From: a virus
Virus record (IMG/VR): IMGVR_UViG_3300031027_000019
Coordinates: 1 to 57,916 of that record
Strand: one strand, 5' to 3'
DNA: 57,916 bases
The translations under genes were made by a program, and so were the position numbers. Positions 1-57,916 of the stretch are shown here, one piece after another. The notes under the pieces were generated by a model. It was not told the origin of the DNA. It did not search any database and saw nothing but the letters and a program-made list of their open reading frames with translations. Positions within the stretch are counted from its first letter, which is position 1. Every line of letters begins with the position of its first letter.

Positions 1-1184
1 CATTCTCTGGCACTGCAGGAACAGTTCTTGAAGAATATCTAGGTCTTTCTCAGATTACCGGTTCTATCGGAAATGATGGAACATCACTCTATTATGTGGA
101 TGTGATCAATACCCAATCTCAATATATCTGGTGGGGACAACATTCAACAAGATTCAACCCAACATTGGTCGGAAATCCAGTTGTTCAAAATGCTAACTAT
201 TTTGAATCTACTCTAGCATTTCTATTTGATTATGCTCTTGCTGGTGGTTCTGATGGTGTGACATTGACTGATGCAGACTACATCAATGCAAATTCATATT
301 TCAAGAACAAGAGCAATGTCAATATTGCTCTATTGATTGTCGGTGCACAAGACTCAACAGTTGCATTGGATGCAATTCAGAATATCGCTGAATACAGAAC
401 AGACTGTGTGGCTTTCATTTCACCACCAGCCGAGTGTGTTGTTGGTGCAGCTGATCCGCTTGAGAATGTCATCGGATATCGTGATTCTAGCTTGACTCAG
501 GCATACCCATTTGGTTCTAACACTCTCGGTGGCTATTCATCTTCCTATGCTGTTCTAGATAACAACTGGAAGTATATGTACAACAAGTATGCAAATAACT
601 ACCTATGGATACCTACTTGTGGTGATATTGCTGGATTGTGTGCAAGAACTGATGCGATGAATGATGAATGGTGGTCTCCAGCTGGTTACAATCGTGGTTT
701 TATCAAGAATGCAATCAAGCTTGCTTATAACCCAGACGAGCCAGATAGAGACGAATTGTATCCTGTCAACATCAACCCAATCATTTCTGAACCGGGTACA
801 GGTCCACTTCTTCTTGGTGATAAGACTCTTCAGACGAAGCCTTCTGTATTCAGCAGAATTAACGTTCGTCGTTTGTTCATCGTTCTTGAGACGACAATCA
901 CACTTGCTGCAAAGTATAGTTTGTTCGAGTTTAATGATCAGTACACTCAAGCTGCTTTTGTTTCTCTAGTAGAACCTTTCTTGAGAGATGTACAGGGTAG
1001 AAGAGGTATTATTGATTTTGACGTGATTTGTGATTCTACAAATAACACACCACAAGTCATCAATAGCAATAGCTTTGTTGGATCGATATTCGTTATCCCA
1101 AATCAATCTATTAACTGGATTCAGTTAAATTTTGTCGCAGTCAATAACGGAGTTCAATTCTCGACTATTACTGGACAGATTTAA
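1..1184 (+). CDS. 18: Tail sheath protein, C-terminal part (T4 gp18-like)
   Basis: The reading frame is open from the left edge, so the gene is truncated by the window; about 394 codons remain. The product forms the contractile sheath around the tail tube. The C-terminal part has the gp18-like order: a stretch with INVRRLFIVLE, then FVSLVEPFLRDVQGRRGI, then a final strand-rich block. It is followed directly by the tube gene, the T4 order 18-19. What is lost is the N-terminal part of a protein that is usually 500 to 700 residues long. Identification is strong because of the motif block and the neighbour. Confidence 0.93.
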   Translation, partial: FSGTAGTVLEEYLGLSQITGSIGNDGTSLYYVDVINTQSQYIWWGQHSTRFNPTLVGNPVVQNANYFESTLAFLFDYALAGGSDGVTLTDADYINANSYFKNKSNVNIALLIVGAQDSTVALDAIQNIAEYRTDCVAFISPPAECVVGAADPLENVIGYRDSSLTQAYPFGSNTLGGYSSSYAVLDNNWKYMYNKYANNYLWIPTCGDIAGLCARTDAMNDEWWSPAGYNRGFIKNAIKLAYNPDEPDRDELYPVNINPIISEPGTGPLLLGDKTLQTKPSVFSRINVRRLFIVLETTITLAAKYSLFEFNDQYTQAAFVSLVEPFLRDVQGRRGIIDFDVICDSTNNTPQVINSNSFVGSIFVIPNQSINWIQLNFVAVNNGVQFSTITGQI

Positions 1185-1189
1185 TAGCG

Positions 1190-1199
1190 TGATAAATAA
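1190..1199 (+). promoter_or_regulatory. Putative late promoter (TGATAAATAA) for tail tube gene
   Basis: TGATAAATAA sits 30 nt upstream of the tube start. T4 late promoters are a single TATAAATA-like -10 box read with gp55. The same TAAATA core recurs in front of the capsid, scaffold, portal and several endonuclease genes in this window. The assignment is inferred from recurrence and position. Confidence 0.5.
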
Positions 1200-1229
1200 C
1201 TATAACAGTAAAGATTCAGGAGTTTTACA

Positions 1230-1775
1230 ATGCCGTTTGACATAACCGCTTTTAGGGCAAAATTGGTAGGTGGTGGTGCAAGACCTAATATGTATGAGGT
1301 CATCTTGACCGCACCTCCTTTTGTTGGTTTGGACACAGAACAGTTTGCCTTTATGTGTCAAGCTGCCTCTCAACCAGAATCGACAACTGGTTCATACAAG
1401 CTTTACTACTTTGGTCGTCCTACAAGTCATGGTGGTGATCGTACATTCTCTCCATGGCAGTGTGAAATTATTTGTGATGAGACTTTCGATTTAAGAAATG
1501 CAATGGAAACATGGCAGACTCAAATTGCATCTCATACTACAACAAATGATGCGCAGCGTGGTGGTGGTGCAACTTCTGCTCCTAATTCATATGTTGGAAA
1601 AGCGACTGTTAACCAATATTCAAAGACTGGTCAGATCATAAAGACATACAGTTTCAATGCTTTGTGGCCTACTGCAGTTGGTGGAATTGCACTCGGATGG
1701 AGTCAAAATGACACTATTGAAGTGTTTCCAGTTACGTTTGAATACGATTACTTTACTACAAATTCTGTCCTATAA
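1230..1775 (+). CDS. 19: Tail tube protein (T4 gp19-like)
   Basis: This 181-residue protein would polymerise into the inner tail tube. Length and motifs fit gp19: an N-terminal FRAKLVGGGARPNMYEV segment, a central FGRPTSHGGDRTFSPW block and a C-terminal strand ending in VTFEYDYF. An AGGAG ribosome-binding site precedes the ATG at good distance. It follows the sheath gene, and a strong terminator lies just downstream. Confidence 0.95.
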   Translation: MPFDITAFRAKLVGGGARPNMYEVILTAPPFVGLDTEQFAFMCQAASQPESTTGSYKLYYFGRPTSHGGDRTFSPWQCEIICDETFDLRNAMETWQTQIASHTTTNDAQRGGGATSAPNSYVGKATVNQYSKTGQIIKTYSFNALWPTAVGGIALGWSQNDTIEVFPVTFEYDYFTTNSVL

Positions 1776-1785
1776 AACTTATAAA

Positions 1786-2475
1786 TCAAACCATTGGGAC
1801 AATAGGGGATATGAAAATATCCCCTTTCTTTTTACATTTATCACCATGATGCTTTGTGTAATTTCCAACATCCATTATCGTTCCACAATGTGGGCATTGT
1901 AATTTCTGTCTAACTCGTCCTCTCAGAGAAGCAGCAACCTTATCATTATGCTCCTTAGTATGAGTTCTACCTGTTAAAGAAATTGATTGCTTTCTTCTTT
2001 GTTCTTCTGATGGAACCTTCCCAATTAGAGTTTGCCAGTAAATCTTTGCAGATTTACTATTTTTCATTGATTCAGATCGCAATTTTCTTTCTTCTTTACT
2101 TTTTGGGATTTTATTCTTTGATCTTGAAATTTTCCAATTAGCAATATGATCAGGTGATTTTGGTCCTCTTTTAACTCCCTTCCAATGTTTAAAATTTCCA
2201 CCTTTACCACCTAAACATTTATTATAACACATTGGATCATCCAATATAATTTGTGTTACAAGTTCAGATTCACCTATAAAAGCCGCTTCTTCTGAATCGT
2301 AGAAATTGAGAATTTCTCGTTTAAAATTCTCTCTACCATATTTTCTTATAGCAGCCTGTAAATGTTTATTTGTTCCGAGATATCGGTCTTCAAGAACTTC
2401 TGAAGAGTGTTTTCCAAGGTAAAATTTACAATTAATTAAATTAGTGGTCTTGTATGTGAAGTGATAAATACCCAT
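1786..2475 (-). CDS. GIY-YIG homing endonuclease (Seg-like)
   Basis: A free-standing homing endonuclease of 229 residues. The N-terminus carries GIYHFTYKTTN and FYLGKHSSE, the GIY-YIG catalytic elements, followed by an Arg-containing helix. The middle has NUMOD3-like helical repeats (KSPDHIANWK, EEQRRKQSISLTG, KEHNDKVAASLRG) that bind DNA. The C-terminus holds a Cys/His cluster, CPHCG then HHGDKC, a probable zinc finger. The gene sits antisense between structural genes 19 and 20, a typical T4 Seg location. The start has an AAGGATG ribosome-binding site. It shares the zinc-finger tail layout with the GIY-YIG gene near 27 kb. Confidence 0.92.
   Translation of the reverse strand: MGIYHFTYKTTNLINCKFYLGKHSSEVLEDRYLGTNKHLQAAIRKYGRENFKREILNFYDSEEAAFIGESELVTQIILDDPMCYNKCLGGKGGNFKHWKGVKRGPKSPDHIANWKISRSKNKIPKSKEERKLRSESMKNSKSAKIYWQTLIGKVPSEEQRRKQSISLTGRTHTKEHNDKVAASLRGRVRQKLQCPHCGTIMDVGNYTKHHGDKCKKKGDIFISPIVPMV
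1805..1833 (+). terminator. Rho-independent terminator after tail tube gene
   Basis: A perfect 8-bp stem GGGGATAT/ATATCCCC closes a GAAA tetraloop and is followed by TTTCTTTTT. It terminates the sheath-tube transcript. It lies inside the 3' end of the opposite-strand endonuclease gene, so it doubles as coding sequence there. Confidence 0.9.
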
Positions 2476-2541
2476 GCTGCCAACATCCTTAAAGTGGTTA
2501 AAGTAGAGCTAGTGGGTTTGCCGACCGCGACTAGCATTCTT

Positions 2542-2549
2542 TATTTATA
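2542..2549 (-). promoter_or_regulatory. Exact T4-type late promoter TATAAATA
   Basis: TATAAATA on the minus strand lies about 70 nt upstream of the GIY-YIG start at 2475. A 6-bp inverted repeat (GCTAGT/ACTAGC) lies between promoter and gene. Confidence 0.6.
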
Positions 2550-2557
2550 CCGACAAG

Positions 2558-2565
2558 TTAAATAA
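2558..2565 (+). promoter_or_regulatory. Putative late promoter (TTAAATAA) for portal gene
   Basis: TTAAATAA lies about 30 nt upstream of the portal ATG at 2594, the same spacing as the motif in front of the tube gene. It is weaker than the TGATAAATA form and is assigned by position only. Confidence 0.35.
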
Positions 2566-2593
2566 TACACAGTTTATCATATTGAGGTTATCA

Positions 2594-4297
2594 ATGAGCA
2601 GCCGACTTTTCGGGTTTGTCATCAATAATACAGAGGTAGAGGAACAAATTCGTCGTGCACCTGTTCAACCCAGTGCTGACGATTCTTCTATTGAAGTAGG
2701 CTCTCCTGTTGGTGGAATGGCTCAGCAACAACGTATTATCGGTACTGACAACACCTATCGTTCAGAAAATGCTCTCATCAACAAATATCGTGACTGTGCA
2801 TCTTCACCATTCATTGACAATGCTGTTGATGCGATAACCACCGAAGCTATTGTGAATGATGATGGTTCGAAGAATTCAGTGGAAGTGAAATTCACAGAGG
2901 ATACAGCCCTTCCAGACACTCTCCAGAAACAGATTCAGCAGGAATTTGATTATGTCCTGAAGATGTTTGACTTCAAGCTTTCTGGACATGATATCTTCAG
3001 ACGATGGTATGTTGACGGAAGAATCTATTTCTTTAAGGTCATTGACGAAAAAAATCCCGGTGCCGGTATCAAGGAACTTAGATACATCGATCCTAGAAAA
3101 ATCAAGAAGGTTAGGATGTATGGAAATGATCGAGACAAGCCAGTCGATCAATTTTCGGCAATGAATGTGTCATTTGTGGAATTTTGGTTGTTCTGTGATA
3201 CAGGATTGGATTCTGGTGCACAGTCCTATATGACTTCTATTCCACAAGGTCAGAACATTATCTCGATTGCCAAAGATTCTATTGCCTATTCGACATCTGG
3301 AATGTTTGATCCTTCTGGAAAGATGATCATTTCTCATCTTCACAAAATTTTGAGAACCTTTAATCAGTTCAGAATGCTGGAAGATGCTGTTGTCATCTAC
3401 AGAATGGTTCGTGCGTCTGAGAAGAGAAAGTTCTTGATTGATGTTGGGAATCTTCCAAAGCCAAAAGCTGAGGCTGCAATGCGTGACCTGATGGTCAAGT
3501 TCAAAAACAAGCTTGAATACAATGCCACAACCGGTGAACTGGTTAATGATCGTCGTTATGTAGCAATGACAGAGGATTATTGGTTTGCTGTTCGCGGTGG
3601 TCAACAGGGAACAGATGTCGAGCAATTCCCCGGTGGTGCTTCGCTTGGAGAAGTGGATGATTTAAGACTATTCAAAGAAACTCTATTCCGTGGATTGAAT
3701 GTTCCAATTTCCAGAATTGATCCGGGCGCTGCAACGGTTGACTTCTCTTCCAATGGAAGTCAGATCAGCCGTGATGAACTCTCGTTCAATCGATTTATCA
3801 ATCGATTACGTGCCAGATTCACCCTAATTCTTCAGGATGTGCTTTCTTCTCAGCTTGTCCTGAAAGGTATTGTCACCAAGGAAGAATGGGATGATTTCAA
3901 GGATCAGGTCATCTTTGAGTGGGCTAGAGACTCTTATTATGCAGAACTGAAAGATATTGAAATCATCCAGACCAAGATGCAGGCTGCTGGTTTGGCTCTT
4001 CCTCTTCTTAAAATTCTCGTTTCCAGAGAATATATCTGGCGTGAAATTTTCAAGTTTGATGATCAACAGATCAAGGATATGACAAAGCAACTGGATGATG
4101 ATTTCTCTGTCTTGTCTGAACAGGAAGCACAGGCTGCAATGATGATGCAACCACCACCAGAACCAAATGGAATGGACAATCCTACAGACATGAATGTTCC
4201 TGTTGGAGAAAGTTTCCTCTTTGACAGTATTGAAGACGTTCAACTGAAAGGTGCAATGATCAAACTATTTGAAAGAATGACGCACAAGAAAGGTTAA
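2594..4297 (+). CDS. 20: Portal vertex protein (T4 gp20-like)
   Basis: This protein of 567 residues forms the dodecameric portal through which DNA is packaged. Recognisable features are NKYRDCASSPFIDNAVDAIT near residue 65, YIDPRKIKKVR near 190, the RMLEDAVVIYRMVRASEKRK helix near 285, and the downstream FPGGASLGEVDDL block. The ATG at 2594 is chosen over an in-frame TTG at 2582 because GAGG lies 6 nt before it. It is the first gene of the portal-to-capsid run. Confidence 0.95.
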   Translation: MSSRLFGFVINNTEVEEQIRRAPVQPSADDSSIEVGSPVGGMAQQQRIIGTDNTYRSENALINKYRDCASSPFIDNAVDAITTEAIVNDDGSKNSVEVKFTEDTALPDTLQKQIQQEFDYVLKMFDFKLSGHDIFRRWYVDGRIYFFKVIDEKNPGAGIKELRYIDPRKIKKVRMYGNDRDKPVDQFSAMNVSFVEFWLFCDTGLDSGAQSYMTSIPQGQNIISIAKDSIAYSTSGMFDPSGKMIISHLHKILRTFNQFRMLEDAVVIYRMVRASEKRKFLIDVGNLPKPKAEAAMRDLMVKFKNKLEYNATTGELVNDRRYVAMTEDYWFAVRGGQQGTDVEQFPGGASLGEVDDLRLFKETLFRGLNVPISRIDPGAATVDFSSNGSQISRDELSFNRFINRLRARFTLILQDVLSSQLVLKGIVTKEEWDDFKDQVIFEWARDSYYAELKDIEIIQTKMQAAGLALPLLKILVSREYIWREIFKFDDQQIKDMTKQLDDDFSVLSEQEAQAAMMMQPPPEPNGMDNPTDMNVPVGESFLFDSIEDVQLKGAMIKLFERMTHKKG

Positions 4298-4304
4298 ATT
4301 TTAA

Positions 4305-5015
4305 GTGAAAGACCTTAGCAAAATTGCTGAGATTGTTTCTTTCGTAGCGGTATTTGCTAAAAGTGAAATTGAAAAGAGCATTGTAGAAGTTCAAGCCAAT
4401 CTCTACAAGAAACTGAAAGAAGATTTACAGTCAGTCACTCAGCAAATCAACGAAGAGTCAATAGAAGCCGAACGAATGTTCAAGGATAATGTTGCTCTGA
4501 AGAGCGATGTGTCTGAAGCACAGGATTCGGCTGTCTATATTGCTAAAGGTCAAATTGATCAATCTACAAAAAGATTGACTCGTATCATAGAAGATACCAA
4601 CACATTTTTAACCAATAGTATTTCATCATTATCTAACAGACAGATCATTGCTGAACGAGCATTGACCGACGCACTTCAACAGACAGGGTTGAATTTTTCC
4701 GATAGACTTGCAGTGCTTTTGGAAGATGTGAACGCATTATCTGAAAAACATAGTGAAACACTGAAGGAAGTTGTTATTGATTCAAATAATGCCCTTGATG
4801 TGATTCATGTGGCCGTTTTGGATGAATCAATTTCTAGAATTGCTCAACTTGGTTTTGAATTTGAAGAATCTATGTCTAATCTTACTTATAAAATTAACGA
4901 AACCATTGACACTTCTATGAAAATTAAGACATTTACAGGTGAGATTGGAGATACAGCTTATAGTGTAGATGAAATTGTGTCTGTTTTAAAATTAAATGGA
5001 TTATTGAAAGTTTGA
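4305..5015 (+). CDS. Coiled-coil protein between portal and core genes
   Basis: A 236-residue, acidic, almost entirely helical protein starting at a GTG 7 nt after the portal stop, with AAGG upstream at somewhat long spacing. Heptad-like helices run through most of its length (YKKLKEDLQSVTQQINEE, ISRIAQLGFEFEESMSNL). I do not recognise the family. In T4 the corresponding interval holds small prohead core genes 67 and 68, so a prohead core or assembly role is possible but only positional. Confidence 0.7.
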   Translation: MKDLSKIAEIVSFVAVFAKSEIEKSIVEVQANLYKKLKEDLQSVTQQINEESIEAERMFKDNVALKSDVSEAQDSAVYIAKGQIDQSTKRLTRIIEDTNTFLTNSISSLSNRQIIAERALTDALQQTGLNFSDRLAVLLEDVNALSEKHSETLKEVVIDSNNALDVIHVAVLDESISRIAQLGFEFEESMSNLTYKINETIDTSMKIKTFTGEIGDTAYSVDEIVSVLKLNGLLKV

Positions 5016-5022
5016 TTATTAG

Positions 5023-5142
5023 CTTGCAATCGTAATCAACGAAACTGGTGTTTCCAAGATCAATTTGTCTATATTCGGAGATGTTTCCGTCCCTACACAT
5101 GTCTTCATGTCACTCGAATGGCTCATCAATGGGGATGCATAA
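5023..5142 (+). pseudogene. Possible start-less gene remnant
   Basis: A 39-codon open frame without a usable start codon reads as a protein-like sequence ending in VFMSLEWLINGDA before TAA. It lies between the coiled-coil gene and the core gene, in another frame than the preceding gene. It could be a decayed C-terminus or chance. The rest of the 5016-5191 gap shows only the ribosome-binding region of the next gene. Confidence 0.25.
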
Positions 5143-5191
5143 AAGATTTCCTTAAATATCCTATAGTTCAATCGAATTTGGGAAATATCTG

Positions 5192-6019
5192 ATGGCAAAT
5201 CTATTAAAAGTTCGTGAGTATGTTACATCTGTTCTGAATAGAGAGGGCGCTAAGACCCTCAATGAACATGTTGCTGACTATTCATTGTCTGCTCTTTCTG
5301 AGAGTGTTGATTCTATTGTCGAAGGTAGAAAGGACTATACCGCTCATGCAGTCGATACATGGATGAAGCGTAAAGAATCCGGCTATCAGAAGAGAAAGAA
5401 TGCCGAGAAGGATAAGAAGAAAATTGATGAAGCTAAGTCTGGTAATATTTTTGACAAACACCTTCTTAAAATTGCAAAAGACACACTGAAAATGTCTGAT
5501 GTTGGTGCAAGAATTATGGGTGGTATGACTAAAGAAGAAGCTAGAAAGCATATTCATCGTATTACTGGAAAGTATCCAAAAGAAACAAACGAATCCATCA
5601 ATGAAGGCGAAGTCAAGACTGTCTATAACAAACTTCTAGGTGGTTGGTATAACGTTCGTGGAAAGCATCAGACACCACTAGGTGGTCGATTCGATTCAAA
5701 GGAAGCAGCTGTCAAACATTTGAATCGCAATAAGAAGCCTGCGAATGAATCTGTTGTGAATGAAGAATTTGAAGGACACATTCATGCTCTTCATAAATTC
5801 TTGGATATGACAGGTGGACAAACAATCCATACAGATAAATTTCCATCTTTAGGAAATAAAAAATATGCAATGGCTCGTCACCACGCAAGAATGGCAATAT
5901 CGAATTTTAAAAGTTCTGAAGGAGCATCACCAGAATATAAAGAAAATTATCTAAAAAATGCAAATAAACACCTAGCAAAGGTTGAATACCATATCAATCG
6001 CATTCACGGAAAGAGATAG
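5192..6019 (+). CDS. Prohead core / internal head protein with repeated protease-like sites
   Basis: A 275-residue basic, helical protein encoded between portal and prohead protease. Four candidate prohead-protease sites with small/aliphatic-x-Glu ends are visible: KTLNE (near residue 25), SINE (near 136), and VVNE (near 190), plus EEFE. T4 gp21 cleaves after (L/I/A)xE. This suggests that it is packaged as a core protein and processed, like T4 gp67/gp68 or internal proteins. Its C-terminal His-rich helices (ARHHARMAISNFKSS) resemble the small proteins encoded at 55-57 kb. Function is inferred from position and sites. Confidence 0.7.
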   Translation: MANLLKVREYVTSVLNREGAKTLNEHVADYSLSALSESVDSIVEGRKDYTAHAVDTWMKRKESGYQKRKNAEKDKKKIDEAKSGNIFDKHLLKIAKDTLKMSDVGARIMGGMTKEEARKHIHRITGKYPKETNESINEGEVKTVYNKLLGGWYNVRGKHQTPLGGRFDSKEAAVKHLNRNKKPANESVVNEEFEGHIHALHKFLDMTGGQTIHTDKFPSLGNKKYAMARHHARMAISNFKSSEGASPEYKENYLKNANKHLAKVEYHINRIHGKR

Positions 6020-6023
6020 CTTA

Positions 6024-6689
6024 ATGTCCAAGAATCAACCTCAACTAATCTCAGAAGAGTTTTACCTCACACCAATCTGTGAAGCTATCAACGGTCAAAA
6101 GCAGTGGTATTTGAAGGGCATCTATGCTCAAGCAGATGTCATCAACAAGAACGGTAGAATCTATTCAGAAGCAGTTCTAGACAATGCTATCAATGGTTTC
6201 ATCAACGAGTACATGAACAATAATCGTGGTGTTGGTGAGCTTAATCATCCACCTAGAATTGCTGTTGATCCAGATAGAATTTGCCATCGTGTCCTTTCAT
6301 TGGAAAAGAGTGGAAAGAACTGGAATGGAAATTCTGTCGTTCTGAACACCACCTGTGGAAAGAATGTCCAAGCTCTTCTGGAAGGAAACATCAGAATTGG
6401 TGTCTCTACTCGTGGATTTGGAACCATGGAAGATAATTCTGCTGGTGTCAAAGTCGTTCAGGATGATTTTAAGATTGTCGCTATAGATGCGGTTTTTCAT
6501 CCGTCAAATGCTCCATTAGTCACTGCAATTTTGGAAGGTCAAGACCTTTCATTGATCACAGAAGATGTTGAGAGTGTCAATTTTATCCAGAGCATCAGAG
6601 AAGATGTTTTGAAGGCAAATGCAAAGATGGTCAACGAACAACAGTTGGCAGCATTCGAAAAGTTCATCAAATATATTTCAAGAACTTAA
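6024..6689 (+). CDS. 21: Prohead maturation protease (T4 gp21-like)
   Basis: A serine protease of 221 residues that processes core and capsid proteins during head maturation. The herpes-assemblin/S78-type elements are visible: YAQADVINKNGRIY near residue 35, the histidine motif GVGELNHPP near 75, and the serine motif RIGVSTRGFG near 130, then AIDAVFHPSNAP. The ATG at 6024, 4 nt after the preceding stop and behind GGAAAGAG, is preferred to an in-frame ATG at 5982 inside the previous gene. Confidence 0.93.
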   Translation: MSKNQPQLISEEFYLTPICEAINGQKQWYLKGIYAQADVINKNGRIYSEAVLDNAINGFINEYMNNNRGVGELNHPPRIAVDPDRICHRVLSLEKSGKNWNGNSVVLNTTCGKNVQALLEGNIRIGVSTRGFGTMEDNSAGVKVVQDDFKIVAIDAVFHPSNAPLVTAILEGQDLSLITEDVESVNFIQSIREDVLKANAKMVNEQQLAAFEKFIKYISRT

Positions 6690-6695
6690 ACTTCA

Positions 6696-6703
6696 CTAAA
6701 TAC
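6696..6703 (+). promoter_or_regulatory. Putative late promoter (CTAAATAC) for scaffold gene
   Basis: CTAAATAC lies in the only gap between protease and scaffold genes, about 44 nt before the scaffold start, and shares the TAAATA core with other putative late promoters here. Confidence 0.4.
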
Positions 6704-6746
6704 TTCATTATACACGTAATAAAAATTCAGTAGGGAGCATTTTAAC

Positions 6747-8060
6747 ATGGCATCAAAATTGGAACAGACCATCAGAAATCTACTCAAGGAAGATGAGGGT
6801 ACAGCCATTGCTGAACCAGCTGCTAACTTGATTGAGAATCCAGAAGACGACAATGAAGAATTTGCCGAGAATCCAGAAGTTACCGATCCAATCGAATCAC
6901 CAGTTCTCGAAGATGCACAGCTTGTCAATCAACACAGACAGGCAGCAGATTTGATCAGCAAGTATCACAAGAATGATCCAGAAGCTGCAGCTGTTGTTTC
7001 TGCTCACCAGAATGCACTAAATGCTTTCGATACCAAAAATCCTTCTGCTCATATGCTTTCCAAGAGAGCTTTCAGAATGAATGCTCAATTCGACCGTATG
7101 GACCCACTTCATGAAGATGATGGAATGGAAGATGTCGAACTCGATCCAGATATTTCTGAATTGGGTAATGGAAATATCGATACCTACAAAGATCAATCTT
7201 CACTCGGTGTAACCCAAGTTTCAGAACCAGAGATGCCAACAATGCCTACAGCCGAGATGGGAACCTACATGCGCGAATCAATCAGCAAAATGACATTTGA
7301 GGATGTCAAGGTTGATCGTTCAGAATTTGGTAAGTTGTTTGAAGGTCAGGGTCTGACTGAGGAAACCATCACAAAGGCTGTCGATCTTTTCGAATCGGCT
7401 TGTAATTCTAAAATTGCTACTGTGCTTTCTGGTGTCATCAAGACGATTGCAGAATCTGCAGAGACAATGTTCCAGTCCAAGATCAATGAAGAAGTTGCAA
7501 ACATCAGGGCTATTGCAGAAGAAACTTCTGCTCAGTGGTTGACAGAGAATCAGATTGCTATTGAATCTGCTACTCGTTCCAACATTACAGATTCCTTCAT
7601 CTCAGGTCTTCGTACTCTCTTTGTAGAACACTACATCGAAATTCCAAAGTCCAAGGTCAATCTCCTAGAAGCATTCCAGTCCAGAATTGAAAAGCTTGAG
7701 GAAAGTGTTTCAATTGAAATGGGTAAGACCCTAGAAGCCAAGAAGCTTTTGACTGAGAGTCAGAAGACTCTTTCTCTGGTTGGATATACCAAGGGATTGA
7801 CAACACTCCAAGCTGAAAAGGTTACACAGATTGCTGAAGGTATCGAGTTCACAACAGCAGAAGAATTTGTTGCCAAAGTGAAGACGATTGCTGAAGGCGC
7901 AGTGGCTGCAACAGTTTCAACTACTGCTAAGACAGCTGCTCCAATTTTGGAAACAGTCGGTGCGACAGTCGTTGATCCTACAACACAGGTTGTGAATGAA
8001 GAGGCAATTGATCCAATGGTTGCAAGATACATCCAACACGCAAAGAACGAAGCACTCTAA
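6747..8060 (+). CDS. 22: Prohead core scaffolding protein (T4 gp22-like)
   Basis: An acidic 437-residue scaffold around which the capsid assembles and which is then degraded. The gp22-like signature is SAQWLTENQIAIESATRSN followed by FISGLRTLFVEHYIEIPKSK and a long coiled coil. An N-terminal insertion of about 150 acidic residues makes it longer than T4 gp22 (269). NLLKE near residue 15 is a likely protease site. GGGAG precedes the ATG. It sits between protease and capsid genes as in T4. Confidence 0.92.
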   Translation: MASKLEQTIRNLLKEDEGTAIAEPAANLIENPEDDNEEFAENPEVTDPIESPVLEDAQLVNQHRQAADLISKYHKNDPEAAAVVSAHQNALNAFDTKNPSAHMLSKRAFRMNAQFDRMDPLHEDDGMEDVELDPDISELGNGNIDTYKDQSSLGVTQVSEPEMPTMPTAEMGTYMRESISKMTFEDVKVDRSEFGKLFEGQGLTEETITKAVDLFESACNSKIATVLSGVIKTIAESAETMFQSKINEEVANIRAIAEETSAQWLTENQIAIESATRSNITDSFISGLRTLFVEHYIEIPKSKVNLLEAFQSRIEKLEESVSIEMGKTLEAKKLLTESQKTLSLVGYTKGLTTLQAEKVTQIAEGIEFTTAEEFVAKVKTIAEGAVAATVSTTAKTAAPILETVGATVVDPTTQVVNEEAIDPMVARYIQHAKNEAL

Positions 8061-8103
8061 GCGCAGTCGGTTGATTCAAAAGAATTTCTGCACAATAAAG
8101 TTT

Positions 8104-8112
8104 CATAAATAA
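8104..8112 (+). promoter_or_regulatory. Putative late promoter (CATAAATAA) for capsid gene
   Basis: CATAAATAA lies about 38 nt upstream of the capsid start, in the 90-nt gap after the scaffold gene. CAGAGGAAGA then supplies a strong ribosome-binding site. Confidence 0.5.
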
Positions 8113-8150
8113 AATCATAGTAACAACTAAACAACAGAGGAAGACAACAC

Positions 8151-9551
8151 ATGAAGGTCAATAAGCAAATTCTCGCAAAGTGGAAGCCAATTCTTGAGAA
8201 TGAATTTTATCCAAAGATTCGTGACAACTACCGTAAGCAGGTTACTGCTACATTGCTTGAGAACCAAGAAGTTTCTATCCTCAAGGGCGAAGCTATTGAT
8301 CGCAACATCCCTCGTGAGTTGATTCTCGAAAATGAAGTTCCTTCCAACGTTTCTGCAAACTTGGGCGGACCTCTCGCTAACAACACAACCAACGTTTCAG
8401 GTTATGACCCAGTTTTGATTAACTTGGTTCGTCGTAATATGCCTAACTTGATCGCTTATGATATTTGTGGTGTTCAGCCAATGACCATGCCTACCGGCTT
8501 GATCTTTGCTCTACGTACCAAGTATATCTCAAGCCCACCAGCTTCTGCTCCAGCAGGGTTGTTATCTCTTCCAGAAACCAACTATAACGAAGTTAACTCT
8601 GCATTCTCTGGTACTGGATCACAGACTGGTAATTCTCCAGCTGCGTTGAATAACGGTGGAACATACACCTACGGTACTGCACAGCCAACCCTAACCGGTG
8701 AAATGTTGGGTACTCCGGGTAATCCTTTCCCAGAAATGGGTATCACCATCGAAAAGGTTACAGTCTCTGCTCAGACTCGTGCTTTGAAGGCTGAATACAC
8801 CTCTGAAATTGCACAGGATTTGAAGTCTGTGCATGGATTGGACGCAGAAACAGAACTTGCAAACATCTTGCAGGCTGAAACACTCGCTGAAATCAACCGT
8901 GAAGTTGTTCGTACCGTTTATGTTATTGCAAAGCCCGGTTGTCAGAACACCGATTTGACCACTCCCGGTACTTTCGACTTGAACCTAGACTCTAACGGTC
9001 GTTGGGCTGTTGAAAAGTTCAAGGGTATGTTGTTCCAGATCGAGCGTGAGGCTAACCAAGTTGCTCGTGACACCAGACGCGGTCGTGGTAACATCATCAT
9101 CTGTTCATCTGACGTTGCTTCCGCATTGGCAATGGCAGGCGTTCTGAACTATGCTCCTGCCCTTTCAACAGGTTTGGACGTAGATGATACTGGTAACACC
9201 TTCGCTGGTATCCTACAGGGTCGTTACAAGGTCTACATCGATCCATATGCAGTCGCTTCTACACCTACAGCTGAAGCACACGCTGGATTCAACTTCTTCG
9301 TTGTTGGATTCCGTGGATCAAGTGCTTATGACGCAGGTTTGTTCTACTGCCCATATGTTCCACTCCAGATGTTCAAGACTTTGGACAGCGAGACCCTACA
9401 GCCTAAGATCGCCTTCAAAACGCGTTACGGCATGGTCGCAAACCCATTCGCACAGGGTACGACAGTTGGACTTGGTGCGTTGACAGCTTCTGCGAACGTG
9501 TACTACAGACGTTCTAGAGTTATCAATTTGACCGGTACAGCAGTAAGCTAA
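8151..9551 (+). CDS. 23: Major capsid protein (T4 gp23-like)
   Basis: The 466-residue HK97-fold shell protein. T4 gp23 motifs appear in order: AKWKPILE at the N-terminus, NLIAYDICGVQPM near residue 100, LKAEYTSEIAQDLKSVHGLD near 215, NREVVRTVY, FAGILQGRYKVYIDPYA near 350, and FKTRYGMVANPFA near 420. The first 60 or so residues correspond to the gp23 propeptide; ELILE near residue 63 is a plausible cleavage end. Codon choice (AAC, GGT, CGT) is more biased than in neighbours, as expected for a highly expressed gene. Confidence 0.97.
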   Translation: MKVNKQILAKWKPILENEFYPKIRDNYRKQVTATLLENQEVSILKGEAIDRNIPRELILENEVPSNVSANLGGPLANNTTNVSGYDPVLINLVRRNMPNLIAYDICGVQPMTMPTGLIFALRTKYISSPPASAPAGLLSLPETNYNEVNSAFSGTGSQTGNSPAALNNGGTYTYGTAQPTLTGEMLGTPGNPFPEMGITIEKVTVSAQTRALKAEYTSEIAQDLKSVHGLDAETELANILQAETLAEINREVVRTVYVIAKPGCQNTDLTTPGTFDLNLDSNGRWAVEKFKGMLFQIEREANQVARDTRRGRGNIIICSSDVASALAMAGVLNYAPALSTGLDVDDTGNTFAGILQGRYKVYIDPYAVASTPTAEAHAGFNFFVVGFRGSSAYDAGLFYCPYVPLQMFKTLDSETLQPKIAFKTRYGMVANPFAQGTTVGLGALTASANVYYRRSRVINLTGTAVS

Positions 9552-9574
9552 ACCAAGTAGTTGAAAGTTTTGAA

Positions 9575-9603
9575 GAAATCCCCTTAATTGGGGATTTCTT
9601 TTT
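9575..9603 (+). terminator. Rho-independent terminator after capsid gene
   Basis: A perfect 9-bp stem GAAATCCCC/GGGGATTTC with a 6-nt loop is followed by TTTTT. It ends the structural transcript. The stop codon of the converging minus-strand gene falls in its loop. Confidence 0.9.
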
Positions 9604-10420
9604 GTGCATAGTAATAGTGCTCATTTGATGAAAAACTAAATTTTACAAATCTATTTTCTTCCAGTTCATTAAACTCTTTTGGAGTTAAATCTTTATAACA
9701 TTTTTCTGCTGATTTACACTTTTGTACTAAAATTTTCACTTCGTTATCGGTGATTGTATCACGCTTTAATAATTCATACCACATCCATCGTGAAGCAACT
9801 TTCATTAAATTTTTAGATTCAGTCTTTGCTTTGATACTATTGATGACTTGTTGCTTTGTATCAGCATCAAGTGAATCTAACTCAGTGATAAACCTTTCTT
9901 CTCCAGCACGGCAAAATCTTTCTGGTAAAACACATTTACTACTGATAAATCCGTGTGGAAACTCGTTTGAATAATCCTTTGCAACTCCAAACCAATTGAA
10001 AGAGTGTACACATGTCGGTTGAATCCAGTATGGTATGGAAATTAACCAATGATTTGAGTCTATTTGAACCCATTCTGTAATAGATGAATCTCGTTCGGCC
10101 TCAACAACAGAATTTATACAATAGTGATGATGTCCATTATATTCATATAGAAGTGTAATCTCTTTTGTTCTATATTCGTCTAACATGACGCCATCTTCAT
10201 CAAACATATCAGCATCTTCGGATGATGCGGTACATCCAGATTCAGAAGCATCTATATTGCTGGTAATAGAATTGTGCAATAGATTAAAGTCTTTTTCTTC
10301 TATGACAACAGCGAAATCATATTTTTTACCATAGTCGTACTGGGGAATAATCTTTTGATTTGGATAAACAGACATTAGAATATTACCAAGTGTCTGTTCG
10401 GTTAGATAATTTGTATTCAT
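9584..10420 (-). CDS. Uncharacterised protein, 278 aa
   Basis: I do not recognise this family. The N-terminal half reads TLGNILMSVYPNQKIIPQYDY then YEYNGHHHY, an arrangement seen in some nuclease-like domains but without a clear catalytic set. The middle has many Trp and Cys residues. The C-terminal third is helical. It converges on the capsid gene terminator and is the last gene of its minus-strand run. Confidence 0.75.
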   Translation of the reverse strand: MNTNYLTEQTLGNILMSVYPNQKIIPQYDYGKKYDFAVVIEEKDFNLLHNSITSNIDASESGCTASSEDADMFDEDGVMLDEYRTKEITLLYEYNGHHHYCINSVVEAERDSSITEWVQIDSNHWLISIPYWIQPTCVHSFNWFGVAKDYSNEFPHGFISSKCVLPERFCRAGEERFITELDSLDADTKQQVINSIKAKTESKNLMKVASRWMWYELLKRDTITDNEVKILVQKCKSAEKCYKDLTPKEFNELEENRFVKFSFSSNEHYYYAQKEIPN

Positions 10421-10451
10421 CTTTATATTTTAAACCAATTCAAACAACCTG

Positions 10452-10775
10452 TCAATCCTCAACTGGAATATTAGCTTCAATCCAGTCAGCAATTTGTGGG
10501 AATGTGTAATTCAATCTATCATTCATTCCGATCAGTTCGCCTTTTTGATTAACGTCTATCCCACACCAATTGTCTGGAAGAGACGCATATTCTTCAGACC
10601 CATCATCGAATTGAAAAAGACTCATATTTTCACTTACAATTTTTGGAACTTCACAAATATTAGCTAAAACACCAAGACAGCAATTTCCATATGGTGTTTC
10701 TAGAGCATCAGTAATCTGTTTGCTCTCAGGATGACGAAGCTTCACACACCATTCATCACATAGTTGTCTTTTCAT
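10452..10775 (-). CDS. Small phage protein with CCLGVL motif, copy 1
   Basis: A 107-residue protein of unknown function. It has a helical start (DEWCVKLRHPES), then GNCCLGVLANIC, then a C-terminal block LIGMNDRLNYTFPQIADWIE. The paralogue at 12436-12744 has the same three blocks and supports the ATG at 10775 rather than an in-frame ATG 54 nt upstream inside the neighbouring gene. Proteins with CCLGVL are widespread in phages and have no assigned role. Confidence 0.75.
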   Translation of the reverse strand: MKRQLCDEWCVKLRHPESKQITDALETPYGNCCLGVLANICEVPKIVSENMSLFQFDDGSEEYASLPDNWCGIDVNQKGELIGMNDRLNYTFPQIADWIEANIPVED

Positions 10776-10776
10776 T

Positions 10777-11121
10777 TTAGAGTCCGTATGTTGAGAAAAA
10801 TGGTTTTTTATTCTTGATTTGTAAGTCAATATGTATCCTTGCTCTCACAAATATAAAAATAAAACCGAGACCAAAGACTATCGGATAGGCAATCAAGGCT
10901 GCAGTTCCTATACTCGCGTCATAGAAATAATTACCATTTGGTGTTATGGAATTCCATAACACAGGATCAATTATTGGCTTTAGAACATTTAACTCAACAA
11001 CAGATGTCATTATAAGTCCAAGGATTATCCACACACTAAATCCTTCAAACCACATCCAAAATGACCACTTCAATAGATCAATGGTAGATATTTCTTTTAC
11101 AATTTCAATCTCTTCGATCAT
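10777..11121 (-). CDS. Predicted membrane protein, 114 aa
   Basis: Two hydrophobic segments, WIILGLIMTSVV near residue 31 and AALIAYPIVFGLGFIFIFV near residue 72, suggest a two-pass inner-membrane protein with a basic C-terminal tail. It overlaps the end of the next upstream gene by 17 nt, so translation is probably coupled. No family recognised. Confidence 0.7.
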   Translation of the reverse strand: MIEEIEIVKEISTIDLLKWSFWMWFEGFSVWIILGLIMTSVVELNVLKPIIDPVLWNSITPNGNYFYDASIGTAALIAYPIVFGLGFIFIFVRARIHIDLQIKNKKPFFSTYGL

Positions 11122-11347
11122 TCATCCTCTCCTGTTCTACAGAACGATCATGAGCACCAATCAGATAGATTGGAACCATAAAGACAGCTATGAATACACA
11201 ACCACCAAAGAAGCCAATGAGTCCACCGCGACCAGCACCGGCCATTCCACCCATCAGGATGAATATGATGAGCCACGCAGTTCCGGGATGTTCACCCATA
11301 TCGGGGAGATTTCCACATCCTTTGATGATCCTACGAAAAGTTTTCAA
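11105..11347 (-). CDS. Small glycine-rich membrane protein, 80 aa
   Basis: Two hydrophobic helices with many glycines (ILMGGMAGAGRGGLIGFFGG) and a charged C-terminus. The start is a TTG preceded by a very strong CGGAGGAAG ribosome-binding site, which is why the TTG is accepted. First gene of a small membrane-protein pair. No family recognised. Confidence 0.65.
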   Translation of the reverse strand: MKTFRRIIKGCGNLPDMGEHPGTAWLIIFILMGGMAGAGRGGLIGFFGGCVFIAVFMVPIYLIGAHDRSVEQERMNDRRD

Positions 11348-11436
11348 GCAACTTCCTCCGTGGTTAATGTGAAGAAGTATATTAGAGTTTTAAAATTTGA
11401 TCAGTAGTTTTGATAAATCCAAAAGATTGAAGATGT

Positions 11437-11622
11437 TCAGGAGTCAAACGTATCATCTTTATCCTCAATGTTTTCTATTCTAGGAATCAAAATTTTATCC
11501 CATTCCTTTAATCGGTGACAACTACAAGTACAAATCATTCCACCATATTGTCCATTTGGAGGTTTTATTCTACCGGGACAAATATCACAATGACATTGAT
11601 CAGCGGGCTTTAACCAGACCAT
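11437..11622 (-). CDS. Cysteine-rich small protein, 61 aa
   Basis: It contains CHCDIC and CTCSCH clusters in its first 36 residues, a likely zinc-binding knuckle, followed by an acidic tail. Its start abuts the stop of the preceding small gene. Unknown function. Confidence 0.6.
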   Translation of the reverse strand: MVWLKPADQCHCDICPGRIKPPNGQYGGMICTCSCHRLKEWDKILIPRIENIEDKDDTFDS

Positions 11623-11790
11623 CTAAAACTCCCAATCCAGACGATCAAACTTCTCTCTAACCGCTTCCATTGTTCCAGAAATAATATCATAATGAAATTC
11701 TTCTGTCGGTGTTGGCATATCTGGTCTTGTTAAAAGAAAATAATCAACATCTTCCTGTTCAAACATGTACATATACCAATGTGTGTTCAC
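11623..11790 (-). CDS. Small acidic protein, 55 aa
   Basis: A short gene read from a GTG that overlaps the stop of the upstream membrane protein (GTGA), with GGTGG upstream; an in-frame ATG lies 18 nt further in. The product is acidic (FEQEDVDYF, MPTPTEEFHYD) and ends immediately before the next gene's ATG. The tight packing on both sides supports it being real. Unknown function. Confidence 0.55.
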   Translation of the reverse strand: MNTHWYMYMFEQEDVDYFLLTRPDMPTPTEEFHYDIISGTMEAVREKFDRLDWEF

Positions 11791-12233
11791 TCAACATCCA
11801 CCGGAATGCAATACTTTTGTTTGGCCGAGACAAGTGACTTTATGATGAGTGTCACAAAACCGGGTGTCTTGATTTCAAACTTATTTTCGATTGTGAAGAT
11901 TGGTGTGGATAGAAATCCTGTGATTGCATTTTCTTCTACGAGTTTTCCGACAACATAGAGAATGAAAGACCACATCACAACACTCATCATATCAATTATG
12001 TAAAGTCCAACATCATCGATATTTCTTTGATAATATTGATGAAAGAGTGGAGTGAACAAAATCCAACCTACAGTACCAATCGATAAAGTTCCAAGAACGA
12101 TAAGAAGTGTGAGTATAATGGCACCAAACACAACAACCCAACAATAACCACATAGATGTTTTGGTTCTTGGATGCTGATGACTTTATAGAATGAATAATG
12201 CCATGAATCTCTTTTGATTGTGAGTCTGTTCAT
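11787..12233 (-). CDS. Predicted membrane protein, 148 aa
   Basis: Two or three transmembrane segments are visible (VVVFGAIILTLLIVLGTLSI near residue 33; IDMMSVVMWSFILYVVG near residue 80) and a C-terminal strand-rich part. It is contiguous with the following small membrane gene. No family recognised. Confidence 0.7.
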   Translation of the reverse strand: MNRLTIKRDSWHYSFYKVISIQEPKHLCGYCWVVVFGAIILTLLIVLGTLSIGTVGWILFTPLFHQYYQRNIDDVGLYIIDMMSVVMWSFILYVVGKLVEENAITGFLSTPIFTIENKFEIKTPGFVTLIIKSLVSAKQKYCIPVDVE

Positions 12234-12434
12234 TTAAAGATACCTGTAGTTTGTCCACCAGCCAGTAAGGGGCCAAATTCCAACCATCAGGCCCAGTTTA
12301 AGTGTATTTGGTTTATTACAATACGAGTTTGGATATCCAGTCAAAGAAAGTCTCATAAAGAACCACTGAATAATTAGAAAATTTATCCAGAACAACCAAG
12401 TCTTTCCAAGAAATTTCTTTGTTGGTCGTTTCAC
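12234..12434 (-). CDS. Small membrane protein, 66 aa
   Basis: One or two hydrophobic segments rich in Trp (WLFWINFLIIQWFF; MVGIWPLTGWW). The GTG at 12434, immediately after the upstream stop and behind AGG, is preferred to an ATG at 12464 inside that gene. Unknown function. Confidence 0.6.
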   Translation of the reverse strand: MKRPTKKFLGKTWLFWINFLIIQWFFMRLSLTGYPNSYCNKPNTLKLGLMVGIWPLTGWWTNYRYL

Positions 12435-12435
12435 G

Positions 12436-12744
12436 TTAGAGATACCTGTCGATGTAAGCAGCAATCTGTTTAAAATTTAAACGCTTTTCGTCGTTGAGAC
12501 TAACAAGCTTTTTCTGATTGTCTTTACTCAATTGACAAAAGTTAAGTGTCTTCGAATCAAGTTCTCCATCGCCATTTTCTAAGAGGTCTACCACACTCGG
12601 AAGCTGTCCTTCAATGACTCTACAAAGAACACCTAGACAACAATATGAATCACCATCACAGAGTGTTTCAATTGTCTGTTCATATTTGTCACTGAGAAGA
12701 GCCTTAACCCACTTCTTCTTGATAGTTTTTTTCATCTTTTGCAT
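12436..12744 (-). CDS. Small phage protein with CCLGVL motif, copy 2
   Basis: Paralogue of the protein at 10452-10775: helical KKKWVKALLS start, YCCLGVLCRVIEG, and LVSLNDEKRLNFKQIAAYI at the end. 102 residues from the ATG at 12744, which has GGAG 9 nt upstream. An inverted repeat lies just upstream. Unknown function. Confidence 0.75.
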   Translation of the reverse strand: MQKMKKTIKKKWVKALLSDKYEQTIETLCDGDSYCCLGVLCRVIEGQLPSVVDLLENGDGELDSKTLNFCQLSKDNQKKLVSLNDEKRLNFKQIAAYIDRYL

Positions 12745-12760
12745 AAATTTTCTCCGATTG

Positions 12761-12798
12761 TAGCACGATAGTATCAAATTTCTAATACTATTGTGCTA
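12761..12798 (-). other. 14-bp inverted repeat between VWA gene and CCLGVL gene
   Basis: Two 14-nt arms (TAGCACGATAGTAT and its complement with one mismatch) enclose a 10-nt AT-rich loop. In the minus-strand transcript this gives a long hairpin just after the VWA stop and 17 nt before the next ribosome-binding site. There is no T-run, so it may be a processing or mRNA-stability element, or a protein site. Confidence 0.6.
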
Positions 12799-12808
12799 CA
12801 TGTTCACA

Positions 12809-13852
12809 TCAGAGAGCGCGAACTTGCGCCCAATACAGAGCCTTGGTTCCAGCCACCAGCTTGCGATTTACAGAAGTGGACTGAACGAAGATGTTGAAGT
12901 TTCCATGATCACCCGGATTGACAGCGACTGATCCAACTTCAGGCAGTCCAAGCAAATTACGAGCATGGGAACCAGAGTAGTAGAACCCGGAAGTCTTGTT
13001 CTGGATCACAATCTTCTTGTGGTCCTGAATGGCCTTCTCGCGCTTTGTCAACTGATAGAAACCCTGACCGAGCAAGTAGTTGTTGCGCTGCTCTTCGAAG
13101 AAGTCCCGAATCTGCTTGCCATCATCCTTGGTCTTGACATCATACACCTCAACCTCAGAGGTGATATTGTCCATCTTCTTGTGAACATCCTTGGCCTGAA
13201 CGTTGCTCAGATCAGTGTAGAAAGAAGACGAAGAGGTCTTTCCAGCCGAACGAGCAGCATAGAAACGCTTTACAGCACTGGTCGTTTCTACAGTTGCAAC
13301 TTCGACACCACGTTCGGTCTGGTCCCATCCCAAAATATTTGCAGCCGGGATTCCGAGACGGACAAGTCCATCAACACAATTGCGAGGTACACGGAAGACG
13401 AAAGTCCAGCGATCACTCTTTTGGAGAGAGTTGATGATTTCACCGAGCTTGTGTCCGCTCATACGAGAGTTGTTATCACCACCATCGGTCGTTGCCATGA
13501 CGATGAAAGACACATTGGTTTCATTATAGTCAGGCACCTTCTGCAACGCTGTGATTGTCTCATAGATAGCATCAAACAAAGGGGTGGAATCACCAGTCAC
13601 ATCATAGTGACCGGGTTGAATAGGACGTAGAACAGCGATGCTTGAGTTCTGTGCCTCAAAGACATTTCGTGCAGGACGGCCAATGCCACATTGCATGACA
13701 TAGGCGACTGTATCTTGTCCTTGAACGATGGATTCAGTCTTGAAGGACTGAATCATTGCATTGTAATCCTTGGCTGCAGCTTCCTTGATGGTTCGCATCG
13801 AGCCGGTATGATCACGAACAATACCGAGATAATTCTTGATTAGATTTGCCAC
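12809..13852 (-). CDS. VWA-domain (MIDAS) protein, 347 aa
   Basis: A von Willebrand factor A domain begins near the N-terminus: GIVRDHTGSM gives the D-x-T/S-x-S metal site, and ATTDGGDNNS near residue 150 supplies a later acidic loop. VWA domains bind protein partners through a divalent metal, so a host-interacting or assembly role is possible. The GTG start at 13852 is chosen because of AGAGGAAATATCA upstream. A consensus sigma70 promoter precedes it. Codon use is more biased and GC higher than in adjacent genes, suggesting high expression. Confidence 0.85.
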   Translation of the reverse strand: MANLIKNYLGIVRDHTGSMRTIKEAAAKDYNAMIQSFKTESIVQGQDTVAYVMQCGIGRPARNVFEAQNSSIAVLRPIQPGHYDVTGDSTPLFDAIYETITALQKVPDYNETNVSFIVMATTDGGDNNSRMSGHKLGEIINSLQKSDRWTFVFRVPRNCVDGLVRLGIPAANILGWDQTERGVEVATVETTSAVKRFYAARSAGKTSSSSFYTDLSNVQAKDVHKKMDNITSEVEVYDVKTKDDGKQIRDFFEEQRNNYLLGQGFYQLTKREKAIQDHKKIVIQNKTSGFYYSGSHARNLLGLPEVGSVAVNPGDHGNFNIFVQSTSVNRKLVAGTKALYWAQVRAL

Positions 13853-13901
13853 TGATATTTCCTCTATGAGTTGAAGTTTAGACAGTTTACTACTTGTTAC
13901 T

Positions 13902-13930
13902 ATTATACTACTTTGGACTGATGCTGTCAA
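13902..13930 (-). promoter_or_regulatory. Consensus sigma70 promoter for VWA gene
   Basis: On the minus strand TTGACA, 17 nt, TATAAT: both hexamers match the consensus exactly. The start site would lie about 45 nt upstream of the VWA start codon. Confidence 0.9.
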
Positions 13931-13982
13931 GTTTTAAAGTTGAAGGTGACTTTCTTTGCAATGGCTTGGGTAAGTTTCATGA

Positions 13983-14219
13983 TTAAAAATCCGAGTAGTA
14001 AAAATCTTGAGTGTAAACAGTGTATAGGTCATGTCCAATCACATAACTGACCTTCACTTGTCCATTGTGGTGATAGAGACTATTCACAATAATCTTCCCA
14101 TGAATCACTATTTGTGTCTTGACAAACTGCTTGGTAGCTTTCTCAGCAGCCCTAGCTTGCTTCAGAAGCTTTGCAATCTGTTCGACACTGGTAAATTCGT
14201 AGTTCACAGGTTTCTCCAA
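13983..14219 (-). CDS. Uncharacterised small protein, 78 aa
   Basis: A helical, Lys/Ala-rich first half (LLKQARAAEKATKQFVK) is followed by a beta-rich half (IVIHGKIIVNSLYHHNGQ). The start at 14219 is preceded by TTGGAGAA. It has its own promoter with the AACGGTA element. Unknown function. Confidence 0.65.
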   Translation of the reverse strand: MEKPVNYEFTSVEQIAKLLKQARAAEKATKQFVKTQIVIHGKIIVNSLYHHNGQVKVSYVIGHDLYTVYTQDFYYSDF

Positions 14220-14233
14220 ATTTCAATAAACAC

Positions 14234-14270
14234 ATCTTAAATCAAATTTGAAATCTTCTCAACTACCGTT
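14234..14270 (-). promoter_or_regulatory. Promoter with upstream AACGGTA element
   Basis: The minus strand reads GATGAACGGTA, then 24 nt, then TAAGAT; TTGAGA lies 17 nt before TAAGAT. The AACGGTA element at nearly the same spacing recurs at 44.8 and 50.7 kb. Confidence 0.6.
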
Positions 14271-14294
14271 CATCGGATCGTTAAATATTCAGAT

Positions 14295-14780
14295 ATGACA
14301 ATCATCAACTATACAGCCACCAATGGACTTTATGTCTCTGTCAAACCGACTCAGTTGTCCAGAGACACGATTTCACGTCTACAAGCCTTTGGCGACCATT
14401 CTGAGCCACCAGAAGAGCTTCACTGTACCATCGCCTATTCCAAGACGAGCGTGCCTGTAGGCTCAGCAGAAGCGGCTGTAATGGCAGCACCAACAAGATT
14501 CTCAGCATCTGCAATCGGATGTGAAGCATGGCCGGGAAGTGATGGAGATGGCTATATCGTTTTGCACCTTTCTAGTGCATCACTCCATTCAGAAAATAGG
14601 ACATGGAAGGCTCTAGGGGCAACATCAGATTTTGATACCTATAAACCGCATGTCACCATTGCCAAGAATCTAGATATCGAAAAGTATAAATATCAAGTCC
14701 AACACATTGATAAACAACTAAAAAGCAATCCTCTCCCATTGACTTTCTTTCAGTTGTTGATTAGTGACCTAAAGAAATGA
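14295..14780 (+). CDS. 2H phosphoesterase, candidate anti-CBASS nuclease (Acb1-like)
   Basis: A 161-residue 2H-family protein with two catalytic His-x-Thr motifs: LHCTIAYS (His43, Thr45) and PHVTIAK (His119, Thr121). T4 Acb1 (gp57B) is a 2H protein of similar length with its motifs at about the same positions; it degrades cyclic oligonucleotides made by CBASS defence. The match in length and motif spacing supports Acb1, but a general 2',5'-RNA ligase-like phosphoesterase is the alternative. It is one of two plus-strand genes isolated between minus-strand runs. Confidence 0.8.
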   Translation: MTIINYTATNGLYVSVKPTQLSRDTISRLQAFGDHSEPPEELHCTIAYSKTSVPVGSAEAAVMAAPTRFSASAIGCEAWPGSDGDGYIVLHLSSASLHSENRTWKALGATSDFDTYKPHVTIAKNLDIEKYKYQVQHIDKQLKSNPLPLTFFQLLISDLKK

Positions 14781-14810
14781 ACATCAAACTAACAATCGGA
14801 GAATTTTAAC

Positions 14811-15233
14811 GTGGATTTCCTTCCATATGTAACTGACCATGCTACTAGTATTGCCGCTCTTGCTACCGCTCTAGGTTCAATTGTGATTTCTCAGAGAAAG
14901 CTTTCAATTACTACAGCTAAAGAAAATGCAGAAAGACTCAAAGAGGATGCTGAGAAAAAAGCTAGACAAATTCGTGATGAAGTTAGTGCAGCTGCCAATA
15001 GCATCAGAAAGTCATCATCAGAAGCCATGACAGAATTGAAAAATGAGTTGAAAATTGAGATTAAAAAATATGAGGGGAAATGGATCGAATGTGAAGAGCG
15101 AGACACCGATAACAAGGTCCAGATAGGTAGTTTAAAAACTGAGTTGAGTGGTGTAAAAGAACGATTAGATGACTGTGAACAGAACCATAGAGCCAAGCCT
15201 AAACCAACTGCAAGACGTAAGAAGAAATTTTAA
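14811..15233 (+). CDS. Membrane-anchored coiled-coil protein, 140 aa
   Basis: GTG start with CGGAGAA upstream. A single N-terminal hydrophobic segment (SIAALATALGSIVI, residues 13-26) is followed by a long charged coiled coil and a basic tail (KPKPTARRKKKF). The layout resembles spanin or tape-like membrane-anchored helices, but no partner is visible. It follows the Acb1-like gene by 30 nt and converges with the metallopeptidase gene with a 4-nt overlap. Confidence 0.7.
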   Translation: MDFLPYVTDHATSIAALATALGSIVISQRKLSITTAKENAERLKEDAEKKARQIRDEVSAAANSIRKSSSEAMTELKNELKIEIKKYEGKWIECEERDTDNKVQIGSLKTELSGVKERLDDCEQNHRAKPKPTARRKKKF

Positions 15234-15883
15234 CGATACTTCCACTTTAAGTTTAAACCATAGGCACTACCAAACACTTCTCTGTAATAGTAAGGTAGTT
15301 TGGAATAGTCACCATCAAGATTTTCTGGCATTGCTTTAACAATCCTTTCCATATTATAAGGCTCTGATAGCGTTTCATCATACCAGCGCCTTGTTTCCAT
15401 TAGGACATTGTAGAAGTGGATATAGGCAGAAGCACGCTGTGCATAGTATTCGGGATTGATTGGGAGTTTCCACCCTTTAATCTTTCCAATCGCTCGACGC
15501 TCACAGTCTAGCTCACAATCCCTACACAAACCAATAATATTCTCCCTTTGTTTCCTAGACAGAGTAATTTCACCATTCAACCAAAGTTCCATGACAGAAT
15601 TTGAGTCAGAGGAAGACATGATCGTATTGGTCCATTCTGGACACTGTTCCATCCATTGATCAAAATGACAAGATTCGTGAACAAAAATTGGAAACCATTT
15701 TTCAAATGGCTGATCGACAGCAACAGCAAGTTCTGGTTTCGGAGAATCAGAAAAATACCCATTACAACCATCAACCAGTCTGGTTTTGGAAAAATTCAAT
15801 TTCACTTTGTTCTTCTTCAGTTCCTTTTCGATATGATTGATGAAGGGAAGAACAGAAGATGGAATTGCGTTAGTCGGCTTCAT
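15230..15883 (-). CDS. Putative zinc metallopeptidase (HExxH)
   Basis: A 217-residue protein with FVHESCHFDQW near residue 68, an HExxH zinc site, followed by a helical region with CRDCELDCERRA near residue 120 that could supply the third ligand. Substrate is unknown. It is the last gene of the ThyX operon. Confidence 0.7.
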   Translation of the reverse strand: MKPTNAIPSSVLPFINHIEKELKKNKVKLNFSKTRLVDGCNGYFSDSPKPELAVAVDQPFEKWFPIFVHESCHFDQWMEQCPEWTNTIMSSSDSNSVMELWLNGEITLSRKQRENIIGLCRDCELDCERRAIGKIKGWKLPINPEYYAQRASAYIHFYNVLMETRRWYDETLSEPYNMERIVKAMPENLDGDYSKLPYYYREVFGSAYGLNLKWKYR

Positions 15884-16005
15884 TTTGTTGATTCTATGAT
15901 TGCAAGAGCAGCTATTGCTGCCCCAGAATGATCACCTTTCAATAAACATCTGACAAACAAAACAATAGATGCACCCTGAAAGAAAAATTTTAGAAAATCA
16001 TTCAT
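15880..16005 (-). CDS. Small membrane protein, 41 aa
   Basis: It has one hydrophobic helix (GASIVLFVRCLL) and an Ala-rich tail. The ATG at 16005 overlaps the thyX stop by 8 nt and has AGGA upstream. Its stop overlaps the metallopeptidase start. A longer reading in the same frame would lie inside thyX and is not favoured. Confidence 0.55.
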   Translation of the reverse strand: MNDFLKFFFQGASIVLFVRCLLKGDHSGAAIAALAIIESTK

Positions 16006-17002
16006 TGCTATAGAGAGTCCTGAAAGGCTCATACTTGTTACAGACGTTATTTTTGACAGTCTGACGGAATTGGAACCAGTTTCTGAAATTTCCAGACCAC
16101 CAGTCGTTCTCATCAGTTGTAAATTTTCCAGCTTGCATATTGGCTTTTTCTGTTGCTCTGTCGAATGGACGTGCTTGGTGTTCTGTTGGAGAAGCATGGA
16201 CCGGAACAGATTTCACCAGTCGTTCGTAGATCGATTCAGCCTTTTCTAGAGATGGATCATTCTTTCTATATGATACTTGAGCAGCACAAGAAACAGAAGT
16301 TTTCAGGGCTTCACCTAATGAGATACCAGCATCATTCATCAATGAATCGAGTTCACCAGCGATCCAGAACCCATCATCAAAATATGGCATGTGCCAATCT
16401 TTACTCGTGAGGACAGTTGGTTCAGAAAGCTTTGCAGCTTCCAACATACAACGTGCAAGTTCTTTAAATTCTGGTTGAGCGTCTGGATGGTATCTGAGAT
16501 GGAAGAAATTATCCCATTCGGTTCCAGTCAACACACTCTTCATCATACAAAATGGTTCGATGAGCCTGTTTGTAATGGACTTGTGATATCCGGCCTGTTG
16601 GAAACCAATAGCCATCTTGATAGCAAGGTCTCGTGCATAAGTCCAAGCTTGTTCTCTGGTCATTCGATAACCAACACCATCATGAGTAAACCTTACTGGC
16701 TCATCAGTCTCTTCTTTGGCACTCATTCCAGCCTGATTCTTTCCCCAGAAAATAGGCATCGCTGTCTGATTCTTGATATTTTCAATCATTTTTTCAACAG
16801 GAACGGCTCTGGATGATGCTGAGTTTTTACTTTCCATTCGGTGTGTGTTGACTTCAGCAAGAATCCACCTGTGATACTCACATTCAAATGTGATGATTCT
16901 GGAAGGATTGTCGCTATACAAATCGTGCTTGCTGATTGAGTCTGCAACAACTCTAGCTATAATTCCACCTTTTCCTTCTACTACTGATCTATATTCTGTC
17001 AT
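15998..17002 (-). CDS. thyX: Flavin-dependent thymidylate synthase ThyX
   Basis: A 334-residue FAD/NADPH-dependent enzyme that methylates dUMP to dTMP. The ThyX signature is seen as NTHRMESKNSASSRAVP near residue 53, followed by FQQAGYHKSITNRLIEPF near 140, and SCAAQVSYR near 240. It is longer than the usual 220-260 residues because of an insertion of about 50 residues after the signature and a longer C-terminus. It overlaps the upstream gene by 4 nt. It provides dTMP for phage DNA alongside dCMP deaminase and dNMP kinase. Confidence 0.92.
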   Translation of the reverse strand: MTEYRSVVEGKGGIIARVVADSISKHDLYSDNPSRIITFECEYHRWILAEVNTHRMESKNSASSRAVPVEKMIENIKNQTAMPIFWGKNQAGMSAKEETDEPVRFTHDGVGYRMTREQAWTYARDLAIKMAIGFQQAGYHKSITNRLIEPFCMMKSVLTGTEWDNFFHLRYHPDAQPEFKELARCMLEAAKLSEPTVLTSKDWHMPYFDDGFWIAGELDSLMNDAGISLGEALKTSVSCAAQVSYRKNDPSLEKAESIYERLVKSVPVHASPTEHQARPFDRATEKANMQAGKFTTDENDWWSGNFRNWFQFRQTVKNNVCNKYEPFRTLYSNE

Positions 17003-17196
17003 GAATTTATTGTCCTATCACAAACATTGATACAAGGGACCAGATACTTCTCTGGTATTTCTTCTACTGTTTTGGCTTTGTATGGAGCACTCATATGAAT
17101 GATCCAGAACATGTGCTGTTGGGCTTTGGTTAACTTCTCTAGTCTGTCTTTTAGAGATTGTCTGAGAAATTCTGTTATCTCGTTTTCTATACTCAT
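16999..17196 (-). CDS. Small helical protein, 65 aa
   Basis: It starts 1 nt after the upstream stop and overlaps thyX by 4 nt (ATGA). It is mostly helical, with FLRQSLKDRLEKLTKAQQHMF. Unknown function; probably cotranslated with ThyX. Confidence 0.65.
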   Translation of the reverse strand: MSIENEITEFLRQSLKDRLEKLTKAQQHMFWIIHMSAPYKAKTVEEIPEKYLVPCINVCDRTINS

Positions 17197-17604
17197 TTAA
17201 ATTTCTACTACTGCATATCTGACAGTAAAATATGTACCACTCAGAAATGCTACATCATGGACACCATCTTCGGTGACGACAATCCTCTCCCTACTATTCA
17301 TATCAGGTATGCACATTCTAATTTCATCCAGACTATGATAAAGCACTATGTATTTCTTGTCTGTTGGAAATTTATGAAGTTCAGTATGAAGCTCTTTACA
17401 TATGTCTTCTATCCAATTACTGTTGATAAAATTACCTTTTTGCTTCCAACTCTTCAAATGTCTAGTAAGACATTTGTAGTCAACTTTCTTACCTTCCTCA
17501 GTGACCAAGAATCCATTGATATCTTTAGTCTTGGAGATGGTCAAATTCTGAAATTCATCTTTCCAACATGTTAAGTAGTCTATGACAACGTCTAGTGGTT
17601 TCAT
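17197..17604 (-). CDS. Uncharacterised protein, 135 aa
   Basis: Predicted alpha/beta protein with a Trp/Lys-rich centre and a strand-rich end (GTYFTVRYAVVEI). Overlaps the phosphoesterase stop (TAATG). No family recognised. Confidence 0.65.
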   Translation of the reverse strand: MKPLDVVIDYLTCWKDEFQNLTISKTKDINGFLVTEEGKKVDYKCLTRHLKSWKQKGNFINSNWIEDICKELHTELHKFPTDKKYIVLYHSLDEIRMCIPDMNSRERIVVTEDGVHDVAFLSGTYFTVRYAVVEI

Positions 17605-18416
17605 TAAATTTCCACAATCAAATTTGGATTGAAGTTGATATTCTCCAATCGATGAACTTCTTTCTCACCATCATAAGCAACAAGACGAGAATATCCTTTA
17701 GGATTTGCTACAACACGACACTGTCCAATTTCATACGAGCTTGAATTGTGCATGTGGCCATGCATCCATAGCTTGATATTCGGATGGTCCAGAATGAAAT
17801 TTTCCAAATTGGAAGCGAATCCAGCTGTCACAATATCGTTCAAATATCGCGGAAGTGTGGACCTGATAGATGGAGCATGATGAGACACAATCACGATTTT
17901 ATCGTCTGGTGCTTCAACTTGAAGTTTTTTTGAATAGGCGCTGATATTCTCAAGGCATTCGAGGTGCTCTTTCAGGAAGTCTTTAGGTTCAATCTTTCTT
18001 CTATTAATTTCAATGCAATTGTAGTCATTCAGTGCTCTCTGGACTTCGCTCATAGCAATCCATTGCTCCCACTTCGGACTGAAGAGTCTATAGTCGGTCC
18101 AGAGTGTTCCGGCTAGGAAATGAACATTATCTTGTTTGAAGAGACAACGAGAGAAACTAGTATCAAACAGGATATTGTACTGTGCAGCTTGAATATGCAT
18201 TCTCATATTACATTCATAATAATCACCTTGATTGTAAAATTCGTGATTACCCGGAACGTATAGAATGCTTTGATCTTTTCCAAATGTCTCTCTTGCCCAT
18301 TGGAATGCACCACCTTCTTTGATGTCGCCAGCAAGGATGATAAGATCACAGTCAACCGGATAAAATTTGAAGCTGGAAAATTCTAGATGAAGATCGGAAA
18401 GTAGTCTTATACGCAT
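17604..18416 (-). CDS. Calcineurin-like metallophosphoesterase
   Basis: About 270 residues with the metallophosphoesterase metal motifs: RLLSDLHLEF (DxH) at the N-terminus, IILAGDIKEGG (GD), YVPGNHEFY (GNHE), VSHHAPS and WMHGHMHN (GHxH). The ATG at 18416 overlaps a small upstream gene; a TTG further up lies inside it. Such enzymes hydrolyse phosphomonoesters or diesters; the substrate here is unknown. Confidence 0.9.
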   Translation of the reverse strand: MRIRLLSDLHLEFSSFKFYPVDCDLIILAGDIKEGGAFQWARETFGKDQSILYVPGNHEFYNQGDYYECNMRMHIQAAQYNILFDTSFSRCLFKQDNVHFLAGTLWTDYRLFSPKWEQWIAMSEVQRALNDYNCIEINRRKIEPKDFLKEHLECLENISAYSKKLQVEAPDDKIVIVSHHAPSIRSTLPRYLNDIVTAGFASNLENFILDHPNIKLWMHGHMHNSSSYEIGQCRVVANPKGYSRLVAYDGEKEVHRLENINFNPNLIVEI

Positions 18417-18571
18417 AGAAACATCAAAACCAAGAGTGTGTAGAGGATAAATCCTATCCAGTGGAAATTCTGGATAGACCAAAATAATGTATAGGTGAGA
18501 CCAAAGGCAACAAGAAACGTTTCGACATTCTTGTTTACACTATACCAGATGTCTTTGATATGTTCAAACAT
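18407..18571 (-). CDS. Small membrane protein, 54 aa
   Basis: Short gene between two overlapping neighbours. It starts within the stop region of the upstream gene (GATGTTTGA) and ends 10 nt inside the phosphoesterase gene. It has a hydrophobic helix (IGFILYTLLVLMFLCV) at the very C-terminus and a second one in the middle (TFLVAFGLTYTLFW). Unknown function. Confidence 0.65.
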   Translation of the reverse strand: MFEHIKDIWYSVNKNVETFLVAFGLTYTLFWSIQNFHWIGFILYTLLVLMFLCV

Positions 18572-18866
18572 CTTCGGTAATAATTACTCTCAGTTGAATA
18601 TGTAGACGATCTACAAGTGTTAAATCTGACGGAAAATAGATATAATTTACTTCAAAGTCTAAAAGATTAATAATCTCTTTCAGGTAAAATTTAAAACATG
18701 TACCAGTAACTTCTGATTCAAGCCAAAATTCTTTCAATAATTTTAAATCAAGTTCTATACCATAATTGTATTGAAATATACTTCTGAGGTTTGAGGTTAT
18801 TGCTCGAAAGGTAGCATCAGTTTCATCATAGATGAATTGACGTGTATTGAAAATTGGCGAAATCAC
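18564..18866 (-). CDS. Uncharacterised protein, 100 aa
   Basis: It begins at a GTG overlapping the upstream stop (GTGTGA). The middle (TGTCFKFYLKEI) resembles the S-x-x-TG-x-x-VxF segment of the small proteins encoded at 19.3-20.3 kb and 50.7 kb. Unknown function. Confidence 0.6.
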   Translation of the reverse strand: MISPIFNTRQFIYDETDATFRAITSNLRSIFQYNYGIELDLKLLKEFWLESEVTGTCFKFYLKEIINLLDFEVNYIYFPSDLTLVDRLHIQLRVIITEDV

Positions 18867-19300
18867 ACAATTCTCCCATCAGGCATGATAATGATTGTCG
18901 GTTGTAGCTTCTTTTTGGCATATCTGACAGTCGCCCATGTACCACTTCTGACTTCTTCTTTTCCTTTCGGTGTAGCAATCAGAACTTGACAAGTATCTAC
19001 TATATCATGGTTTCGTTTGATATAGTCTTTTGGTTTTTGAATGATATCACCTTCACAGAAGGCCCTTAGAGTGTCAATGACAGGCGGGTGGATGTAGACC
19101 ATCAGACCACACCTTTTAGCGATCTGGTGGGCCTGTGCGTCTGCGCCACAACAATCTCCATGATGTAGCCAATATGTCTCACTCTCGAAAAGCTGCTCTG
19201 CCAAATTGGTTAATTTGGTTTTATCAAGCAACAAGTCTTGAAATGTGACCATCTGAGGAATGGTCATTCCAATCTGTGTTCCTGTAAATCCTATGTTCAT
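18863..19300 (-). CDS. SLOG-superfamily nucleotide-binding protein
   Basis: A 145-residue Rossmann-like protein. GFTGTQIGM at the start, HHGDCCGADAQAH near residue 47, and GTWATVRYAKKK near residue 121 match the DprA/LOG-like (SLOG) pattern of nucleotide or small-ligand binding. SLOG domains occur in defence and signalling systems; a sponge or nucleotide-cleaving role is possible. Start at 19300 is chosen behind TTGGAA. Confidence 0.75.
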   Translation of the reverse strand: MNIGFTGTQIGMTIPQMVTFQDLLLDKTKLTNLAEQLFESETYWLHHGDCCGADAQAHQIAKRCGLMVYIHPPVIDTLRAFCEGDIIQKPKDYIKRNHDIVDTCQVLIATPKGKEEVRSGTWATVRYAKKKLQPTIIIMPDGRIV

Positions 19301-19620
19301 TTCCAATTATCCACATATATAAATGCTGTAAGCTGCCCATATGCATGTATATATGGATCATCTGGGTCTGTTTCACACAACCAAACAGGCATTGTATCAG
19401 TATGAGCATCAACCGATTTCTTTGGATTATGATAGAATTTTACTACTACACCAGTATCAACCGATCTGATTGCGATATATGGACTGGTGTTTGTTTGTCC
19501 TTGATCTTTATTAAAAATCTGTCGTTTTGGATCACCCTCTTGAATAACAGACCACCAGCCAATAAACATTTTTGCATTTTGGTCGTAAGTGTGAAATTTA
19601 TCTGAAGGAATGACGTTCAT
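19297..19620 (-). CDS. Small protein of the S..TG..VxF family, 107 aa
   Basis: Contains IAIRSVDTGVVVKFYHN near residue 48, shared in outline with the next genes. Stop overlaps the SLOG start (ATGA). Unknown function. Confidence 0.65.
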   Translation of the reverse strand: MNVIPSDKFHTYDQNAKMFIGWWSVIQEGDPKRQIFNKDQGQTNTSPYIAIRSVDTGVVVKFYHNPKKSVDAHTDTMPVWLCETDPDDPYIHAYGQLTAFIYVDNWK

Positions 19621-19629
19621 GGATCAATA

Positions 19630-19953
19630 CTATTGACAATCATCTATAACAACCGACAGACCATTCAATTTTGGAATCGAAGAGTCTTTATAGGTATATT
19701 TTATTTGTCCGTTGCTATCGGTGGACCCAATAAGCTCAGAAAAGTCAAACCTGACTATTACTCCGGTGACTGCGGATTGGACAAGGATGTAGTATTCTGT
19801 ACCATTAGAATCTTCATGTTGGATGTGTTGATATAAACATCCAACATCTCCATAATTTCCTCCCAACAACCGCATAAAGGATGAATGAAGAGTCTTCGTA
19901 GATTCGTCATAGCCGAATAGGTCCGTTGACCAAATTTTATCTATCTTGCTCAT
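19630..19953 (-). CDS. Small protein of the S..TG..VxF family, 107 aa
   Basis: Contains ILVQSAVTGVIVRFDFSE near residue 56, matching its neighbours at the same place in the chain. 107 residues, same length as the previous gene. A TATAAATG string overlaps the start and is too close to be a normal promoter. Unknown function. Confidence 0.65.
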   Translation of the reverse strand: MSKIDKIWSTDLFGYDESTKTLHSSFMRLLGGNYGDVGCLYQHIQHEDSNGTEYYILVQSAVTGVIVRFDFSELIGSTDSNGQIKYTYKDSSIPKLNGLSVVIDDCQ

Positions 19954-20002
19954 TTATAAATTAAAATACGAAACTTGACATCAGCACATTCTGGGTTGTT
20001 TA

Positions 20003-20293
20003 CTACATCAGTAGCGGTTGGATGGTATATTGCATATATAGATGAACTAAAAAACCTAGTGTGCTTATTATATCAACAAAACAAAATCTAACTGTCTTTC
20101 CGGTATGATGTGAATTTATTGAAATTTGAGCATTTGATCTATCAGCTATGTGATTTACAACCTGAGTCCAAGAAGCAATTGGGAGTAAAATTCCTTTATG
20201 CGAACTAACATAAGTTTCTAGATCACCAATAGATATAGTCAGATGTCTCTCAAATACATTAAACCTCATACTCGATGTAGAAAGAGTAATCAC
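20003..20293 (-). CDS. Small protein of the S..TG..VxF family, 96 aa
   Basis: Contains ISINSHHTGKTVRFCFVD near residue 57. Starts at a GTG that overlaps the upstream stop. The C-terminus is hydrophobic. Member of the same small paralogous group as the two preceding genes and the gene at 50.7 kb. Confidence 0.6.
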   Translation of the reverse strand: MITLSTSSMRFNVFERHLTISIGDLETYVSSHKGILLPIASWTQVVNHIADRSNAQISINSHHTGKTVRFCFVDIISTLGFLVHLYMQYTIQPLLM

Positions 20294-20505
20294 ACCCGGA
20301 TTACCGGTTCACCACGAGCATCTTCACCATCATAAGAACTCCAAAACCGGGGCTTGCTCTCACGACCTTTGAGAATCTTACGAAAAGAAACAACAGGTGC
20401 GCGAGCAGTAACACGAGTCAAATCAAGATTGATTAATTCAACCTCAAGATCGCCGTGTTCGTCACCAAGTGCTTGTAGTTGTTCAATGTAATCACTGATG
20501 CGCAT
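20290..20505 (-). CDS. Small conserved phage protein, 71 aa
   Basis: Begins MRISDYIEQLQALGDEHGD with AGGAG upstream; the N-terminal pattern is common in short phage proteins of unknown role. A weak promoter (TTGCAT, 16 nt, TAAAAT) lies upstream. Confidence 0.65.
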   Translation of the reverse strand: MRISDYIEQLQALGDEHGDLEVELINLDLTRVTARAPVVSFRKILKGRESKPRFWSSYDGEDARGEPVIRV

Positions 20506-20543
20506 GTTGTTTCTCCTAATTAGGTGAAACTATTTTATCAGAG

Positions 20544-20801
20544 TTAAAAAGTAATGCAACCACAAGTTACCGTTCTTGTTTTAAATTTATTTTCTTTTGT
20601 TTTCAATGATTTGGTGTGCTTCTGAACATCCAATTCAGCTTCTGGAACAGTCTCATAGATGAAATGTCGATAATCATCTCCAGTAAAACTACAACCCAAT
20701 GTCGTCCAAAACCAAGGAAAGTTTCTCAATACTCGAAATTGAGCCTTGAAATATCCATCCTTAGCATCAGTTGTGACTACACGCCATTGGTATGTTTTCA
20801 T
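20544..20801 (-). CDS. Uncharacterised protein, 85 aa
   Basis: Aromatic-rich small protein (FPWFWTTLGCSF) with a C-terminal CGC. Overlaps the upstream gene by 4 nt. Unknown function. Confidence 0.6.
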   Translation of the reverse strand: MKTYQWRVVTTDAKDGYFKAQFRVLRNFPWFWTTLGCSFTGDDYRHFIYETVPEAELDVQKHTKSLKTKENKFKTRTVTCGCITF

Positions 20802-21028
20802 GCTACGAGCATCCTTTGAGGAACAAATGGAATCAAATCGAGAGCATGTTCTGTCTCGTTATCCTTCCAATAGCCACTATCAGTCCATTGAGTCACAATG
20901 TCATTGTGTAGCTCATGGATGATACCGACAACATTGTGGTTATTCTCTGACCTGATTGCGGTCGATAGAATGGTTACAGGGCTATTGGTCTTTCTGGTTG
21001 TGTATGGGGTGCTTTTGTTTATTTTCAT
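20798..21028 (-). CDS. Uncharacterised protein, 76 aa
   Basis: Ends in DLIPFVPQRMLVA after GYWKDNETEHAL, a pattern seen in short phage proteins of unknown role. Start codon overlaps the stop of the 37-residue gene upstream (TAATG). Confidence 0.6.
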   Translation of the reverse strand: MKINKSTPYTTRKTNSPVTILSTAIRSENNHNVVGIIHELHNDIVTQWTDSGYWKDNETEHALDLIPFVPQRMLVA

Positions 21029-21141
21029 TATTTTCTTGGTGTTCTAGAATACCATGGAAGCAATCCTCGTTTCACCATCGCATTGAATGTGAAATATCGA
21101 CACTCTTCTCTCAACTTGAGTCTGAAAGGTTTAGTTTTCAC
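21028..21141 (-). CDS. Small basic protein, 37 aa
   Basis: GTG start with GAGG 8 nt upstream. The product is basic and aromatic (REECRYFTFNAM, LPWYSRTPRK), and its stop overlaps the next start. It lies directly after the GC-rich leader. Unknown function. Confidence 0.6.
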   Translation of the reverse strand: MKTKPFRLKLREECRYFTFNAMVKRGLLPWYSRTPRK

Positions 21142-21171
21142 AGATAATCCTCATAATATAAGTTAAGCCCT

Positions 21172-21305
21172 TGACGTGGGCCAACCGGCATTGCTCTCGG
21201 AATGCTTCTACGTGTCAGTAACGCTACACGACCACGGCATGTACGGTTTGCACTATTGCTTGCCTTGGACTCGGCTCATGCTGTCGAAACATGCTTTGAC
21301 GCTGC
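21172..21305 (-). ncRNA. Candidate structured RNA or leader, GC-rich
   Basis: This interval has no gene on either strand, is clearly richer in GC than its surroundings, and follows a strong promoter. On the minus strand it holds consecutive hairpins: GTCAAA/TTTCGAC, GGCA/TGCC, CGTGT/ACACG, GCATT/AATGC and GCCC/GGGC. The last is followed by TTAACTT. It could be a small RNA or a structured leader for the 37-residue gene. I cannot name a family. Confidence 0.45.
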
Positions 21306-21311
21306 TCGAAT

Positions 21312-21340
21312 AGATTAACAAACTTCCTTTAGAATGTCAA
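21312..21340 (-). promoter_or_regulatory. Sigma70 promoter TTGACA-17-TAATCT
   Basis: A consensus -35 box overlaps the stop of the upstream gene and is followed at 17 nt by TAATCT. Predicted start near 21305, at the beginning of the GC-rich element. Confidence 0.75.
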
Positions 21341-22209
21341 ACTACAGCCGCACCACATTCATAACAGAAATTGTTACCGGGAGAGTTCCACTGTCCACAA
21401 ATTTTACATTGAGTCTTCTGTCTAGAAGTCATTTTTTGTGTGACAGGATTTCCAGTAACAGTCTCGACAAATAGTTGAAGAATGATAACATGAATTTGCT
21501 CTTGTAACTTTCGCGTTGTTACAGTAACAAAATTTTGGTTAACTTCTGAACCTTGGACTGTAATTCCGGCTACGTCATTATTTGATGGTATCAGTTTAGA
21601 TGGTTTTGAACGCTCAACAGAACGTTCCAACGTATCACTCATAAGAGGTGATTCATACCAATCATTAATAGAACAAGAGTCTGTTGTTATAGTATTGTTG
21701 GATGATTGAACTTGTCCAATATTATTCACAAAGCTACGAAGAATGGGATCACGTTTGGTATCAGCATTACAAGTTCCATAATATCCACCATGCCAGTATG
21801 GATAGCCATAATGATTATTGTGAATGTGTGTAACTTCCTCAACTTTCTTGACTACCTCAGGAAGTGGTTCTTCGAATTGATAGGAGACACGAATGATACC
21901 ATCTTCGATCTTGTCACCACGATGTTGAGAAATCTTCTCAGTCTTTCGGATATATTTGAAGGCGCGATTAGACCTATCACCCTTGAGGGTGAATGTTTCG
22001 TTCGGTCTGATAAAGAAACTTTCCTCAGAACCATAGGCATTCTTACCATCAATCTCTATGGTAACTACAGCACCGACACTGTTTAGATTTTTGATATAAA
22101 TTTCATACTCTTCGCCGGAAGGTATATAGACCTTTCCGTTTGTTTCCTTGTAGAAACGATTGGAAGAAGATGAAGGACGAAGCGATACCACGAGCATATC
22201 TTTATGCAT
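21337..22209 (-). CDS. Uncharacterised protein with C-terminal zinc ribbon, 290 aa
   Basis: N-terminal beta-rich domain of about 120 residues (LVVSLRPSSSSNRFYK, YEIYIKNLNSVGAVVTIEI), a His/Tyr-rich linker (HIHNNHYGYPYWHGGYYG) and a C-terminal ribbon with CKICG and CYECG. The ATG at 22209 is chosen because AGAGGAAATTAAA precedes it; a longer reading starts at 22245. The leader contains a late-type CATAAATAA and two hairpins. Could be a decoration or virion protein, but that is a guess. Confidence 0.7.
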   Translation of the reverse strand: MHKDMLVVSLRPSSSSNRFYKETNGKVYIPSGEEYEIYIKNLNSVGAVVTIEIDGKNAYGSEESFFIRPNETFTLKGDRSNRAFKYIRKTEKISQHRGDKIEDGIIRVSYQFEEPLPEVVKKVEEVTHIHNNHYGYPYWHGGYYGTCNADTKRDPILRSFVNNIGQVQSSNNTITTDSCSINDWYESPLMSDTLERSVERSKPSKLIPSNNDVAGITVQGSEVNQNFVTVTTRKLQEQIHVIILQLFVETVTGNPVTQKMTSRQKTQCKICGQWNSPGNNFCYECGAAVV

Positions 22210-22230
22210 TTTAATTTCCTCTGAGAGCGT

Positions 22231-22288
22231 TCGGCTATCGCTCATGTAAGTAAAGCCGAAGAAAGTGTGATTCAGATGATCACAGTGT
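22231..22288 (-). promoter_or_regulatory. Late-type promoter and leader hairpins
   Basis: The minus strand has CATAAATAAC near 22288, then a TGTGAT/ATCACA hairpin, then a TCGGCT/AGCCGA hairpin just before the ribosome-binding site of the 290-residue gene. Confidence 0.4.
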
Positions 22289-22572
22289 TATTTATGCGAT
22301 TTTTCTGGGATGTCAAGTTTCTTGGAGAAACTTTCGTATTTGAATCTTTTACCTTTGACTATGAATGACTTGTCAACAAAGATGGGATAGTCACCAAACA
22401 TTCCAAAATATTTCAGTCCAGAAAGAACAGCATCAACTCGATCAGTTGGAATGCTCTTGATTTTGTATAACAGACTGTTCTGGTCCGACAGGGTCGCATA
22501 CAACAGGCGACGTGCCGATATCTCCTGATTTTCCAATATTTGTGCTTTGAAGAATCTTAGCCTTGACTGCAT
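22288..22572 (-). CDS. Uncharacterised protein, up to 94 aa, overlapping clpP
   Basis: The C-terminal 55 residues after the clpP stop look like a real protein (GLKYFGMFGDYPIFVDKSF). The start is uncertain: the ATG at 22572 has GGACAG upstream but gives a 131-nt overlap with clpP, and an in-frame TTG further in is the alternative. Unknown function. Confidence 0.5.
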   Translation of the reverse strand: MQSRLRFFKAQILENQEISARRLLYATLSDQNSLLYKIKSIPTDRVDAVLSGLKYFGMFGDYPIFVDKSFIVKGKRFKYESFSKKLDIPEKSHK

Positions 22573-23170
22573 TGTTTCTGTCCGGTATCACTTCATCGAC
22601 CATACAAAATTTGATGGCATCTTCTGCATCAAAGTAAAGGTCAATCTGGTTGTCATAAATTTTCTTGAGTTTTGCTTTTGGAAGTTTGGTGTGTTTGAGA
22701 ACATGTGATTCCATAACCTTCTGAAGTCTGACACCTTCTATAGCATCTGCAGCTGCACGCTTGAGAGTAGAAGACTCAGAGCCATCAAAAGACAGCTGGT
22801 GGGCCATATAGGACGCATTCTGATAGCAGGTTCTGTGTGTTCCAGTGATTGCAATCAAAAATGCTGCACTCATGGCACATCCGGTCACGACAGTATCAAT
22901 TGGCGTTGGATTGGCTGTCATAAAAGACAAAAATCCAAGACATGAATATAGATCACCACCGAATGAGTTGATGTAAAGTTTGAATGGCTTTGGTTTGTAG
23001 TCTAGTCCGTGAATGGCATAGAGTTTGGTCAAATATTCATCATTTTCATTGATATCTATCACCTGTTCAATGATCAAACCCAGACTATCGGAAGTGACAT
23101 CCTGATCCAAAAACAACTGTCTTTTCATTGGGACTGGTAGAAGGGTAGAACTATCAATCTGAATATTCAT
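22442..23170 (-). CDS. clpP: ClpP-like serine protease
   Basis: A 242-residue protein of the ClpP/crotonase-like fold. It shows INSFGGDLYSCLGFLSFM (substrate strand), TGCAMSAAFLIAITG with the nucleophile serine, and YMAHQLSF with the catalytic histidine. The core ends near MVDEVIPDR; the last 40 residues are an unusual tail that overlaps the next gene. Phage ClpP-like proteases may act in head maturation or protein turnover. Here it lies in the metabolic run, away from the head genes. Confidence 0.88.
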   Translation of the reverse strand: MNIQIDSSTLLPVPMKRQLFLDQDVTSDSLGLIIEQVIDINENDEYLTKLYAIHGLDYKPKPFKLYINSFGGDLYSCLGFLSFMTANPTPIDTVVTGCAMSAAFLIAITGTHRTCYQNASYMAHQLSFDGSESSTLKRAAADAIEGVRLQKVMESHVLKHTKLPKAKLKKIYDNQIDLYFDAEDAIKFCMVDEVIPDRNNAVKAKILQSTNIGKSGDIGTSPVVCDPVGPEQSVIQNQEHSN

Positions 23171-23179
23171 TCACATTCT

Positions 23180-23731
23180 CTAGGATTTTGTCTGGACCTC
23201 ATTATTTAGAAGTTTGTCAATCTCATCACAAACTTCTGTATGGGTTGTTTCTCCAGCTTTATAGACGAGTGCCTGTCCGCCTGCAGCCTTGAAGGCATCA
23301 CAATTCTTCTTCATGTCATCAATCAGAAGGATATGAGAGTTGGCAAGTCTTGCTTTGCTCAAGCCTGTTGTGGTGCAGAGCATGTCCACCTTAGCAAATG
23401 CATCAGGTGAGTTTTCCAGTAACCACTTTGCTTTGTCTTCAAGAATGATCATTGAATCTTTGATGTAGTCACCACGAGAAGTACAGACAGCAAAGTCTAC
23501 TCTATCCTTGTAAATTCTGTAGATGTGTTCCAACATCTTGAATCCGGGTGCTGGATCGAGAGTCGCAAACTTTCTTGCCAGTGCGAATGGCTTGAGTAGT
23601 TGAAAGAAAACACTTGGTGCAATTCTGTTCGGATCGCCAGATTTGAAGATCGTTCCGGGGAAGAATTTAGCCATTCCGCCTTCAAGGTCTACTAAAACTT
23701 CATCCATGTCACAAAACACTAGAGGCTTCAT
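23180..23731 (-). CDS. HAD-family phosphatase, nucleotidase-like
   Basis: The first motif is FCDMDEVLVDLEGG (DxD nucleophile), with CTSR near residue 84 (motif II Ser/Thr position) and HILLIDDMKKNCDAF near residue 134 (motif IV). 183 residues, fitting small 5'(3')-deoxyribonucleotidase-type HAD enzymes. It probably trims nucleoside monophosphates in the phage nucleotide pathway. Confidence 0.82.
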   Translation of the reverse strand: MKPLVFCDMDEVLVDLEGGMAKFFPGTIFKSGDPNRIAPSVFFQLLKPFALARKFATLDPAPGFKMLEHIYRIYKDRVDFAVCTSRGDYIKDSMIILEDKAKWLLENSPDAFAKVDMLCTTTGLSKARLANSHILLIDDMKKNCDAFKAAGGQALVYKAGETTHTEVCDEIDKLLNNEVQTKS

Positions 23732-23734
23732 AAT

Positions 23735-23983
23735 TTATCCAAATTCCTTCATTTTATTTGTAATTCTACCAAAGAAACCAAAGACATTCTCAGAGACCGT
23801 CTTTGGCCTGTCATAGGAGACGATGAGCACAGGCTCACCATGTATGCTCTCAATTGTGGAGAGCTTTACAGTGGCCTTTCCAGAGGCTACAGGAGCGTTT
23901 GTATTAATGAGTTCAAGGAAGTCTAGGAATTCGACCAATGATCGCTCTTCGTTCAGCTTCAGGACTGTGATTTTCTCACGCAT
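23735..23983 (-). CDS. Uncharacterised protein, 82 aa
   Basis: Small alpha/beta protein beginning REKITVLKLNEERSL and ending in a basic helix. Overlaps the upstream HTH gene by 8 nt. Unknown function. Confidence 0.6.
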   Translation of the reverse strand: MREKITVLKLNEERSLVEFLDFLELINTNAPVASGKATVKLSTIESIHGEPVLIVSYDRPKTVSENVFGFFGRITNKMKEFG

Positions 23984-24326
23984 TATGTTCTACTTTCTGT
24001 AGGTTACTGATCCATGCTAACACTTCACTATATTTCCAACCAACTGACTTTGGGCTAAGCTGATATTTACTAGGAAATTGACCAATAGCTTCAAATTTGT
24101 AAATGCTTGATTTTGATAGACCAGTTATATCCTTCACTTCGGCCAATTTCAAAATACGATCTTCATTAGTTTTAATTTCTCCATTCATCATATCATCAAT
24201 CGCTTCTCGAAGAGTTCCAAAGTCATTAAATCCTTTACCTTCAACAGAAGAAATGTGGTCTATGTTATGAAAACCGTCTTTGAATTGTTCTAACCAATCC
24301 AATCTCTCACCATCAGTCAGGTTCAT
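23976..24326 (-). CDS. Putative DNA-binding protein with AlpA/MerR-like helix-turn-helix
   Basis: The C-terminal half reads LAEVKDITGLSKSSIYKFE, then VGWKYSEVLAWI, the pattern of AlpA/excisionase-type winged helices. The N-terminal half is acidic and helical. Start at 24326 behind GAGGATAAAA, overlapping the ligase gene by 14 nt. It may regulate transcription; target unknown. Confidence 0.65.
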   Translation of the reverse strand: MNLTDGERLDWLEQFKDGFHNIDHISSVEGKGFNDFGTLREAIDDMMNGEIKTNEDRILKLAEVKDITGLSKSSIYKFEAIGQFPSKYQLSPKSVGWKYSEVLAWISNLQKVEHNA

Positions 24327-25656
24327 TTTTATCCTCACGAATTTTTACGAAAACTGGCTGGTAATAAGCGCGAAGTTCTGAATTTTTCTTGGTGACAATA
24401 CCATTACATTCAATTTCTATAATGCGTCCGATCATGTCATCAGTATTGTATTCTAACCTCTGTGCATCTGAAAATCCACCACCGACAGATGTGATAATGG
24501 TTCCAGTCTTGTCACGAGTCAAGAATGCGCCAAGCTTTCCAAGGTTCTTTCCTTCACCTTCCTCTCGTCCAATGATCTTGACTTCTTTGGTCAGACATTC
24601 CTTGAACTTGATACAGTTCACAGATCGCTTGGCTTCCCATGGCGCATCAATGTTCTTGACGATGACACCCTCTTCACCATTCTCGATAGCCTTGTCATAG
24701 AGCGCCTTGACATCATTCCAATCCTTGACCATGATTGTATCTAACAGGTGGAGACGAGGATAAGCTTCCCATGAGACGTTCTTGATTGCCTGTTGAAGTT
24801 TAGCAAGACGATCCTTGTATGGCGTCGCACTATAACCCGCTTCAAACTCTTCAACAGTCGTGACATCCCAGATTTTAGCAATGAATTTGTTGCGTTCTTG
24901 GTCAATGATAGTTCCACGAATGGCCTTGGTAAAGATACCATTACCAGTTTGGCGATCATCAATGGTATAGCCGTCTTCACCCCTTGTTAGAAGCTCACCA
25001 TCAACCACAAAGGCAATATCATCTGAAGAATTTTCACAAAGATTTTGACACAGATGAGCCAATTCTTCCCTGAGTTCGACATTCAGACAGTCAGCTGGTT
25101 TTCCATTTCTAGAAAAAGCTTGGATATCAAATCCACCCATTTTCCTTCTGATCCAGAAATTTACTCGTCCACCGTCTGCTTTGGACTGAACATAAGCCGG
25201 AAATTTGATTTTCTTCTTGTTCTTCTCGTCTGAATCCTTACAGAGCATGACTTCATATTCAAAAATCAAACCGGGCCAAACTTTATTGGCTGTGGTATCG
25301 GTTGCACCACACTTCAGGTCTCGGTCTAGGATGTCAAGGAATACAAGACGATCTTCTCGATTGAGTGCTTTTGCAGTCTGTGTAATCTTATCAACAGCTG
25401 CATGACCTGTATAAAGTCTCTCATTTAGATCATCGAGAAGACTAAAACCTGTGATGCCCAAGTCTGCGACACCATCAAAGAAATCTGGTATTGTCTCAAT
25501 TTGAGCAGAAGTGACATAATAGCTCTTCTGAGAGTCATAGGCGTACTTAAACGCTCTCATCAGACACTTGTTATCTTTGTGCTTTTCGAGGATTGCGATC
25601 TTTCCGTTCTTGGAAGGCTCGTTCCTTACTTCATTGAGAATTTGATAGACGCTCAT
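24313..25656 (-). CDS. 30: ATP-dependent DNA ligase
   Basis: A 447-residue ligase that seals nicks, the counterpart of T4 gp30 (487 residues). The adenylation motif is YVQSKADGGRVNFW (K-x-DG, Lys nucleophile), with FVVDGELL (motif III), EEGVIVKN (motif IV) and NCIKFKE (motif V). An N-terminal helical region precedes it. The ATG at 25656, with AAGGAATAAT upstream, is preferred to a longer reading from 25797 that lies inside the lipoprotein gene. Confidence 0.93.
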   Translation of the reverse strand: MSVYQILNEVRNEPSKNGKIAILEKHKDNKCLMRAFKYAYDSQKSYYVTSAQIETIPDFFDGVADLGITGFSLLDDLNERLYTGHAAVDKITQTAKALNREDRLVFLDILDRDLKCGATDTTANKVWPGLIFEYEVMLCKDSDEKNKKKIKFPAYVQSKADGGRVNFWIRRKMGGFDIQAFSRNGKPADCLNVELREELAHLCQNLCENSSDDIAFVVDGELLTRGEDGYTIDDRQTGNGIFTKAIRGTIIDQERNKFIAKIWDVTTVEEFEAGYSATPYKDRLAKLQQAIKNVSWEAYPRLHLLDTIMVKDWNDVKALYDKAIENGEEGVIVKNIDAPWEAKRSVNCIKFKECLTKEVKIIGREEGEGKNLGKLGAFLTRDKTGTIITSVGGGFSDAQRLEYNTDDMIGRIIEIECNGIVTKKNSELRAYYQPVFVKIREDKNEPD

Positions 25657-25657
25657 A

Positions 25658-25897
25658 TTATTCCTTGATAACGTTTTCACTGATCCAGCGCGCATCAGCA
25701 TTATCTGGGATAAACACACAAGATGAAGAGGATTTTTCCTTGTAGAAAAATGGCGTGTCACTAATACCAATCTTATTGAATACAAAAGCACATCCATGAG
25801 AATCTATCAAGACTCTATGGTCTAGATATGTGGAATCATTTTTATTTACATCACATGCGGACAACCAGAGAAACAGGACAAGAATAATAGTTTTCAT
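25658..25897 (-). CDS. Small lipoprotein, 79 aa
   Basis: A signal sequence ends in a lipobox: MKTIILVLFLWLSAC, with Cys15 as lipidation site. The mature part of about 65 residues has two further cysteines. Phage lipoproteins of this kind sometimes block receptors or injection (superinfection exclusion); that role is only inferred. Overlaps the next upstream gene by 1 nt. Confidence 0.75.
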   Translation of the reverse strand: MKTIILVLFLWLSACDVNKNDSTYLDHRVLIDSHGCAFVFNKIGISDTPFFYKEKSSSSCVFIPDNADARWISENVIKE

Positions 25898-26307
25898 TAC
25901 AGATATCCCTTCTTCTTCATGTAGGAAACTACACGACGCTTGACGTTATAGGCGGTTGGTTGACGATAACTTTGTTCAATAAATAAATTCTTTGCTTCAT
26001 CATAAGTTAAATCGAAAAAGTTCTGTACCGCAGGCCATCCACCAATACCACAAAATGTTGGATAAGTACCGCGTGTAAGATAATTATTCGGCACAAACCC
26101 TTCTTTCTTGAACCAAGGATCAATCATACAGGAACCAACAGCACATGCAGCGGTTCCACAATTACCACTATTAACCCATATTCCTAGATCAAACTTGACA
26201 CTCTTGATAAATCCATTAATGGTCGCAAGTTCTCCACGTCTCGAAGCTTCGATATGAAGATCAAGAACACGGACAAGATTTTGAAAACGCTGTTTGTAAG
26301 TTGACAT
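25897..26307 (-). CDS. Uncharacterised protein, 136 aa (CGTAACAVG motif)
   Basis: It contains CGTAACAVGSCMI near residue 49, GWPAVQNFFDLTYDEAKNLF near 93 and a basic C-terminus. Similar short phage proteins are common and uncharacterised. Start with AGGTAAATTT upstream. Confidence 0.65.
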   Translation of the reverse strand: MSTYKQRFQNLVRVLDLHIEASRRGELATINGFIKSVKFDLGIWVNSGNCGTAACAVGSCMIDPWFKKEGFVPNNYLTRGTYPTFCGIGGWPAVQNFFDLTYDEAKNLFIEQSYRQPTAYNVKRRVVSYMKKKGYL

Positions 26308-26336
26308 AAATTTACCTCAATATTTGTGGTGACTCA

Positions 26337-26924
26337 TCATACACTACGAAAGAGAGTCTTGTCAAGCTCTTTTTCAGAACAGAAATTTCTGACAATCACT
26401 CTGGCATGTGCTTCCAATGCTTCAAATCCAGCATCATTATTGATTAAAAATGCACGTTCTAAAATTTCAGGACTGAGTCCAGCTTCAGACACATGCTCAG
26501 ACAGCGAGATTTGACTCTGGGAAGGTCTTACAATATGGACCAATAGGCCACCATTGTCTAGGATGAATTGGGCCTCATTTGAAAATCGCACGTCTGTAAT
26601 GATGGTATATTCTGGCATTTTATCTTTTCCGATAAACAACCAAATATCATCTCTAAGACATGCTCTCCCCCAATTTGTTCCTAGTGTCTGAAATGCGTGT
26701 CTTGGTGAAAATCCAAATTTAGAATCAACAACATCTTTAAGTTCTCCATTTGCATGTCTTTCATCCCAATCAAACAAATAACAGCAAACTTTTTTTATTG
26801 GATCAGCTAACCCATATCGCTCAATTTTAATTTTCAAATCTTCGAGAGCTATATCAATAATTAACTTTCCAAGAGTATCTTTTCCAGACCCGGCCTTACC
26901 ATGTATTCCAATAAGTTTTTTCAT
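26337..26924 (-). CDS. 1: Deoxynucleoside monophosphate kinase (T4 gp1-like)
   Basis: A 195-residue P-loop kinase: IGIHGKAGSGKDTLGK is Walker A, FQTLGTNWGRACLRDDIWL near 85 matches the dNMP kinase family, and TIITDVRFSNEAQF near 110 holds the acidic and Arg residues of the lid region. It phosphorylates dNMPs to dNDPs. Start at 26924 behind GGGAATG; an in-frame ATG 15 nt earlier is less likely. Confidence 0.88.
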   Translation of the reverse strand: MKKLIGIHGKAGSGKDTLGKLIIDIALEDLKIKIERYGLADPIKKVCCYLFDWDERHANGELKDVVDSKFGFSPRHAFQTLGTNWGRACLRDDIWLFIGKDKMPEYTIITDVRFSNEAQFILDNGGLLVHIVRPSQSQISLSEHVSEAGLSPEILERAFLINNDAGFEALEAHARVIVRNFCSEKELDKTLFRSV

Positions 26925-26936
26925 TTCACACATTCC

Positions 26937-26945
26937 CATAAATAA
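26937..26945 (+). promoter_or_regulatory. Putative late promoter (CATAAATAA) for GIY-YIG gene
   Basis: Same 9-mer as upstream of the capsid gene, 65 nt before the GIY-YIG start on the plus strand. Confidence 0.5.
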
Positions 26946-27009
26946 AGTGCCTATCGCGTGTATCTAGCACCATAGGCTCTACAATAATCTGATTAAGGAC
27001 ACTTGCAGC

Positions 27010-27624
27010 ATGACTATTTACTACGTTTACATTCATCGTACTCAAGATACTAATGAAGTATTTTATATAGGAAAAGGAACTGCAAGGCGTCGGTTTCATT
27101 CTAGAGCAAGAAGTCTTCATTGGACGAATAAAGTCAAAAAGCATGGTGGATTCTACTCTGAAATTTTAATCGATAATATCGAAGATGAATTTTCTGCGTT
27201 TGAATGGGAGAAATATTTCATATATTTTTATCGAATGATAGGTTGGAAATTGGTTAATGGTACCGATGGTGGTGATGCTGGTCCAAATCAAAGAGGCCGA
27301 ATAGTCACTATAGAAAGTAGAAAGAAGATGTCTAAATCGCAGAAAGGTAAAAAGAAATCTGCTGAATTTTGTATAAAAACGTCTCTTAGACAAATTGGAC
27401 CTAAAAATCATTGTTATGGAAAGAAACATTCAGAAGAGCATAAAAGAAAAATTGGAGAAAAATCTAAAGGAAATAAGTATAGATTAGGTATACCAGATTC
27501 GCAAGAAACCAAAGACCTTAAATCAAAACTCATGTTACTCAGACCCAAAATTCTTTGTACTCATTGTAACAAATTGTTCAATACCGGACTTTTTACAATT
27601 CACAAAAATAAATATCATTTGTAG
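27010..27624 (+). CDS. GIY-YIG homing endonuclease
   Basis: A 204-residue free-standing endonuclease. YYVYIHR then VFYIGKGTARRRFHSRAR gives the GIY-YIG core with its Arg; FSAFEWEKYFI near residue 62 holds the catalytic Glu. NUMOD3-like basic repeats follow, and a C-terminal CTHCNKLFNTGLFTIHKNKYH looks like a C2H2 finger. It is the only plus-strand gene in this region, has its own late-type promoter, and is inserted between the kinase gene and a membrane gene on the other strand. Confidence 0.9.
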   Translation: MTIYYVYIHRTQDTNEVFYIGKGTARRRFHSRARSLHWTNKVKKHGGFYSEILIDNIEDEFSAFEWEKYFIYFYRMIGWKLVNGTDGGDAGPNQRGRIVTIESRKKMSKSQKGKKKSAEFCIKTSLRQIGPKNHCYGKKHSEEHKRKIGEKSKGNKYRLGIPDSQETKDLKSKLMLLRPKILCTHCNKLFNTGLFTIHKNKYHL

Positions 27625-27818
27625 CTGTCATTAGTATGGTCTCTGTTGAGGTCATAGATGATGAATGGTAAGAGAACCATGATCGGAATAAGCAAGAGTA
27701 TGCCTATACAAATGGTTTCCATCCATTCTGAGAATGTTAAGCTGTCATCGTCTACAGCAAACGAAATGATGACGTAGAAGCAAAAGATTGCATAGAGTGA
27801 AAGGATTGTCAAGATCAT
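27615..27818 (-). CDS. Small membrane protein, 67 aa
   Basis: Two hydrophobic helices (LTILSLYAIFCFYVIISFAV; ICIGILLLIPIMVLLPFIIY) around an acidic loop. The ATG at 27818 overlaps the upstream stop (ATGA). Unknown function. Confidence 0.65.
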   Translation of the reverse strand: MILTILSLYAIFCFYVIISFAVDDDSLTFSEWMETICIGILLLIPIMVLLPFIIYDLNRDHTNDSYK

Positions 27819-28003
27819 AGTTCTGGTCCAAATTCTATTCCAATTGGCTTGGCTGTTCCGATTGAAAATGTAGTACATTTATGGACGGTAGGCCATGCTT
27901 GTTTTAGTAGAGTTGACATGTCCCACCCACTAGTCGCTTCTTCATCTATTCGAAATGTCCTCTTGCATAGAGAACACTCATAGACGATTCTGTAGTCGCT
28001 CAT
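27815..28003 (-). CDS. Small protein with Cys pair, 62 aa
   Basis: It contains ECSLCKRTF near the N-terminus and a later single Cys. Starts 4 nt inside the upstream stop. Possible half zinc ribbon; function unknown. Confidence 0.6.
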   Translation of the reverse strand: MSDYRIVYECSLCKRTFRIDEEATSGWDMSTLLKQAWPTVHKCTTFSIGTAKPIGIEFGPEL

Positions 28004-28242
28004 TCATACATCCTTGAAGTTCCAAGTGGATACCATATTGATGTTAGTGGACGAGTATCAAGACTTTTAAAATGTTTTGCCAAACATGAACAACAAACAT
28101 GAATATTTTCTTTATAGGTTGTTTGTGCGGTAATTTTCAGTGAACCACCCTTCGGTAGTTTCAGTTCAGTCACTGAGTTATCTGCTCTGGGATATTCAAG
28201 TGTGAGTTGGTTATCACATACATCACAATATGTTTTGATCAT
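28000..28242 (-). CDS. Small zinc-ribbon protein, 80 aa
   Basis: CDVC near the N-terminus and CCSCLAKH near residue 50 form a probable zinc ribbon. The ATG overlaps the mazG stop by 1 nt (TGATG). Unknown function. Confidence 0.65.
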   Translation of the reverse strand: MIKTYCDVCDNQLTLEYPRADNSVTELKLPKGGSLKITAQTTYKENIHVCCSCLAKHFKSLDTRPLTSIWYPLGTSRMYE

Positions 28243-28625
28243 CAAAACTTCTTCCCATCGGCCTTCAGGCGGTTTTCGCGCTTATGATCCTCTCTTGTGG
28301 CATTATATTCAAGTTTCTCGACAATGGAACCAGCCAAATCAAGATCATATCCAGCGCAGTAGTCAACGATACGTATAACAGCATCAGCCATTTCTACAAC
28401 TTCCATTGGTCGATGGGTCAGGTGTGTATCCATCATATTCTTTCTGACGCCTTCTAGTGCTTCAGATAGTTCAGAGTGAATCAGTGCAATTAACTCACCC
28501 TTGTTTCTCTTCATTGGTTCGCCAGTGTCAAGATTTGTCCACCAATGAGTATTGGTTTTCTTGATATGGCCTTGTAGCATACAAATGCCGAGAAGTACAG
28601 CTGTTCTGGTTCCAGTGTCTATCAT
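28242..28625 (-). CDS. mazG: MazG-like NTP pyrophosphohydrolase
   Basis: A 127-residue all-alpha NTP-PPase. The metal-binding pattern ExxE...ExxD is seen as IHSELSEALEGVR near residue 48 and EVVEMADAVIRIVDY near 75. Such enzymes hydrolyse NTPs or (p)ppGpp-like nucleotides and occur in many phages. The ATG at 28625 is chosen behind AAGGAATATATT; a longer reading starts inside the ATPase gene. Confidence 0.82.
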   Translation of the reverse strand: MIDTGTRTAVLLGICMLQGHIKKTNTHWWTNLDTGEPMKRNKGELIALIHSELSEALEGVRKNMMDTHLTHRPMEVVEMADAVIRIVDYCAGYDLDLAGSIVEKLEYNATREDHKRENRLKADGKKF

Positions 28626-28635
28626 AATATATTCC

Positions 28636-29793
28636 TTATTGGGTAAATCCAAATTTTGATTTTGCTTCTTGAGTCTTGAACTCTTGTTCTTCAAAGTTGT
28701 AAATTTCTGCTAATGTCATTGGTTTTTGTGCATCAATCTTATACAGAGACTGCATCAAAACAGAAGCCTTCCTCTGAGAGAGTGGTTTGAATTCATACTC
28801 TCCAATCAATCGACCTTTACGTCTGAGTGCGCTATCGATTTTGTTCAAACTAGAGTTGAAGGTTGCTACAACACTGATCGATAAGATATCACTCAAAATT
28901 CCGTCACAGAGGTTCAGAATATTGCTGACAGCTGGATTTCCACCATCCTCTCTAGGTGCAAGAATTTCTTCTGCATCTTCGATCACCAGAATAGCACCTT
29001 CATTTGCATGAAGAAGTGTCATGAATGATGGATCACCCAACATCTTGGCAATCTCATTCGGAACATAGATGACCTTTCTGGTGGCTGTTGTGATGAGAGT
29101 TCTGATATAAGAAGTCTTTCCAGTTCCGGGAACGCCATGAAGCATGATGATGCCTTTTGGTTTGTCCTTCAGACTCTTTCTGATGTGTTCATCGAATGCC
29201 ACAAAATCGTCATTGTAGTTTGTCATCACCTCTTCATTGGATTTTACGCTAGAGACTGGCATTGTGTATTCCGACAAATCCAAACCTCTTGGACCTTGTG
29301 TGATGATATGTATCTTTCGTTCATTGCTAGGAATTGGATGTACTAGCAAATTTTTTGTTGCAAATTCATAAAATTCGTCGTATCGTTCAAGAGAAGAAGA
29401 CAAGAAAACGATGTTTGACTTTTTACTGTCAATAAGATCGTCGTCTTCTCCATACTCATCAAAAACTGAATCAATAGTAATTGGCTTTGTGGGGTTGTTA
29501 CTATTCGACCCATCTACTGAGATAACAATCCCCGGATAGATATAGAAATTGGAGAATTGGAATGAATGCTTTGAATCACTTACATTGTGAGAAGAGTATT
29601 TTTCTTTTTCGTTGTACCTTACACGAAATTTTGTTAACCTTTCTTCAACTTCACTCGGTGTCAATCCAATTCCATAGATATGCATCGCATGTCTAGGTGC
29701 TTCTTTGAATACAGCCAAAAACTTTGAATAGCCAAAAGTATTGGTCTGCTCATGCAACATATTTGCATGGACGCTATAAGTGATGTTGTTCAT
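28636..29793 (-). CDS. AAA-family ATPase, 385 aa
   Basis: An N-terminal domain of about 190 residues of unknown fold is followed by an AAA ATPase: MLHGVPGTGKTSYIRTL (Walker A) near residue 212, GAILVIEDAEEIL (Walker B) near 255, and an arginine-finger region ALRRKGRLIGEYEF near 330. Layout recalls Bcs1/ClpA-like single-domain AAA enzymes. Its substrate is not evident. Confidence 0.85.
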   Translation of the reverse strand: MNNITYSVHANMLHEQTNTFGYSKFLAVFKEAPRHAMHIYGIGLTPSEVEERLTKFRVRYNEKEKYSSHNVSDSKHSFQFSNFYIYPGIVISVDGSNSNNPTKPITIDSVFDEYGEDDDLIDSKKSNIVFLSSSLERYDEFYEFATKNLLVHPIPSNERKIHIITQGPRGLDLSEYTMPVSSVKSNEEVMTNYNDDFVAFDEHIRKSLKDKPKGIIMLHGVPGTGKTSYIRTLITTATRKVIYVPNEIAKMLGDPSFMTLLHANEGAILVIEDAEEILAPREDGGNPAVSNILNLCDGILSDILSISVVATFNSSLNKIDSALRRKGRLIGEYEFKPLSQRKASVLMQSLYKIDAQKPMTLAEIYNFEEQEFKTQEAKSKFGFTQ

Positions 29794-30140
29794 TATGGAT
29801 GGTGGCAGATGTTCAGTTGTTCAACGAGGGTTTCATGTTCTTTGGTGTCCCACTTCTGAAGATATTCACCAGTAGGATCGTCTGAATTTTCGACAAAATC
29901 AATCCATCCATCAGCAATGGCAATTTCATAGGGGTCTTGAGTACCACATTTGAGACAGTATGCACCGGGCCAACCACTCCACTTATGTGAATATTTCCTG
30001 TTCAGAATTTCTTGTATTTGGTCAGTCATTGGATATAGTTTAACTGGCCGTTTCAGGATGTTCAAGTTTCTGAGTCCTTCTCTGATCAATAGCCACGATA
30101 CATAGATTATTATTCGCATAGATATGTTCAATTTTTCCAC
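29793..30140 (-). CDS. Uncharacterised protein with HKWSGWPGAYCLKCG motif
   Basis: The C-terminal 78 residues contain HKWSGWPGAYCLKCGTQD, a pattern found in short phage proteins. The start is uncertain: GTG at 30140 with CGGAA upstream gives 115 residues including a hydrophobic segment; ATG at 30029 gives the core only. Overlaps the ATPase start by 1 nt. Confidence 0.6.
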   Translation of the reverse strand: MEKLNISMRIIIYVSWLLIREGLRNLNILKRPVKLYPMTDQIQEILNRKYSHKWSGWPGAYCLKCGTQDPYEIAIADGWIDFVENSDDPTGEYLQKWDTKEHETLVEQLNICHHP

Positions 30141-30185
30141 TTTCTGATTCCGTTTTTATTATTGACGGAACCATTTATAGTAAAG

Positions 30186-30668
30186 CTACTTAGCTGAAAT
30201 CATAAGAAAAATATGGTGGCCTATTTTGGCTACAACTTTGGCTGCTTTATCCCATTTTGGGTGTACAGTAGTTGTGTGAAAGTGAGTTGCCCCATGAGAA
30301 GGATCAATAGCAATATATCCAACCACCAAATTTGCAATCTCTCGACTATCTTGATAGCTCTGAAAGTCTATAACTTTCTTAGGTGGCTCACATACCCAAG
30401 AAAATTGACAAATCTTCTTACCATTTCTGACAGCTGATTGATAGACAACAGAACATAGGTTGTTGATGTCCTTCTTTGCTCGGTTGAATGTCACAAAGGC
30501 GACTGCGAGTCTGCCTGTATAAGATTCGCCTCTTGATTCTCTATAGATGTTCTGGACAAGACATTCCATATTTGAATGATAACTATTGGACTGATGACTA
30601 TAGTTTGCTTCTACGTTATTGGAGACCATCAATGTAGCGACTATGAGTCCTATTGTAATTAGTTTCAT
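30186..30668 (-). CDS. Secreted cell wall hydrolase (SleB/Hydrolase_2), candidate endolysin
   Basis: A 160-residue protein with a Sec-type signal (KLITIGLIVATLMVSNNVEA). The catalytic domain matches SleB-type hydrolases: QNIYRESRGESYTGRLAVA holds the glutamate, and CQFSWVC and FHTTTVHPKW follow. It cuts peptidoglycan, so it is the best endolysin candidate in the window. It has its own promoter. Confidence 0.85.
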   Translation of the reverse strand: MKLITIGLIVATLMVSNNVEANYSHQSNSYHSNMECLVQNIYRESRGESYTGRLAVAFVTFNRAKKDINNLCSVVYQSAVRNGKKICQFSWVCEPPKKVIDFQSYQDSREIANLVVGYIAIDPSHGATHFHTTTVHPKWDKAAKVVAKIGHHIFLMISAK

Positions 30669-30700
30669 GTTTCTTCACCCGTTTTAAGAACGAAAGATCG

Positions 30701-30730
30701 AGTGTAACACAATGAAACTTTAAAAGTCAA
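30701..30730 (-). promoter_or_regulatory. Promoter TTGACT-18-TACACT for cell wall hydrolase
   Basis: Sigma70-like hexamers in the gap between the 71-residue gene and the hydrolase gene, reading toward the hydrolase. Confidence 0.5.
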
Positions 30731-30733
30731 CAC

Positions 30734-30949
30734 TCATCCACAGATAAGGTCGGCTTCTCCAAAACAAAGAATAGAAGAAAACTTATTGACCTTAAATTCT
30801 GATTCTGGAAATTCCTTGAAGAACTCACTCAAGACCATTTCATGGTTTGAAGTATTGAATTTCTTGGTTCCAGTTACAACTGTTCCTGTCTTGTGGCTCT
30901 TGATTTCAAAATCAATTTTGATTCCGGTACAATCATTGAAAACCGACAT
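30734..30949 (-). CDS. Uncharacterised protein, 71 aa
   Basis: Contains FEIKSHKTGTVVTG, faintly like the S..TG motif of other small proteins here, and ends in an acidic, Cys-containing tail. Two nt after the methyltransferase stop. Unknown function. Confidence 0.6.
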   Translation of the reverse strand: MSVFNDCTGIKIDFEIKSHKTGTVVTGTKKFNTSNHEMVLSEFFKEFPESEFKVNKFSSILCFGEADLICG

Positions 30950-30951
30950 AA

Positions 30952-31593
30952 TTAAACCCTCTTGAAGGCATATGTTCCGATGGATTCTCTTCCGAGCTTC
31001 ACTTCCATATCATTCTGGAAGAGGAATTGAAAGCCATAGTCGTGCATGAAGTCCTTTATACCACAGTCTGTAAAATAGTGAAAGTGTTCATCCTTGCGAT
31101 AGTGTTTACTCTTCAGAACATCTTCCTTATTCTTAAAGATCGGAATACTCATAATGATGAATTCTGGTGCAGCTAGCATAACAGACTTCAAATCTTTGAT
31201 GTGTTCGAATGAATCCCAAAATGTGTAGGCAGTAGTATTATTCGGCTTGTACATGTCTAAGAACTTCTTGTTCTCAGTCAACCATTCAATACCAGCTGGA
31301 TTGACATCATAACCGTAATAATCTGGTGAAGATCGGACAAATGTTCCTGAACCAATGCCAACGTCTAGGACGATTGCATCATTGTCTGATCCTAGAACTA
31401 GCTGAGTAAATTCTACTCTGGCATCATTGATGGCGCAGCTTTGTTTTTCATAGACTGAATATTTTTCAAAGTAGGATTTTCCATACACATCCGACTCTTT
31501 CAAATTGTTCTGCTTCCAGTATTCATCAACTGGAAAATAACCATAACCTAGATTCTCCCACCAGAAAAGCTCAAGCTCAAGCTCAGTATGCAC
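30952..31593 (-). CDS. Class I SAM-dependent methyltransferase
   Basis: A 213-residue protein. The SAM-binding glycine loop is VLDVGIGSGTFV near residue 74, followed by YYGYDVNPAG (acidic motif II) and FWDSFEHIKD near 120. This is the pattern of small-molecule or sugar methyltransferases. It lies downstream of a glycosyltransferase, so both may act on a sugar modification. It has an exact late promoter upstream. Confidence 0.8.
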   Translation of the reverse strand: MHTELELELFWWENLGYGYFPVDEYWKQNNLKESDVYGKSYFEKYSVYEKQSCAINDARVEFTQLVLGSDNDAIVLDVGIGSGTFVRSSPDYYGYDVNPAGIEWLTENKKFLDMYKPNNTTAYTFWDSFEHIKDLKSVMLAAPEFIIMSIPIFKNKEDVLKSKHYRKDEHFHYFTDCGIKDFMHDYGFQFLFQNDMEVKLGRESIGTYAFKRV

Positions 31594-31612
31594 GTTTTAG
31601 TTCTCATTGTTA

Positions 31613-32581
31613 TCACCGTGCATTATTTATAAACTTCTGAAATTCCTCATCAAAGTTGGAAATGATCTTATAACAGTTATGTTTAGCTTCGAAACACATA
31701 CATGGAAAGTCTGGATGGACCATTGTGAACTTTTCTAGGTCCATTCTCATGTCACAGATTTTTTCCTGATGGTCGTAACCCGCTCGTCCACCCCCACATA
31801 TAAATGTATTCCTCTTGAAAGCAATGCCAGCCGGAACGATCCAGCCTACACCACCAACAATAACATCGGCATGTTGACAGAGAGCCATCAGTTTGACTAG
31901 ACTCAATTCACCTGAATGAAGAATCAAGTCAGCTTCTGGTGTATCACCCACCAGCCATTCCTTACCTTCGACACAATCAGCCACTGATACCGTGTAGTAG
32001 CCCACAGCCTTGAGCATCTGACACGCTCTGTTGGTGTACTGAGGTAGACACTGTCTAGATGGTGTGTGCCACTCAGCACGGTCTGTAGGAGGTCTGACAA
32101 TGGCTAATTTCTTGCCACCAGTATCGACCGGACAAGGACCAAAATCTGGCATTGCAAAATCGATAGGTTCAGTTAGAGTGACTTTAGCTTGTCTCTCAAG
32201 ACATTGAATGAGATTCCATCTAGAATAGTTGTCAGGACCATAACCAAACCTGATTTCTAGTTCAGGTCTGACAACTCTCTGAATACGATTGAAATTTGGT
32301 CTAGGGTATCCCGGTCTGATTGGTGGATAGGTGATTTGCTGAAAGGCTTCTTCTGGAAGCTGTGAATATTCAATGCCAACATTGTTATCAGCTATTTTTT
32401 GTTGGAGATTTTGTGTTCTCCATGGTGTTTCTGTTTTAAGAAACTTTACATTATCAATCCCAGATAGCATAAATGGGAGTGGAGATTCTACGTATAGCGT
32501 TTCTTTCTCAGCGAGAGCTTTGATGAGCGGTCTTTCATATAAGTGATCCCCAATGCCGTGCAAGCTCTTGATTATCTTCAT
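31613..32581 (-). CDS. GT-B glycosyltransferase-like protein (GT9-type)
   Basis: A 322-residue protein beginning KSLHGIGDHLYERPLIKALA, like the N-terminal GxGD motif of ADP-heptose transferases, and with a C-terminal LMALCQHADVIVGGVGWIVPAGIAF segment typical of the nucleotide-sugar half. It may glycosylate DNA bases or a host surface sugar. Start overlaps the HNH stop by 4 nt. Confidence 0.7.
   Translation of the reverse strand: MKIIKSLHGIGDHLYERPLIKALAEKETLYVESPLPFMLSGIDNVKFLKTETPWRTQNLQQKIADNNVGIEYSQLPEEAFQQITYPPIRPGYPRPNFNRIQRVVRPELEIRFGYGPDNYSRWNLIQCLERQAKVTLTEPIDFAMPDFGPCPVDTGGKKLAIVRPPTDRAEWHTPSRQCLPQYTNRACQMLKAVGYYTVSVADCVEGKEWLVGDTPEADLILHSGELSLVKLMALCQHADVIVGGVGWIVPAGIAFKRNTFICGGGRAGYDHQEKICDMRMDLEKFTMVHPDFPCMCFEAKHNCYKIISNFDEEFQKFINNAR
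31624..31631 (-). promoter_or_regulatory. Exact late promoter TATAAATA for methyltransferase
   Basis: TATAAATA on the minus strand, inside the last codons of the glycosyltransferase gene and about 30 nt before the methyltransferase start. Confidence 0.6.
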
Positions 32582-33312
32582 GTTTTAATCTTTATTTTAT
32601 GCTTTGATCCAACTTTAGGACCAGACCTACTTCTCAATATACCTCGTTTCCATCCTTCTGGAATTGTTTCTATTGCTAATATTTGTTTATTATTGATACC
32701 ATTGTTTATAGTTATTTTCTTAGGTTGTTTTACTCGTTGTTTTAATCCAGAATGAACATCTGCCCAATATTGAGTAAGCATATTACTTTTCCATTCTGGT
32801 GTACATACAAGATAGGATTTTTTCTGAACTTCTTTCCAAGCTTGTTCTCTTTTAGGTGTTTTAATTTTTGCTATTCGAGATAAATGCCCAGATTTTACAT
32901 TCCTTGGGCCTTGTATTTTTCCTCCTAGAGAGCAAGATTTTCTTCTAAGTTCATCATTAAAAAAGCAACCAAGTTTTTCTGATCGCATAACTTCAACAGC
33001 AAGAGCAGAATACCTAAGTCTATCCTCCATTGGCATATTTTTTCCAATATTTGACATATGACCATTTTCAGCATTAATCTTTCCCTGTCTCTGCCCAACC
33101 ATAGAAAGAATTAAGCGTGTAATTTCTTCACATGATATTGATCCTGAGAGAGCTTTCCACGCAATATAATCTTCCTTTTTACCAAAAGTTTCCCATAATT
33201 TCCTATGAGCTTCCGCGTGTTCTTCAATAGTCAATCGAATTAAATTAGAAGGATCGTTAGTACCTCCCATATGTTTTGGTATAATGTGATGTTTGTGTTT
33301 AAATATTTGCAA
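32578..33312 (-). CDS. HNH homing endonuclease
   Basis: A 244-residue protein beginning with the HNH core KHHIIPKHMGGTNDPSNL, then LTIEEHAEAHRKLW. Downstream are basic NUMOD-like repeats that bind DNA. The start is a TTG; its AGGAG ribosome-binding site lies in the 3' arm of a 10-bp hairpin. It interrupts the run between dCMP deaminase and glycosyltransferase. Confidence 0.88.
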   Translation of the reverse strand: MQIFKHKHHIIPKHMGGTNDPSNLIRLTIEEHAEAHRKLWETFGKKEDYIAWKALSGSISCEEITRLILSMVGQRQGKINAENGHMSNIGKNMPMEDRLRYSALAVEVMRSEKLGCFFNDELRRKSCSLGGKIQGPRNVKSGHLSRIAKIKTPKREQAWKEVQKKSYLVCTPEWKSNMLTQYWADVHSGLKQRVKQPKKITINNGINNKQILAIETIPEGWKRGILRSRSGPKVGSKHKIKIKT

Positions 33313-33316
33313 AACT

Positions 33317-33345
33317 ATACTCCTGCATGATATACGCAGGAGTAT
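33317..33345 (-). promoter_or_regulatory. Hairpin sequestering the HNH ribosome-binding site, with late promoter
   Basis: A perfect 10-bp stem ATACTCCTGC/GCAGGAGTAT with a 9-nt loop. Its 3' arm in the minus-strand RNA contains the AGGAG used by the HNH gene. ATTAAATA at 33344-33351 would start transcription inside the 5' arm, so late transcripts would lack the full stem. This mirrors the known regulation of T4 I-TevI. Confidence 0.7.
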
Positions 33346-33352
33346 TTAATGA

Positions 33353-33823
33353 TTATCTATTTGTGGGAATTTCTTTAATCAAAATTCCAGCCTCTTGTAA
33401 AAGTTGAAATCCAATTTCTGTGCTATAATTTATGCCATTTCCCTTTCCGGGGAATGGTATATCGGTAGTAATAATTTCCTTGATGCCAGCTTGAATAATT
33501 CCTTTTGCACACTCTTCACAAGGTGAACCGGCCCAATTTAAATATAAACGACAACCTTTAAGTGATACTCCAACTCTCGCTGCATTAAAAATTGAATTTA
33601 ATTCAGAGTGAACAATCATTTTGTACTTTAGAGGTCGTTCCCATCGTTTAGGATCAGTTTCATCAATACCACGAGGAAAACCATTAAAACCGCTAGATTT
33701 TATAACATTGTCATCATCGACAACAACACAGCCTACCTTCGTTGAAGGGTCTTTACTTTTTGATGCCTGTAAATGGGCATTTTCCAAAAAGAACCTATCC
33801 CATGAACTTATCTGATTGCTCAT
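33353..33823 (-). CDS. cd: dCMP deaminase
   Basis: A 156-residue zinc enzyme converting dCMP to dUMP, which feeds ThyX. Zinc and catalytic residues are visible: VHSELNSIF (His, Glu) near residue 71 and GSPCEECAKGI near 101. N-terminal SKDPSTKVGCVVVDDDN is typical of the family. Confidence 0.93.
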   Translation of the reverse strand: MSNQISSWDRFFLENAHLQASKSKDPSTKVGCVVVDDDNVIKSSGFNGFPRGIDETDPKRWERPLKYKMIVHSELNSIFNAARVGVSLKGCRLYLNWAGSPCEECAKGIIQAGIKEIITTDIPFPGKGNGINYSTEIGFQLLQEAGILIKEIPTNR

Positions 33824-34005
33824 ACTTTATTATCACTTTTGTCAATTACATTTTGAGTTTTTGTATCATAGAAACCTATCCCATTCTTTAAAAGTTCGTT
33901 AACCGCACCTGTTAAAGACACATTGAATATTCCAACACGCTTTTTGTAAGCACTTAAAATAAAGATTGCTTGCTCTTTCAATTTAACATCTATTGCTTCT
34001 GACAT
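33820..34005 (-). CDS. Uncharacterised protein, 61 aa
   Basis: Small basic helical protein. The ATG at 34005 has AAGGA 6 nt upstream; an ATG 6 nt earlier is possible. It overlaps the upstream membrane gene by 16 nt and the deaminase gene by 4 nt. Unknown function. Confidence 0.6.
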   Translation of the reverse strand: MSEAIDVKLKEQAIFILSAYKKRVGIFNVSLTGAVNELLKNGIGFYDTKTQNVIDKSDNKV

Positions 34006-34184
34006 TTGCATTCCTTTTCACTATCATCATTTTTGATTCCCGTCAAACAGAAAAATGCCAATAGGAACCACCATCCACTGTATCCCTTTTCAAACACTAC
34101 AAAACCAGTTGAAAATATAACGGCAAAATTATAGATACAGATGATAAGAATCGTCAGTGCTTCACCAATTGAAACTTGTTTCAT
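33990..34184 (-). CDS. Small membrane protein, 64 aa
   Basis: Two hydrophobic segments (ALTILIICIYNFAVIFSTGFVV; WWFLLAFFCLTGI) and a charged Cys-containing tail. Overlaps the phosphatase stop by 4 nt. Unknown function. Confidence 0.65.
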   Translation of the reverse strand: MKQVSIGEALTILIICIYNFAVIFSTGFVVFEKGYSGWWFLLAFFCLTGIKNDDSEKECKCQKQ

Positions 34185-34603
34185 AGAGACCTCAAATATT
34201 TTTCAAAAGTTTTGTTACTCAAACAACTTTCTGATCTTTTTTCTCTAATCAGAGTAATAGCATCAGATGGAGTCATTCCATCTTGAATGAGGACTATTGC
34301 AGCAATGAATGCAGAGCGATTAATACCCATATGACAATGAATTAAAATTGGTTTATGAATTCTAACCGAACTAATCCAATCAACAATTACACCAATCTGA
34401 GTAAGGTCTGGTATTTTATCAGTGTCAGCAAAGTAGCTTTTCAATGTGGTGACATCTGAATTAAAACGATACGATTCTCTAATAAGAGATACCACATAAC
34501 CAAACTTTTCTGGTAGATTGGAGTCAGACCATCCACCGATGTACAAATTGTGTGCAATTTCGGTTATTAAATCCATCGGTTTGATTAAGTAAATTTCGCT
34601 CAT
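34181..34603 (-). CDS. Dual-specificity protein phosphatase-like, copy 1
   Basis: A 140-residue cysteine phosphatase. The active site is IHCHMGINRSAFIAA (C-x5-R) near residue 88, preceded by an aspartate region and followed by the helix MTPSDAITLIREKRS. It is a paralogue of the next gene, overlapping it by 4 nt. Substrate unknown; protein, RNA 5' end or phospholipid are all possible. Confidence 0.85.
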   Translation of the reverse strand: MSEIYLIKPMDLITEIAHNLYIGGWSDSNLPEKFGYVVSLIRESYRFNSDVTTLKSYFADTDKIPDLTQIGVIVDWISSVRIHKPILIHCHMGINRSAFIAAIVLIQDGMTPSDAITLIREKRSESCLSNKTFEKYLRSL

Positions 34604-35133
34604 GAACTCAATAGATACTTTTCAAAAGTCGCATTACTCAAACAGACTTCACTACGCTGAGAGCGAAGCAGGTTAATAGCTTCGTTTGCAGTCATACCAT
34701 CCTTCATGAGAGCTAGACAAACAATCAACCCGGAACGATTCAGACCCGCCTGACAATGGACGAGTGTTGGTGCGATTTTGCTGACAGCAGCCACATAATC
34801 AGCTAGAGCATGAAGCTGGATCAGGTTAGGCATCGCTGCTGCATCGTAAAGCCAATTGTAAGAGACATTGACATTGTTGTTCTTGGAAGAAACTTTGTAC
34901 TTTTCCCAAGGATAGGCCGACACAACAAACTTAATGATATCAGGTAGTTGCGCTCCATCTTTACAACCACCCGAATACAAATTTCCCTTGATGTGAGAAA
35001 TCAGAGGAATAGGTTCGATTCTTCGTCCGGTATGGGTATATCCCTCAATTCTGTGATGTTCAAGATCAGCAAAAAGTGGTTGATTGTCTTTTAGTGCTTG
35101 CATTCGATTATTCTCTTCTTCAGTGCGTTTCAT
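34600..35133 (-). CDS. Dual-specificity protein phosphatase-like, copy 2
   Basis: A 177-residue protein with VHCQAGLNRSGLIVC near residue 123 (C-x5-R) and MTANEAINLLRSQRS after it. The last 100 residues align with copy 1; the first 40 are extra. Codon use differs somewhat from copy 1 (higher GC), so the duplication is not recent or the selection differs. Confidence 0.87.
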   Translation of the reverse strand: MKRTEEENNRMQALKDNQPLFADLEHHRIEGYTHTGRRIEPIPLISHIKGNLYSGGCKDGAQLPDIIKFVVSAYPWEKYKVSSKNNNVNVSYNWLYDAAAMPNLIQLHALADYVAAVSKIAPTLVHCQAGLNRSGLIVCLALMKDGMTANEAINLLRSQRSEVCLSNATFEKYLLSS

Positions 35134-35486
35134 ATATCTGTCTTGTTTGTAACTAGTGGCAACTCAATCTGACCACCTTCGTATGTGCCATCAGGATGAT
35201 GGATTTTAACATCACAATAAATTATAGGTTCCTTTGGCGTTCCATCTATACCACAGACATAATAGCTTAAATCCTTTCTGAATGGAAGTTTTATGGTTCC
35301 AATATCACCATGCGGCCAAATGAAATCAACAAATGTTGTTTCCTTTACACCATAGCTTAGATCAAGATCGAGTGGACCAAGATGATCTTTTGGTAGAAAA
35401 CACATGATCGAAACTGCAATTATTACAACTATAGCAAAAATAGCACTAAATTTCATCGCATTCTTTTCTTCTGTTGTCATGTTCAT
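35130..35486 (-). CDS. Membrane-anchored protein, 118 aa
   Basis: One N-terminal hydrophobic segment (FSAIFAIVVIIAVSIMCFL, residues 13-31) and a beta-rich soluble domain of about 85 residues with two Cys. It may face the periplasm. Unknown function. Confidence 0.65.
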   Translation of the reverse strand: MNMTTEEKNAMKFSAIFAIVVIIAVSIMCFLPKDHLGPLDLDLSYGVKETTFVDFIWPHGDIGTIKLPFRKDLSYYVCGIDGTPKEPIIYCDVKIHHPDGTYEGGQIELPLVTNKTDI

Positions 35487-35488
35487 CC

Positions 35489-36049
35489 CTATTCAAAATA
35501 TCTGAGCATCCAAAGGTCTCGAATACAATCATCTACAGGATCGTGTTCTTTTAAACCATCTGGCATTAGTGGAATTGTATCACAATACCCATTGTCTGAT
35601 CCGGTGAGTATATCGACGGCTGTTCTTACATCTCTCTTACGATGGTATGGATAGAGTTCTGGTAGTCCGAGTTCAAAAGCAATATCAGACAGAACAGAAG
35701 ATTCAAGATCACCACGACACCAATACACAGCCTTATTAGGCGTCATACAGTTCAATTTGATGAACTGTTGGATGGCCTTGTATCCATCAACTAAAGAAAC
35801 GTCTGACGGGCTTGGTAGAAGCTGAGAGCGTTGTACTTCAATCGACTGGTTGCGCCACCAATTCAATGTATCGGATGAGATATGTCTATTGGTCTGAGAA
35901 TTTGATTTGAATTTTACAAAGAGACTTCTTTCTTTTAAATCTTCTGCTGTAAAATCTTTGGATAGATCGACAGCAATAATTCCACAAGATAGAACTACAG
36001 CATTAGGTCTTAGTGAGAGTGTTTCTAGATCAAGGATGAAATCATTCAT
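35489..36049 (-). CDS. dexA: DexA-like 3'-5' exonuclease
   Basis: A 186-residue DEDD nuclease similar to T4 exonuclease A. Motifs: FILDLETLSLRPNAVVL at the start, TLNWWRNQSIEVQ near residue 62, AVYWCRGDLESSVL near 108, RDVRTAV near 141, and EHDPVDDCIRDLWML near the end. T4 DexA degrades single-stranded DNA and has the same order. Confidence 0.87.
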   Translation of the reverse strand: MNDFILDLETLSLRPNAVVLSCGIIAVDLSKDFTAEDLKERSLFVKFKSNSQTNRHISSDTLNWWRNQSIEVQRSQLLPSPSDVSLVDGYKAIQQFIKLNCMTPNKAVYWCRGDLESSVLSDIAFELGLPELYPYHRKRDVRTAVDILTGSDNGYCDTIPLMPDGLKEHDPVDDCIRDLWMLRYFE

Positions 36050-36082
36050 TTTAGGTTCGCATAATGTGGTGTATATTGATAT

Positions 36083-36277
36083 TTAAAGCACATTTCCATC
36101 GGGAATGACGAGTGTTTTAAACCTCAGTAGATAGAGATGCGACTTGAAATATGCGTTCAATTCTGCGTCAGTGAAAATGACATGTGCTGTCGGTGAATAT
36201 TTATTTCTGAAATCCAGACACTGAGCATAGTTCATCTTGGAAATTGATTCTTTCATTTCAGCAGTGATATCGTTCAT
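36083..36277 (-). CDS. Uncharacterised protein, 64 aa
   Basis: Small protein following the PTH2-like gene with a 4-nt overlap. It has a helical N-terminus (EMKESISKMNYAQCLDFR). Unknown function. Confidence 0.6.
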   Translation of the reverse strand: MNDITAEMKESISKMNYAQCLDFRNKYSPTAHVIFTDAELNAYFKSHLYLLRFKTLVIPDGNVL

Positions 36278-36636
36278 GACGCTAGACGAAATTTTGAGAG
36301 ATGGAGAAGCATAGATTTATTGTTGGTAGATTCTGGTGTGGTTTCATTTGGATCAAGAATAAAACCAACAGCTGTAATTTGACCACCATTACATTCTTTA
36401 GATTCAGTAAAATGTTTGGTTGGAATTTCAGTTCCTTCTACTGCATACTTATTCAACCTAGCACATACATGAATGGATGTCTTCAGATCATCTTGTGGTT
36501 GTGATTTTCCAGTTTCCAATAGGATGATATGCATGTCCTTTTCGGCTGCAGCCCACCCTTGAACGACATGAGCAGCCTGAACAGCACGATTGGCTGGTGC
36601 AAGCCATGAATGGACTAGGATATAAATTTTGTTCAT
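36274..36636 (-). CDS. Possible peptidyl-tRNA hydrolase 2 (PTH2)-like protein
   Basis: 120 residues, the usual PTH2 length. The start YILVHSWLAPANRAVQAAHVVQGW resembles the PTH2 first strand and helix (which normally has a Lys and a His-Ala pair). Later QITAVGFILDPNET fits its C-terminal strand. The catalytic set is not certain, so this is a fold-level guess. Confidence 0.5.
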   Translation of the reverse strand: MNKIYILVHSWLAPANRAVQAAHVVQGWAAAEKDMHIILLETGKSQPQDDLKTSIHVCARLNKYAVEGTEIPTKHFTESKECNGGQITAVGFILDPNETTPESTNNKSMLLHLSKFRLAS

Positions 36637-36875
36637 GTGAGTTTGTTTACTTCTTTCTCAATTTCAGAAATTACATAAGAGAAAAATTCTGTTGGAGTGG
36701 TCTCATAAAAGTTCAGATAATTTCCACACAATCCATTGAACTGGGTAAATGTTCTCTTTGTTACGTTTTTCCCAACATTCCTTCTAACATCACCATCGCC
36801 TAATTCAGGATAGTAGTGTAACATATCATATACTATTATCCTGACTGATTCTGGTGTAAACAATCTAGTTTTCAT
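36633..36875 (-). CDS. Uncharacterised protein, 80 aa
   Basis: Starts 1 nt after the nadV stop at an ATG with no clear ribosome-binding site, or at an upstream TTG inside nadV. It has a helical end (FFSYVISEIEKEVNKLT). Unknown function; likely cotranslated with nadV. Confidence 0.6.
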   Translation of the reverse strand: MKTRLFTPESVRIIVYDMLHYYPELGDGDVRRNVGKNVTKRTFTQFNGLCGNYLNFYETTPTEFFSYVISEIEKEVNKLT

Positions 36876-36876
36876 A

Positions 36877-38274
36877 TTAGATTTGTGAAGCAACAAGAGA
36901 GCGAATCTGCATCAGACTTTGATCAACCAACAGGCGACCATTTTCAAACACAGTCTGCATCATGTAATCACCGCCTTCCAGAGGCTTAGATAGATCGTGA
37001 ACAACCAGCTTACCATCAGTGGTCCACATCCTCACAGTCTCGATTCTACCGCGCTTGGAACGCTTTCCTAAATCAGTGATAGGGTCTTTATAGACATCAA
37101 CCCATTCACCATTGATCTTGGCTGCAGAACATTTCATGGCAAACTTCATGGTGTCACGATTGAGCTTCTGAAGCATTCCACCACCAGAACCAAATGCAAT
37201 GTTATCAGCACTAAACCCCCAATCACTCAACTCCCAAAGAATCTCATCAACGATGGTATGACCATCAATTCCATCACCCTGAATCAGACGAACGTTGTTG
37301 AAGACTTTGTAGCCTTTGGCATTGATAGTAGAGCCAAACTTTTCATCAATAATATTTGCGAGCTTCAAAATTGTGGGGACAATCTCACCAGAATCTGGAC
37401 GAATGACAAGCGTTCCACCAGCTGCAATCACTTCATCCTTGAGAACACCACCCCACCCGTTTCTGGTTGCATTGAAAACATCGAACGAATCAGAGACACA
37501 AGCATAAATTTTCCCGTCTCCGCCAAACAATTTGATCATATTTCGATAGGCATCAAACTCTCGTTCCTTCCCCCATGACGTGATGGTGCTATGTTCGGAA
37601 GCTGGAATACTGAAACCAGCCATTTCTTCACCATAATATTTGTAGGCACCAAGAAGAGCAGACATTGTGTCAGTTCCCTTAAATCCGGTTGCCAAATGAG
37701 CAAGTCCACCGACTTCAGCACTTTCTTCAGAAGAAACACCTCTTGCACCAAAATCATGCAATTTAAAGTCAAGACCAGAAACATCACCAGTCTGTTCAAG
37801 ATAACGTTTGATAACCTTTCGGATTTCCATGGACTTTGTTGCGACGGTTGTTGGATACCAAACACCACGAAGAATCGCAGTCTCGGCAAATGATGTCAGC
37901 CAATAACACTTTGGGTCAGTGTTGACAATAGTAACCAAAGGAAGTCCAACAGGAAGAACAGACCCTTCTGGAACCGCCTTGATGAGAAGAGGAAGCTTAC
38001 CACCATGTTCCTTGAGGATGTACATCCATCCATCACCATTGAATGGTACACCATGGGCCTTGCACACAATCTGCGCTTCCACAATGTCTGAAATTGTGAT
38101 CGGCTTGGTCAGATACTTCTTGATGAACATTTGAAGACCAAAGAACAGAGAATGAGGATATTCTCCACCACGAGATTCGATATAGCTATAGACATACTCA
38201 GTTCCGGGTGGGTACTGAAGCCACTGGCTGTGTTTGTAACTATCTGTATTCAGTAAGAAATTTGTCTGTGTCAT
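36877..38274 (-). CDS. nadV: Nicotinamide phosphoribosyltransferase (NAMPT)
   Basis: A 465-residue enzyme making NMN from nicotinamide and PRPP. The NAMPT order is clear: NTDSYKHSQWLQYPPGTEYVYSY-type start, DFGARGVSSEESAEVGGLAH near residue 170, ASEHSTITSWG near 227, VSDSFDVFNA, LVIRPDSGEIVPTILK near 290 and FGSGGGMLQKLNRDT near 365. With nadM it forms the NAD salvage pair that phages use to rebuild NAD destroyed by host defence (NARP2). Its leader carries the shared hairpin and ribosome-binding element. Confidence 0.95.
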   Translation of the reverse strand: MTQTNFLLNTDSYKHSQWLQYPPGTEYVYSYIESRGGEYPHSLFFGLQMFIKKYLTKPITISDIVEAQIVCKAHGVPFNGDGWMYILKEHGGKLPLLIKAVPEGSVLPVGLPLVTIVNTDPKCYWLTSFAETAILRGVWYPTTVATKSMEIRKVIKRYLEQTGDVSGLDFKLHDFGARGVSSEESAEVGGLAHLATGFKGTDTMSALLGAYKYYGEEMAGFSIPASEHSTITSWGKEREFDAYRNMIKLFGGDGKIYACVSDSFDVFNATRNGWGGVLKDEVIAAGGTLVIRPDSGEIVPTILKLANIIDEKFGSTINAKGYKVFNNVRLIQGDGIDGHTIVDEILWELSDWGFSADNIAFGSGGGMLQKLNRDTMKFAMKCSAAKINGEWVDVYKDPITDLGKRSKRGRIETVRMWTTDGKLVVHDLSKPLEGGDYMMQTVFENGRLLVDQSLMQIRSLVASQI

Positions 38275-38319
38275 GAGTCTATCTCCATTTTAAAATTAAA
38301 AGTGCAGTCTATCCGCACT
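38275..38319 (-). promoter_or_regulatory. nadV leader element: hairpin with GGATAGACT loop plus RBS
   Basis: In the minus-strand RNA a 5-bp stem AGTGC/GCACT (38301-38319) presents the 9-nt loop GGATAGACT. It is followed by an AU-rich spacer and GGAGATAGACTC (38275-38286) directly before the ATG. The nadM leader has the same loop on a different stem and nearly the same ribosome-binding 12-mer. Translational operator or ligand-sensing RNA. Confidence 0.7.
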
Positions 38320-38337
38320 GTAAGTTTACATCAAAGG

Positions 38338-38682
38338 TTAGTTATATGTCAAATGTGGGTCAGCTACTCTATCGCCATCAACATAAAAGTTTTCATTCAT
38401 TTCATGCAGAACTGCATCCTTGATAGCTTTGTAAGCAAGCCTTAAAATTTCGTATGTGCCTTTATCGGTATCAATTAGATGCCATCTGCAACGTTGTTCT
38501 TCCAATATTCCAGTGTTTGCGTCAGGCGCTTTAAAAACTACCTGAAGAAAATACATATACCTCTTTTCGAGTGTTTTATCCTGCCATGAACGAGGTTCAA
38601 GTTTTTCATGGTGAACACGGAATTCCCAGTCAAGATATTTGACTCTTTTGAGAATGGCTTCGATTTGTGGTTTGGATAACAT
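38338..38682 (-). CDS. Uncharacterised protein between nadM and nadV, 114 aa
   Basis: Alpha/beta protein with a helical N-terminus (IEAILKRVKYLDWEF) and YMYFLQVVFKAPD near the middle. It starts 4 nt after the nadM stop. Similar short proteins occur in T4-like phages without a function. Its place inside the NAD locus is the only hint. Confidence 0.65.
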   Translation of the reverse strand: MLSKPQIEAILKRVKYLDWEFRVHHEKLEPRSWQDKTLEKRYMYFLQVVFKAPDANTGILEEQRCRWHLIDTDKGTYEILRLAYKAIKDAVLHEMNENFYVDGDRVADPHLTYN

Positions 38683-38685
38683 GGC

Positions 38686-39759
38686 TTAAAATCCGTAACG
38701 TTCGGCAATAGGAACCCAATAGTTCAAAATTGAAAAATGATCCTCAAATAGTTTGTCACTCATTGTATGTAATTTACTGATTGGAATCCATTTTGCTTTT
38801 TCAGCATCATCAGACCCACGAACCTTTGGAAGTTCGTGTTCATCATCCAGAATGATCAATCCAGTTGTGGTAATCGTTCGACCACGAAGAGACCTATTTG
38901 GATGATCAAATGTCTTGGTTTCCCTAATCACTAGCTTATCTTCTCGGACCTTGATTCTGGTCTCTTCCAGAAGCTCTCTAAGGATGCCATTGTTGATTCG
39001 CTCATCAACGTTCAGGAAACCTCCCGGAAGGGCTAGAAGTCCCTTTCCGGGACTCGCACGACGCTTTACGACAAGGAAATGAGACTTACAGAACACAACA
39101 GCATCCACAGTCTGGAAAATTGGTGGATAAGGAAGCCCGATATAAGGCTTTTTGTAGTTTACGTTCTGCTCATATTCCTCACGCAGTGCAACATACTCAT
39201 CCGTCTTGACAAACTTCATCAAGAAGTTAAATACATGCTTCGGAACATTCCATGCGTAATATTCATCATCTTTTAGGGTGAACAACTGTTCACGAATTGT
39301 TGTGGCATCCAAAGGATGTTCAGAATTGGCTTCGACATAGTCATACTGTGGAAATTTATCCAAATACCAGCTGGAAGCATCCTTGTGATACCCGACGATC
39401 ACAACGTCTTTGGTAAAAGTTCTGACATGCAAAGGGTGTGGGTCGTTTTCATCAATATCAGAAATTGCTTCATCAACATTATAGGAAACCTCAGAAATCC
39501 ACTGAGAGTCGTTATACATGTAGTCAGTCACACCATAGGTATAGACATTTTCGAACATGTTCTTGACAGTTTCATAGAGCATGGCTTCACGCTCTTCAAA
39601 TGTGAATGGGTTCTTGATGTTTCGAGCAATGTAAGAAGAACCAACAATGATGACGATGTTGTCAGCAAGTTCGGCTGCTTTTCTGAAGAGTGAGAGGTGC
39701 CCCTGATGGTGGGGCTGGAATCTCCCGATTACAACGGCTGTCTTATATTGTTTTTGCAT
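38686..39759 (-). CDS. nadM: Bifunctional NMN adenylyltransferase / Nudix hydrolase
   Basis: A 357-residue fusion. The N-terminal adenylyltransferase has VVIGRFQPHHQGHL (HxGH-type site) and DATTIREQLF near 150; it joins NMN and ATP to NAD. The C-terminal Nudix box reads GGFLNVDERINNGILRELLE followed by ET, fitting GX5EX7REUXEEXGU; it may remove ADP-ribose or oxidised nucleotides. With NadV it forms a two-step NAD salvage route. Its leader has the shared hairpin. Confidence 0.95.
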   Translation of the reverse strand: MQKQYKTAVVIGRFQPHHQGHLSLFRKAAELADNIVIIVGSSYIARNIKNPFTFEEREAMLYETVKNMFENVYTYGVTDYMYNDSQWISEVSYNVDEAISDIDENDPHPLHVRTFTKDVVIVGYHKDASSWYLDKFPQYDYVEANSEHPLDATTIREQLFTLKDDEYYAWNVPKHVFNFLMKFVKTDEYVALREEYEQNVNYKKPYIGLPYPPIFQTVDAVVFCKSHFLVVKRRASPGKGLLALPGGFLNVDERINNGILRELLEETRIKVREDKLVIRETKTFDHPNRSLRGRTITTTGLIILDDEHELPKVRGSDDAEKAKWIPISKLHTMSDKLFEDHFSILNYWVPIAERYGF

Positions 39760-39761
39760 TG

Positions 39762-39809
39762 GAGTATATCTCCGGCTAGTTTCATTTGAGAGACAGTCTA
39801 TCCGTCTCT
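39762..39809 (-). promoter_or_regulatory. nadM leader element: hairpin with GGATAGACT loop plus RBS
   Basis: A 6-bp stem AGAGAC/GTCTCT (39789-39809) holds the same 9-nt loop GGATAGACT as the nadV leader. GGAGATATACTC (39762-39773) lies just before the start codon; it can itself fold as GGAG/CTCC. Stem sequences differ between the two leaders but pairing is kept. Confidence 0.7.
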
Positions 39810-39825
39810 GTTGTGTATTTAGACT

Positions 39826-40203
39826 TTATTGATCAACACCATGAATTTTCAAGGTATGACTGATAGAAGGAAGAGCAATCTTTTTTGCCATAATGAGGTC
39901 GTTGCGGCGTCCAGAAGCCAATAGACGAAGAACCTTGATCTTTCGCCCAATCATTTTTTGTTTAGTATCAATTTCCTCACCAATCGGTCCATGACCATGA
40001 CTAAGCCATGCACGACCAGATATTAGTTCTGGTACACCAAGAAGAGATTCCAATTTTAATTGTTCAAATCTAATTGATTTTTTTTGAAAATTTTGTTCAA
40101 CATAACCTGCGATTTCAACACAAATATATCCCGAAAATGAAGTACCATTCTCCAAAATGTTTGCAATGTGTCGATACATCTTCCGACGTTCAGTCTTGTT
40201 CAT
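39826..40203 (-). CDS. Uncharacterised protein, 125 aa
   Basis: Basic alpha/beta protein with a helical start (RRKMYRHIANIL), a central GRAWLSHGHGPIGEE loop and basic helices after it. Overlaps the upstream gene by 4 nt. Unknown function. Confidence 0.65.
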   Translation of the reverse strand: MNKTERRKMYRHIANILENGTSFSGYICVEIAGYVEQNFQKKSIRFEQLKLESLLGVPELISGRAWLSHGHGPIGEEIDTKQKMIGRKIKVLRLLASGRRNDLIMAKKIALPSISHTLKIHGVDQ

Positions 40204-40415
40204 GACGCTGCAGTCCCTTCTTTGATGTGACGATCATCGAATGTTTCCATCCAATAGATTAAAATAACTGTTGCATCCTTTGCAGAAAGTCCGAACGCAC
40301 GTTTGAGATATGGTGCTGCACCAAACATATTGGTCACACCAGATTCTATCAGCTTGTCCAGATAGACCAGATGTTCTTTGGTAGTGTTTACCGGCATAAT
40401 AGCTGTGTTGCTCAT
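40200..40415 (-). CDS. Small conserved phage protein, 71 aa
   Basis: The block HLVYLDKLIESGVTNMFGA, then YLKRAFGLSAKDATVI and IYWMETFDDRH, is a conserved small phage protein pattern; function unknown. It begins 1 nt after the upstream phosphoesterase stop. Confidence 0.75.
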   Translation of the reverse strand: MSNTAIMPVNTTKEHLVYLDKLIESGVTNMFGAAPYLKRAFGLSAKDATVILIYWMETFDDRHIKEGTAAS

Positions 40416-40985
40416 TTAGCGTTCCTCGTGATGATCGACGTAAGTGACTTCTTGCTTGTCCATGAATCGCTTGACTTCTGAAAATGAGAACGGTCTGTAT
40501 TCAGCTTGACCTGTGATCCACGGAGAATCGGAACCTACATCAACAGACTTTCCATGGGGTGCTAGACTACCATGAGAATGACCAAAAAGCAACCAAGCAG
40601 AATGGTGAGATTTGTTCCACACACGACAACCGAAGTGAAATAGGTTGATATGTTGACCTTCGACTTTGATTTCCTTGTAGTAATCCATGGACTTGAAATA
40701 ACCTTTAGCCAAGAGCATTTCCTTGTTTCGAATCAGTTCACGATCATGATTCCCTAGAGTGAGATGAATGTTACCATTCAGTCTCTTTAAAATCTTGACA
40801 GTATCATCAATTTTACCAAATGAAAAATCTCCAAGATTATAAACAGTATCATTAGGTTGAACGATAGCATTCCACTTTTGAATCATCTGGTAGTGCATGT
40901 CTTCAACGTCCACAAATGGACGTTTAGAATATTCAATTATTCGGTTGTGGTAGAAATGGTTGTCACTAGTAAAAAATATTTTCAT
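40416..40985 (-). CDS. Metallophosphoesterase, 189 aa
   Basis: Small calcineurin-like enzyme: FFTSDNHFYH (D-x-H) at the N-terminus, VYNLGDFSFG (GD), LTLGNHDRE (GNHD) near residue 79 and LLFGHSHGSL (GHxH) near 132. Similar proteins in phages are called phosphoesterases of unknown substrate. It is not closely similar to the larger one near 18 kb. Confidence 0.9.
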   Translation of the reverse strand: MKIFFTSDNHFYHNRIIEYSKRPFVDVEDMHYQMIQKWNAIVQPNDTVYNLGDFSFGKIDDTVKILKRLNGNIHLTLGNHDRELIRNKEMLLAKGYFKSMDYYKEIKVEGQHINLFHFGCRVWNKSHHSAWLLFGHSHGSLAPHGKSVDVGSDSPWITGQAEYRPFSFSEVKRFMDKQEVTYVDHHEER

Positions 40986-41023
40986 TGAATTGTCCGTATT
41001 ATCATCTTATGTGTAGTGTACCA

Positions 41024-41033
41024 TGATAAATAG
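41024..41033 (+). promoter_or_regulatory. Putative late promoter (TGATAAATAG) for LAGLIDADG gene
   Basis: Matches the tube-gene motif at nine of ten positions and lies 27 nt before the LAGLIDADG start on the plus strand. Confidence 0.5.
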
Positions 41034-41059
41034 AAATATACAAGTCATGATAGGTGGTT

Positions 41060-41851
41060 ATGGACACTTCAACTACATACATTATAGAAAACTGTAATAA
41101 TTTAACGGCAACAGAGTTAGCGTCTCATTTGAAGCGTGATGTTAGCTCTATACGAAACACATTAAAAAGATTAAATATTTCAGCAAAGAAACATAAATTC
41201 AACAATATCGAAATTTTGTTAGACCAGACAAACGTGTCTGCTTATTGGATCGGATTTTTATTAGCGGATGGATGGGTAAGTGGTAATACTTCCATTGCAT
41301 TAGAATTAGGTAGTAAGGATAAGGAACATATTGAAAAATATGCAAAATATGTTGGTGCAAAAGTTGGTAAATACGTTAGAAACACAAATTTTAAGAAAAA
41401 TTATACATACTTTAACGTAACAACAAGAAATTGTGAAGTCGTTCCAAAAATATGTTCTAAGTATGATATCAATGAACGAAAAACCACTAATCCACCAAAA
41501 CTATCATTGTATAACATAACAGATGATCAATGGATTAGTTTATTCATTGGATTTGTAGATGGGGATGGTTGTATTTATCGAACAAAGACTGGATATAATA
41601 AAATAAATATACAGATTCATCCATCTTGGAAAAATAACTTAGAATTTTTAAATAAGCGGATTCATGATATTTTAAATCAATCATCTAGGGCCAAAGTGTT
41701 AAATATTAACAATGGAACAGTTGCATTGTGTATATCAAAAGAAAGTACAATTCAATGTTTATTAGAATGTGTGCAGAGGTATAATCTACCGATTCTGACT
41801 AGAAAATGGTCAAAAATAACACCATCTTTATACATTCCTCCTACCCATTAA
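41060..41851 (+). CDS. LAGLIDADG homing endonuclease
   Basis: A 263-residue protein with two LAGLIDADG helices, YWIGFLLADGWVSG near residue 66 and LFIGFVDGDGCIY near 158, each with the acidic catalytic residue, so it can act as a monomer. The N-terminus (TATELASHLKRDVSSIRNTL) is a helix-turn-helix. The ATG at 41060 has AGG close upstream. It is a lone plus-strand gene with its own late-type promoter, inserted between phosphoesterase and a small gene. Confidence 0.92.
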   Translation: MDTSTTYIIENCNNLTATELASHLKRDVSSIRNTLKRLNISAKKHKFNNIEILLDQTNVSAYWIGFLLADGWVSGNTSIALELGSKDKEHIEKYAKYVGAKVGKYVRNTNFKKNYTYFNVTTRNCEVVPKICSKYDINERKTTNPPKLSLYNITDDQWISLFIGFVDGDGCIYRTKTGYNKINIQIHPSWKNNLEFLNKRIHDILNQSSRAKVLNINNGTVALCISKESTIQCLLECVQRYNLPILTRKWSKITPSLYIPPTH

Positions 41852-42042
41852 CCCCACCCAATCCTCTTCGAAGCTGCAACAGCAGCGGTTTCATTCGCAT
41901 TCCTCAATGAAAACATCCTGTCTGAGTAATACTTTCCAGACTCACCTTGAAAAATTGAATCAGTCATTTCGGAAAATCTCCAGCGCCTGAGAAGTGTCTC
42001 ATAGTCTGCTGAATCAATCCAAGCTTTTTCTGTATCTGTCAT
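41848..42042 (-). CDS. Small conserved phage protein, 64 aa
   Basis: The pattern DYETLLRRWRFSEMTD, FQGESGKYYSDRMF and ASKRIGW is shared by small uncharacterised phage proteins. GGAGAAAATTT precedes the start. Converges with the LAGLIDADG gene (4-nt overlap). Confidence 0.7.
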   Translation of the reverse strand: MTDTEKAWIDSADYETLLRRWRFSEMTDSIFQGESGKYYSDRMFSLRNANETAAVAASKRIGWG

Positions 42043-42066
42043 AAATTTTCTCCAGAACTACAAAAT

Positions 42067-42280
42067 TGGTGGGTCGTCCAAGACTCGAACTTGACGTTGG
42101 TAGTACCCATCCTTGTTTCTCGGGAGGTTGCGGTAGTCTTTCGACCACTCCCTACGCTTCCAAAGACCTCTCCTACCTAGTGCCCATAACCATACCTATA
42201 TTGTCACACTTGCAGGATTCCCCACACCAAAGCCCCGCTAACCAAGCCTTGATGCTGTGACAACAGGTCGGCAACGACCC
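42067..42280 (-). ncRNA. tRNA-like structured RNA, 214 nt, encoded CCA
   Basis: The 3' end is tRNA-like: T stem TCAAG/CTTGG around loop TTCGAGT, then ACGACCC, A and CCA. The only matching acceptor strand, GGGTCGT, lies 214 nt upstream (42274-42280), followed by TG as at tRNA positions 8-9. Between them are an 8-bp stem TTGTCACA/TGTGACAA, a GGTAG/CTACC stem next to the T arm, and a 6-bp GTGGTC-GAAA-GACTAC hairpin. The element is GC-rich and no protein gene fits. It could be an intron-bearing tRNA, a tmRNA-like relic or a new RNA. Confidence 0.55.
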
Positions 42281-42283
42281 AAA

Positions 42284-42475
42284 TTAAAATTTAACAATCC
42301 AAACTAAAAATTTAAATCCTCCAACAAAAATCAATCCAATAACAAAGATAGGCCAGAACATAAGCATTGACGCAGTCCAACTATCAGCTTCCAATTTTCC
42401 GTTTAGATTATACATGATCTTCGCTACAATCATAGCACACAGAACCCATAATCCAAGACCAATAAGAAAGTTCAC
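42284..42475 (-). CDS. Small membrane protein, 63 aa
   Basis: Two hydrophobic helices (LIGLGLWVLCAMIVAKIMY; MLMFWPIFVIGLIFVGGF). Overlaps the upstream gene by 4 nt; the tRNA-like RNA begins 3 nt after its stop. Unknown function. Confidence 0.7.
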   Translation of the reverse strand: MNFLIGLGLWVLCAMIVAKIMYNLNGKLEADSWTASMLMFWPIFVIGLIFVGGFKFLVWIVKF

Positions 42476-42846
42476 AGTTGAATCCTCTTCCCACTCAGAA
42501 CATTCACAACACTTGCACCGGGACCGAAAGCGGCCCGCATTTCAAACAAGTCTTCAGCAGAATACACACGAGTCTTCTCACGAGCGACCAGCTGTTCCAA
42601 GATCACATCATGAGCAGCTTCCTGCTTCACCAGATCAACCTGAAACTTGTACGCCTCATCAGCAGGTAGAATTTCCAGAACAAATTCACAGAGGTCCATC
42701 GGAACCAGATTGGTCATATTCTTCCAGCGAGCAACACCGTCACTCACGATAGCATCTTTTATGACATGATCAAAAGAGCGCTTAGCACAATCACGATGAA
42801 CTTGGTGTTCAGACTTCCAATCTCGCATATAACCATTGAATTTCAT
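42472..42846 (-). CDS. Conserved small protein, 124 aa
   Basis: Ends in EMRAAFGPGASVVNVLSGKRIQL, a block found in uncharacterised proteins of phages and conjugative plasmids. GC and codon bias are high. Start behind CGGAGAA, with its own promoter. Unknown function. Confidence 0.75.
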   Translation of the reverse strand: MKFNGYMRDWKSEHQVHRDCAKRSFDHVIKDAIVSDGVARWKNMTNLVPMDLCEFVLEILPADEAYKFQVDLVKQEAAHDVILEQLVAREKTRVYSAEDLFEMRAAFGPGASVVNVLSGKRIQL

Positions 42847-42858
42847 GTGTTCTCCGTG

Positions 42859-42910
42859 TTGACAGGGACTTGATGAGAAGAATAATACTCTCTATCCAAG
42901 TCCCTGTCAA
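42859..42910 (-). promoter_or_regulatory. Promoter TTGACA-17-TATTAT inside a 14-bp inverted repeat
   Basis: The -35 box at 42905-42910 and -10 at 42882-42887 drive the 124-residue gene. CAAGTCCCTGTCAA (42897-42910) and TTGACAGGGACTTG (42859-42872) are perfect inverted repeats, one covering the -35 and one in the initial transcribed region. Confidence 0.8.
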
Positions 42911-42915
42911 GGACT

Positions 42916-43506
42916 TTATGCCTCCACCAGCTTCAATTCACGCGGAACCCACTTGTTGATGCGGTCAGTCTGCCAAGCCACATACTGGTCAATCTGCTTA
43001 ACGGTAGCTTCCAGAGACACAGCCTTCTTCTCATTCAGATGAGCAATGACAGTGTTCACATCCTTGCTATCGACGCTGTAAAGTTCAATCTTCTGATCTT
43101 TTCCGTCAACACCGACAAAAGAATAAGTGTTCCAGTGATAGCTACCATCCTGAGAAACATTTTCAACAAACTCCACGTCCACATAACGCCACTGATAGCC
43201 ACTCGGAACGTAACCAGTTCCATGAACATACTCATGGACCCAAGCTTTCTGTTCGGTCGGAACTTCACGAGCTTTGGCCTGAGCAGCCTTCAGATTATCT
43301 TTCTGAATCAGAGCAGCGAAGATGAAATCTTCGACAAGTTCCTTGGAAATCTCCAAAGGAAGCTCATCAGCACCGAGACAGGTGCCAGAGAAGAAACCCC
43401 ACTGTTTGGTGTAGCCATGCTTCGACAGACGACCATTCGGGAGCTTCTGGACATGACCGCAGCACTGGCATTCACCGATAAACTTTGCGCGATTCTTGTT
43501 GGCCAT
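42916..43506 (-). CDS. Conserved protein with Cys ribbon, 196 aa
   Basis: It begins GECQCCGHVQKLPNGRLSKHGYT then WGFFSGTCLG, a probable zinc-binding start known from many phage and plasmid proteins of unknown role. The rest is helical with a central beta part (YVDVEFVENVSQDG). High codon bias suggests strong expression from its consensus promoter. Confidence 0.78.
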   Translation of the reverse strand: MANKNRAKFIGECQCCGHVQKLPNGRLSKHGYTKQWGFFSGTCLGADELPLEISKELVEDFIFAALIQKDNLKAAQAKAREVPTEQKAWVHEYVHGTGYVPSGYQWRYVDVEFVENVSQDGSYHWNTYSFVGVDGKDQKIELYSVDSKDVNTVIAHLNEKKAVSLEATVKQIDQYVAWQTDRINKWVPRELKLVEA

Positions 43507-43539
43507 TTCGTTTCTCCTGTTTCTCGACTTGATGAGAGA

Positions 43540-43568
43540 ATTATATGCTCTCTAGAGGCGATTGTCAA
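43540..43568 (-). promoter_or_regulatory. Consensus sigma70 promoter TTGACA-17-TATAAT
   Basis: Both hexamers are exact. Immediately downstream (43526-43536) lies CTCATCAAGTC, an element shared with other promoters of this region. Confidence 0.9.
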
Positions 43569-43576
43569 CAGAAATT

Positions 43577-43735
43577 TTAAAGTTTTCGGTCTCTAAAATA
43601 GCAATAAATCAAGGGTATCAAACCAAAAGACAAGAGTCCACTAACAAACAAAAGAAATCCTTGCCATGCCAATTTATCCATCGCACGGTTCCAATCCTCA
43701 ACCGAAACATCTTTTTCATCGATGTAAATTTTCAT
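43577..43735 (-). CDS. Small membrane protein, 52 aa
   Basis: Starts 1 nt into the upstream stop (TGATG). Charged N-terminus (MKIYIDEKDVSVEDW) and one long hydrophobic helix (FLLFVSGLLSFGLIPLIYCY). It ends near the -35 box of the next promoter. Unknown function. Confidence 0.65.
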   Translation of the reverse strand: MKIYIDEKDVSVEDWNRAMDKLAWQGFLLFVSGLLSFGLIPLIYCYFRDRKL

Positions 43736-43983
43736 CACGACTCAGTTTCAATTTTGTATTGTTGCTGCCACTTCTTGGCAGCAATAGAATTAATATGGTT
43801 ACACACCGGCATAATATAGATATGTTGTGTTTTGTACTCTACACTAACGGCATCTACCTGTGTTCGAACGACACCATCATGAAGAACTCCAGTCTTTTCA
43901 TAAACTTCAATCTCATCAAGAGCTTGAGCTAAAAGTTTTGAATCTTCTTCAAGTTTTACAAAGAACTCGAACCAAGTTTTCAT
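43735..43983 (-). CDS. Uncharacterised protein, 82 aa
   Basis: Helical acidic start (FVKLEEDSKLLAQALDEIE) then strands (VEYKTQHIYIMPVCNHI). Located between two small genes with minimal spacing. Unknown function. Confidence 0.65.
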   Translation of the reverse strand: MKTWFEFFVKLEEDSKLLAQALDEIEVYEKTGVLHDGVVRTQVDAVSVEYKTQHIYIMPVCNHINSIAAKKWQQQYKIETES

Positions 43984-43984
43984 A

Positions 43985-44182
43985 TCACGACACCTTCTTG
44001 ATCAGACCATTTTCCATGGTCACTTCAGCAAACCATTTGCGCTCATAGGGAGACGGACCAACCACACAGAACTTTCCATTTTCCTTGAATTCAGGACCGA
44101 ACATTGAAGTCTCTTCATACTTCAGTGCCTGACCGACAGCAGCCTTAAGGTCTTTCTTGGTCTTGTAGCGTGCGCCCATCAT
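43985..44182 (-). CDS. Uncharacterised protein, 65 aa
   Basis: Small protein with a C-terminal RKWFAEVTMENGLIKKVS. AGGAG lies upstream, within the end of the preceding short gene. Unknown function. Confidence 0.65.
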   Translation of the reverse strand: MMGARYKTKKDLKAAVGQALKYEETSMFGPEFKENGKFCVVGPSPYERKWFAEVTMENGLIKKVS

Positions 44183-44186
44183 GACA

Positions 44187-44273
44187 TTAATCTCCTAAAT
44201 GAATTGCGAGAATTGTGAAAAAGAGTACAGCGCAGAAGAAGATGATACTAAAGACTTCAGATTTTGTCAACAT
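44187..44273 (-). CDS. Very small membrane peptide, 28 aa
   Basis: One hydrophobic helix (VFSIIFFCAVLFFTILAI) after MLTKSE. It fills the space between two genes and its stop lies inside the next gene's ribosome-binding site, so coupling is likely. No strong own ribosome-binding site. Confidence 0.45.
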   Translation of the reverse strand: MLTKSEVFSIIFFCAVLFFTILAIHLGD

Positions 44274-44279
44274 AAATTA

Positions 44280-44408
44280 TCAACGATTGATCGTAACGAA
44301 GTAAGCACCAACAAGATAGGTCAGAATGACCTTCTTGTGTGAACAAGCAAGCGTCAACTTCCACAAATGCTCACGTTTTGTCATACTATTTGCAATATAT
44401 TGGTTCAC
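44280..44408 (-). CDS. Small basic protein, 42 aa
   Basis: GTG start with AGGAG 7 nt upstream. Contains KREHLWKLTLACSHKKVILT. An internal ATG 24 nt downstream has a poorer ribosome-binding site. Unknown function. Confidence 0.5.
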   Translation of the reverse strand: MNQYIANSMTKREHLWKLTLACSHKKVILTYLVGAYFVTINR

Positions 44409-44422
44409 TTAATTTCTCCTAA

Positions 44423-44746
44423 TTAATAAGGAACACGAAGTCCAGCAGCCATCCGAGAAACACGAGAAGCTTCAGTTTTTGCAGAACCATCAGCATCGTG
44501 CCACCCACGCATCCAAGATTCATTCTGTGCCTTGGAGACAATGCTCAGAGCATCTTTTTTCTCATAAGCACGAGCTTGGTGGACAAACGGACCACCCGGA
44601 ATCCAAGGAGAATTCCATTTACTTCCAGTATCGAAACCACTCTTGTAGGAATCATTGAGAAATGCAGCATAATCCTCAGAATTTTCCAGAAGATACTTGT
44701 AGTAATCGGAAGTGCAGCAAAACTCTTGGTCATATAAAGTTTTCAC
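44423..44746 (-). CDS. Uncharacterised protein, 107 aa
   Basis: Alpha-helical, Ser/Tyr-rich with WMRGWHDADGSAKTEA near the end. GTG start with AAGGAG upstream. Driven by a promoter with the AACGGTA element. Unknown function. Confidence 0.65.
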   Translation of the reverse strand: MKTLYDQEFCCTSDYYKYLLENSEDYAAFLNDSYKSGFDTGSKWNSPWIPGGPFVHQARAYEKKDALSIVSKAQNESWMRGWHDADGSAKTEASRVSRMAAGLRVPY

Positions 44747-44774
44747 CAAAGTTTCTCCTTAATTTGATGAGACC

Positions 44775-44810
44775 AGTATAAACCAAATTTCAAATTTGAG
44801 AAGTACCGTT
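44775..44810 (-). promoter_or_regulatory. Promoter with upstream AACGGTA element
   Basis: CGACAAACGGTA, 23 nt, TATACT on the minus strand. The -35 region (CTTCTC) is poor, so the AACGGTA box may replace it. AATTTGATGAG lies downstream (44761-44771). Confidence 0.6.
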
Positions 44811-44817
44811 TGTCGGC

Positions 44818-45493
44818 TTACAAAATTCCTTTCAAAACTTTGCTCAACTTCAATTTATTTCCAGTCAGATGATCAATGACCATGTCGTGTTTGACAGAAT
44901 AGGTTTTGACCTTATCACCACGTTGACCAGAACCAATATTTTGTTTTCTGTCATTATTTGCTGCGCAGTGAATTTCAGATTCATGCTTGGACTTCAATCG
45001 AGCTTCCAGAATTTCAAAGGCTAGGCGTCTATTTTGAGGCTGAGAACGTTCTGTCCTGATAGAGACTGTGATTCCGGTCGGAACATGTCGAATATGACAG
45101 GCACTCAAAGTTTTGTTCTGATGTTGACCACCATTACCACCGGCTGTTGTATACCTGATTTCTAGGTCTTTCTCGGAAAATTTATATCCCTTGGTTTCCA
45201 TTTCCAAGGGATATACATAGACTGTTACTGTAGAGGTCTGCACACGCCCATTACGCTCTGTAGGGGGTATTCGTTGCCATCTGTGCCCACCTGACTCATT
45301 CATGAGTCTAGACAGCTTCCTAGAGTCTCCTGATAGTGTTAGTGAAGCAAAGCCTGATGATTCTTCTAGAATCTCAGGGTCAAAGACTCTCCTGCTTGGC
45401 ATAATTCAGGTAAATCTTGGCCTGATCTTTAACCAATAACTTGGCATCATCTCCGCCCTCGGCTGCTCTGACTTCAATTAAAATTTTGTTCAT
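44818..45493 (-). CDS. Peptide chain release factor with programmed +1 frameshift
   Basis: The first frame starts at ATG 45493 (overlapping the upstream stop) and encodes 37 residues, MNKILIEVRAAEGGDDAKLL and on, like the start of the RF domain 2. It meets TGA at 45380-45382. The +1 frame continues with the rest of a release factor: NESGGHRWQRIPPTERNGRV (codon-recognition region, PPT in place of PxT/SPF), GGNGGQHQNKT (GGQ catalytic loop), HVPTGI and SGQRGDKVKTYSV. Fused length is about 224 residues; domain 1 of cellular RF1/RF2 is absent. It would hydrolyse peptidyl-tRNA at stop codons, or rescue ribosomes. Confidence 0.88.
45379..45394 (-). promoter_or_regulatory. prfB-type +1 frameshift signal
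   Basis: The minus strand reads CAGGAGAGTCTTTGAC. AGGAG lies 3 nt before CTT, followed by TGA and C, the same layout as the bacterial RF2 frameshift site (AGGGGG, 3 nt, CTT TGA C). A second start for the downstream frame (ATG 45402) has no ribosome-binding site, which favours frameshifting. Confidence 0.85.
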
Positions 45494-45657
45494 GATTTTC
45501 TACTCGGTTTGTGTGTTATACCTTGTTGATCTTTACTTGGGCGTTTTCGAATAGTTTGTGGATGAGTTACTTTACCTACCCACAATTCTGGAATTTCTAT
45601 AAGAATGCCTCTGCGCATTCTATAGAACTTACCATCCATTTCTATTCTCTTTGCCAT
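45490..45657 (-). CDS. Small basic protein upstream of release factor, 55 aa
   Basis: Short gene from ATG 45657 to a TGA that overlaps the release-factor start (ATGA). The product is basic (FYRMRRGILIEIPELW, QTIRKRPSKDQQ). Translation is probably coupled to the release factor. Unknown function. Confidence 0.6.
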   Translation of the reverse strand: MAKRIEMDGKFYRMRRGILIEIPELWVGKVTHPQTIRKRPSKDQQGITHKPSRKS

Positions 45658-45659
45658 AT

Positions 45660-46241
45660 TTAAAGCTCGATTTGAACAATCTCTCTGACTTGCTTAATTT
45701 GATCTTCTAGTGTAGAAATAATCTTATCCTTGATTTCGATAATTTCCTTCAATTGCTTGACTGTTTCTACCAATGATACTTCCTTTGTCTTGACTTCTTC
45801 GGGATGCTCAAGATCGTCGGTGTGATAGTACCAACTATCTTGATTACCATAATACTTATCAAATCTTACATGGATGCAGGTGTTTTTAATTCCAATAATC
45901 TCACCAACTACACCAACTACACCAATAGTATCTTTCATTGCTTCAGACCATATAACCTTACCACTCATTCGACAAATTCTGACGGTATCGCCAATCTTAA
46001 ATTCTCGCTTGATGGGTAGAGGAATCTGTGGAGATTTTTCTGGAACAAGTTCGAGTGAACGAGGATCGTAGTAATAACCACGACCGGGACTCAATTTGAC
46101 ATAATATGTCAAACGTGGTCCTCGTGTAGTGGTTATTGTTCCAGTTTCACCGATGGTCTTATCCATCCAAATTTGTTCCCAGAGAGTCCCATACTTCTTG
46201 ACAATCTTGACTTTATCACCAACTTTAAATTTCTTCTTCAT
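45660..46241 (-). CDS. Protein with two SH3/KOW-like repeats and coiled coil, 193 aa
   Basis: Two repeats: FKVGDKVKIVKKYG...IGETGTI (residues 5-37) and FKIGDTVRICRMSG...IGVVGVV (81-113). Each ends in a Tyr-rich half (YYYDPRSLELV; WYYHTDDLEH). A charged coiled coil follows. SH3-like repeats of this kind bind RNA, DNA or proteins. Unknown role. Confidence 0.75.
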   Translation of the reverse strand: MKKKFKVGDKVKIVKKYGTLWEQIWMDKTIGETGTITTTRGPRLTYYVKLSPGRGYYYDPRSLELVPEKSPQIPLPIKREFKIGDTVRICRMSGKVIWSEAMKDTIGVVGVVGEIIGIKNTCIHVRFDKYYGNQDSWYYHTDDLEHPEEVKTKEVSLVETVKQLKEIIEIKDKIISTLEDQIKQVREIVQIEL

Positions 46242-46837
46242 ACAGTTTCCTCATAATGAAAGTTCTTGGAAACACCCTTGATCAAATAGTCCAACTGGAC
46301 TGGAAGGATGCGCTTGTTTTGAAGTATCAAGTGCTCGAAATTATTCAGAGTGAACGGCTTGAACCTCAAAACCATACCACATTCAGACAACAGTCGATCA
46401 CTCTTTTTAGTGTTGCATTGCTTGCATGCGGTCACACAGTTGTTCCAAGTGTTTTGACCACCCTTTGAAGTTGGAATAACATGATCCCTAGAAAGTTTAC
46501 TAGAAGCCATGTAGACATGCCCACAATAAGCACATGTGTGATGATCACGCAAGAACAAAATTCGATTGGTCAGTGCAGGCGCACACTTCCGCTTTCTAGC
46601 AGACTGATCATCTACTGCAACAACTGGATACAATTCAAACTGTGAGGTAGTTCCATCCTTGCCTGTACCTCCTGTGAGGTCAATAGGATCACCCAGACGC
46701 CAGATCACCTTATCGGTGAATTCAGCTACCACAATATCTTGCCACTTTGACCAAGCGCACGGAGAGCCTGATTTGTCCAATTTTAAAATCATTGGCAAAT
46801 GACCACTCTTCTTCTCTGCTTCGTGGAACTTCTTCAC
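46238..46837 (-). CDS. HNH endonuclease
   Basis: A 199-residue protein. The HNH domain holds CAYCGHVYM, LSRDHVIPTSKGGQNTWNN and CKQCNTKKSD (residues 96-142), with four zinc-binding cysteines. GTG start; overlaps the next gene by 4 nt. Unlike the other endonucleases it is co-directional and packed into an operon, so it may be a regular phage gene. Confidence 0.85.
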   Translation of the reverse strand: MKKFHEAEKKSGHLPMILKLDKSGSPCAWSKWQDIVVAEFTDKVIWRLGDPIDLTGGTGKDGTTSQFELYPVVAVDDQSARKRKCAPALTNRILFLRDHHTCAYCGHVYMASSKLSRDHVIPTSKGGQNTWNNCVTACKQCNTKKSDRLLSECGMVLRFKPFTLNNFEHLILQNKRILPVQLDYLIKGVSKNFHYEETV

Positions 46838-46855
46838 TTCAAATGTTTCCTTTGT

Positions 46856-47158
46856 TTACTTCCGCTCGTAGTTCAGGAACGACCAGACCGACAGACCAGT
46901 AAATTCCGCGTCAGTTCCAGCCATGAACATACTGACACGCCTCATCCAAGGCCGGAATTTAATGGAAGTACAGCTGCGATCATCCATGTCATGGCAATAT
47001 TCACCACCAACACTCGGATGTTCCATCCCACATTCTTTTGCCCACTGAGCAATCAGACAGTTGATAGTGCTGCCAAATTTAAACTTAGTGGTTGAATTCT
47101 TTCCACAAAGCCAATCACGCATTGCCGACTTGGTGTTGAAACGCTTGACATCAAACAT
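46856..47158 (-). CDS. Uncharacterised protein, 100 aa
   Basis: Cys/Trp/Met-rich, with MRDWLCGKNSTTKFKFG and FRPWMRRVSMFMAG. CAGGAGAAATATC precedes the ATG. Unknown function. Confidence 0.65.
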   Translation of the reverse strand: MFDVKRFNTKSAMRDWLCGKNSTTKFKFGSTINCLIAQWAKECGMEHPSVGGEYCHDMDDRSCTSIKFRPWMRRVSMFMAGTDAEFTGLSVWSFLNYERK

Positions 47159-47172
47159 GATATTTCTCCTGA

Positions 47173-47514
47173 TTAGGAATATTTCTTGATAAAAGCGACC
47201 AGATCGACAAGTTCGTCAAACTTGTTCTCGTCCAATGCCACACGAGCCAAAGTACGAGCCTGTTCGACCAGATCAACATTCTGACTCACCAGATGATAAC
47301 CATAAGCAGCCATCTGGGCCTTAATCTGGGTAAATGTGAAGTTATCATTGAATGTCAACTCTTGAACTTCGTTGTTCTCCACAAAATCCTTGGCTTCCTT
47401 CAGGCTACCCAAAGGACTACCGTAGGCAACTTCACGAATGTACTTGATGGCGCTGATAAAATTGGCAGAGTCGCCAACATTCTTTCCACCATGCTTAATT
47501 TTCATCGTCTTCAT
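47173..47514 (-). CDS. Protein with ribosomal L7/L12 C-terminal-like segment, 113 aa
   Basis: Residues 20-50 (FISAIKYIREVAYG then GSLKEAKDFVENN) resemble the conserved KxxVIKxVR...GLGLKEAKDLVE block of L7/L12. A helical C-terminus follows. The ATG at 47514 has CGGAGAAATTT upstream. It could interact with translation factors or simply share the fold. Confidence 0.65.
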   Translation of the reverse strand: MKTMKIKHGGKNVGDSANFISAIKYIREVAYGSPLGSLKEAKDFVENNEVQELTFNDNFTFTQIKAQMAAYGYHLVSQNVDLVEQARTLARVALDENKFDELVDLVAFIKKYS

Positions 47515-47551
47515 AAATTTCTCCGTTGGTTTGTTGTGATTCAGTAGACGT

Positions 47552-47580
47552 ATATTAAACCAAATTTTAAAAATTTGCAA
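47552..47580 (-). promoter_or_regulatory. Promoter TTGCAA-17-TAATAT
   Basis: It lies in the gap before the L7/L12-like gene. The spacer is AT-rich (ATTTTTAAAATTTGG). Two other promoters here also use TTGCAA as -35. Confidence 0.7.
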
Positions 47581-47596
47581 GACCCGGTTTCATAGT

Positions 47597-47857
47597 TTAA
47601 AGCTTATCCAAAAATATAGCAATTCCACGAGTAGATGGACGTTGAACAAACATCTTAGACGTGATTCTATACTGGAATCGAACGGAATTCTTCTTTTTTA
47701 TCAACTTTGTGATTCTCTGTTCCTTGAGAAGTGCCCTGAATCCATTATAAGCAGTCTTCTTATCAAAGCCAGATTTCACAGCATCTTGTACCGTAAGGCG
47801 AGTTCCAGCATGAAATTCGCTAGCCCACTCATAAAACTTTGTAACTTTCATCTTCAT
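47597..47857 (-). CDS. Possible winged-helix protein, 86 aa
   Basis: LTVQDAVKSGFDKKTAYNGF resembles a helix-turn-helix, followed by RFQYRITSKMFV as a possible wing. Small and basic, so a DNA-binding regulator is plausible. No closer family recognised. Confidence 0.55.
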   Translation of the reverse strand: MKMKVTKFYEWASEFHAGTRLTVQDAVKSGFDKKTAYNGFRALLKEQRITKLIKKKNSVRFQYRITSKMFVQRPSTRGIAIFLDKL

Positions 47858-47866
47858 AAAAACCCC

Positions 47867-48013
47867 TTAAAGGTCCAAACCCGGTTGTTCATCACCCATT
47901 AAACGTCCTTCAATGTTGCCTGCAACACAAACACCAGCAAAGAGGACACCAAATGCTGCAAGTCCAACAAGTTGAATGGTGACACCAACAAGACATTTTG
48001 TAAATTTGAACAT
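47867..48013 (-). CDS. Small membrane protein, 48 aa
   Basis: One hydrophobic segment (LVGVTIQLVGLAAFGVLFAGVCV as residues 8-30) and a short acidic tail. GGAG 7 nt before the ATG. Its leader GGAGATTTGAAATGTTCAAA is nearly the same as that of the next upstream gene. Unknown function. Confidence 0.65.
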   Translation of the reverse strand: MFKFTKCLVGVTIQLVGLAAFGVLFAGVCVAGNIEGRLMGDEQPGLDL

Positions 48014-48014
48014 T

Positions 48015-48194
48015 TCAAATCTCCTTGACAATTTCCAAATTCTTGGTAAGAGGATAACATGCATCTTTGTCACCGTCAAGCAAAACTTGAGTAGAGGTCA
48101 GATGACGCCCTTGATTGACAAGGACAGTGCCTTTCCGATTCTTCCACAAATCGTGGTTTCCGATGTATTTGACTCTGTCATTTTCTTTGAACAT
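48015..48194 (-). CDS. Small SH3/KOW-like protein, 59 aa
   Basis: DRVKYIGNHDLWKNRKGTVL looks like a KOW/SH3 strand pair, then YPLTKNLEIVKEI. AAGGAGGATTTGAAATG gives a near-perfect ribosome-binding site. Its stop region doubles as ribosome-binding site of the next gene. Unknown function. Confidence 0.65.
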   Translation of the reverse strand: MFKENDRVKYIGNHDLWKNRKGTVLVNQGRHLTSTQVLLDGDKDACYPLTKNLEIVKEI

Positions 48195-48206
48195 TTCAAA
48201 TCCTCC

Positions 48207-49202
48207 TTAAAAGCTGTGCTTCAGCAGGGTGGTACGAGCAATCTTCTGCCAATCTGCAGTCGTCTTCAAAAATCCAGACAGTTGGATCACGGTGCGCAGG
48301 GACACATAACGCAACTTGGTCTCATTCGAAAGCATCCAGTCCATGATCTGAGAAGCTTCATGCACTTCCAGACCAAGATCAGTCCGCATGGTGCTGGTAG
48401 CCATGACCTGTTCGATACGGATAAGAATCTCTTCCGAAGAATGAATCCCAAGGTCCAAAAAGACCGCACGACTGAGAAGAGCTTTCATGTGAGGGGCCAT
48501 TTTTCCACCCTTCTCACAAACACGAACCATGTCGCAATTTGTCAAAAATACAATTTGACCGAAGTATTCAAACTGGTTCGGAATGCCAGCATCCGCCAGA
48601 TAGGTAGACATCTTCATCCAAGAAATCTCACGCTTGGTGCTGGAATCCAATGCACCCTTCAGGATGTTCATGGTCTCTTCATCACCGAACACGTCAGCAT
48701 CATCCAGAATGATGATCTGGCCCTTCTCACGATTCTCATAGATCGCAATGTAGAGGGAGATAGCCGAGATGCTGCCCTTGATCGTAGTGACCTTGTTGAC
48801 CTTACCAGAGCGCACAGCACCTTCTAACTTCTGTTCCAGAGTGTAGCTCTTGCCGACGCCAGCAGCGCCAGAAACGATCAATGAACGAGTGTTGCCACTG
48901 ATGATTGAATCGGACAGGATGTCCATGACTTCAAAACGCTCATTGATCAGGACAGCCTTTTCACCACGAGTCATCTTTGAGGTGATCGGCTGAATCTGTT
49001 CGATTTCCGGCTCTTCATTTTCTTCGACCACGACCGGAACGTCTGACAGGCTGTAGAGAGCACGAGACAGCTTCTGTAGACCACCCTGAGAAGCCCTCCA
49101 ATACAGAGTGCCACCCAGAGACTGAAGTTCGGAAGTAGTGACCTGTTCACCAAACTTGGTGCGCAGCTGGTTCATCTCTTCGCTGGTAATTTTAACAGAC
49201 AT
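48207..49202 (-). CDS. AAA-family ATPase, 331 aa
   Basis: Walker A SGAAGVGKSYTLEQ near residue 113 and Walker B GQIIILDDADVF near 164, with VFLTNCD (sensor 1) near 218. An N-terminal helical domain of about 90 residues precedes the ATPase. High codon bias and own promoter suggest strong early expression. Unlike the ATPase near 29 kb; substrate unknown. Confidence 0.88.
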   Translation of the reverse strand: MSVKITSEEMNQLRTKFGEQVTTSELQSLGGTLYWRASQGGLQKLSRALYSLSDVPVVVEENEEPEIEQIQPITSKMTRGEKAVLINERFEVMDILSDSIISGNTRSLIVSGAAGVGKSYTLEQKLEGAVRSGKVNKVTTIKGSISAISLYIAIYENREKGQIIILDDADVFGDEETMNILKGALDSSTKREISWMKMSTYLADAGIPNQFEYFGQIVFLTNCDMVRVCEKGGKMAPHMKALLSRAVFLDLGIHSSEEILIRIEQVMATSTMRTDLGLEVHEASQIMDWMLSNETKLRYVSLRTVIQLSGFLKTTADWQKIARTTLLKHSF

Positions 49203-49241
49203 CTAAGTTCTCCGTTGGTTTGGTGTTGACTTGATGTGTGT

Positions 49242-49270
49242 ATAATATTTCAAATTTGAAGAGTTTGCAA
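49242..49270 (-). promoter_or_regulatory. Promoter TTGCAA-17-TATTAT for AAA ATPase
   Basis: Spacer contains CTTCAAATTTGAAA. GACTTGATGTG (the shared downstream element on the opposite strand) lies at 49228-49238. Confidence 0.7.
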
Positions 49271-49312
49271 CGAAAAGTTTTCTATTAAAATTTGAAGTTT
49301 TATAAAAACTTT

Positions 49313-49369
49313 TTATCTTCTACCAATCAACCGAAGTTCATCAACTTCTTCTTGTTTGAGAATATTCAT
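49313..49369 (-). CDS. Possible 18-residue peptide
   Basis: An ATG overlaps the stop of the upstream gene (ATGA) and opens a short frame MNILKQEEVDELRLIGRR. It may be translated by coupling, or be only the end of the transcript before the next promoter. Confidence 0.25.
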   Translation of the reverse strand: MNILKQEEVDELRLIGRR

Positions 49370-49602
49370 TGACCTTTCAACTTAACTTCATCATCACCAG
49401 TGAGATAAGAATCAATAACATCTGGTGTATTACATTCATCCTGAAATCGTTCGTTCCAGTTGAACTCATAGGATATGTTTGGATTTTCACCCCATCCACG
49501 ACCAGATGTCCCGAGAGTGATTGTCACATCATATTGCTTACACAGAGTGACCAAACTCTCAAAGAAAAGTTTCTGACGCTGATTGACGACTGAGATTGTC
49601 AT
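49366..49602 (-). CDS. Uncharacterised protein, 78 aa
   Basis: It begins QRQKLFFESLVTLCKQYDVTI, then LGTSGRGWGENPNISYEF. Starts 1 nt after the upstream gene's stop. Unknown function. Confidence 0.65.
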   Translation of the reverse strand: MTISVVNQRQKLFFESLVTLCKQYDVTITLGTSGRGWGENPNISYEFNWNERFQDECNTPDVIDSYLTGDDEVKLKGQ

Positions 49603-49603
49603 A

Positions 49604-49990
49604 TCACTTCGCCGTGTTCACAAAAGATTTGTTCCACTTACCAAACTGCAGATAGGCGTAAAAATTCACACAAAAGTAATCACTCTGGCTATCGCTGTGA
49701 TCGTAGTTATCAGTATTGATGGCAGCGATAGCAGCCTTGACAATTTCCAGAGTCTTACCGGAGAAGACGTTTCCGGGATAGTAGGTATTCAGCTGATAGC
49801 TATTCAGATTCGCAACAGAAGTCGGATGCGTTCCAAACTCAACCATATCACCAGCCGGAATCGGAGCAGACTTGACGGTCATGGTGATCGAACTCTGATC
49901 ACAGCGAAGAGAGTACTTCCAGTCCTTCGGCATGACCAGCTTGAGAGCAGCTGCGATCTTTGCCTTCTTCTCTTGATTCATGTAATCCAT
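49604..49990 (-). CDS. Conserved protein, 128 aa
   Basis: KKAKIAAALKLVMPKDWKYSL, then SITMTVKSAPI and a NTDNYDHSDSQSDYF segment, a pattern shared with uncharacterised phage and plasmid proteins. High codon bias. CGGAGAA upstream and its own promoter. Confidence 0.75.
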   Translation of the reverse strand: MDYMNQEKKAKIAAALKLVMPKDWKYSLRCDQSSITMTVKSAPIPAGDMVEFGTHPTSVANLNSYQLNTYYPGNVFSGKTLEIVKAAIAAINTDNYDHSDSQSDYFCVNFYAYLQFGKWNKSFVNTAK

Positions 49991-50027
49991 TTCGTTTTCT
50001 CCGTTCGATTCCTGATTTGATAGAAGA

Positions 50028-50057
50028 ATTATATACCAGAAACAGACTTGGTGTCAA
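50028..50057 (-). promoter_or_regulatory. Promoter TTGACA-18-TATAAT
   Basis: Lies inside the 3' end of the upstream 60-residue gene and drives the 128-residue gene. GATTTGATAG lies just downstream. Confidence 0.75.
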
Positions 50058-50211
50058 CAACAAAAATCTTAACGATTTCAACAGCCTTATTAAGATATTT
50101 CTGTTTGGTTCGGTATGATAGAGAATCCCATTTTCGATTTTTTGGTGCAAGAAATTTTGCAAGAGTCATGACAATTGCAGCATGATAAAATTCGATATCG
50201 GCGTTGTTCAT
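50029..50211 (-). CDS. Small basic protein, 60 aa
   Basis: Helical protein (AAIVMTLAKFLAP, YRTKQKYLNKAVEIVKIF). AACGGAGAAAAGAC precedes the ATG; the promoter is just upstream. Unknown function. Confidence 0.65.
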   Translation of the reverse strand: MNNADIEFYHAAIVMTLAKFLAPKNRKWDSLSYRTKQKYLNKAVEIVKIFVVDTKSVSGI

Positions 50212-50247
50212 GTCTTTTCTCCGTTGATTTCTCGACTTGATGAGAGG

Positions 50248-50276
50248 ATTATAGAGGAAATTTTGATTTCTGTCAA
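50248..50276 (-). promoter_or_regulatory. Consensus sigma70 promoter TTGACA-17-TATAAT
   Basis: Both hexamers match the consensus. Followed by CTCATCAAGTC (50234-50244), the downstream element shared with the 43.5 kb promoter. Confidence 0.9.
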
Positions 50277-50304
50277 ACTTTAAAATCTGAATGAAATCAA
50301 TAGA

Positions 50305-50652
50305 TTACAAAATCTCCACAATCTTTCCAACCAGAGCACCATTACCGACAGTTCCATTGCCATCACTGAAAAGTGTAGGAGCGCCATTCAGCCAGTGAAA
50401 GACTTCCTTGCCAACAGAAAGCTTCTTGTCCTCGCTGGAAATGTGTGCAGCAAAGACGGGACGAACTTCACCATCCCACATATGCTGAACCAGACCCATA
50501 CGGCGAGCCTTGTAGGCAGTCCGTTCATAAGCATGTCCAAAGAGGAACTGAAATGCACCACAATAAACAGTTCCACGAGTACCGTCCTTAAATTCAACCA
50601 CAACTTGCTTGACAAGACGCGGCGACTTCAGGCCATACATGTAAGTAGACAT
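50305..50652 (-). CDS. Uncharacterised protein, 115 aa
   Basis: Beta-rich small protein (KQVVVEFKDGTRGTVYCGAF) with high codon bias. AACGGAGAACACGAA precedes the ATG. Unknown function. Confidence 0.68.
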   Translation of the reverse strand: MSTYMYGLKSPRLVKQVVVEFKDGTRGTVYCGAFQFLFGHAYERTAYKARRMGLVQHMWDGEVRPVFAAHISSEDKKLSVGKEVFHWLNGAPTLFSDGNGTVGNGALVGKIVEIL

Positions 50653-50688
50653 TTCGTGTTCTCCGTTTGGTTTAGATACTGTGAAACT

Positions 50689-50724
50689 AGTATAAACAAA
50701 ATTTAGAATTCAACAACTACCGTT
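50689..50724 (-). promoter_or_regulatory. Promoter with upstream AACGGTA element
   Basis: CTGACGAACGGTA, 23 nt, TATACT. Same spacing as the promoter at 44.8 kb. Confidence 0.6.
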
Positions 50725-50726
50725 CG

Positions 50727-50990
50727 TCAGTTGTGACAAACACTCAATCTCTCAACATTTCCAGATGGATCAACAGGACGATAATCACACTGTTCACCAT
50801 CATACCATTCGTTGACTTCATTCCGTGCATAATCGACTACAAATCGAACCTGTCTTCCAGTCCAATGGCTGGTGACATTGATTTGTTTAGGAAATTTTTT
50901 ATTGGTCTTTGAACTATGACACCAAAGAAATCCGTCTTTTTCATACCAAGACATGTCTGTCAACATGAGATTAACAATTTCGTCTAACAT
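50727..50990 (-). CDS. Small protein of the S..TG..VxF family, 87 aa
   Basis: INVTSHWTGRQVRFVVDY near residue 45 matches the group at 19.3-20.3 kb. ATG at 50990 follows TTGGAGACC and lies downstream of the promoter; a longer reading would start upstream of the -10 box and is rejected. Unknown function. Confidence 0.68.
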   Translation of the reverse strand: MLDEIVNLMLTDMSWYEKDGFLWCHSSKTNKKFPKQINVTSHWTGRQVRFVVDYARNEVNEWYDGEQCDYRPVDPSGNVERLSVCHN

Positions 50991-51014
50991 CTTTGGTCTC
51001 CAAAATATAGGGAG

Positions 51015-51043
51015 ATTATACGACGAATTTTTAAATTTTGCAA
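51015..51043 (-). promoter_or_regulatory. Promoter TTGCAA-17-TATAAT
   Basis: Consensus -10 with a TTGCAA -35 box as at 47.6 and 49.3 kb. It defines the start of the downstream 87-residue gene. Confidence 0.75.
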
Positions 51044-51062
51044 CTTTAAAAGTCATTCTAAA

Positions 51063-51329
51063 TTATAGTGTCAAATGTAGGTAGACCCATTCACTTGGAG
51101 GATCAACTTTGACTCTCTGTAGACGACCAGTATTCAAATACCAGCTACCATCGGCAGTAAGTTCAAGGAAGGCATAGTCAAAATATGATCCAACATGACA
51201 GCCACTTTCATAACGAGCAAGAACCAACTTTTCTTTTTCTGGAAGACGCTCTTTGGTTCGAATCCAACTAGTTTCTGGAACGTGATCTTTGAATTGATTT
51301 TTAAACCATTCAGTCAAATCTACTTTCAT
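51063..51329 (-). CDS. DUF551-like protein, 88 aa
   Basis: SWIRTKERLPEKEKLVLARY near residue 21 followed by the C-terminal EWVYL matches the short DUF551-type phage proteins (WI-x3-RLP-x3-VL). ATG at 51329 behind GGAGAGAG, overlapping the upstream stop. Function unknown. Confidence 0.7.
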   Translation of the reverse strand: MKVDLTEWFKNQFKDHVPETSWIRTKERLPEKEKLVLARYESGCHVGSYFDYAFLELTADGSWYLNTGRLQRVKVDPPSEWVYLHLTL

Positions 51330-51541
51330 CACTCTCTCCAAGTCAGATATGAAATCTTATCTGACTCTTTTGGTGTTTCTCGGTTAGTGGGACCGATGTG
51401 TCTGAATAGAAATTCGAGAAGCTTTTTAAACATGCGTTTTACTCTTGACCAACGACTTGTAGGAATGTATGGAGCGTAAAAGAATCCAGAGTCATGAACT
51501 TCTTTTACTTTCAATTTGGTGTAAATTTCTTCAGATTCCAC
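51329..51541 (-). CDS. Uncharacterised protein, 70 aa
   Basis: Basic middle segment (WSRVKRMFKKLLEFLFRHI) that may be amphipathic. Overlaps neighbours by 1 and 11 nt. Unknown function. Confidence 0.6.
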   Translation of the reverse strand: MESEEIYTKLKVKEVHDSGFFYAPYIPTSRWSRVKRMFKKLLEFLFRHIGPTNRETPKESDKISYLTWRE

Positions 51542-51911
51542 CTTTCAACCTCTGCATCCACTCGGCTGCATCTACAAATTCAATCCGCTTTCCACCATCA
51601 TATAGATTTAAAAGTGTAGCATAAAATCCCTGAAGCTTGACAGATTTTTCGAGTGCATTCATCAGTTCATCAATCCGCTCTTGAGCTAGTTGAAGTTGAT
51701 CAGATAAATTTCTAACTTCTTCTGTTTCAAATAGATGAACTTCATGTTTTCCAATGGCAATGGCACGAAGTTGATCTACAAACCCACCTTCCAATTTAAT
51801 AGTCTCAAGACCGTACACACGTCCGATAGTATTCAGTGTAGAAATAAGTTCATTAAGACGTTCAATGGCGAAAAGTGCGTCTTGAGCAGTCATCGGTTTC
51901 ACTTCATTCAT
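51531..51911 (-). CDS. Coiled-coil protein, 126 aa
   Basis: Helical protein (QDALFAIERLNELISTLNTI; LSDQLQLAQERIDELMNALE). The ATG at 51911 follows the upstream stop by 1 nt. Unknown function. Confidence 0.65.
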   Translation of the reverse strand: MNEVKPMTAQDALFAIERLNELISTLNTIGRVYGLETIKLEGGFVDQLRAIAIGKHEVHLFETEEVRNLSDQLQLAQERIDELMNALEKSVKLQGFYATLLNLYDGGKRIEFVDAAEWMQRLKGGI

Positions 51912-51912
51912 T

Positions 51913-52113
51913 TCAATATTCCAAATCAACTAAAAATTCATGTCCACATTCTGGACAGACGACTTCCATTCCTGTGGTCTTGGGTGTTCCGTGTTCGGCT
52001 ATCTTTAAAGTACTCCCATCAAAGAAATCTGGATAGTTCAATAGATTAACCCATTCTTTACATCCGGGACAGTCACAATTGAGTTCGACTGTCCATGTTG
52101 CTATGGTATTCAC
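51913..52113 (-). CDS. Zinc-ribbon protein, 66 aa
   Basis: Two Cys pairs, CDCPGC near residue 13 and CPECGHEF near 53. Overlaps the upstream gene by 4 nt. Unknown function. Confidence 0.68.
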   Translation of the reverse strand: MNTIATWTVELNCDCPGCKEWVNLLNYPDFFDGSTLKIAEHGTPKTTGMEVVCPECGHEFLVDLEY

Positions 52114-52343
52114 ATTTCACCTTGATACACAACTTCTGGTGTCTTCTTTATGATATTTTCACGCCTAGAGCTAATATATAGTTCAACTCTACCTTTACAA
52201 TAAAAAAATACCTCGTTCATTATCTTCATACTTGGAAGCATATAAATTTGATGTTCGTGATTCATTATGATTATAAATGCTAAGGTAATCCCAACCAGAA
52301 AATATCCACCACCCACTTTTAATTTGTGGGTATAATTTTCCAT
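52110..52343 (-). CDS. Small membrane-anchored protein, 77 aa
   Basis: One hydrophobic segment (YFLVGITLAFIIIM, residues 14-27) and a basic C-terminal half. Unknown function. Confidence 0.62.
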   Translation of the reverse strand: MENYTHKLKVGGGYFLVGITLAFIIIMNHEHQIYMLPSMKIMNEVFFYCKGRVELYISSRRENIIKKTPEVVYQGEM

Positions 52344-52370
52344 CCTCTTTTAAAATACGCCATTGCATGA

Positions 52371-52592
52371 TTAGACAGCCTCTGGCTCGTATTCTTCTCT
52401 TGGTTCTCGACGCTTCTCGTACTTGTCTTTCTTGACCTTCTGAGCAGGACGAGGAAGGATCGTTACATTCCCTTCATGGTCCATAATAACAGGAAGACCA
52501 CCTGCTGCAAGATTGAGACATTCTTGTGCAAAGGAATGGGAGTGGACCTTTAGAAGGGCTTTGGCACGCTGTTGAATATATAGTTTGTTCAT
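52371..52592 (-). CDS. Uncharacterised protein, 73 aa
   Basis: Helical start (IQQRAKALLKVHSHSFAQEC), then a charged tail (KVKKDKYEKRREPREEYE). No ribosome-binding site precedes the ATG; the -10 box is only 6 nt upstream, so the mRNA may be leaderless. Unknown function. Confidence 0.62.
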   Translation of the reverse strand: MNKLYIQQRAKALLKVHSHSFAQECLNLAAGGLPVIMDHEGNVTILPRPAQKVKKDKYEKRREPREEYEPEAV

Positions 52593-52598
52593 TTTTAT

Positions 52599-52627
52599 AT
52601 TATATCACTATCTGGTTCTGAATTCAA
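52599..52627 (-). promoter_or_regulatory. Promoter TTGAAT-17-TATAAT, possibly leaderless transcript
   Basis: Consensus -10 and a good -35. The expected start site coincides with the ATG of the 73-residue gene at 52592. Confidence 0.65.
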
Positions 52628-52655
52628 TACTCCATCAATAATACACGAAAACCCT

Positions 52656-53873
52656 TTAGTTAATTTTATTGTTTTCATCCTTCTCCTTCTTCATCGCAAG
52701 ATACTTCCCATATGCTTCACTCTTTGGCTGAGTTAAACCTAAACCTTTACACCACCAATCATTTCTTAATAGAACTTTACACATCCGACGCCATGATGGT
52801 GCCCATTGTTTATCCTCTAAAACTTTTGGTGCCTCGTCTGGAATACCATCGACATAACCACGCCCTTTCCACCCTTTTATAAATCCCCTAAATCGTTCAA
52901 TATAGTGCTCTTGAGTTTTCTTTGGCATCGAAGAAAGAAGAAGGTTGCAGAATGATTTCCATGTATGCCCATCTGGTTTATAAATTTTATTATAACCAGT
53001 AATATTTCCATTTTCATTGATATAAAGAGCACCAGAATTTACTCCATTGACTCTGGCAATCAGCTTAAACCACGTCTGAGGTTCCAGTAGATGATAGAGC
53101 CATAATCCGCGTCTCTGATCATCACCATAAGGTTGACAAAGTCTTTGTTGAGATATTGGAACACCAGCTTTATGCATCAGGTCATAGATTGGATTATGAA
53201 TCTTTTCTGGAAACTTTGCATGAAATCTCCAAATATCTTCTGTCTTCCAATCATAGATCGGGTACACATTGTAAAGTTCATCATCAATGTGTGTTGTGAA
53301 TCTCTTATTTCCATGCATTCTCTTATCACTTAATGCAATGGTTCTGAATCGATTTAATGACTCATCGGCGCGAATGCCAACAAACCCACCACAAGATTTT
53401 CCATCTGCATACCAAAGCCCCCACATGACCATAAATTCTTCAAATTCCAATCCATCTTGAAAAAATGGATAATAGTTGATATCAGAAATTCCAAGTTTAG
53501 GAAGGTCACGAACCCAAATTTCCTTGTTTTCTGAATCCCAACACTTCCATCTTGGTGTATAGTTTGATACTGCATTTCGTAGAAGCATCGGAAGGCACAC
53601 CCAATGAAGTTCAATATGGTCTTTGTATGTTTCTACCATTTCTTCTATATGTTTTATGGTAGCTGAATATTGTGCTTCCAAATCAATAATCAAAAGCGCA
53701 ACTTTTCTACCGCGCCTGATAGCTTCTGCCATAACCAAGTGAGTCATGACAGAAGAATCTTTTCCGCCAGAAAACGATATATAAAGTTTTTCAAAATTAT
53801 CAAATGCATACTTAACTCTGCTAACAGCAGCTTCATATACATTAACATCTTGATTGTATTGTTTGATTCCCAT
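52656..53873 (-). CDS. ibrA: PAPS reductase-like sulfurtransferase (IbrA / DUF3440-like)
   Basis: A 405-residue PP-loop protein. LYISFSGGKDSSVMTHLVM near residue 31 is the ATP pyrophosphatase loop; EDIWRFHAKF and the AGVPISQQRLCQPYGDDQR segment near 250 fit the IbrA/YbdN family. In Escherichia coli the homologous pair IbrA-IbrB (YbdN-YbdM) alters surface gene expression. The substrate is unknown; sulfur transfer to DNA or RNA is conceivable. Followed upstream by a helper gene and an IbrB-like gene. Confidence 0.85.
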   Translation of the reverse strand: MGIKQYNQDVNVYEAAVSRVKYAFDNFEKLYISFSGGKDSSVMTHLVMAEAIRRGRKVALLIIDLEAQYSATIKHIEEMVETYKDHIELHWVCLPMLLRNAVSNYTPRWKCWDSENKEIWVRDLPKLGISDINYYPFFQDGLEFEEFMVMWGLWYADGKSCGGFVGIRADESLNRFRTIALSDKRMHGNKRFTTHIDDELYNVYPIYDWKTEDIWRFHAKFPEKIHNPIYDLMHKAGVPISQQRLCQPYGDDQRRGLWLYHLLEPQTWFKLIARVNGVNSGALYINENGNITGYNKIYKPDGHTWKSFCNLLLSSMPKKTQEHYIERFRGFIKGWKGRGYVDGIPDEAPKVLEDKQWAPSWRRMCKVLLRNDWWCKGLGLTQPKSEAYGKYLAMKKEKDENNKIN

Positions 53874-53874
53874 A

Positions 53875-54300
53875 TCAATATAAATTTGCCTGAGTTTTTG
53901 ACTTCGAATCTTCTAGTGATTTTGGTTCTTCACCGCGTCGTGTTAGCCATATATTAAGATACTTCAATGCCGTTTTATTTGCTTGTTCTTGTTCAGTTTC
54001 TGTAAGTAAATTGAATCCACCTCTGTAATCTGATGGTATCCCCTTAGCATAGCATAAAGAAGCCTGTCCTAGCCATGCTATTCGATTCATGTTTTCATTG
54101 GACAAGTAATGTTCGCATGAATTTTTCCAAGTATCAATGACACCTTGGAGTGCTGCCTCAAATTCTTCTGTATTGGTTAAAAGATTTTTATAGATTGATT
54201 CACAATCTTCATCTGTCAATGACTTATCTTTTGGTCTGGATTCGTAAAATCCTGCTGGATAACATTCCCACTTTTCCCATGTATGAAATATTCGTTTCAT
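53875..54300 (-). CDS. Helper protein between ibrA- and ibrB-like genes, 141 aa
   Basis: NRIAWLGQASLCYAKGIPSD then RGGFNLLTETEQEQANKTAL is a recognisable motif of small proteins found near such loci. The ATG at 54300 follows the ibrB-like stop directly. Role unknown; context suggests it works with the pair. Confidence 0.72.
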   Translation of the reverse strand: MKRIFHTWEKWECYPAGFYESRPKDKSLTDEDCESIYKNLLTNTEEFEAALQGVIDTWKNSCEHYLSNENMNRIAWLGQASLCYAKGIPSDYRGGFNLLTETEQEQANKTALKYLNIWLTRRGEEPKSLEDSKSKTQANLY

Positions 54301-54302
54301 TA

Positions 54303-54965
54303 TCAATCACTCAATGGCGTAAAGTTTTCTTCCATGTTTTCAATATCCCATGACTGAGAAAAATCTTGGTCTTGGAATAGTTCAGAAAGTCCAGTGATCT
54401 GACAGAGTCTAAGAACTTCTTCAGCATCCATCCCAAGATTTTTGCAAATTTTCTCATCAGACCAATTTCTACGCTTCAATTCAATCACAATATCAGACAT
54501 AGCTTCAACTTGATGCTTTCCTCTTGCTCGATTATGGCGAATAGTTGATGCCATTCTATTGGTAAGATCAGCCTGACTTTGTTTGATTTTGACAATCGGT
54601 ACATGTCCATGAACCCTAGAACGAACATCCTCGCATTCTTTGTTCACTCTGGTTCTATGAAATCCATCCACAACTTCATATTTGTCATTTTCTGGATTTG
54701 TTACGACAGGCTGGGTATAACCATCAGCCATGATTGAAACTCTCAAGAGTTCCATTTCTGGTGGTGCTACGGAATTAGGATTATAATCATTCGCATGCAC
54801 CAAATCAGAATGAACCCAAAGAACACAATCAATTGGTTCATTTTTTAATGGACTGTACTGGTGAACAAGCAATCTCAAATCATTTATTGCGTTAATCCGT
54901 TCCCCTACAGATTTATTTTCAATAGAAACAAGATATTCTTCCACAACATTATGTATATTATTCAT
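54303..54965 (-). CDS. ibrB: ParB-like nuclease-domain protein (IbrB-like)
   Basis: A 220-residue protein with a ParB/Srx fold: VLWVHSDLVHANDYNPNSV near residue 48, ADGYTQPVV near 80, YEVVDGFHRTRV near 96 (GxxR region) and the helix RHNRARGKHQVEAMSDIV near 142. IbrB/YbdM partners IbrA. It may bind DNA or nucleotides. Confidence 0.85.
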   Translation of the reverse strand: MNNIHNVVEEYLVSIENKSVGERINAINDLRLLVHQYSPLKNEPIDCVLWVHSDLVHANDYNPNSVAPPEMELLRVSIMADGYTQPVVTNPENDKYEVVDGFHRTRVNKECEDVRSRVHGHVPIVKIKQSQADLTNRMASTIRHNRARGKHQVEAMSDIVIELKRRNWSDEKICKNLGMDAEEVLRLCQITGLSELFQDQDFSQSWDIENMEENFTPLSD

Positions 54966-54997
54966 AGTCCATATCTTAAAGCATGAAACTCAGAAAA

Positions 54998-55333
54998 TCA
55001 AGCTTTAAATCCTTGAAATGATGTCTTCCCAATCAATGATTTGTGCCATGCCTGACGAGCATGATGTTGGTCGGCTAGACGTTTGTTGCCAACTTCATCG
55101 TGCATATGAGATTTTGTATGATACATTCTCATGTGATAATGGTGCTTTGCCAATTCTTCATGTTGAAGATCATGGTGTGTCTGTTTTTCATGTGGCATTG
55201 TAGTTTCATCATGAAGCATTCTATAAGATCGAGCATTTTTAAAATGATCCAAGGCTTTTTCCAGATGCTTCATATGTTCTGGAAGTGGATCATAGGCTTC
55301 ATTTTCATTTAAAAATTGACGTAAAGTTTTCAT
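54998..55333 (-). CDS. Small His-rich internal head protein candidate, 111 aa
   Basis: Begins MKTLRQFLNE, a capsid-targeting sequence like that of T4 internal proteins (MKTYQEFIAE), with LNE as likely cleavage end. The rest is helical and very rich in His (HHDLQHEELAKHHYHMRMYH). Overlaps the GP88 gene by 4 nt. Probably packaged in the head and possibly injected. Confidence 0.75.
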   Translation of the reverse strand: MKTLRQFLNENEAYDPLPEHMKHLEKALDHFKNARSYRMLHDETTMPHEKQTHHDLQHEELAKHHYHMRMYHTKSHMHDEVGNKRLADQHHARQAWHKSLIGKTSFQGFKA

Positions 55334-56622
55334 CTTGATCCAGTTCCATGTTGAGCAACAAAGTCATGTAGCTTGATAGGTTTGTGAACACCTACAGAAG
55401 GCGCTATAGAAGCAGCTGTGTGGTTCATAGCCGCTGGATGTGGCTCACTCTTAGGTGAGGCACCTTTACGAGCAATAGCGACGTGTCCACCAGCTTCTGG
55501 ACGAACTGCAAAGTTTCCTGCACGCTCTAGATTTGGTCCACCACCCTTCAATCGAAGACCAGCAATGACGCCCTCATGATGAGGAACTTCATTATAAGCC
55601 TTATCTAGATGTCTGTGATCATGTGGATCACCGTCAATGACTCTATATTTCTTTCCAGTCTCTTCATCATGAACATGACTTGGGAGTGCTGAATCGGCTG
55701 CGCCTCTTCGTCCCTGTTTGACAGCAAAGACCATGGATGCAACACCACCTTTATCCAGATGCTGTCTAACCTGATGCCAGTTGGACGTAGGGTGGTTTAA
55801 TCCAGTAGAAGAAACAGTCAGATGATAATTTGAAGGGAGACTTTTGTTTTTGGTTCGACCAGACAATTTTGTATAATCATAGAACTGAACGTCATGGTGC
55901 TTCTTGAAAAGTTCTGGTGCAAGATGTTCATGTGGAATATCAGAAGCAACATTCAATCTGACAGCAAGTTTCTTTCCTTCCTTGTGAGCCGCAGTTTTTG
56001 CACCAGTGATTTCCTTATCTAGTCCAGCATAGAAGTGGGCAGGATGATTCATGGCAAAATGAGTTTTTGCAATACGAGCATTTCTGGTTCCAGACATGAC
56101 AGCACGACCAGCCGATTTTCCGAGACAAGAAGCTTTACATTCTGGTGTTGCAGCAGGACAAGTATCAATTCCAGACATGGTAGATGGTGCTAGAGAAACA
56201 CCGAGTGTCTTATAGATTGGAATTTTCTTGGCATATTTTCCAAATTTTGGATTGGACTTTTCATTACCCATAAACTTACCAGACTTAGCGAGTTTAGGAT
56301 TGGATGCTTCTGGACCTGTGATTTTGGCACGCATCTTTCCAGCTTCTTTCTGCATGTGTCCCTGAAGTTCTGTAGAGGATGAAAAATACTTCTGGGCACC
56401 AGCACGCATTTCCCTCCAGTTTGGATTGGTATGAGCTTCAGTCTGTGCAACGTCTTCATTCATCATAGCGAATCTATCACCAAAATTCATTTCTTCAAAT
56501 ATAACTTCATCGTCCTCAAGGATCAAATCTTCTTCTGAAATATGTGAGAAATCTTCCAGAAGAAAATAGGTCTCTTCTAGAGGTTCGTGCTGTTCATTGA
56601 GAAATTGTCCGATTGTCTTCAT
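55330..56622 (-). CDS. GP88-domain protein with capsid-targeting N-terminus, 430 aa
   Basis: The N-terminus MKTIGQFLNE is a capsid-targeting sequence with an LNE cleavage end. After an acidic linker of about 80 residues comes a GP88-like domain: IPIYKTLGVSLAPSTMSG, the Cys cluster CPAATPECKASCLGKSAGR near residue 155, ARIAKTHFAM and AVRLNVASDIPHE. GP88 proteins are known from phages with no proven activity; the Cys motif suggests a metal or Fe-S site. Packaging in the head is inferred from the N-terminus. Confidence 0.82.
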   Translation of the reverse strand: MKTIGQFLNEQHEPLEETYFLLEDFSHISEEDLILEDDEVIFEEMNFGDRFAMMNEDVAQTEAHTNPNWREMRAGAQKYFSSSTELQGHMQKEAGKMRAKITGPEASNPKLAKSGKFMGNEKSNPKFGKYAKKIPIYKTLGVSLAPSTMSGIDTCPAATPECKASCLGKSAGRAVMSGTRNARIAKTHFAMNHPAHFYAGLDKEITGAKTAAHKEGKKLAVRLNVASDIPHEHLAPELFKKHHDVQFYDYTKLSGRTKNKSLPSNYHLTVSSTGLNHPTSNWHQVRQHLDKGGVASMVFAVKQGRRGAADSALPSHVHDEETGKKYRVIDGDPHDHRHLDKAYNEVPHHEGVIAGLRLKGGGPNLERAGNFAVRPEAGGHVAIARKGASPKSEPHPAAMNHTAASIAPSVGVHKPIKLHDFVAQHGTGSR

Positions 56623-56955
56623 TTAAAATTGTCCAGTATGTATAGCAGTAGAGTGTCCCAACGCAGAATCCAGATACTTTCGACTGATGGTTCTGGATTC
56701 CAAACCTTGATGGAGTGGTGAATGCTTCATATGTAGATACATATGAGCATAATGTTCTCGCATATTTCGGTGATATGCTTCTGGATTTCCAGCATTCTTG
56801 GCTTGGGCTGCAGCAGAATGAAATTTCACAGCATGATAGAGATGATCAATTGCAGTATCATTGTCAATCTTTGGTGATGATCTATCACGAGGATGAAGCT
56901 GAGCTAACTCAACATCCTCTGTGATAGATTGGAGAAATTGGGAAAGTGTTTTCAT
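56623..56955 (-). CDS. Small His-rich internal head protein candidate, 110 aa
   Basis: MKTLSQFLQSITE start (targeting sequence with ITE end). The C-terminal part AIDHLYHAVKFHSAAAQAKN and AYHRNMREHYAHMYLHM aligns with the next gene, so the two are paralogues. Ends 1 nt before the GP88 start. Confidence 0.75.
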   Translation of the reverse strand: MKTLSQFLQSITEDVELAQLHPRDRSSPKIDNDTAIDHLYHAVKFHSAAAQAKNAGNPEAYHRNMREHYAHMYLHMKHSPLHQGLESRTISRKYLDSALGHSTAIHTGQF

Positions 56956-56960
56956 GTTTA

Positions 56961-57467
56961 TTATGCTGTCCCAATTTTATCTGAATGATCGACTGCAGCA
57001 TCCAAATGAGCCATCTTTTCTTCATAGTTACGACGCCCACTCAAAACTTCATTATTATCCAAATGGTGGTACATATTAGTATGAAAATCTCTCATACCAC
57101 GATGATAATTTTTAGTGTCATTTTCCGATTTTGCTTTCACTGCTGCTCTATGAGAGTCAACGGCTTGATATAAACGGCGTATAGCATGATCGTGGATGAG
57201 TTCTCTATTTTTATCATGAGACTCACTTTCACCCAATCTTCCAAACTGGTTTCGAGCAGAATCAACATCTCTTTCCAGACGCTTTTCGTAGTCATTCACT
57301 TCATTACTTTTGACACCCGGAAGACGACCAACACCATTGAATTTATTATAGCGAGTGAATCTCCCTTTAGAAGGCTTATTTCTGAACGGAGAAGCACCTT
57401 CTGCAGCTGGTGATAGTGTTCCGTTATCCTCTGAGATTGTCTGTACAAATTGCTCTAAAGTCTTCAT
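56961..57467 (-). CDS. Small internal head protein candidate, 168 aa
   Basis: MKTLEQFVQTISE start (targeting sequence with ISE end). The C-terminal part AIRRLYQAVDSHRAAVKAKS and YHRGMRDFHTNMYHHLD is paralogous to the previous gene. The ATG at 57467 with AGGA upstream is preferred to a TTG at 57503. A late-type promoter lies 26 nt upstream. Confidence 0.75.
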   Translation of the reverse strand: MKTLEQFVQTISEDNGTLSPAAEGASPFRNKPSKGRFTRYNKFNGVGRLPGVKSNEVNDYEKRLERDVDSARNQFGRLGESESHDKNRELIHDHAIRRLYQAVDSHRAAVKAKSENDTKNYHRGMRDFHTNMYHHLDNNEVLSGRRNYEEKMAHLDAAVDHSDKIGTA

Positions 57468-57492
57468 TTTGTTGTGGTCCTGTATTGATTTT

Positions 57493-57502
57493 GTATTTAT
57501 CA
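57493..57502 (-). promoter_or_regulatory. Putative late promoter (TGATAAATAC) for internal protein cluster
   Basis: Matches the tube-gene motif at nine of ten positions; it would make the four capsid-targeted genes a late operon, which fits a virion role. Confidence 0.55.
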
Positions 57503-57916
57503 ATTTCCATGATTGCCATGAATAGCAACACCATGACCGGCTGGAATGACATCAGTTCTCTTCGGAAGGATCAAACTTTTGTGCATCTTCTTCAAATCAC
57601 TAAAATCATGTTCATCATAGTAAGGTTCCAAATCCAGTTGTTTTGGTGCATCACCAGCAGGATCACTTCCAATGTGTTTGATCCAGACATTCATAAATCG
57701 ATTATAGTCATTCCAGTCCACTCTCTCAGAGATGACATAGTCTCTCTCAATTCTCAAGGCAATCTGATGCCCAAATTGGTAAGGGAGTCGATAGGTAGAC
57801 AATAGAAGTTTTTCGATTACTTCGTGACAAATCAGGAATCTGTCTGTAAGAATGATTCGACCATTCTTCTTGTATCCACGAGGCATCCTTCTATCGATGA
57901 AAAATACTTTTCCATT
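57500..57916 (-). CDS. Uncharacterised protein, N-terminus beyond window
   Basis: The frame stays open to the right edge, so the gene is probably truncated here; an internal ATG at 57886 would give 128 residues. Visible are a FFIDRRMPRGYKKNGRIIL segment, ICHEVIEKLLL, HQIALRIERDYV and a His-rich end. Similar phage proteins have no assigned role. Confidence 0.65.
   Translation of the reverse strand, partial: NGKVFFIDRRMPRGYKKNGRIILTDRFLICHEVIEKLLLSTYRLPYQFGHQIALRIERDYVISERVDWNDYNRFMNVWIKHIGSDPAGDAPKQLDLEPYYDEHDFSDLKKMHKSLILPKRTDVIPAGHGVAIHGNHGN

Follow-up and report, generated by a model that had tools for sequence, protein, structure and literature searches.

Closest described systems

Autoregulatory frameshifting of release factors has been thought to be confined to RF2, with no RF1 counterpart known (PMC5009743, PMC12421855). 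In bacterial prfB, the gene of RF2, the site lies at about codon 26 and combines Shine-Dalgarno (SD)-like purines, a 3-nt spacer and CTT-TGA-C, of which TGA-C is a weak termination context (PMC12421855), and the release factor is obtained by a +1 shift. A survey of 12,753 genomes observed prfB frameshifting only with stops readable by RF2, never with UAG, and none in prfA (PMC12421855); neither an in-frame-UGA RF2 gene nor a UAG/RF1 counterpart was known (PMC5009743). PrfH (RFH), a horizontally mobile factor lacking domain 1, has been treated in a paper from which the short factors described here are absent (PMC6514570). In openly accessible journal papers, we found no report of this short-factor family, of RF1-type frameshifting with UAG sensors, or of readthrough swaps. 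Frameshifting of prfB is known already, and the same event in an RF1-type factor, the UAG sensors and the readthrough swaps are apparently new.

Organization of the window gene

In this study, a stretch of viral DNA of 57,916 nucleotides (the window) was investigated, the minus strand of which carries at 45493-44818 the gene of an RF1-type release factor without domain 1, interrupted by an in-frame TGA. Its features are as follows.

44818-45493, minus strand: short RF1-type release factor gene with predicted +1 frameshift, 224 aa (profiles; AlphaFold2; Foldseek to RF1)
45380-45493, minus strand: frame-0 segment, 37 codons and the in-frame TGA (ORF translation)
44818-45381, minus strand: +1-frame segment with the remaining domain 2, PPT motif, GGQ domain and TAA
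45389-45393, minus strand: SD-like AGGAG, 3 nt 5' of the slip codon (sequence and family consensus)
45386-45388, minus strand: spacer AGT
45383-45385, minus strand: slip codon CTT, Leu37 (sequence and relatives)
45380-45382, minus strand: in-frame stop TGA
45379, minus strand: C 3' of TGA, weak-termination context; GAC gives Asp38 in the +1 frame
45259-45267, minus strand: PPT tripeptide, RF1-like PxT codon-recognition motif, residues 76-78
45124-45132, minus strand: GGQ catalytic motif, residues 121-123
45490-45657, minus strand: 55-aa ORF 5' of the release factor, its TGA overlapping the release-factor ATG (ATGA)

The minus-strand sequence from 45493 reads ATG AAC AAA ... AAG CAG GAG AGT CTT TGA CCC, and frame 0 thus runs from the ATG through 37 codons to the TGA; when CTTT is taken as a single Leu step, the 224-aa product is obtained, ending at the TAA at 44818. 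The split frame reported by the sequence-only reading was recovered at the same coordinates, and the fused product matched both PCRF and RF-1 of Pfam. That reading had also held that the junction carries every element of the bacterial RF2 site, and indeed AGGAG, AGT, CTT, TGA and C, the full prfB +1 cassette, are all present; RGGRGNNNCTTTGAC occurs once in the window against 0.03 copies expected by chance. The SD (AGGAG) is retained here though the residues it encodes are Gln-Glu, not Arg-Arg. An in-frame TAG 9 nt 5' of the ATG means that the window factor has no domain 1, and since the frame-0 segment lacks both PxT and GGQ, it is predicted to be inactive by itself. The ATGA overlap may couple translation of the release factor to that of the 55-aa ORF.

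The NCBIfam profiles ranked RF1 (PRK00591, 1e-59) above prfB (2e-36) and PrfH (6e-23), all under the equivalog cut-offs because the protein is short (RF1: 202 bits against 400). AlphaFold2 folded the fused product as RF1 domains 2-4 with a pLDDT of 89, and Foldseek matched it to ribosome-bound RF1, with a TMq of 0.92 to E. coli RF1, the PxT and GGQ motifs being placed within the RF1 fold. The shift junction falls in the turn that connects helix 15-34 to strand 38-45, with a pLDDT of about 97. The RF2 motif SPF is not in the window product, which carries PPT instead, in agreement with the RF1-like assignment made earlier. Compared with canonical RF1 (prfA), with which it shares domains 2-4, PxT and GGQ, the factor lacks domain 1, is only 224 aa long, belongs to a separate clade and has an interrupted frame. 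It resembles PrfH in the missing domain 1 and in horizontal mobility, but reached only 81.5 bits with TIGR03072, about half the cut-off of 166.65; the short factors also differ from PrfH in having an RF1-type PxT loop and no RtcB operon. No RtcB gene was detected in the window; among the relatives it was present, away from the short-factor gene, in 6 of 20 records. A role in PrfH/RtcB RNA repair was considered and rejected, as the PrfH score is below the cut-off and RtcB is not beside the gene.

Taken jointly, we give a probability of roughly 0.7 to the reading that this gene encodes a short class I release factor of the RF1 type, comprising domains 2-4, and that programmed +1 frameshifting acts as a gate through which it is made when termination capacity falls.

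Distribution and diversity of the relatives

The pattern used to scan IMG/VR prescribed the distance between two conserved protein motifs and nothing about the site itself. The +1 offset was found in 64 contigs against another wrong offset in one; the latter, L254, harbors a CTT-TAG site as in L242 at the usual codon and may be a family member carrying an extra indel. Among the 61 distinct viral +1 genes, 60 have CTT immediately 5' of the stop, and 59 of these 60 have it 25 codons after GG, the remaining one (L202) at 35. The internal stops of the 61 genes were TGA (43), TAG (16) and TAA (2). The sole +1-offset relative lacking CTT, L251 (minus strand, 5742-5905), which is counted among the TGA genes and belongs to the readthrough clade, has AAC-TGA, which may be an error or a different mechanism.

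The same pattern disclosed 28 loci in GTDB genomes, every one with CTT before the stop, mostly in Myxococcota, including the complete Minicystis rosea chromosome and five Nannocystis, and also in Achromobacter anxifer and Novimethylophilus. The complete bacterial genomes with a short factor contain prfA, prfB and ArfB-like genes, the short factor being a third release-factor-like gene, and canonical prfA and prfB are retained in these hosts; the phages tested have one release factor gene apiece. One pattern hit, L289, had no release-factor match and was set aside as chance. The same kind of site is found in L004 (48-50% identity) and in the 485-kb phage LR745208.1 (L005), and the cassette is kept over relatives at 38-50% identity, so that the search for it in related phages, as had been proposed, was positive. 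Dozens of relatives are built like the window gene, a prfB-type site in a new place within a domain-1-less RF1-type factor; the reading of a release factor probably made by frameshifting is supported, whereas its restriction to phages, or to one phage, is not. The family is large and apparently undescribed.

UAA is the stop read by both release factors, and UAG is specific to RF1. As an internal stop, UAA occurs in 2 of 89 genes against 29% of nearby terminators (p 7e-11, with relatedness ignored), a scarcity which suggests that the stop reports on a single factor. PPT predominates in all stop classes and does not track the internal stop; since the stop switches often between UGA and UAG while PPT stays, which factor is sensed does not follow from the predicted specificity of the product, a point against the sensing model. 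The proposal that the switch senses RF2 rather than autoregulates is consequently not a family-wide rule, as some relatives use UAG.

Selection at the site

The consensus over 99 frameshift genes was CGGAGG-NGT-CTT-T(GA/AG)-C, some of these genes coming from scans that demanded CTTTGA or CTTTAR, while the offset and CTT counts above are from site-blind scans only. Codon choice in the SD part is constrained at the nucleotide level: Arg is encoded by AGG in 54 of 56 cases against 210 of 2128 (10%) elsewhere in the same genes (p 2e-49), and by CGG in 73 of 81 against 357 of 2128 (17%; p 5e-45), the Fisher and binomial tests used for Arg codons and stops taking no account of relatedness among genes. 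An SD core of at least four bases was recognized in 87 of the 99 genes, and about 12% have no clear SD, which weighs against the proposed mechanism. CTT-stop genes without a recognisable SD are L105, L131, L141, L162, L164, L240, L278, L295 and L306.

In-frame UGA relatives and genetic code

Among 80 viral relatives sampled by similarity, 4 were frameshift genes, 73 had an in-frame TGA in this region after which the same frame goes on, and 3 were uninterrupted. The objection that relatives might encode the protein in one frame thus fails, since almost all are interrupted here, by the cassette or by in-frame UGA, with only a handful uninterrupted. In 46 of the in-frame-UGA relatives, the UGA aligns with the canonical RF1 Trp column, and readthrough of UGA is the predicted mode of expression. 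As no long open frames follow TGA-terminated genes, the sampled in-frame-UGA genomes use the standard code, with one ambiguous record (G024, L020) among those sampled. A recoded genome with TGA as Trp was ruled out for the window, the sampled frameshift phages, the in-frame-UGA phages and three phages of 635-735 kb, TGA not being sense in many genes. Selenocysteine was also rejected: the UGA class gave a downstream-structure signal (mean z -1.67) but no conserved fold (alifold 0.0). Two in-frame UGAs in one release-factor gene were noticed in L007, L009, L050 and L089, of which L007 and L009 come from huge phages, 635 and 735 kb long, that keep to the standard code in the regions sampled.

Isolates with in-frame UGA include Bosea sp. 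RAC05 and Variovorax sp. WDL1 (plasmid 2). In the latter (L375, 2971-3675), the gene is annotated as two RefSeq CDS split at the in-frame UGA and adjoins a SecB gene; short-factor genes are prone to such mis-annotation.

Phylogeny and origin of the site

When the site columns were left out of the tree, the short factors grouped in one clade separate from canonical RF1 and RF2 (support 100/99). This topology and the differing position of the site, in domain 2, fit the earlier suggestion of acquisition independent of bacterial prfB. UAG and UAA members are scattered over the tree, requiring about 22 changes over 24 rows, with many branches weakly supported. A second frameshift position, about 10 codons downstream, was found in L004, L202, Achromobacter and Novimethylophilus. 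The window branch joins the relatives that use readthrough or the second position (97/81), so that the window site may have arisen independently once more, though placement of the window in the main position-1 clade was not rejected by the AU test (p 0.08). We lean, somewhat less firmly than for the window gene itself, to the view that auxiliary RF1-type factors are widespread in phages and bacteria, gated in one region of domain 2, with repeated changes both in the recoding mechanism, +1 frameshifting or UGA readthrough, and in the sensor stop, UGA or UAG.

Alternative explanations

The two frames lie one base apart, as a sequencing error or a pseudogene would leave them. However, L002, an overlapping contig from an independent sample with 99.99% identity across 10.6 kb, carries the identical site, which answers the one-base-error objection (a third sample, L003, spans the 3' part of the gene, the site being outside it). 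The conservation of the cassette across diverged relatives and the intact fold also oppose an error, and the offset asymmetry together with the CTT-stop counts in viral and bacterial genes refute it, leaving this reading a negligible chance. Hardly more probable is separate initiation of the +1 ORF as a protein of its own, for which the ATG at 45402 opens a 194-aa ORF: no SD-like sequence is evident just 5' of this ATG, both halves are conserved as a single protein, and 35 of the 99 frameshift genes have no +1-frame start codon near the site, which excludes internal initiation there in these genes.

The main rival accepts the same frameshift but regards it as a fixed low-yield gate, which holds a factor that is toxic in excess scarce and senses nothing. 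In B. subtilis, overexpressed RF2 is toxic and overexpressed RF1 less so (PMC12421855), and the frequent swaps among UGA, UAG and in-frame UGA would suit any leaky stop; yet the near-absence of UAA suggests that a stop read by a single release factor matters, and in prfB the cassette has a known response to the RF2 level, so we regard the fixed gate as unlikely, though worth keeping in view. Slightly less credit is given to relaxed specificity, by which the factor would also act at UGA or on stalled ribosomes, making the UGA site a true negative feedback. The motif is PPT or PPN and not the canonical PAT/PVT, a few members (among them L005 and L153) have shortened loops, and domain 1 is absent as in PrfH; nevertheless, PxT, the conserved preceding Gln and the following Thr-Ser are all RF1-like, no family member has SPF, UAG members carry the same motif, and RtcB, present in 6 of 20 records, is not beside the gene.

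Proposed mechanism and implications

Under the preferred reading, a sensing gate by programmed +1 frameshifting, synthesis of the factor is probably tied to the efficiency of termination in the cell. As in prfB, the ribosome would pause at CTT-TGA-C, where AGGAG would pair with the 16S rRNA anti-SD and the peptidyl-tRNA-Leu would shift from CUU to UUU. Were RF2 to act first, an inactive 37-aa peptide would be released; were RF2 scarce or slow, translation would continue in the +1 frame to the full factor, which would thus be produced when termination capacity drops. With its predicted reading of UAA and UAG, the factor of UGA members would add UAA capacity during RF2 shortage. UAG relatives would respond to RF1 or to their own product, and in-frame-UGA relatives would keep the same gate by readthrough.

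If the wider reading of repeated recoding switches is true, the family would include the first RF1-specific autoregulatory loop and phage-borne sensors of termination stress. Phages, and bacteria that also bear prfA and prfB, have a third, domain-1-less release factor with the prfB-type cassette at a new position, built on UGA or UAG or exchanged for an in-frame UGA. The family makes testable which factor each stop senses, why phages carry release factors, and how easily one recoding mechanism replaces another.

Genome setting

The window is a fragment of a phage genome whose portal, protease, capsid, tail sheath and tail tube genes are T4-type, and a DNA search of annotated phages with it gave no match. 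At 36877-39759 (minus strand), a nicotinamide phosphoribosyltransferase gene (phrog_448) and an adjoining gene, probably for an NMN adenylyltransferase/Nudix protein, make up a phage NAD-salvage pair. At 54998-57503 (minus strand), four successive genes start with a common MKT(L/I)xQF(L/V) motif, which resembles the capsid-targeting sequence that internal head proteins of T4 bear.

Follow-up and report, generated by a model that had tools for sequence, protein, structure and literature searches.

Four neighbouring genes of a metagenomic virus probably encode T4-type internal head proteins that carry a capsid targeting sequence

Proteins that phages inject into their hosts are hard to predict, because they have no common folds. 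A locus near one end of the 57.9-kb metagenomic virus record IMGVR_UViG_3300031027_000019 (the whole stretch of 57,916 nucleotides that was analysed, hereafter the window) raises the question of whether the first residues of such proteins may betray them: do four neighbouring genes, whose products begin almost alike, encode proteins that are loaded into the phage head, trimmed there and passed on to the next host?

The four genes occupy positions 54998-57467 of the minus strand and encode, in the direction of transcription, T168 (168 aa, 56961..57467), T110 (110 aa, 56623..56955), the GP88-domain protein T430 (430 aa, 55330..56622) and T111 (111 aa, 54998..55333). As they are separated by only 5, 0 and -4 nt, we regard them as one operon. 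An earlier note had pointed to the common start MKT(L/I)xQF(L/V), closed by (L/I)xE 10-13 residues in, and both statements held for 4 of 4 ORFs, with LNE twice at residue 10, and ITE and ISE at residue 13. The predicted capsid targeting sequences (tags, assigned by their pattern) are MKTLEQFVQTISE followed by D in T168 (57429..57467), MKTLSQFLQSITE followed by D in T110 (56917..56955), MKTIGQFLNE followed by Q in T430 (56593..56622) and MKTLRQFLNE followed by N in T111 (55304..55333), all on the minus strand. In the 10-residue tags of T111 and T430, positions 4, 7, 8 and 10 are L/I, F, L/V and E, respectively; the longer tags of T168 and T110 keep positions 4, 7 and 8 and have the closing E at position 13. 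At the DNA level, the pattern ATGAARACNHTNNNNCARTTYBTN matched the window four times, each time at one of the tagged starts, against an expectation of 0.00 in dinucleotide shuffles of the window. The predicted mature proteins have pI values of 8.3-9.1 and masses of 11.0, 12.2 and 17.7 kDa, and 46 kDa for the GP88 protein; mature T168 would comprise 155 aa with a pI of 9.1. No DNA-level relatives of the operon were found among sequenced phages, and a near-identical metagenomic contig, IMGVR_UViG_3300030618_000020, continues the region 8.7 kb past the window end.

Several neighbours of the operon were recorded in passing. A PAPS-reductase/DUF3440 protein and a ParB-like protein are encoded immediately 3' of it (52656-54965, minus strand). 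Past the window end, a 466-aa phrog_850 RNA-binding protein (L002:5198-6598) lies about 2.6 kb 5' of the operon, and a 330-aa protein two genes 5' of it (L002:7566-8558), for which there was no family match, starts with MLVTKEFVTTVLSRFLTE followed by SATE and is possibly another processed head protein.

The earlier note had also assigned a late-type promoter to the cluster. An ATAAATA element (57494..57500, minus strand, in the context ATTGATAAATACAAA) precedes the first ATG of the operon by 33 nt, where the sequence reads GATAAATA, and the same element precedes the tail tube gene by 38 nt and gp23 by 46 nt. Because ATAAATA is not clearly more frequent in the window than expected (15 occurrences versus 12.3 by chance), the promoter assignment rests on position. 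The mechanically called ORF of T168 opens at a TTG 12 codons 5' of the ATG, and it is the ATG that we consider the likely start, as the element sits 33 nt before it.

The pattern is that of the T4 internal proteins, in which the tag directs proteins into the head core and the protease gp21 cleaves after L/I-x-E, releasing propeptides 10-19 residues long (PMC9026906). Ten residues of T4 IPIII are enough for packaging, also of a foreign protein, residues 4 and 7 controlling targeting, and 8 and 10 processing (PMC9026906). In T4 Ip1, Ip2 and Ip3 the leader is the sole common part, and each of the three proteins blocks another type IV restriction enzyme (PMC12373910).

If the window phage follows the same scheme, it should have the corresponding head genes, and tail sheath, tail tube, portal, gp21, gp22 and gp23 were indeed found in T4 order at 96-9551. 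The gp21-like protease that had been noted near 6 kb was confirmed: the gene at 5982..6689 (plus strand; an alternative ATG at 6024 is possible) matches Peptidase_S77 (PF03420) with E 2e-30 and a head maturation protease profile with E 2e-47. Its product is 34% identical to T4 gp21 in the alignment of the two and retains GELNHP and GVS(T/S)RG, which we take to be the motifs surrounding the catalytic His and Ser of the S77 family. Profile matches likewise identified a gp22-type scaffold gene rich in (L/I)xE (6747..8060, plus strand) and the gp23 major capsid protein gene (8151..9551, plus strand), whose product is 55-57% identical to the capsid proteins of cyanophage, Methylophilales phage Melnitz and Stenotrophomonas DLP6. 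In the gp23 alignment, ELILE60|NEV of the window protein stands opposite the T4 maturation site FLTE65|AEI. Because ILE|N of the window gp23 aligns with the T4 cut site, the window protease plausibly cleaves after (L/I)xE. The interval between portal and gp21 holds a gene for a 275-aa protein (5192..6019, plus strand) with (L/I)xE at residues 25, 37 and 44, for which no family match was found; it is positioned as T4 genes 67 and 68 and is a possible core protein equivalent to gp67/gp68. Between the tail tube gene and the portal gene, a homing endonuclease (phrog_314; 1786-2475, minus strand) is encoded on the other strand.

A common start could also be what is left of gene duplication, the 5' ends having been copied with no targeting role. 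T168 and T110 are in fact genuine paralogues over the last ~80 residues of T168 (phmmer E 5e-12), whereas T111 and the GP88 protein resemble the other operon proteins in the tag only, no similarity having been detected outside it. Four GP88 proteins from other viral contigs, with 52-56% identity to T430 over the best segment, start with MFRLNQYIVE, MLSFREFMVE, MLRFKEHLIE and MLNFKQFFQD: the tag pattern is kept while its letters have changed, which argues against plain copying, and the last of them has D at position 10. In T4, D at this position still permits targeting. An S77 protease was present in 3 of the 10 records with close GP88 relatives, these three coming from two tagged lineages and the others being fragments.

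T430 matches PF17338 with E 4.6e-33 and 115.4 bits (gathering cut-off 24.4) as well as phrog_1617. All six (L/I)xE sites of T430 fall within residues 1-43 and none occurs later, so that this region looks like a propeptide that would be cut more than once. The GP88 proteins of P22-type phages, encoded in the P22-type portal/coat gene interval, start with MATVTS and lack the tag; in two such relatives no (L/I)xE site precedes residue 190. GP88 is also the C-terminal domain of two large polyvalent phage proteins that have an ADP-ribosyltransferase (ART-PolyVal) domain (L018:5588-10930 and L019:950-3976), a class that has been proposed to be injected (PMC5512222). The fusion to ART-PolyVal and the position in the P22-type head module are compatible with a GP88 protein that is carried in the head and may act on the host. 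A relation of the GP88 domain to radical-SAM or other TIM-barrel enzymes was considered, but the model is of too low a quality to claim a fold. Cys 155, 162 and 166 are invariant in GP88, with a spacing unlike canonical CX3CX2C, and the best matches of the low-confidence T430 model (pLDDT 59) all had Z below 5, TIM-barrel enzymes among them, leaving no clear match for the fold: a viperin-like protein gave Z 4.7 (rmsd 4.8, 163 residues aligned) and proline dehydrogenase Z 4.6 (rmsd 5.1, 204 residues aligned). A search for sequence relatives of GP88 in the PDB returned none. Of the four operon products, the GP88 protein, with its invariant three-cysteine cluster, is the one most likely to be enzyme-like.

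The collection of viral contigs was scanned at the DNA level for MKT(L/F)xQF(L/F)xE, two reorderings of the same codons serving as controls. The tag pattern occurred in at least 120 contig stretches, compared with 9 and 2 for the scrambled patterns. Among the matches listed, 118 of 122 opened a frame of 50 codons or more, and most matches of the first scrambled pattern opened tiny frames. With the tag removed, the 118 proteins grouped into 55 families, of which 36 had a single member, and Pfam searches with the family representatives returned adenylate kinase, SAM lyase, lysozyme, glucosaminidase, ADP-ribosyltransferase, methyltransferase, acetyltransferase and cytidylyltransferase domains (again among the matches listed). 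The occurrence of one tag on 55 unrelated families among these matches, together with the dissimilarity of T111 and the GP88 protein and the behaviour of the GP88 relatives, strongly disfavours plain duplication as the source of the common start, and we regard that explanation as very improbable.

Residue 11, which lies outside the pattern, was Ala in 23 of the 55 representatives (42%, p 4e-13 against a background of 6.9%), and with Ser included the count rose to 31, both among the matches listed. In T4, gp22 is cleaved by gp21 at a Glu-Ala bond (PMC9026906), and the gp23 site FLTE|AEI likewise shows gp21 cleavage before Ala. Since the preference at residue 11 coincides with that of T4 gp21, the view that the tag ends are gp21 sites gains independent support. 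The preferred Ala follows none of the predicted cuts in the window proteins, where the next residues are D, D, Q and N. Tagged cargo held 50 (L/I)xE sites versus 59.9 in shuffles (z -1.5), whereas other ORFs of the same loci had an excess (z +4.6); that cargo avoids such sites is only suggestive. Co-occurrence with an S77 protease was tried as a test of the tag and discarded as uninformative (11 of 37 tagged contigs versus 7 of 30 neutral ones, all 30 kb or longer), in part because the contigs are fragments and the neutral 15-mer had chanced on several large S77 phages; S77 match scores of 119-142 bits in tagged records (one of 55) versus 81-93 in neutral ones were noticed post hoc. Two side observations belong to these contigs. 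A HAD-phosphatase-like motif, FD(I/V)D(D/E)TLF, stands directly behind the tag in three proteins (G002 15771-16358, G010 63567-64175 and L072:3493-4119; tags MKRFRDFLKE, MKRFKEFISE and MKTFAQFLAE), some but not all of them from relatives of the window phage. In the viral contig behind L071 (G067), gp23 profiles match two separated partial pieces, at 32289 and 111140, which may reflect an intron, a rearrangement or two partial genes.

When named phages were scanned with at most one mismatch, T4 returned two MKTYQEFIAE starts, at 65.7 and 66.4 kb, presumably the ipII/ipIII area, and gene 61.1. Genes of P-SSM2, Aeh1 and Rhizobium phage RHph_I1_18 were also matched; the same strict pattern had no match in SPO1, phiKZ, Felix O1, N4 and P1, nor in the T4-like phages KVP40, S-PM2, Syn9, HTVC008M and Melnitz. 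Gene 61.1 (NC_000866 18966-19130), which adjoins primase gene 61, encodes 54 aa with the tag-like start MKTFKEFIKE|DMVAG. A tagged family of 53-58 aa with VTNVGAGRAVPINPGSG recurs in viral contigs (L024, L044, L047, L087, L095 and L120).

Published virion proteomes allow the tag to be compared with what particles actually contain. For S-CREM2 (PMC10665884, Table 3), the annotated genes were scored with M[KRQ]x[FLIYMVW]xx[FYHLW][LIVMF]xE. Five genes were tagged, namely a SAM hydrolase (MKDFDSFLEE), a kinase ((V)KRFDAFLTE), a cytidylyltransferase (MKNFSSFLTE), ORF13 (MKDLHSFLTE) and ORF136 (MQTFSMFFSE), and 5 of 5 were detected in the virion, compared with no tagged gene among the 167 undetected ones; the Fisher p of 6e-4 is optimistic, because the pattern was fixed after the virion N-termini were known. 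With a looser pattern that had been drawn up earlier, three annotated genes were picked out by their start, and all three (3/3) are virion proteins. The S-CREM2 paper itself says nothing of a targeting sequence (PMC10665884). In P-SSM2, the tagged PSSM2_194 is a member of cluster T4-GC190, whose S-SM1 member starts with MKKFSAFLNE and was among the proteins that mass spectrometry detected in virions of S-SM1 (PMC3037559). In the part of S-SCSM1 that was covered, the NMNAT, a virion protein (PMC9602691), starts with the tag MKSFLQFLKE, and a tagged 107-aa gene (MKTFKQFMSE) is not flagged as part of the virion. A virion-detected Cas9-like protein of S-CREM2, ORF12 (OR473000 7704-10313), has a tag-like LRFASFMAE|A at residues 17-25, and its annotated start may be wrong. 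All three proteomes are of whole particles, with head and tail not separated, and the tag might accordingly address another late structure or partner, such as the tail or a chaperone, capsid entry being incidental. We give this reading little credence, since the same tag targets the head core in T4 (PMC9026906) and closes with a gp21 site whose next-residue Ala preference is that of gp21.

Whether the cargo serves the host-facing side of infection or the head itself is a separate matter. The small proteins T168, T110 and T111 are basic and His-rich, T111 having the highest His content (15%) among window ORFs of at least 100 aa. T110 is predicted to form a three-helix bundle after a flexible leader (pLDDT 78), and its model has no significant PDB match. 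Among the small operon proteins there was no match to a known effector or to an enzyme; a weak PADLOC hit of T111 ('Effector/Endonuclease', E 2e-4) and a GrpE hit of T168 under the cut-off (E 1e-3) were dismissed as compositional. The tagged proteins could enter the head as parts of the core or scaffold, like gp67, gp68 and partly IPIII, and not as host effectors. Their small size and basic character, the lack of an enzyme match and the predicted helices of T110 fit such a role, as do the head assembly defects of T4 IPIII mutants (PMC9026906). On the other side, neither gp22 nor the candidate core protein of 275 aa showed detectable similarity to T168, T110 or T111, the conserved domain of GP88 is fused to ADP-ribosyltransferase domains elsewhere, and many tagged proteins elsewhere are accessory enzymes. 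For the operon as a whole we therefore hold the head-core role to be possible, if rather unlikely, and T168, T110 and T111 could be head-core proteins instead.

We prefer to read the four products as T4-type internal head proteins, targeted by their tags, cut by gp21 and injected (probability roughly 0.8). The operon would be expressed late; the first 10-13 residues would bind the prohead core as a capsid targeting sequence; the gp21-type protease would cleave after (L/I)xE, in the GP88 protein probably more than once within residues 1-43, and so free the mature proteins inside the head; these would then be injected together with the DNA when the next host is infected and act early, in countering host defence or in takeover. 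The steps are not equally secure for the window phage. We are confident that the proteins are packaged through the tag, cleavage by gp21 is highly probable, and injection is likely. That at least one of the four acts on host defence or metabolism is somewhat better than an even bet. The earlier note's proposal of capsid targeting and gp21 processing is supported by the anatomy of the tag, the phage's own gp21/gp22/gp23 set, the pattern kept in the four GP88 relatives and the tagged proteins in the virion proteomes of related phages. Its 'likely effector set' is something that we, too, can only infer, the circumstantial support extending only to the GP88 protein.

The three published proteomes suggest that the tag is general across T4-superfamily phages. 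It is reasonably probable that environmental members of this group generally use the T4 capsid targeting sequence as a modular address, with the window operon as one cargo island, and, to the same degree, that many unrelated enzymes are loaded into heads by it, among them SAM lyases, kinases, ADP-ribosyltransferases, methyltransferases, cytidylyltransferases and GP88 proteins. If so, the injected proteome of uncultivated phages would be predictable from the tag alone, and metagenomic sequence would list candidate injected proteins for anti-defence or takeover; this would make concrete, testable candidates of the GP88 family and of the operon's small His-rich proteins.

Among known systems, the Dar proteins of P1 offer a functional parallel, an N-terminal signal loading injected anti-defence proteins into the head (PMC9024508; PMC5512222), although P1 Dar proteins have no consensus in common and no sequence relation to the window proteins was found. 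Within the GP88 family (PF17338, phrog_1617), residues 124-348 of T430 score well above the curated cut-off, but T430 has a tag and an N-terminal region of ~43 residues with multiple sites, and the aligned P22-type relatives have neither. The virion proteins of S-CREM2, S-SM1 and S-SCSM1 (SAM hydrolase, APH-like kinase and cytidylyltransferase/NMNAT) bear the same N-terminal tag, and ORFs 12-15 of S-CREM2 adjoin one another as the genes of the window operon do, whereas their cargo domains are unlike those of the operon. The T4 internal proteins share with the window proteins the MKT start, a hydrophobic residue 4, Phe 7, I/L/V at 8 and a Glu that ends (L/I)xE, a cut site within 10-19 residues, a late-type promoter (in the window a candidate one), gp21 in the same phage, and a basic character with mutual dissimilarity past the tag. 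The window cargo differs from them in having no IP family match and D, D, Q and N after the cuts. The window phage belongs to a non-T-even lineage with cyanophage/Melnitz-like capsid genes, and it has four genes in a single operon, one of which encodes a 46-kDa GP88-domain protein as cargo. The mechanism is thus already known from T4; the lineage and the cargo are new.
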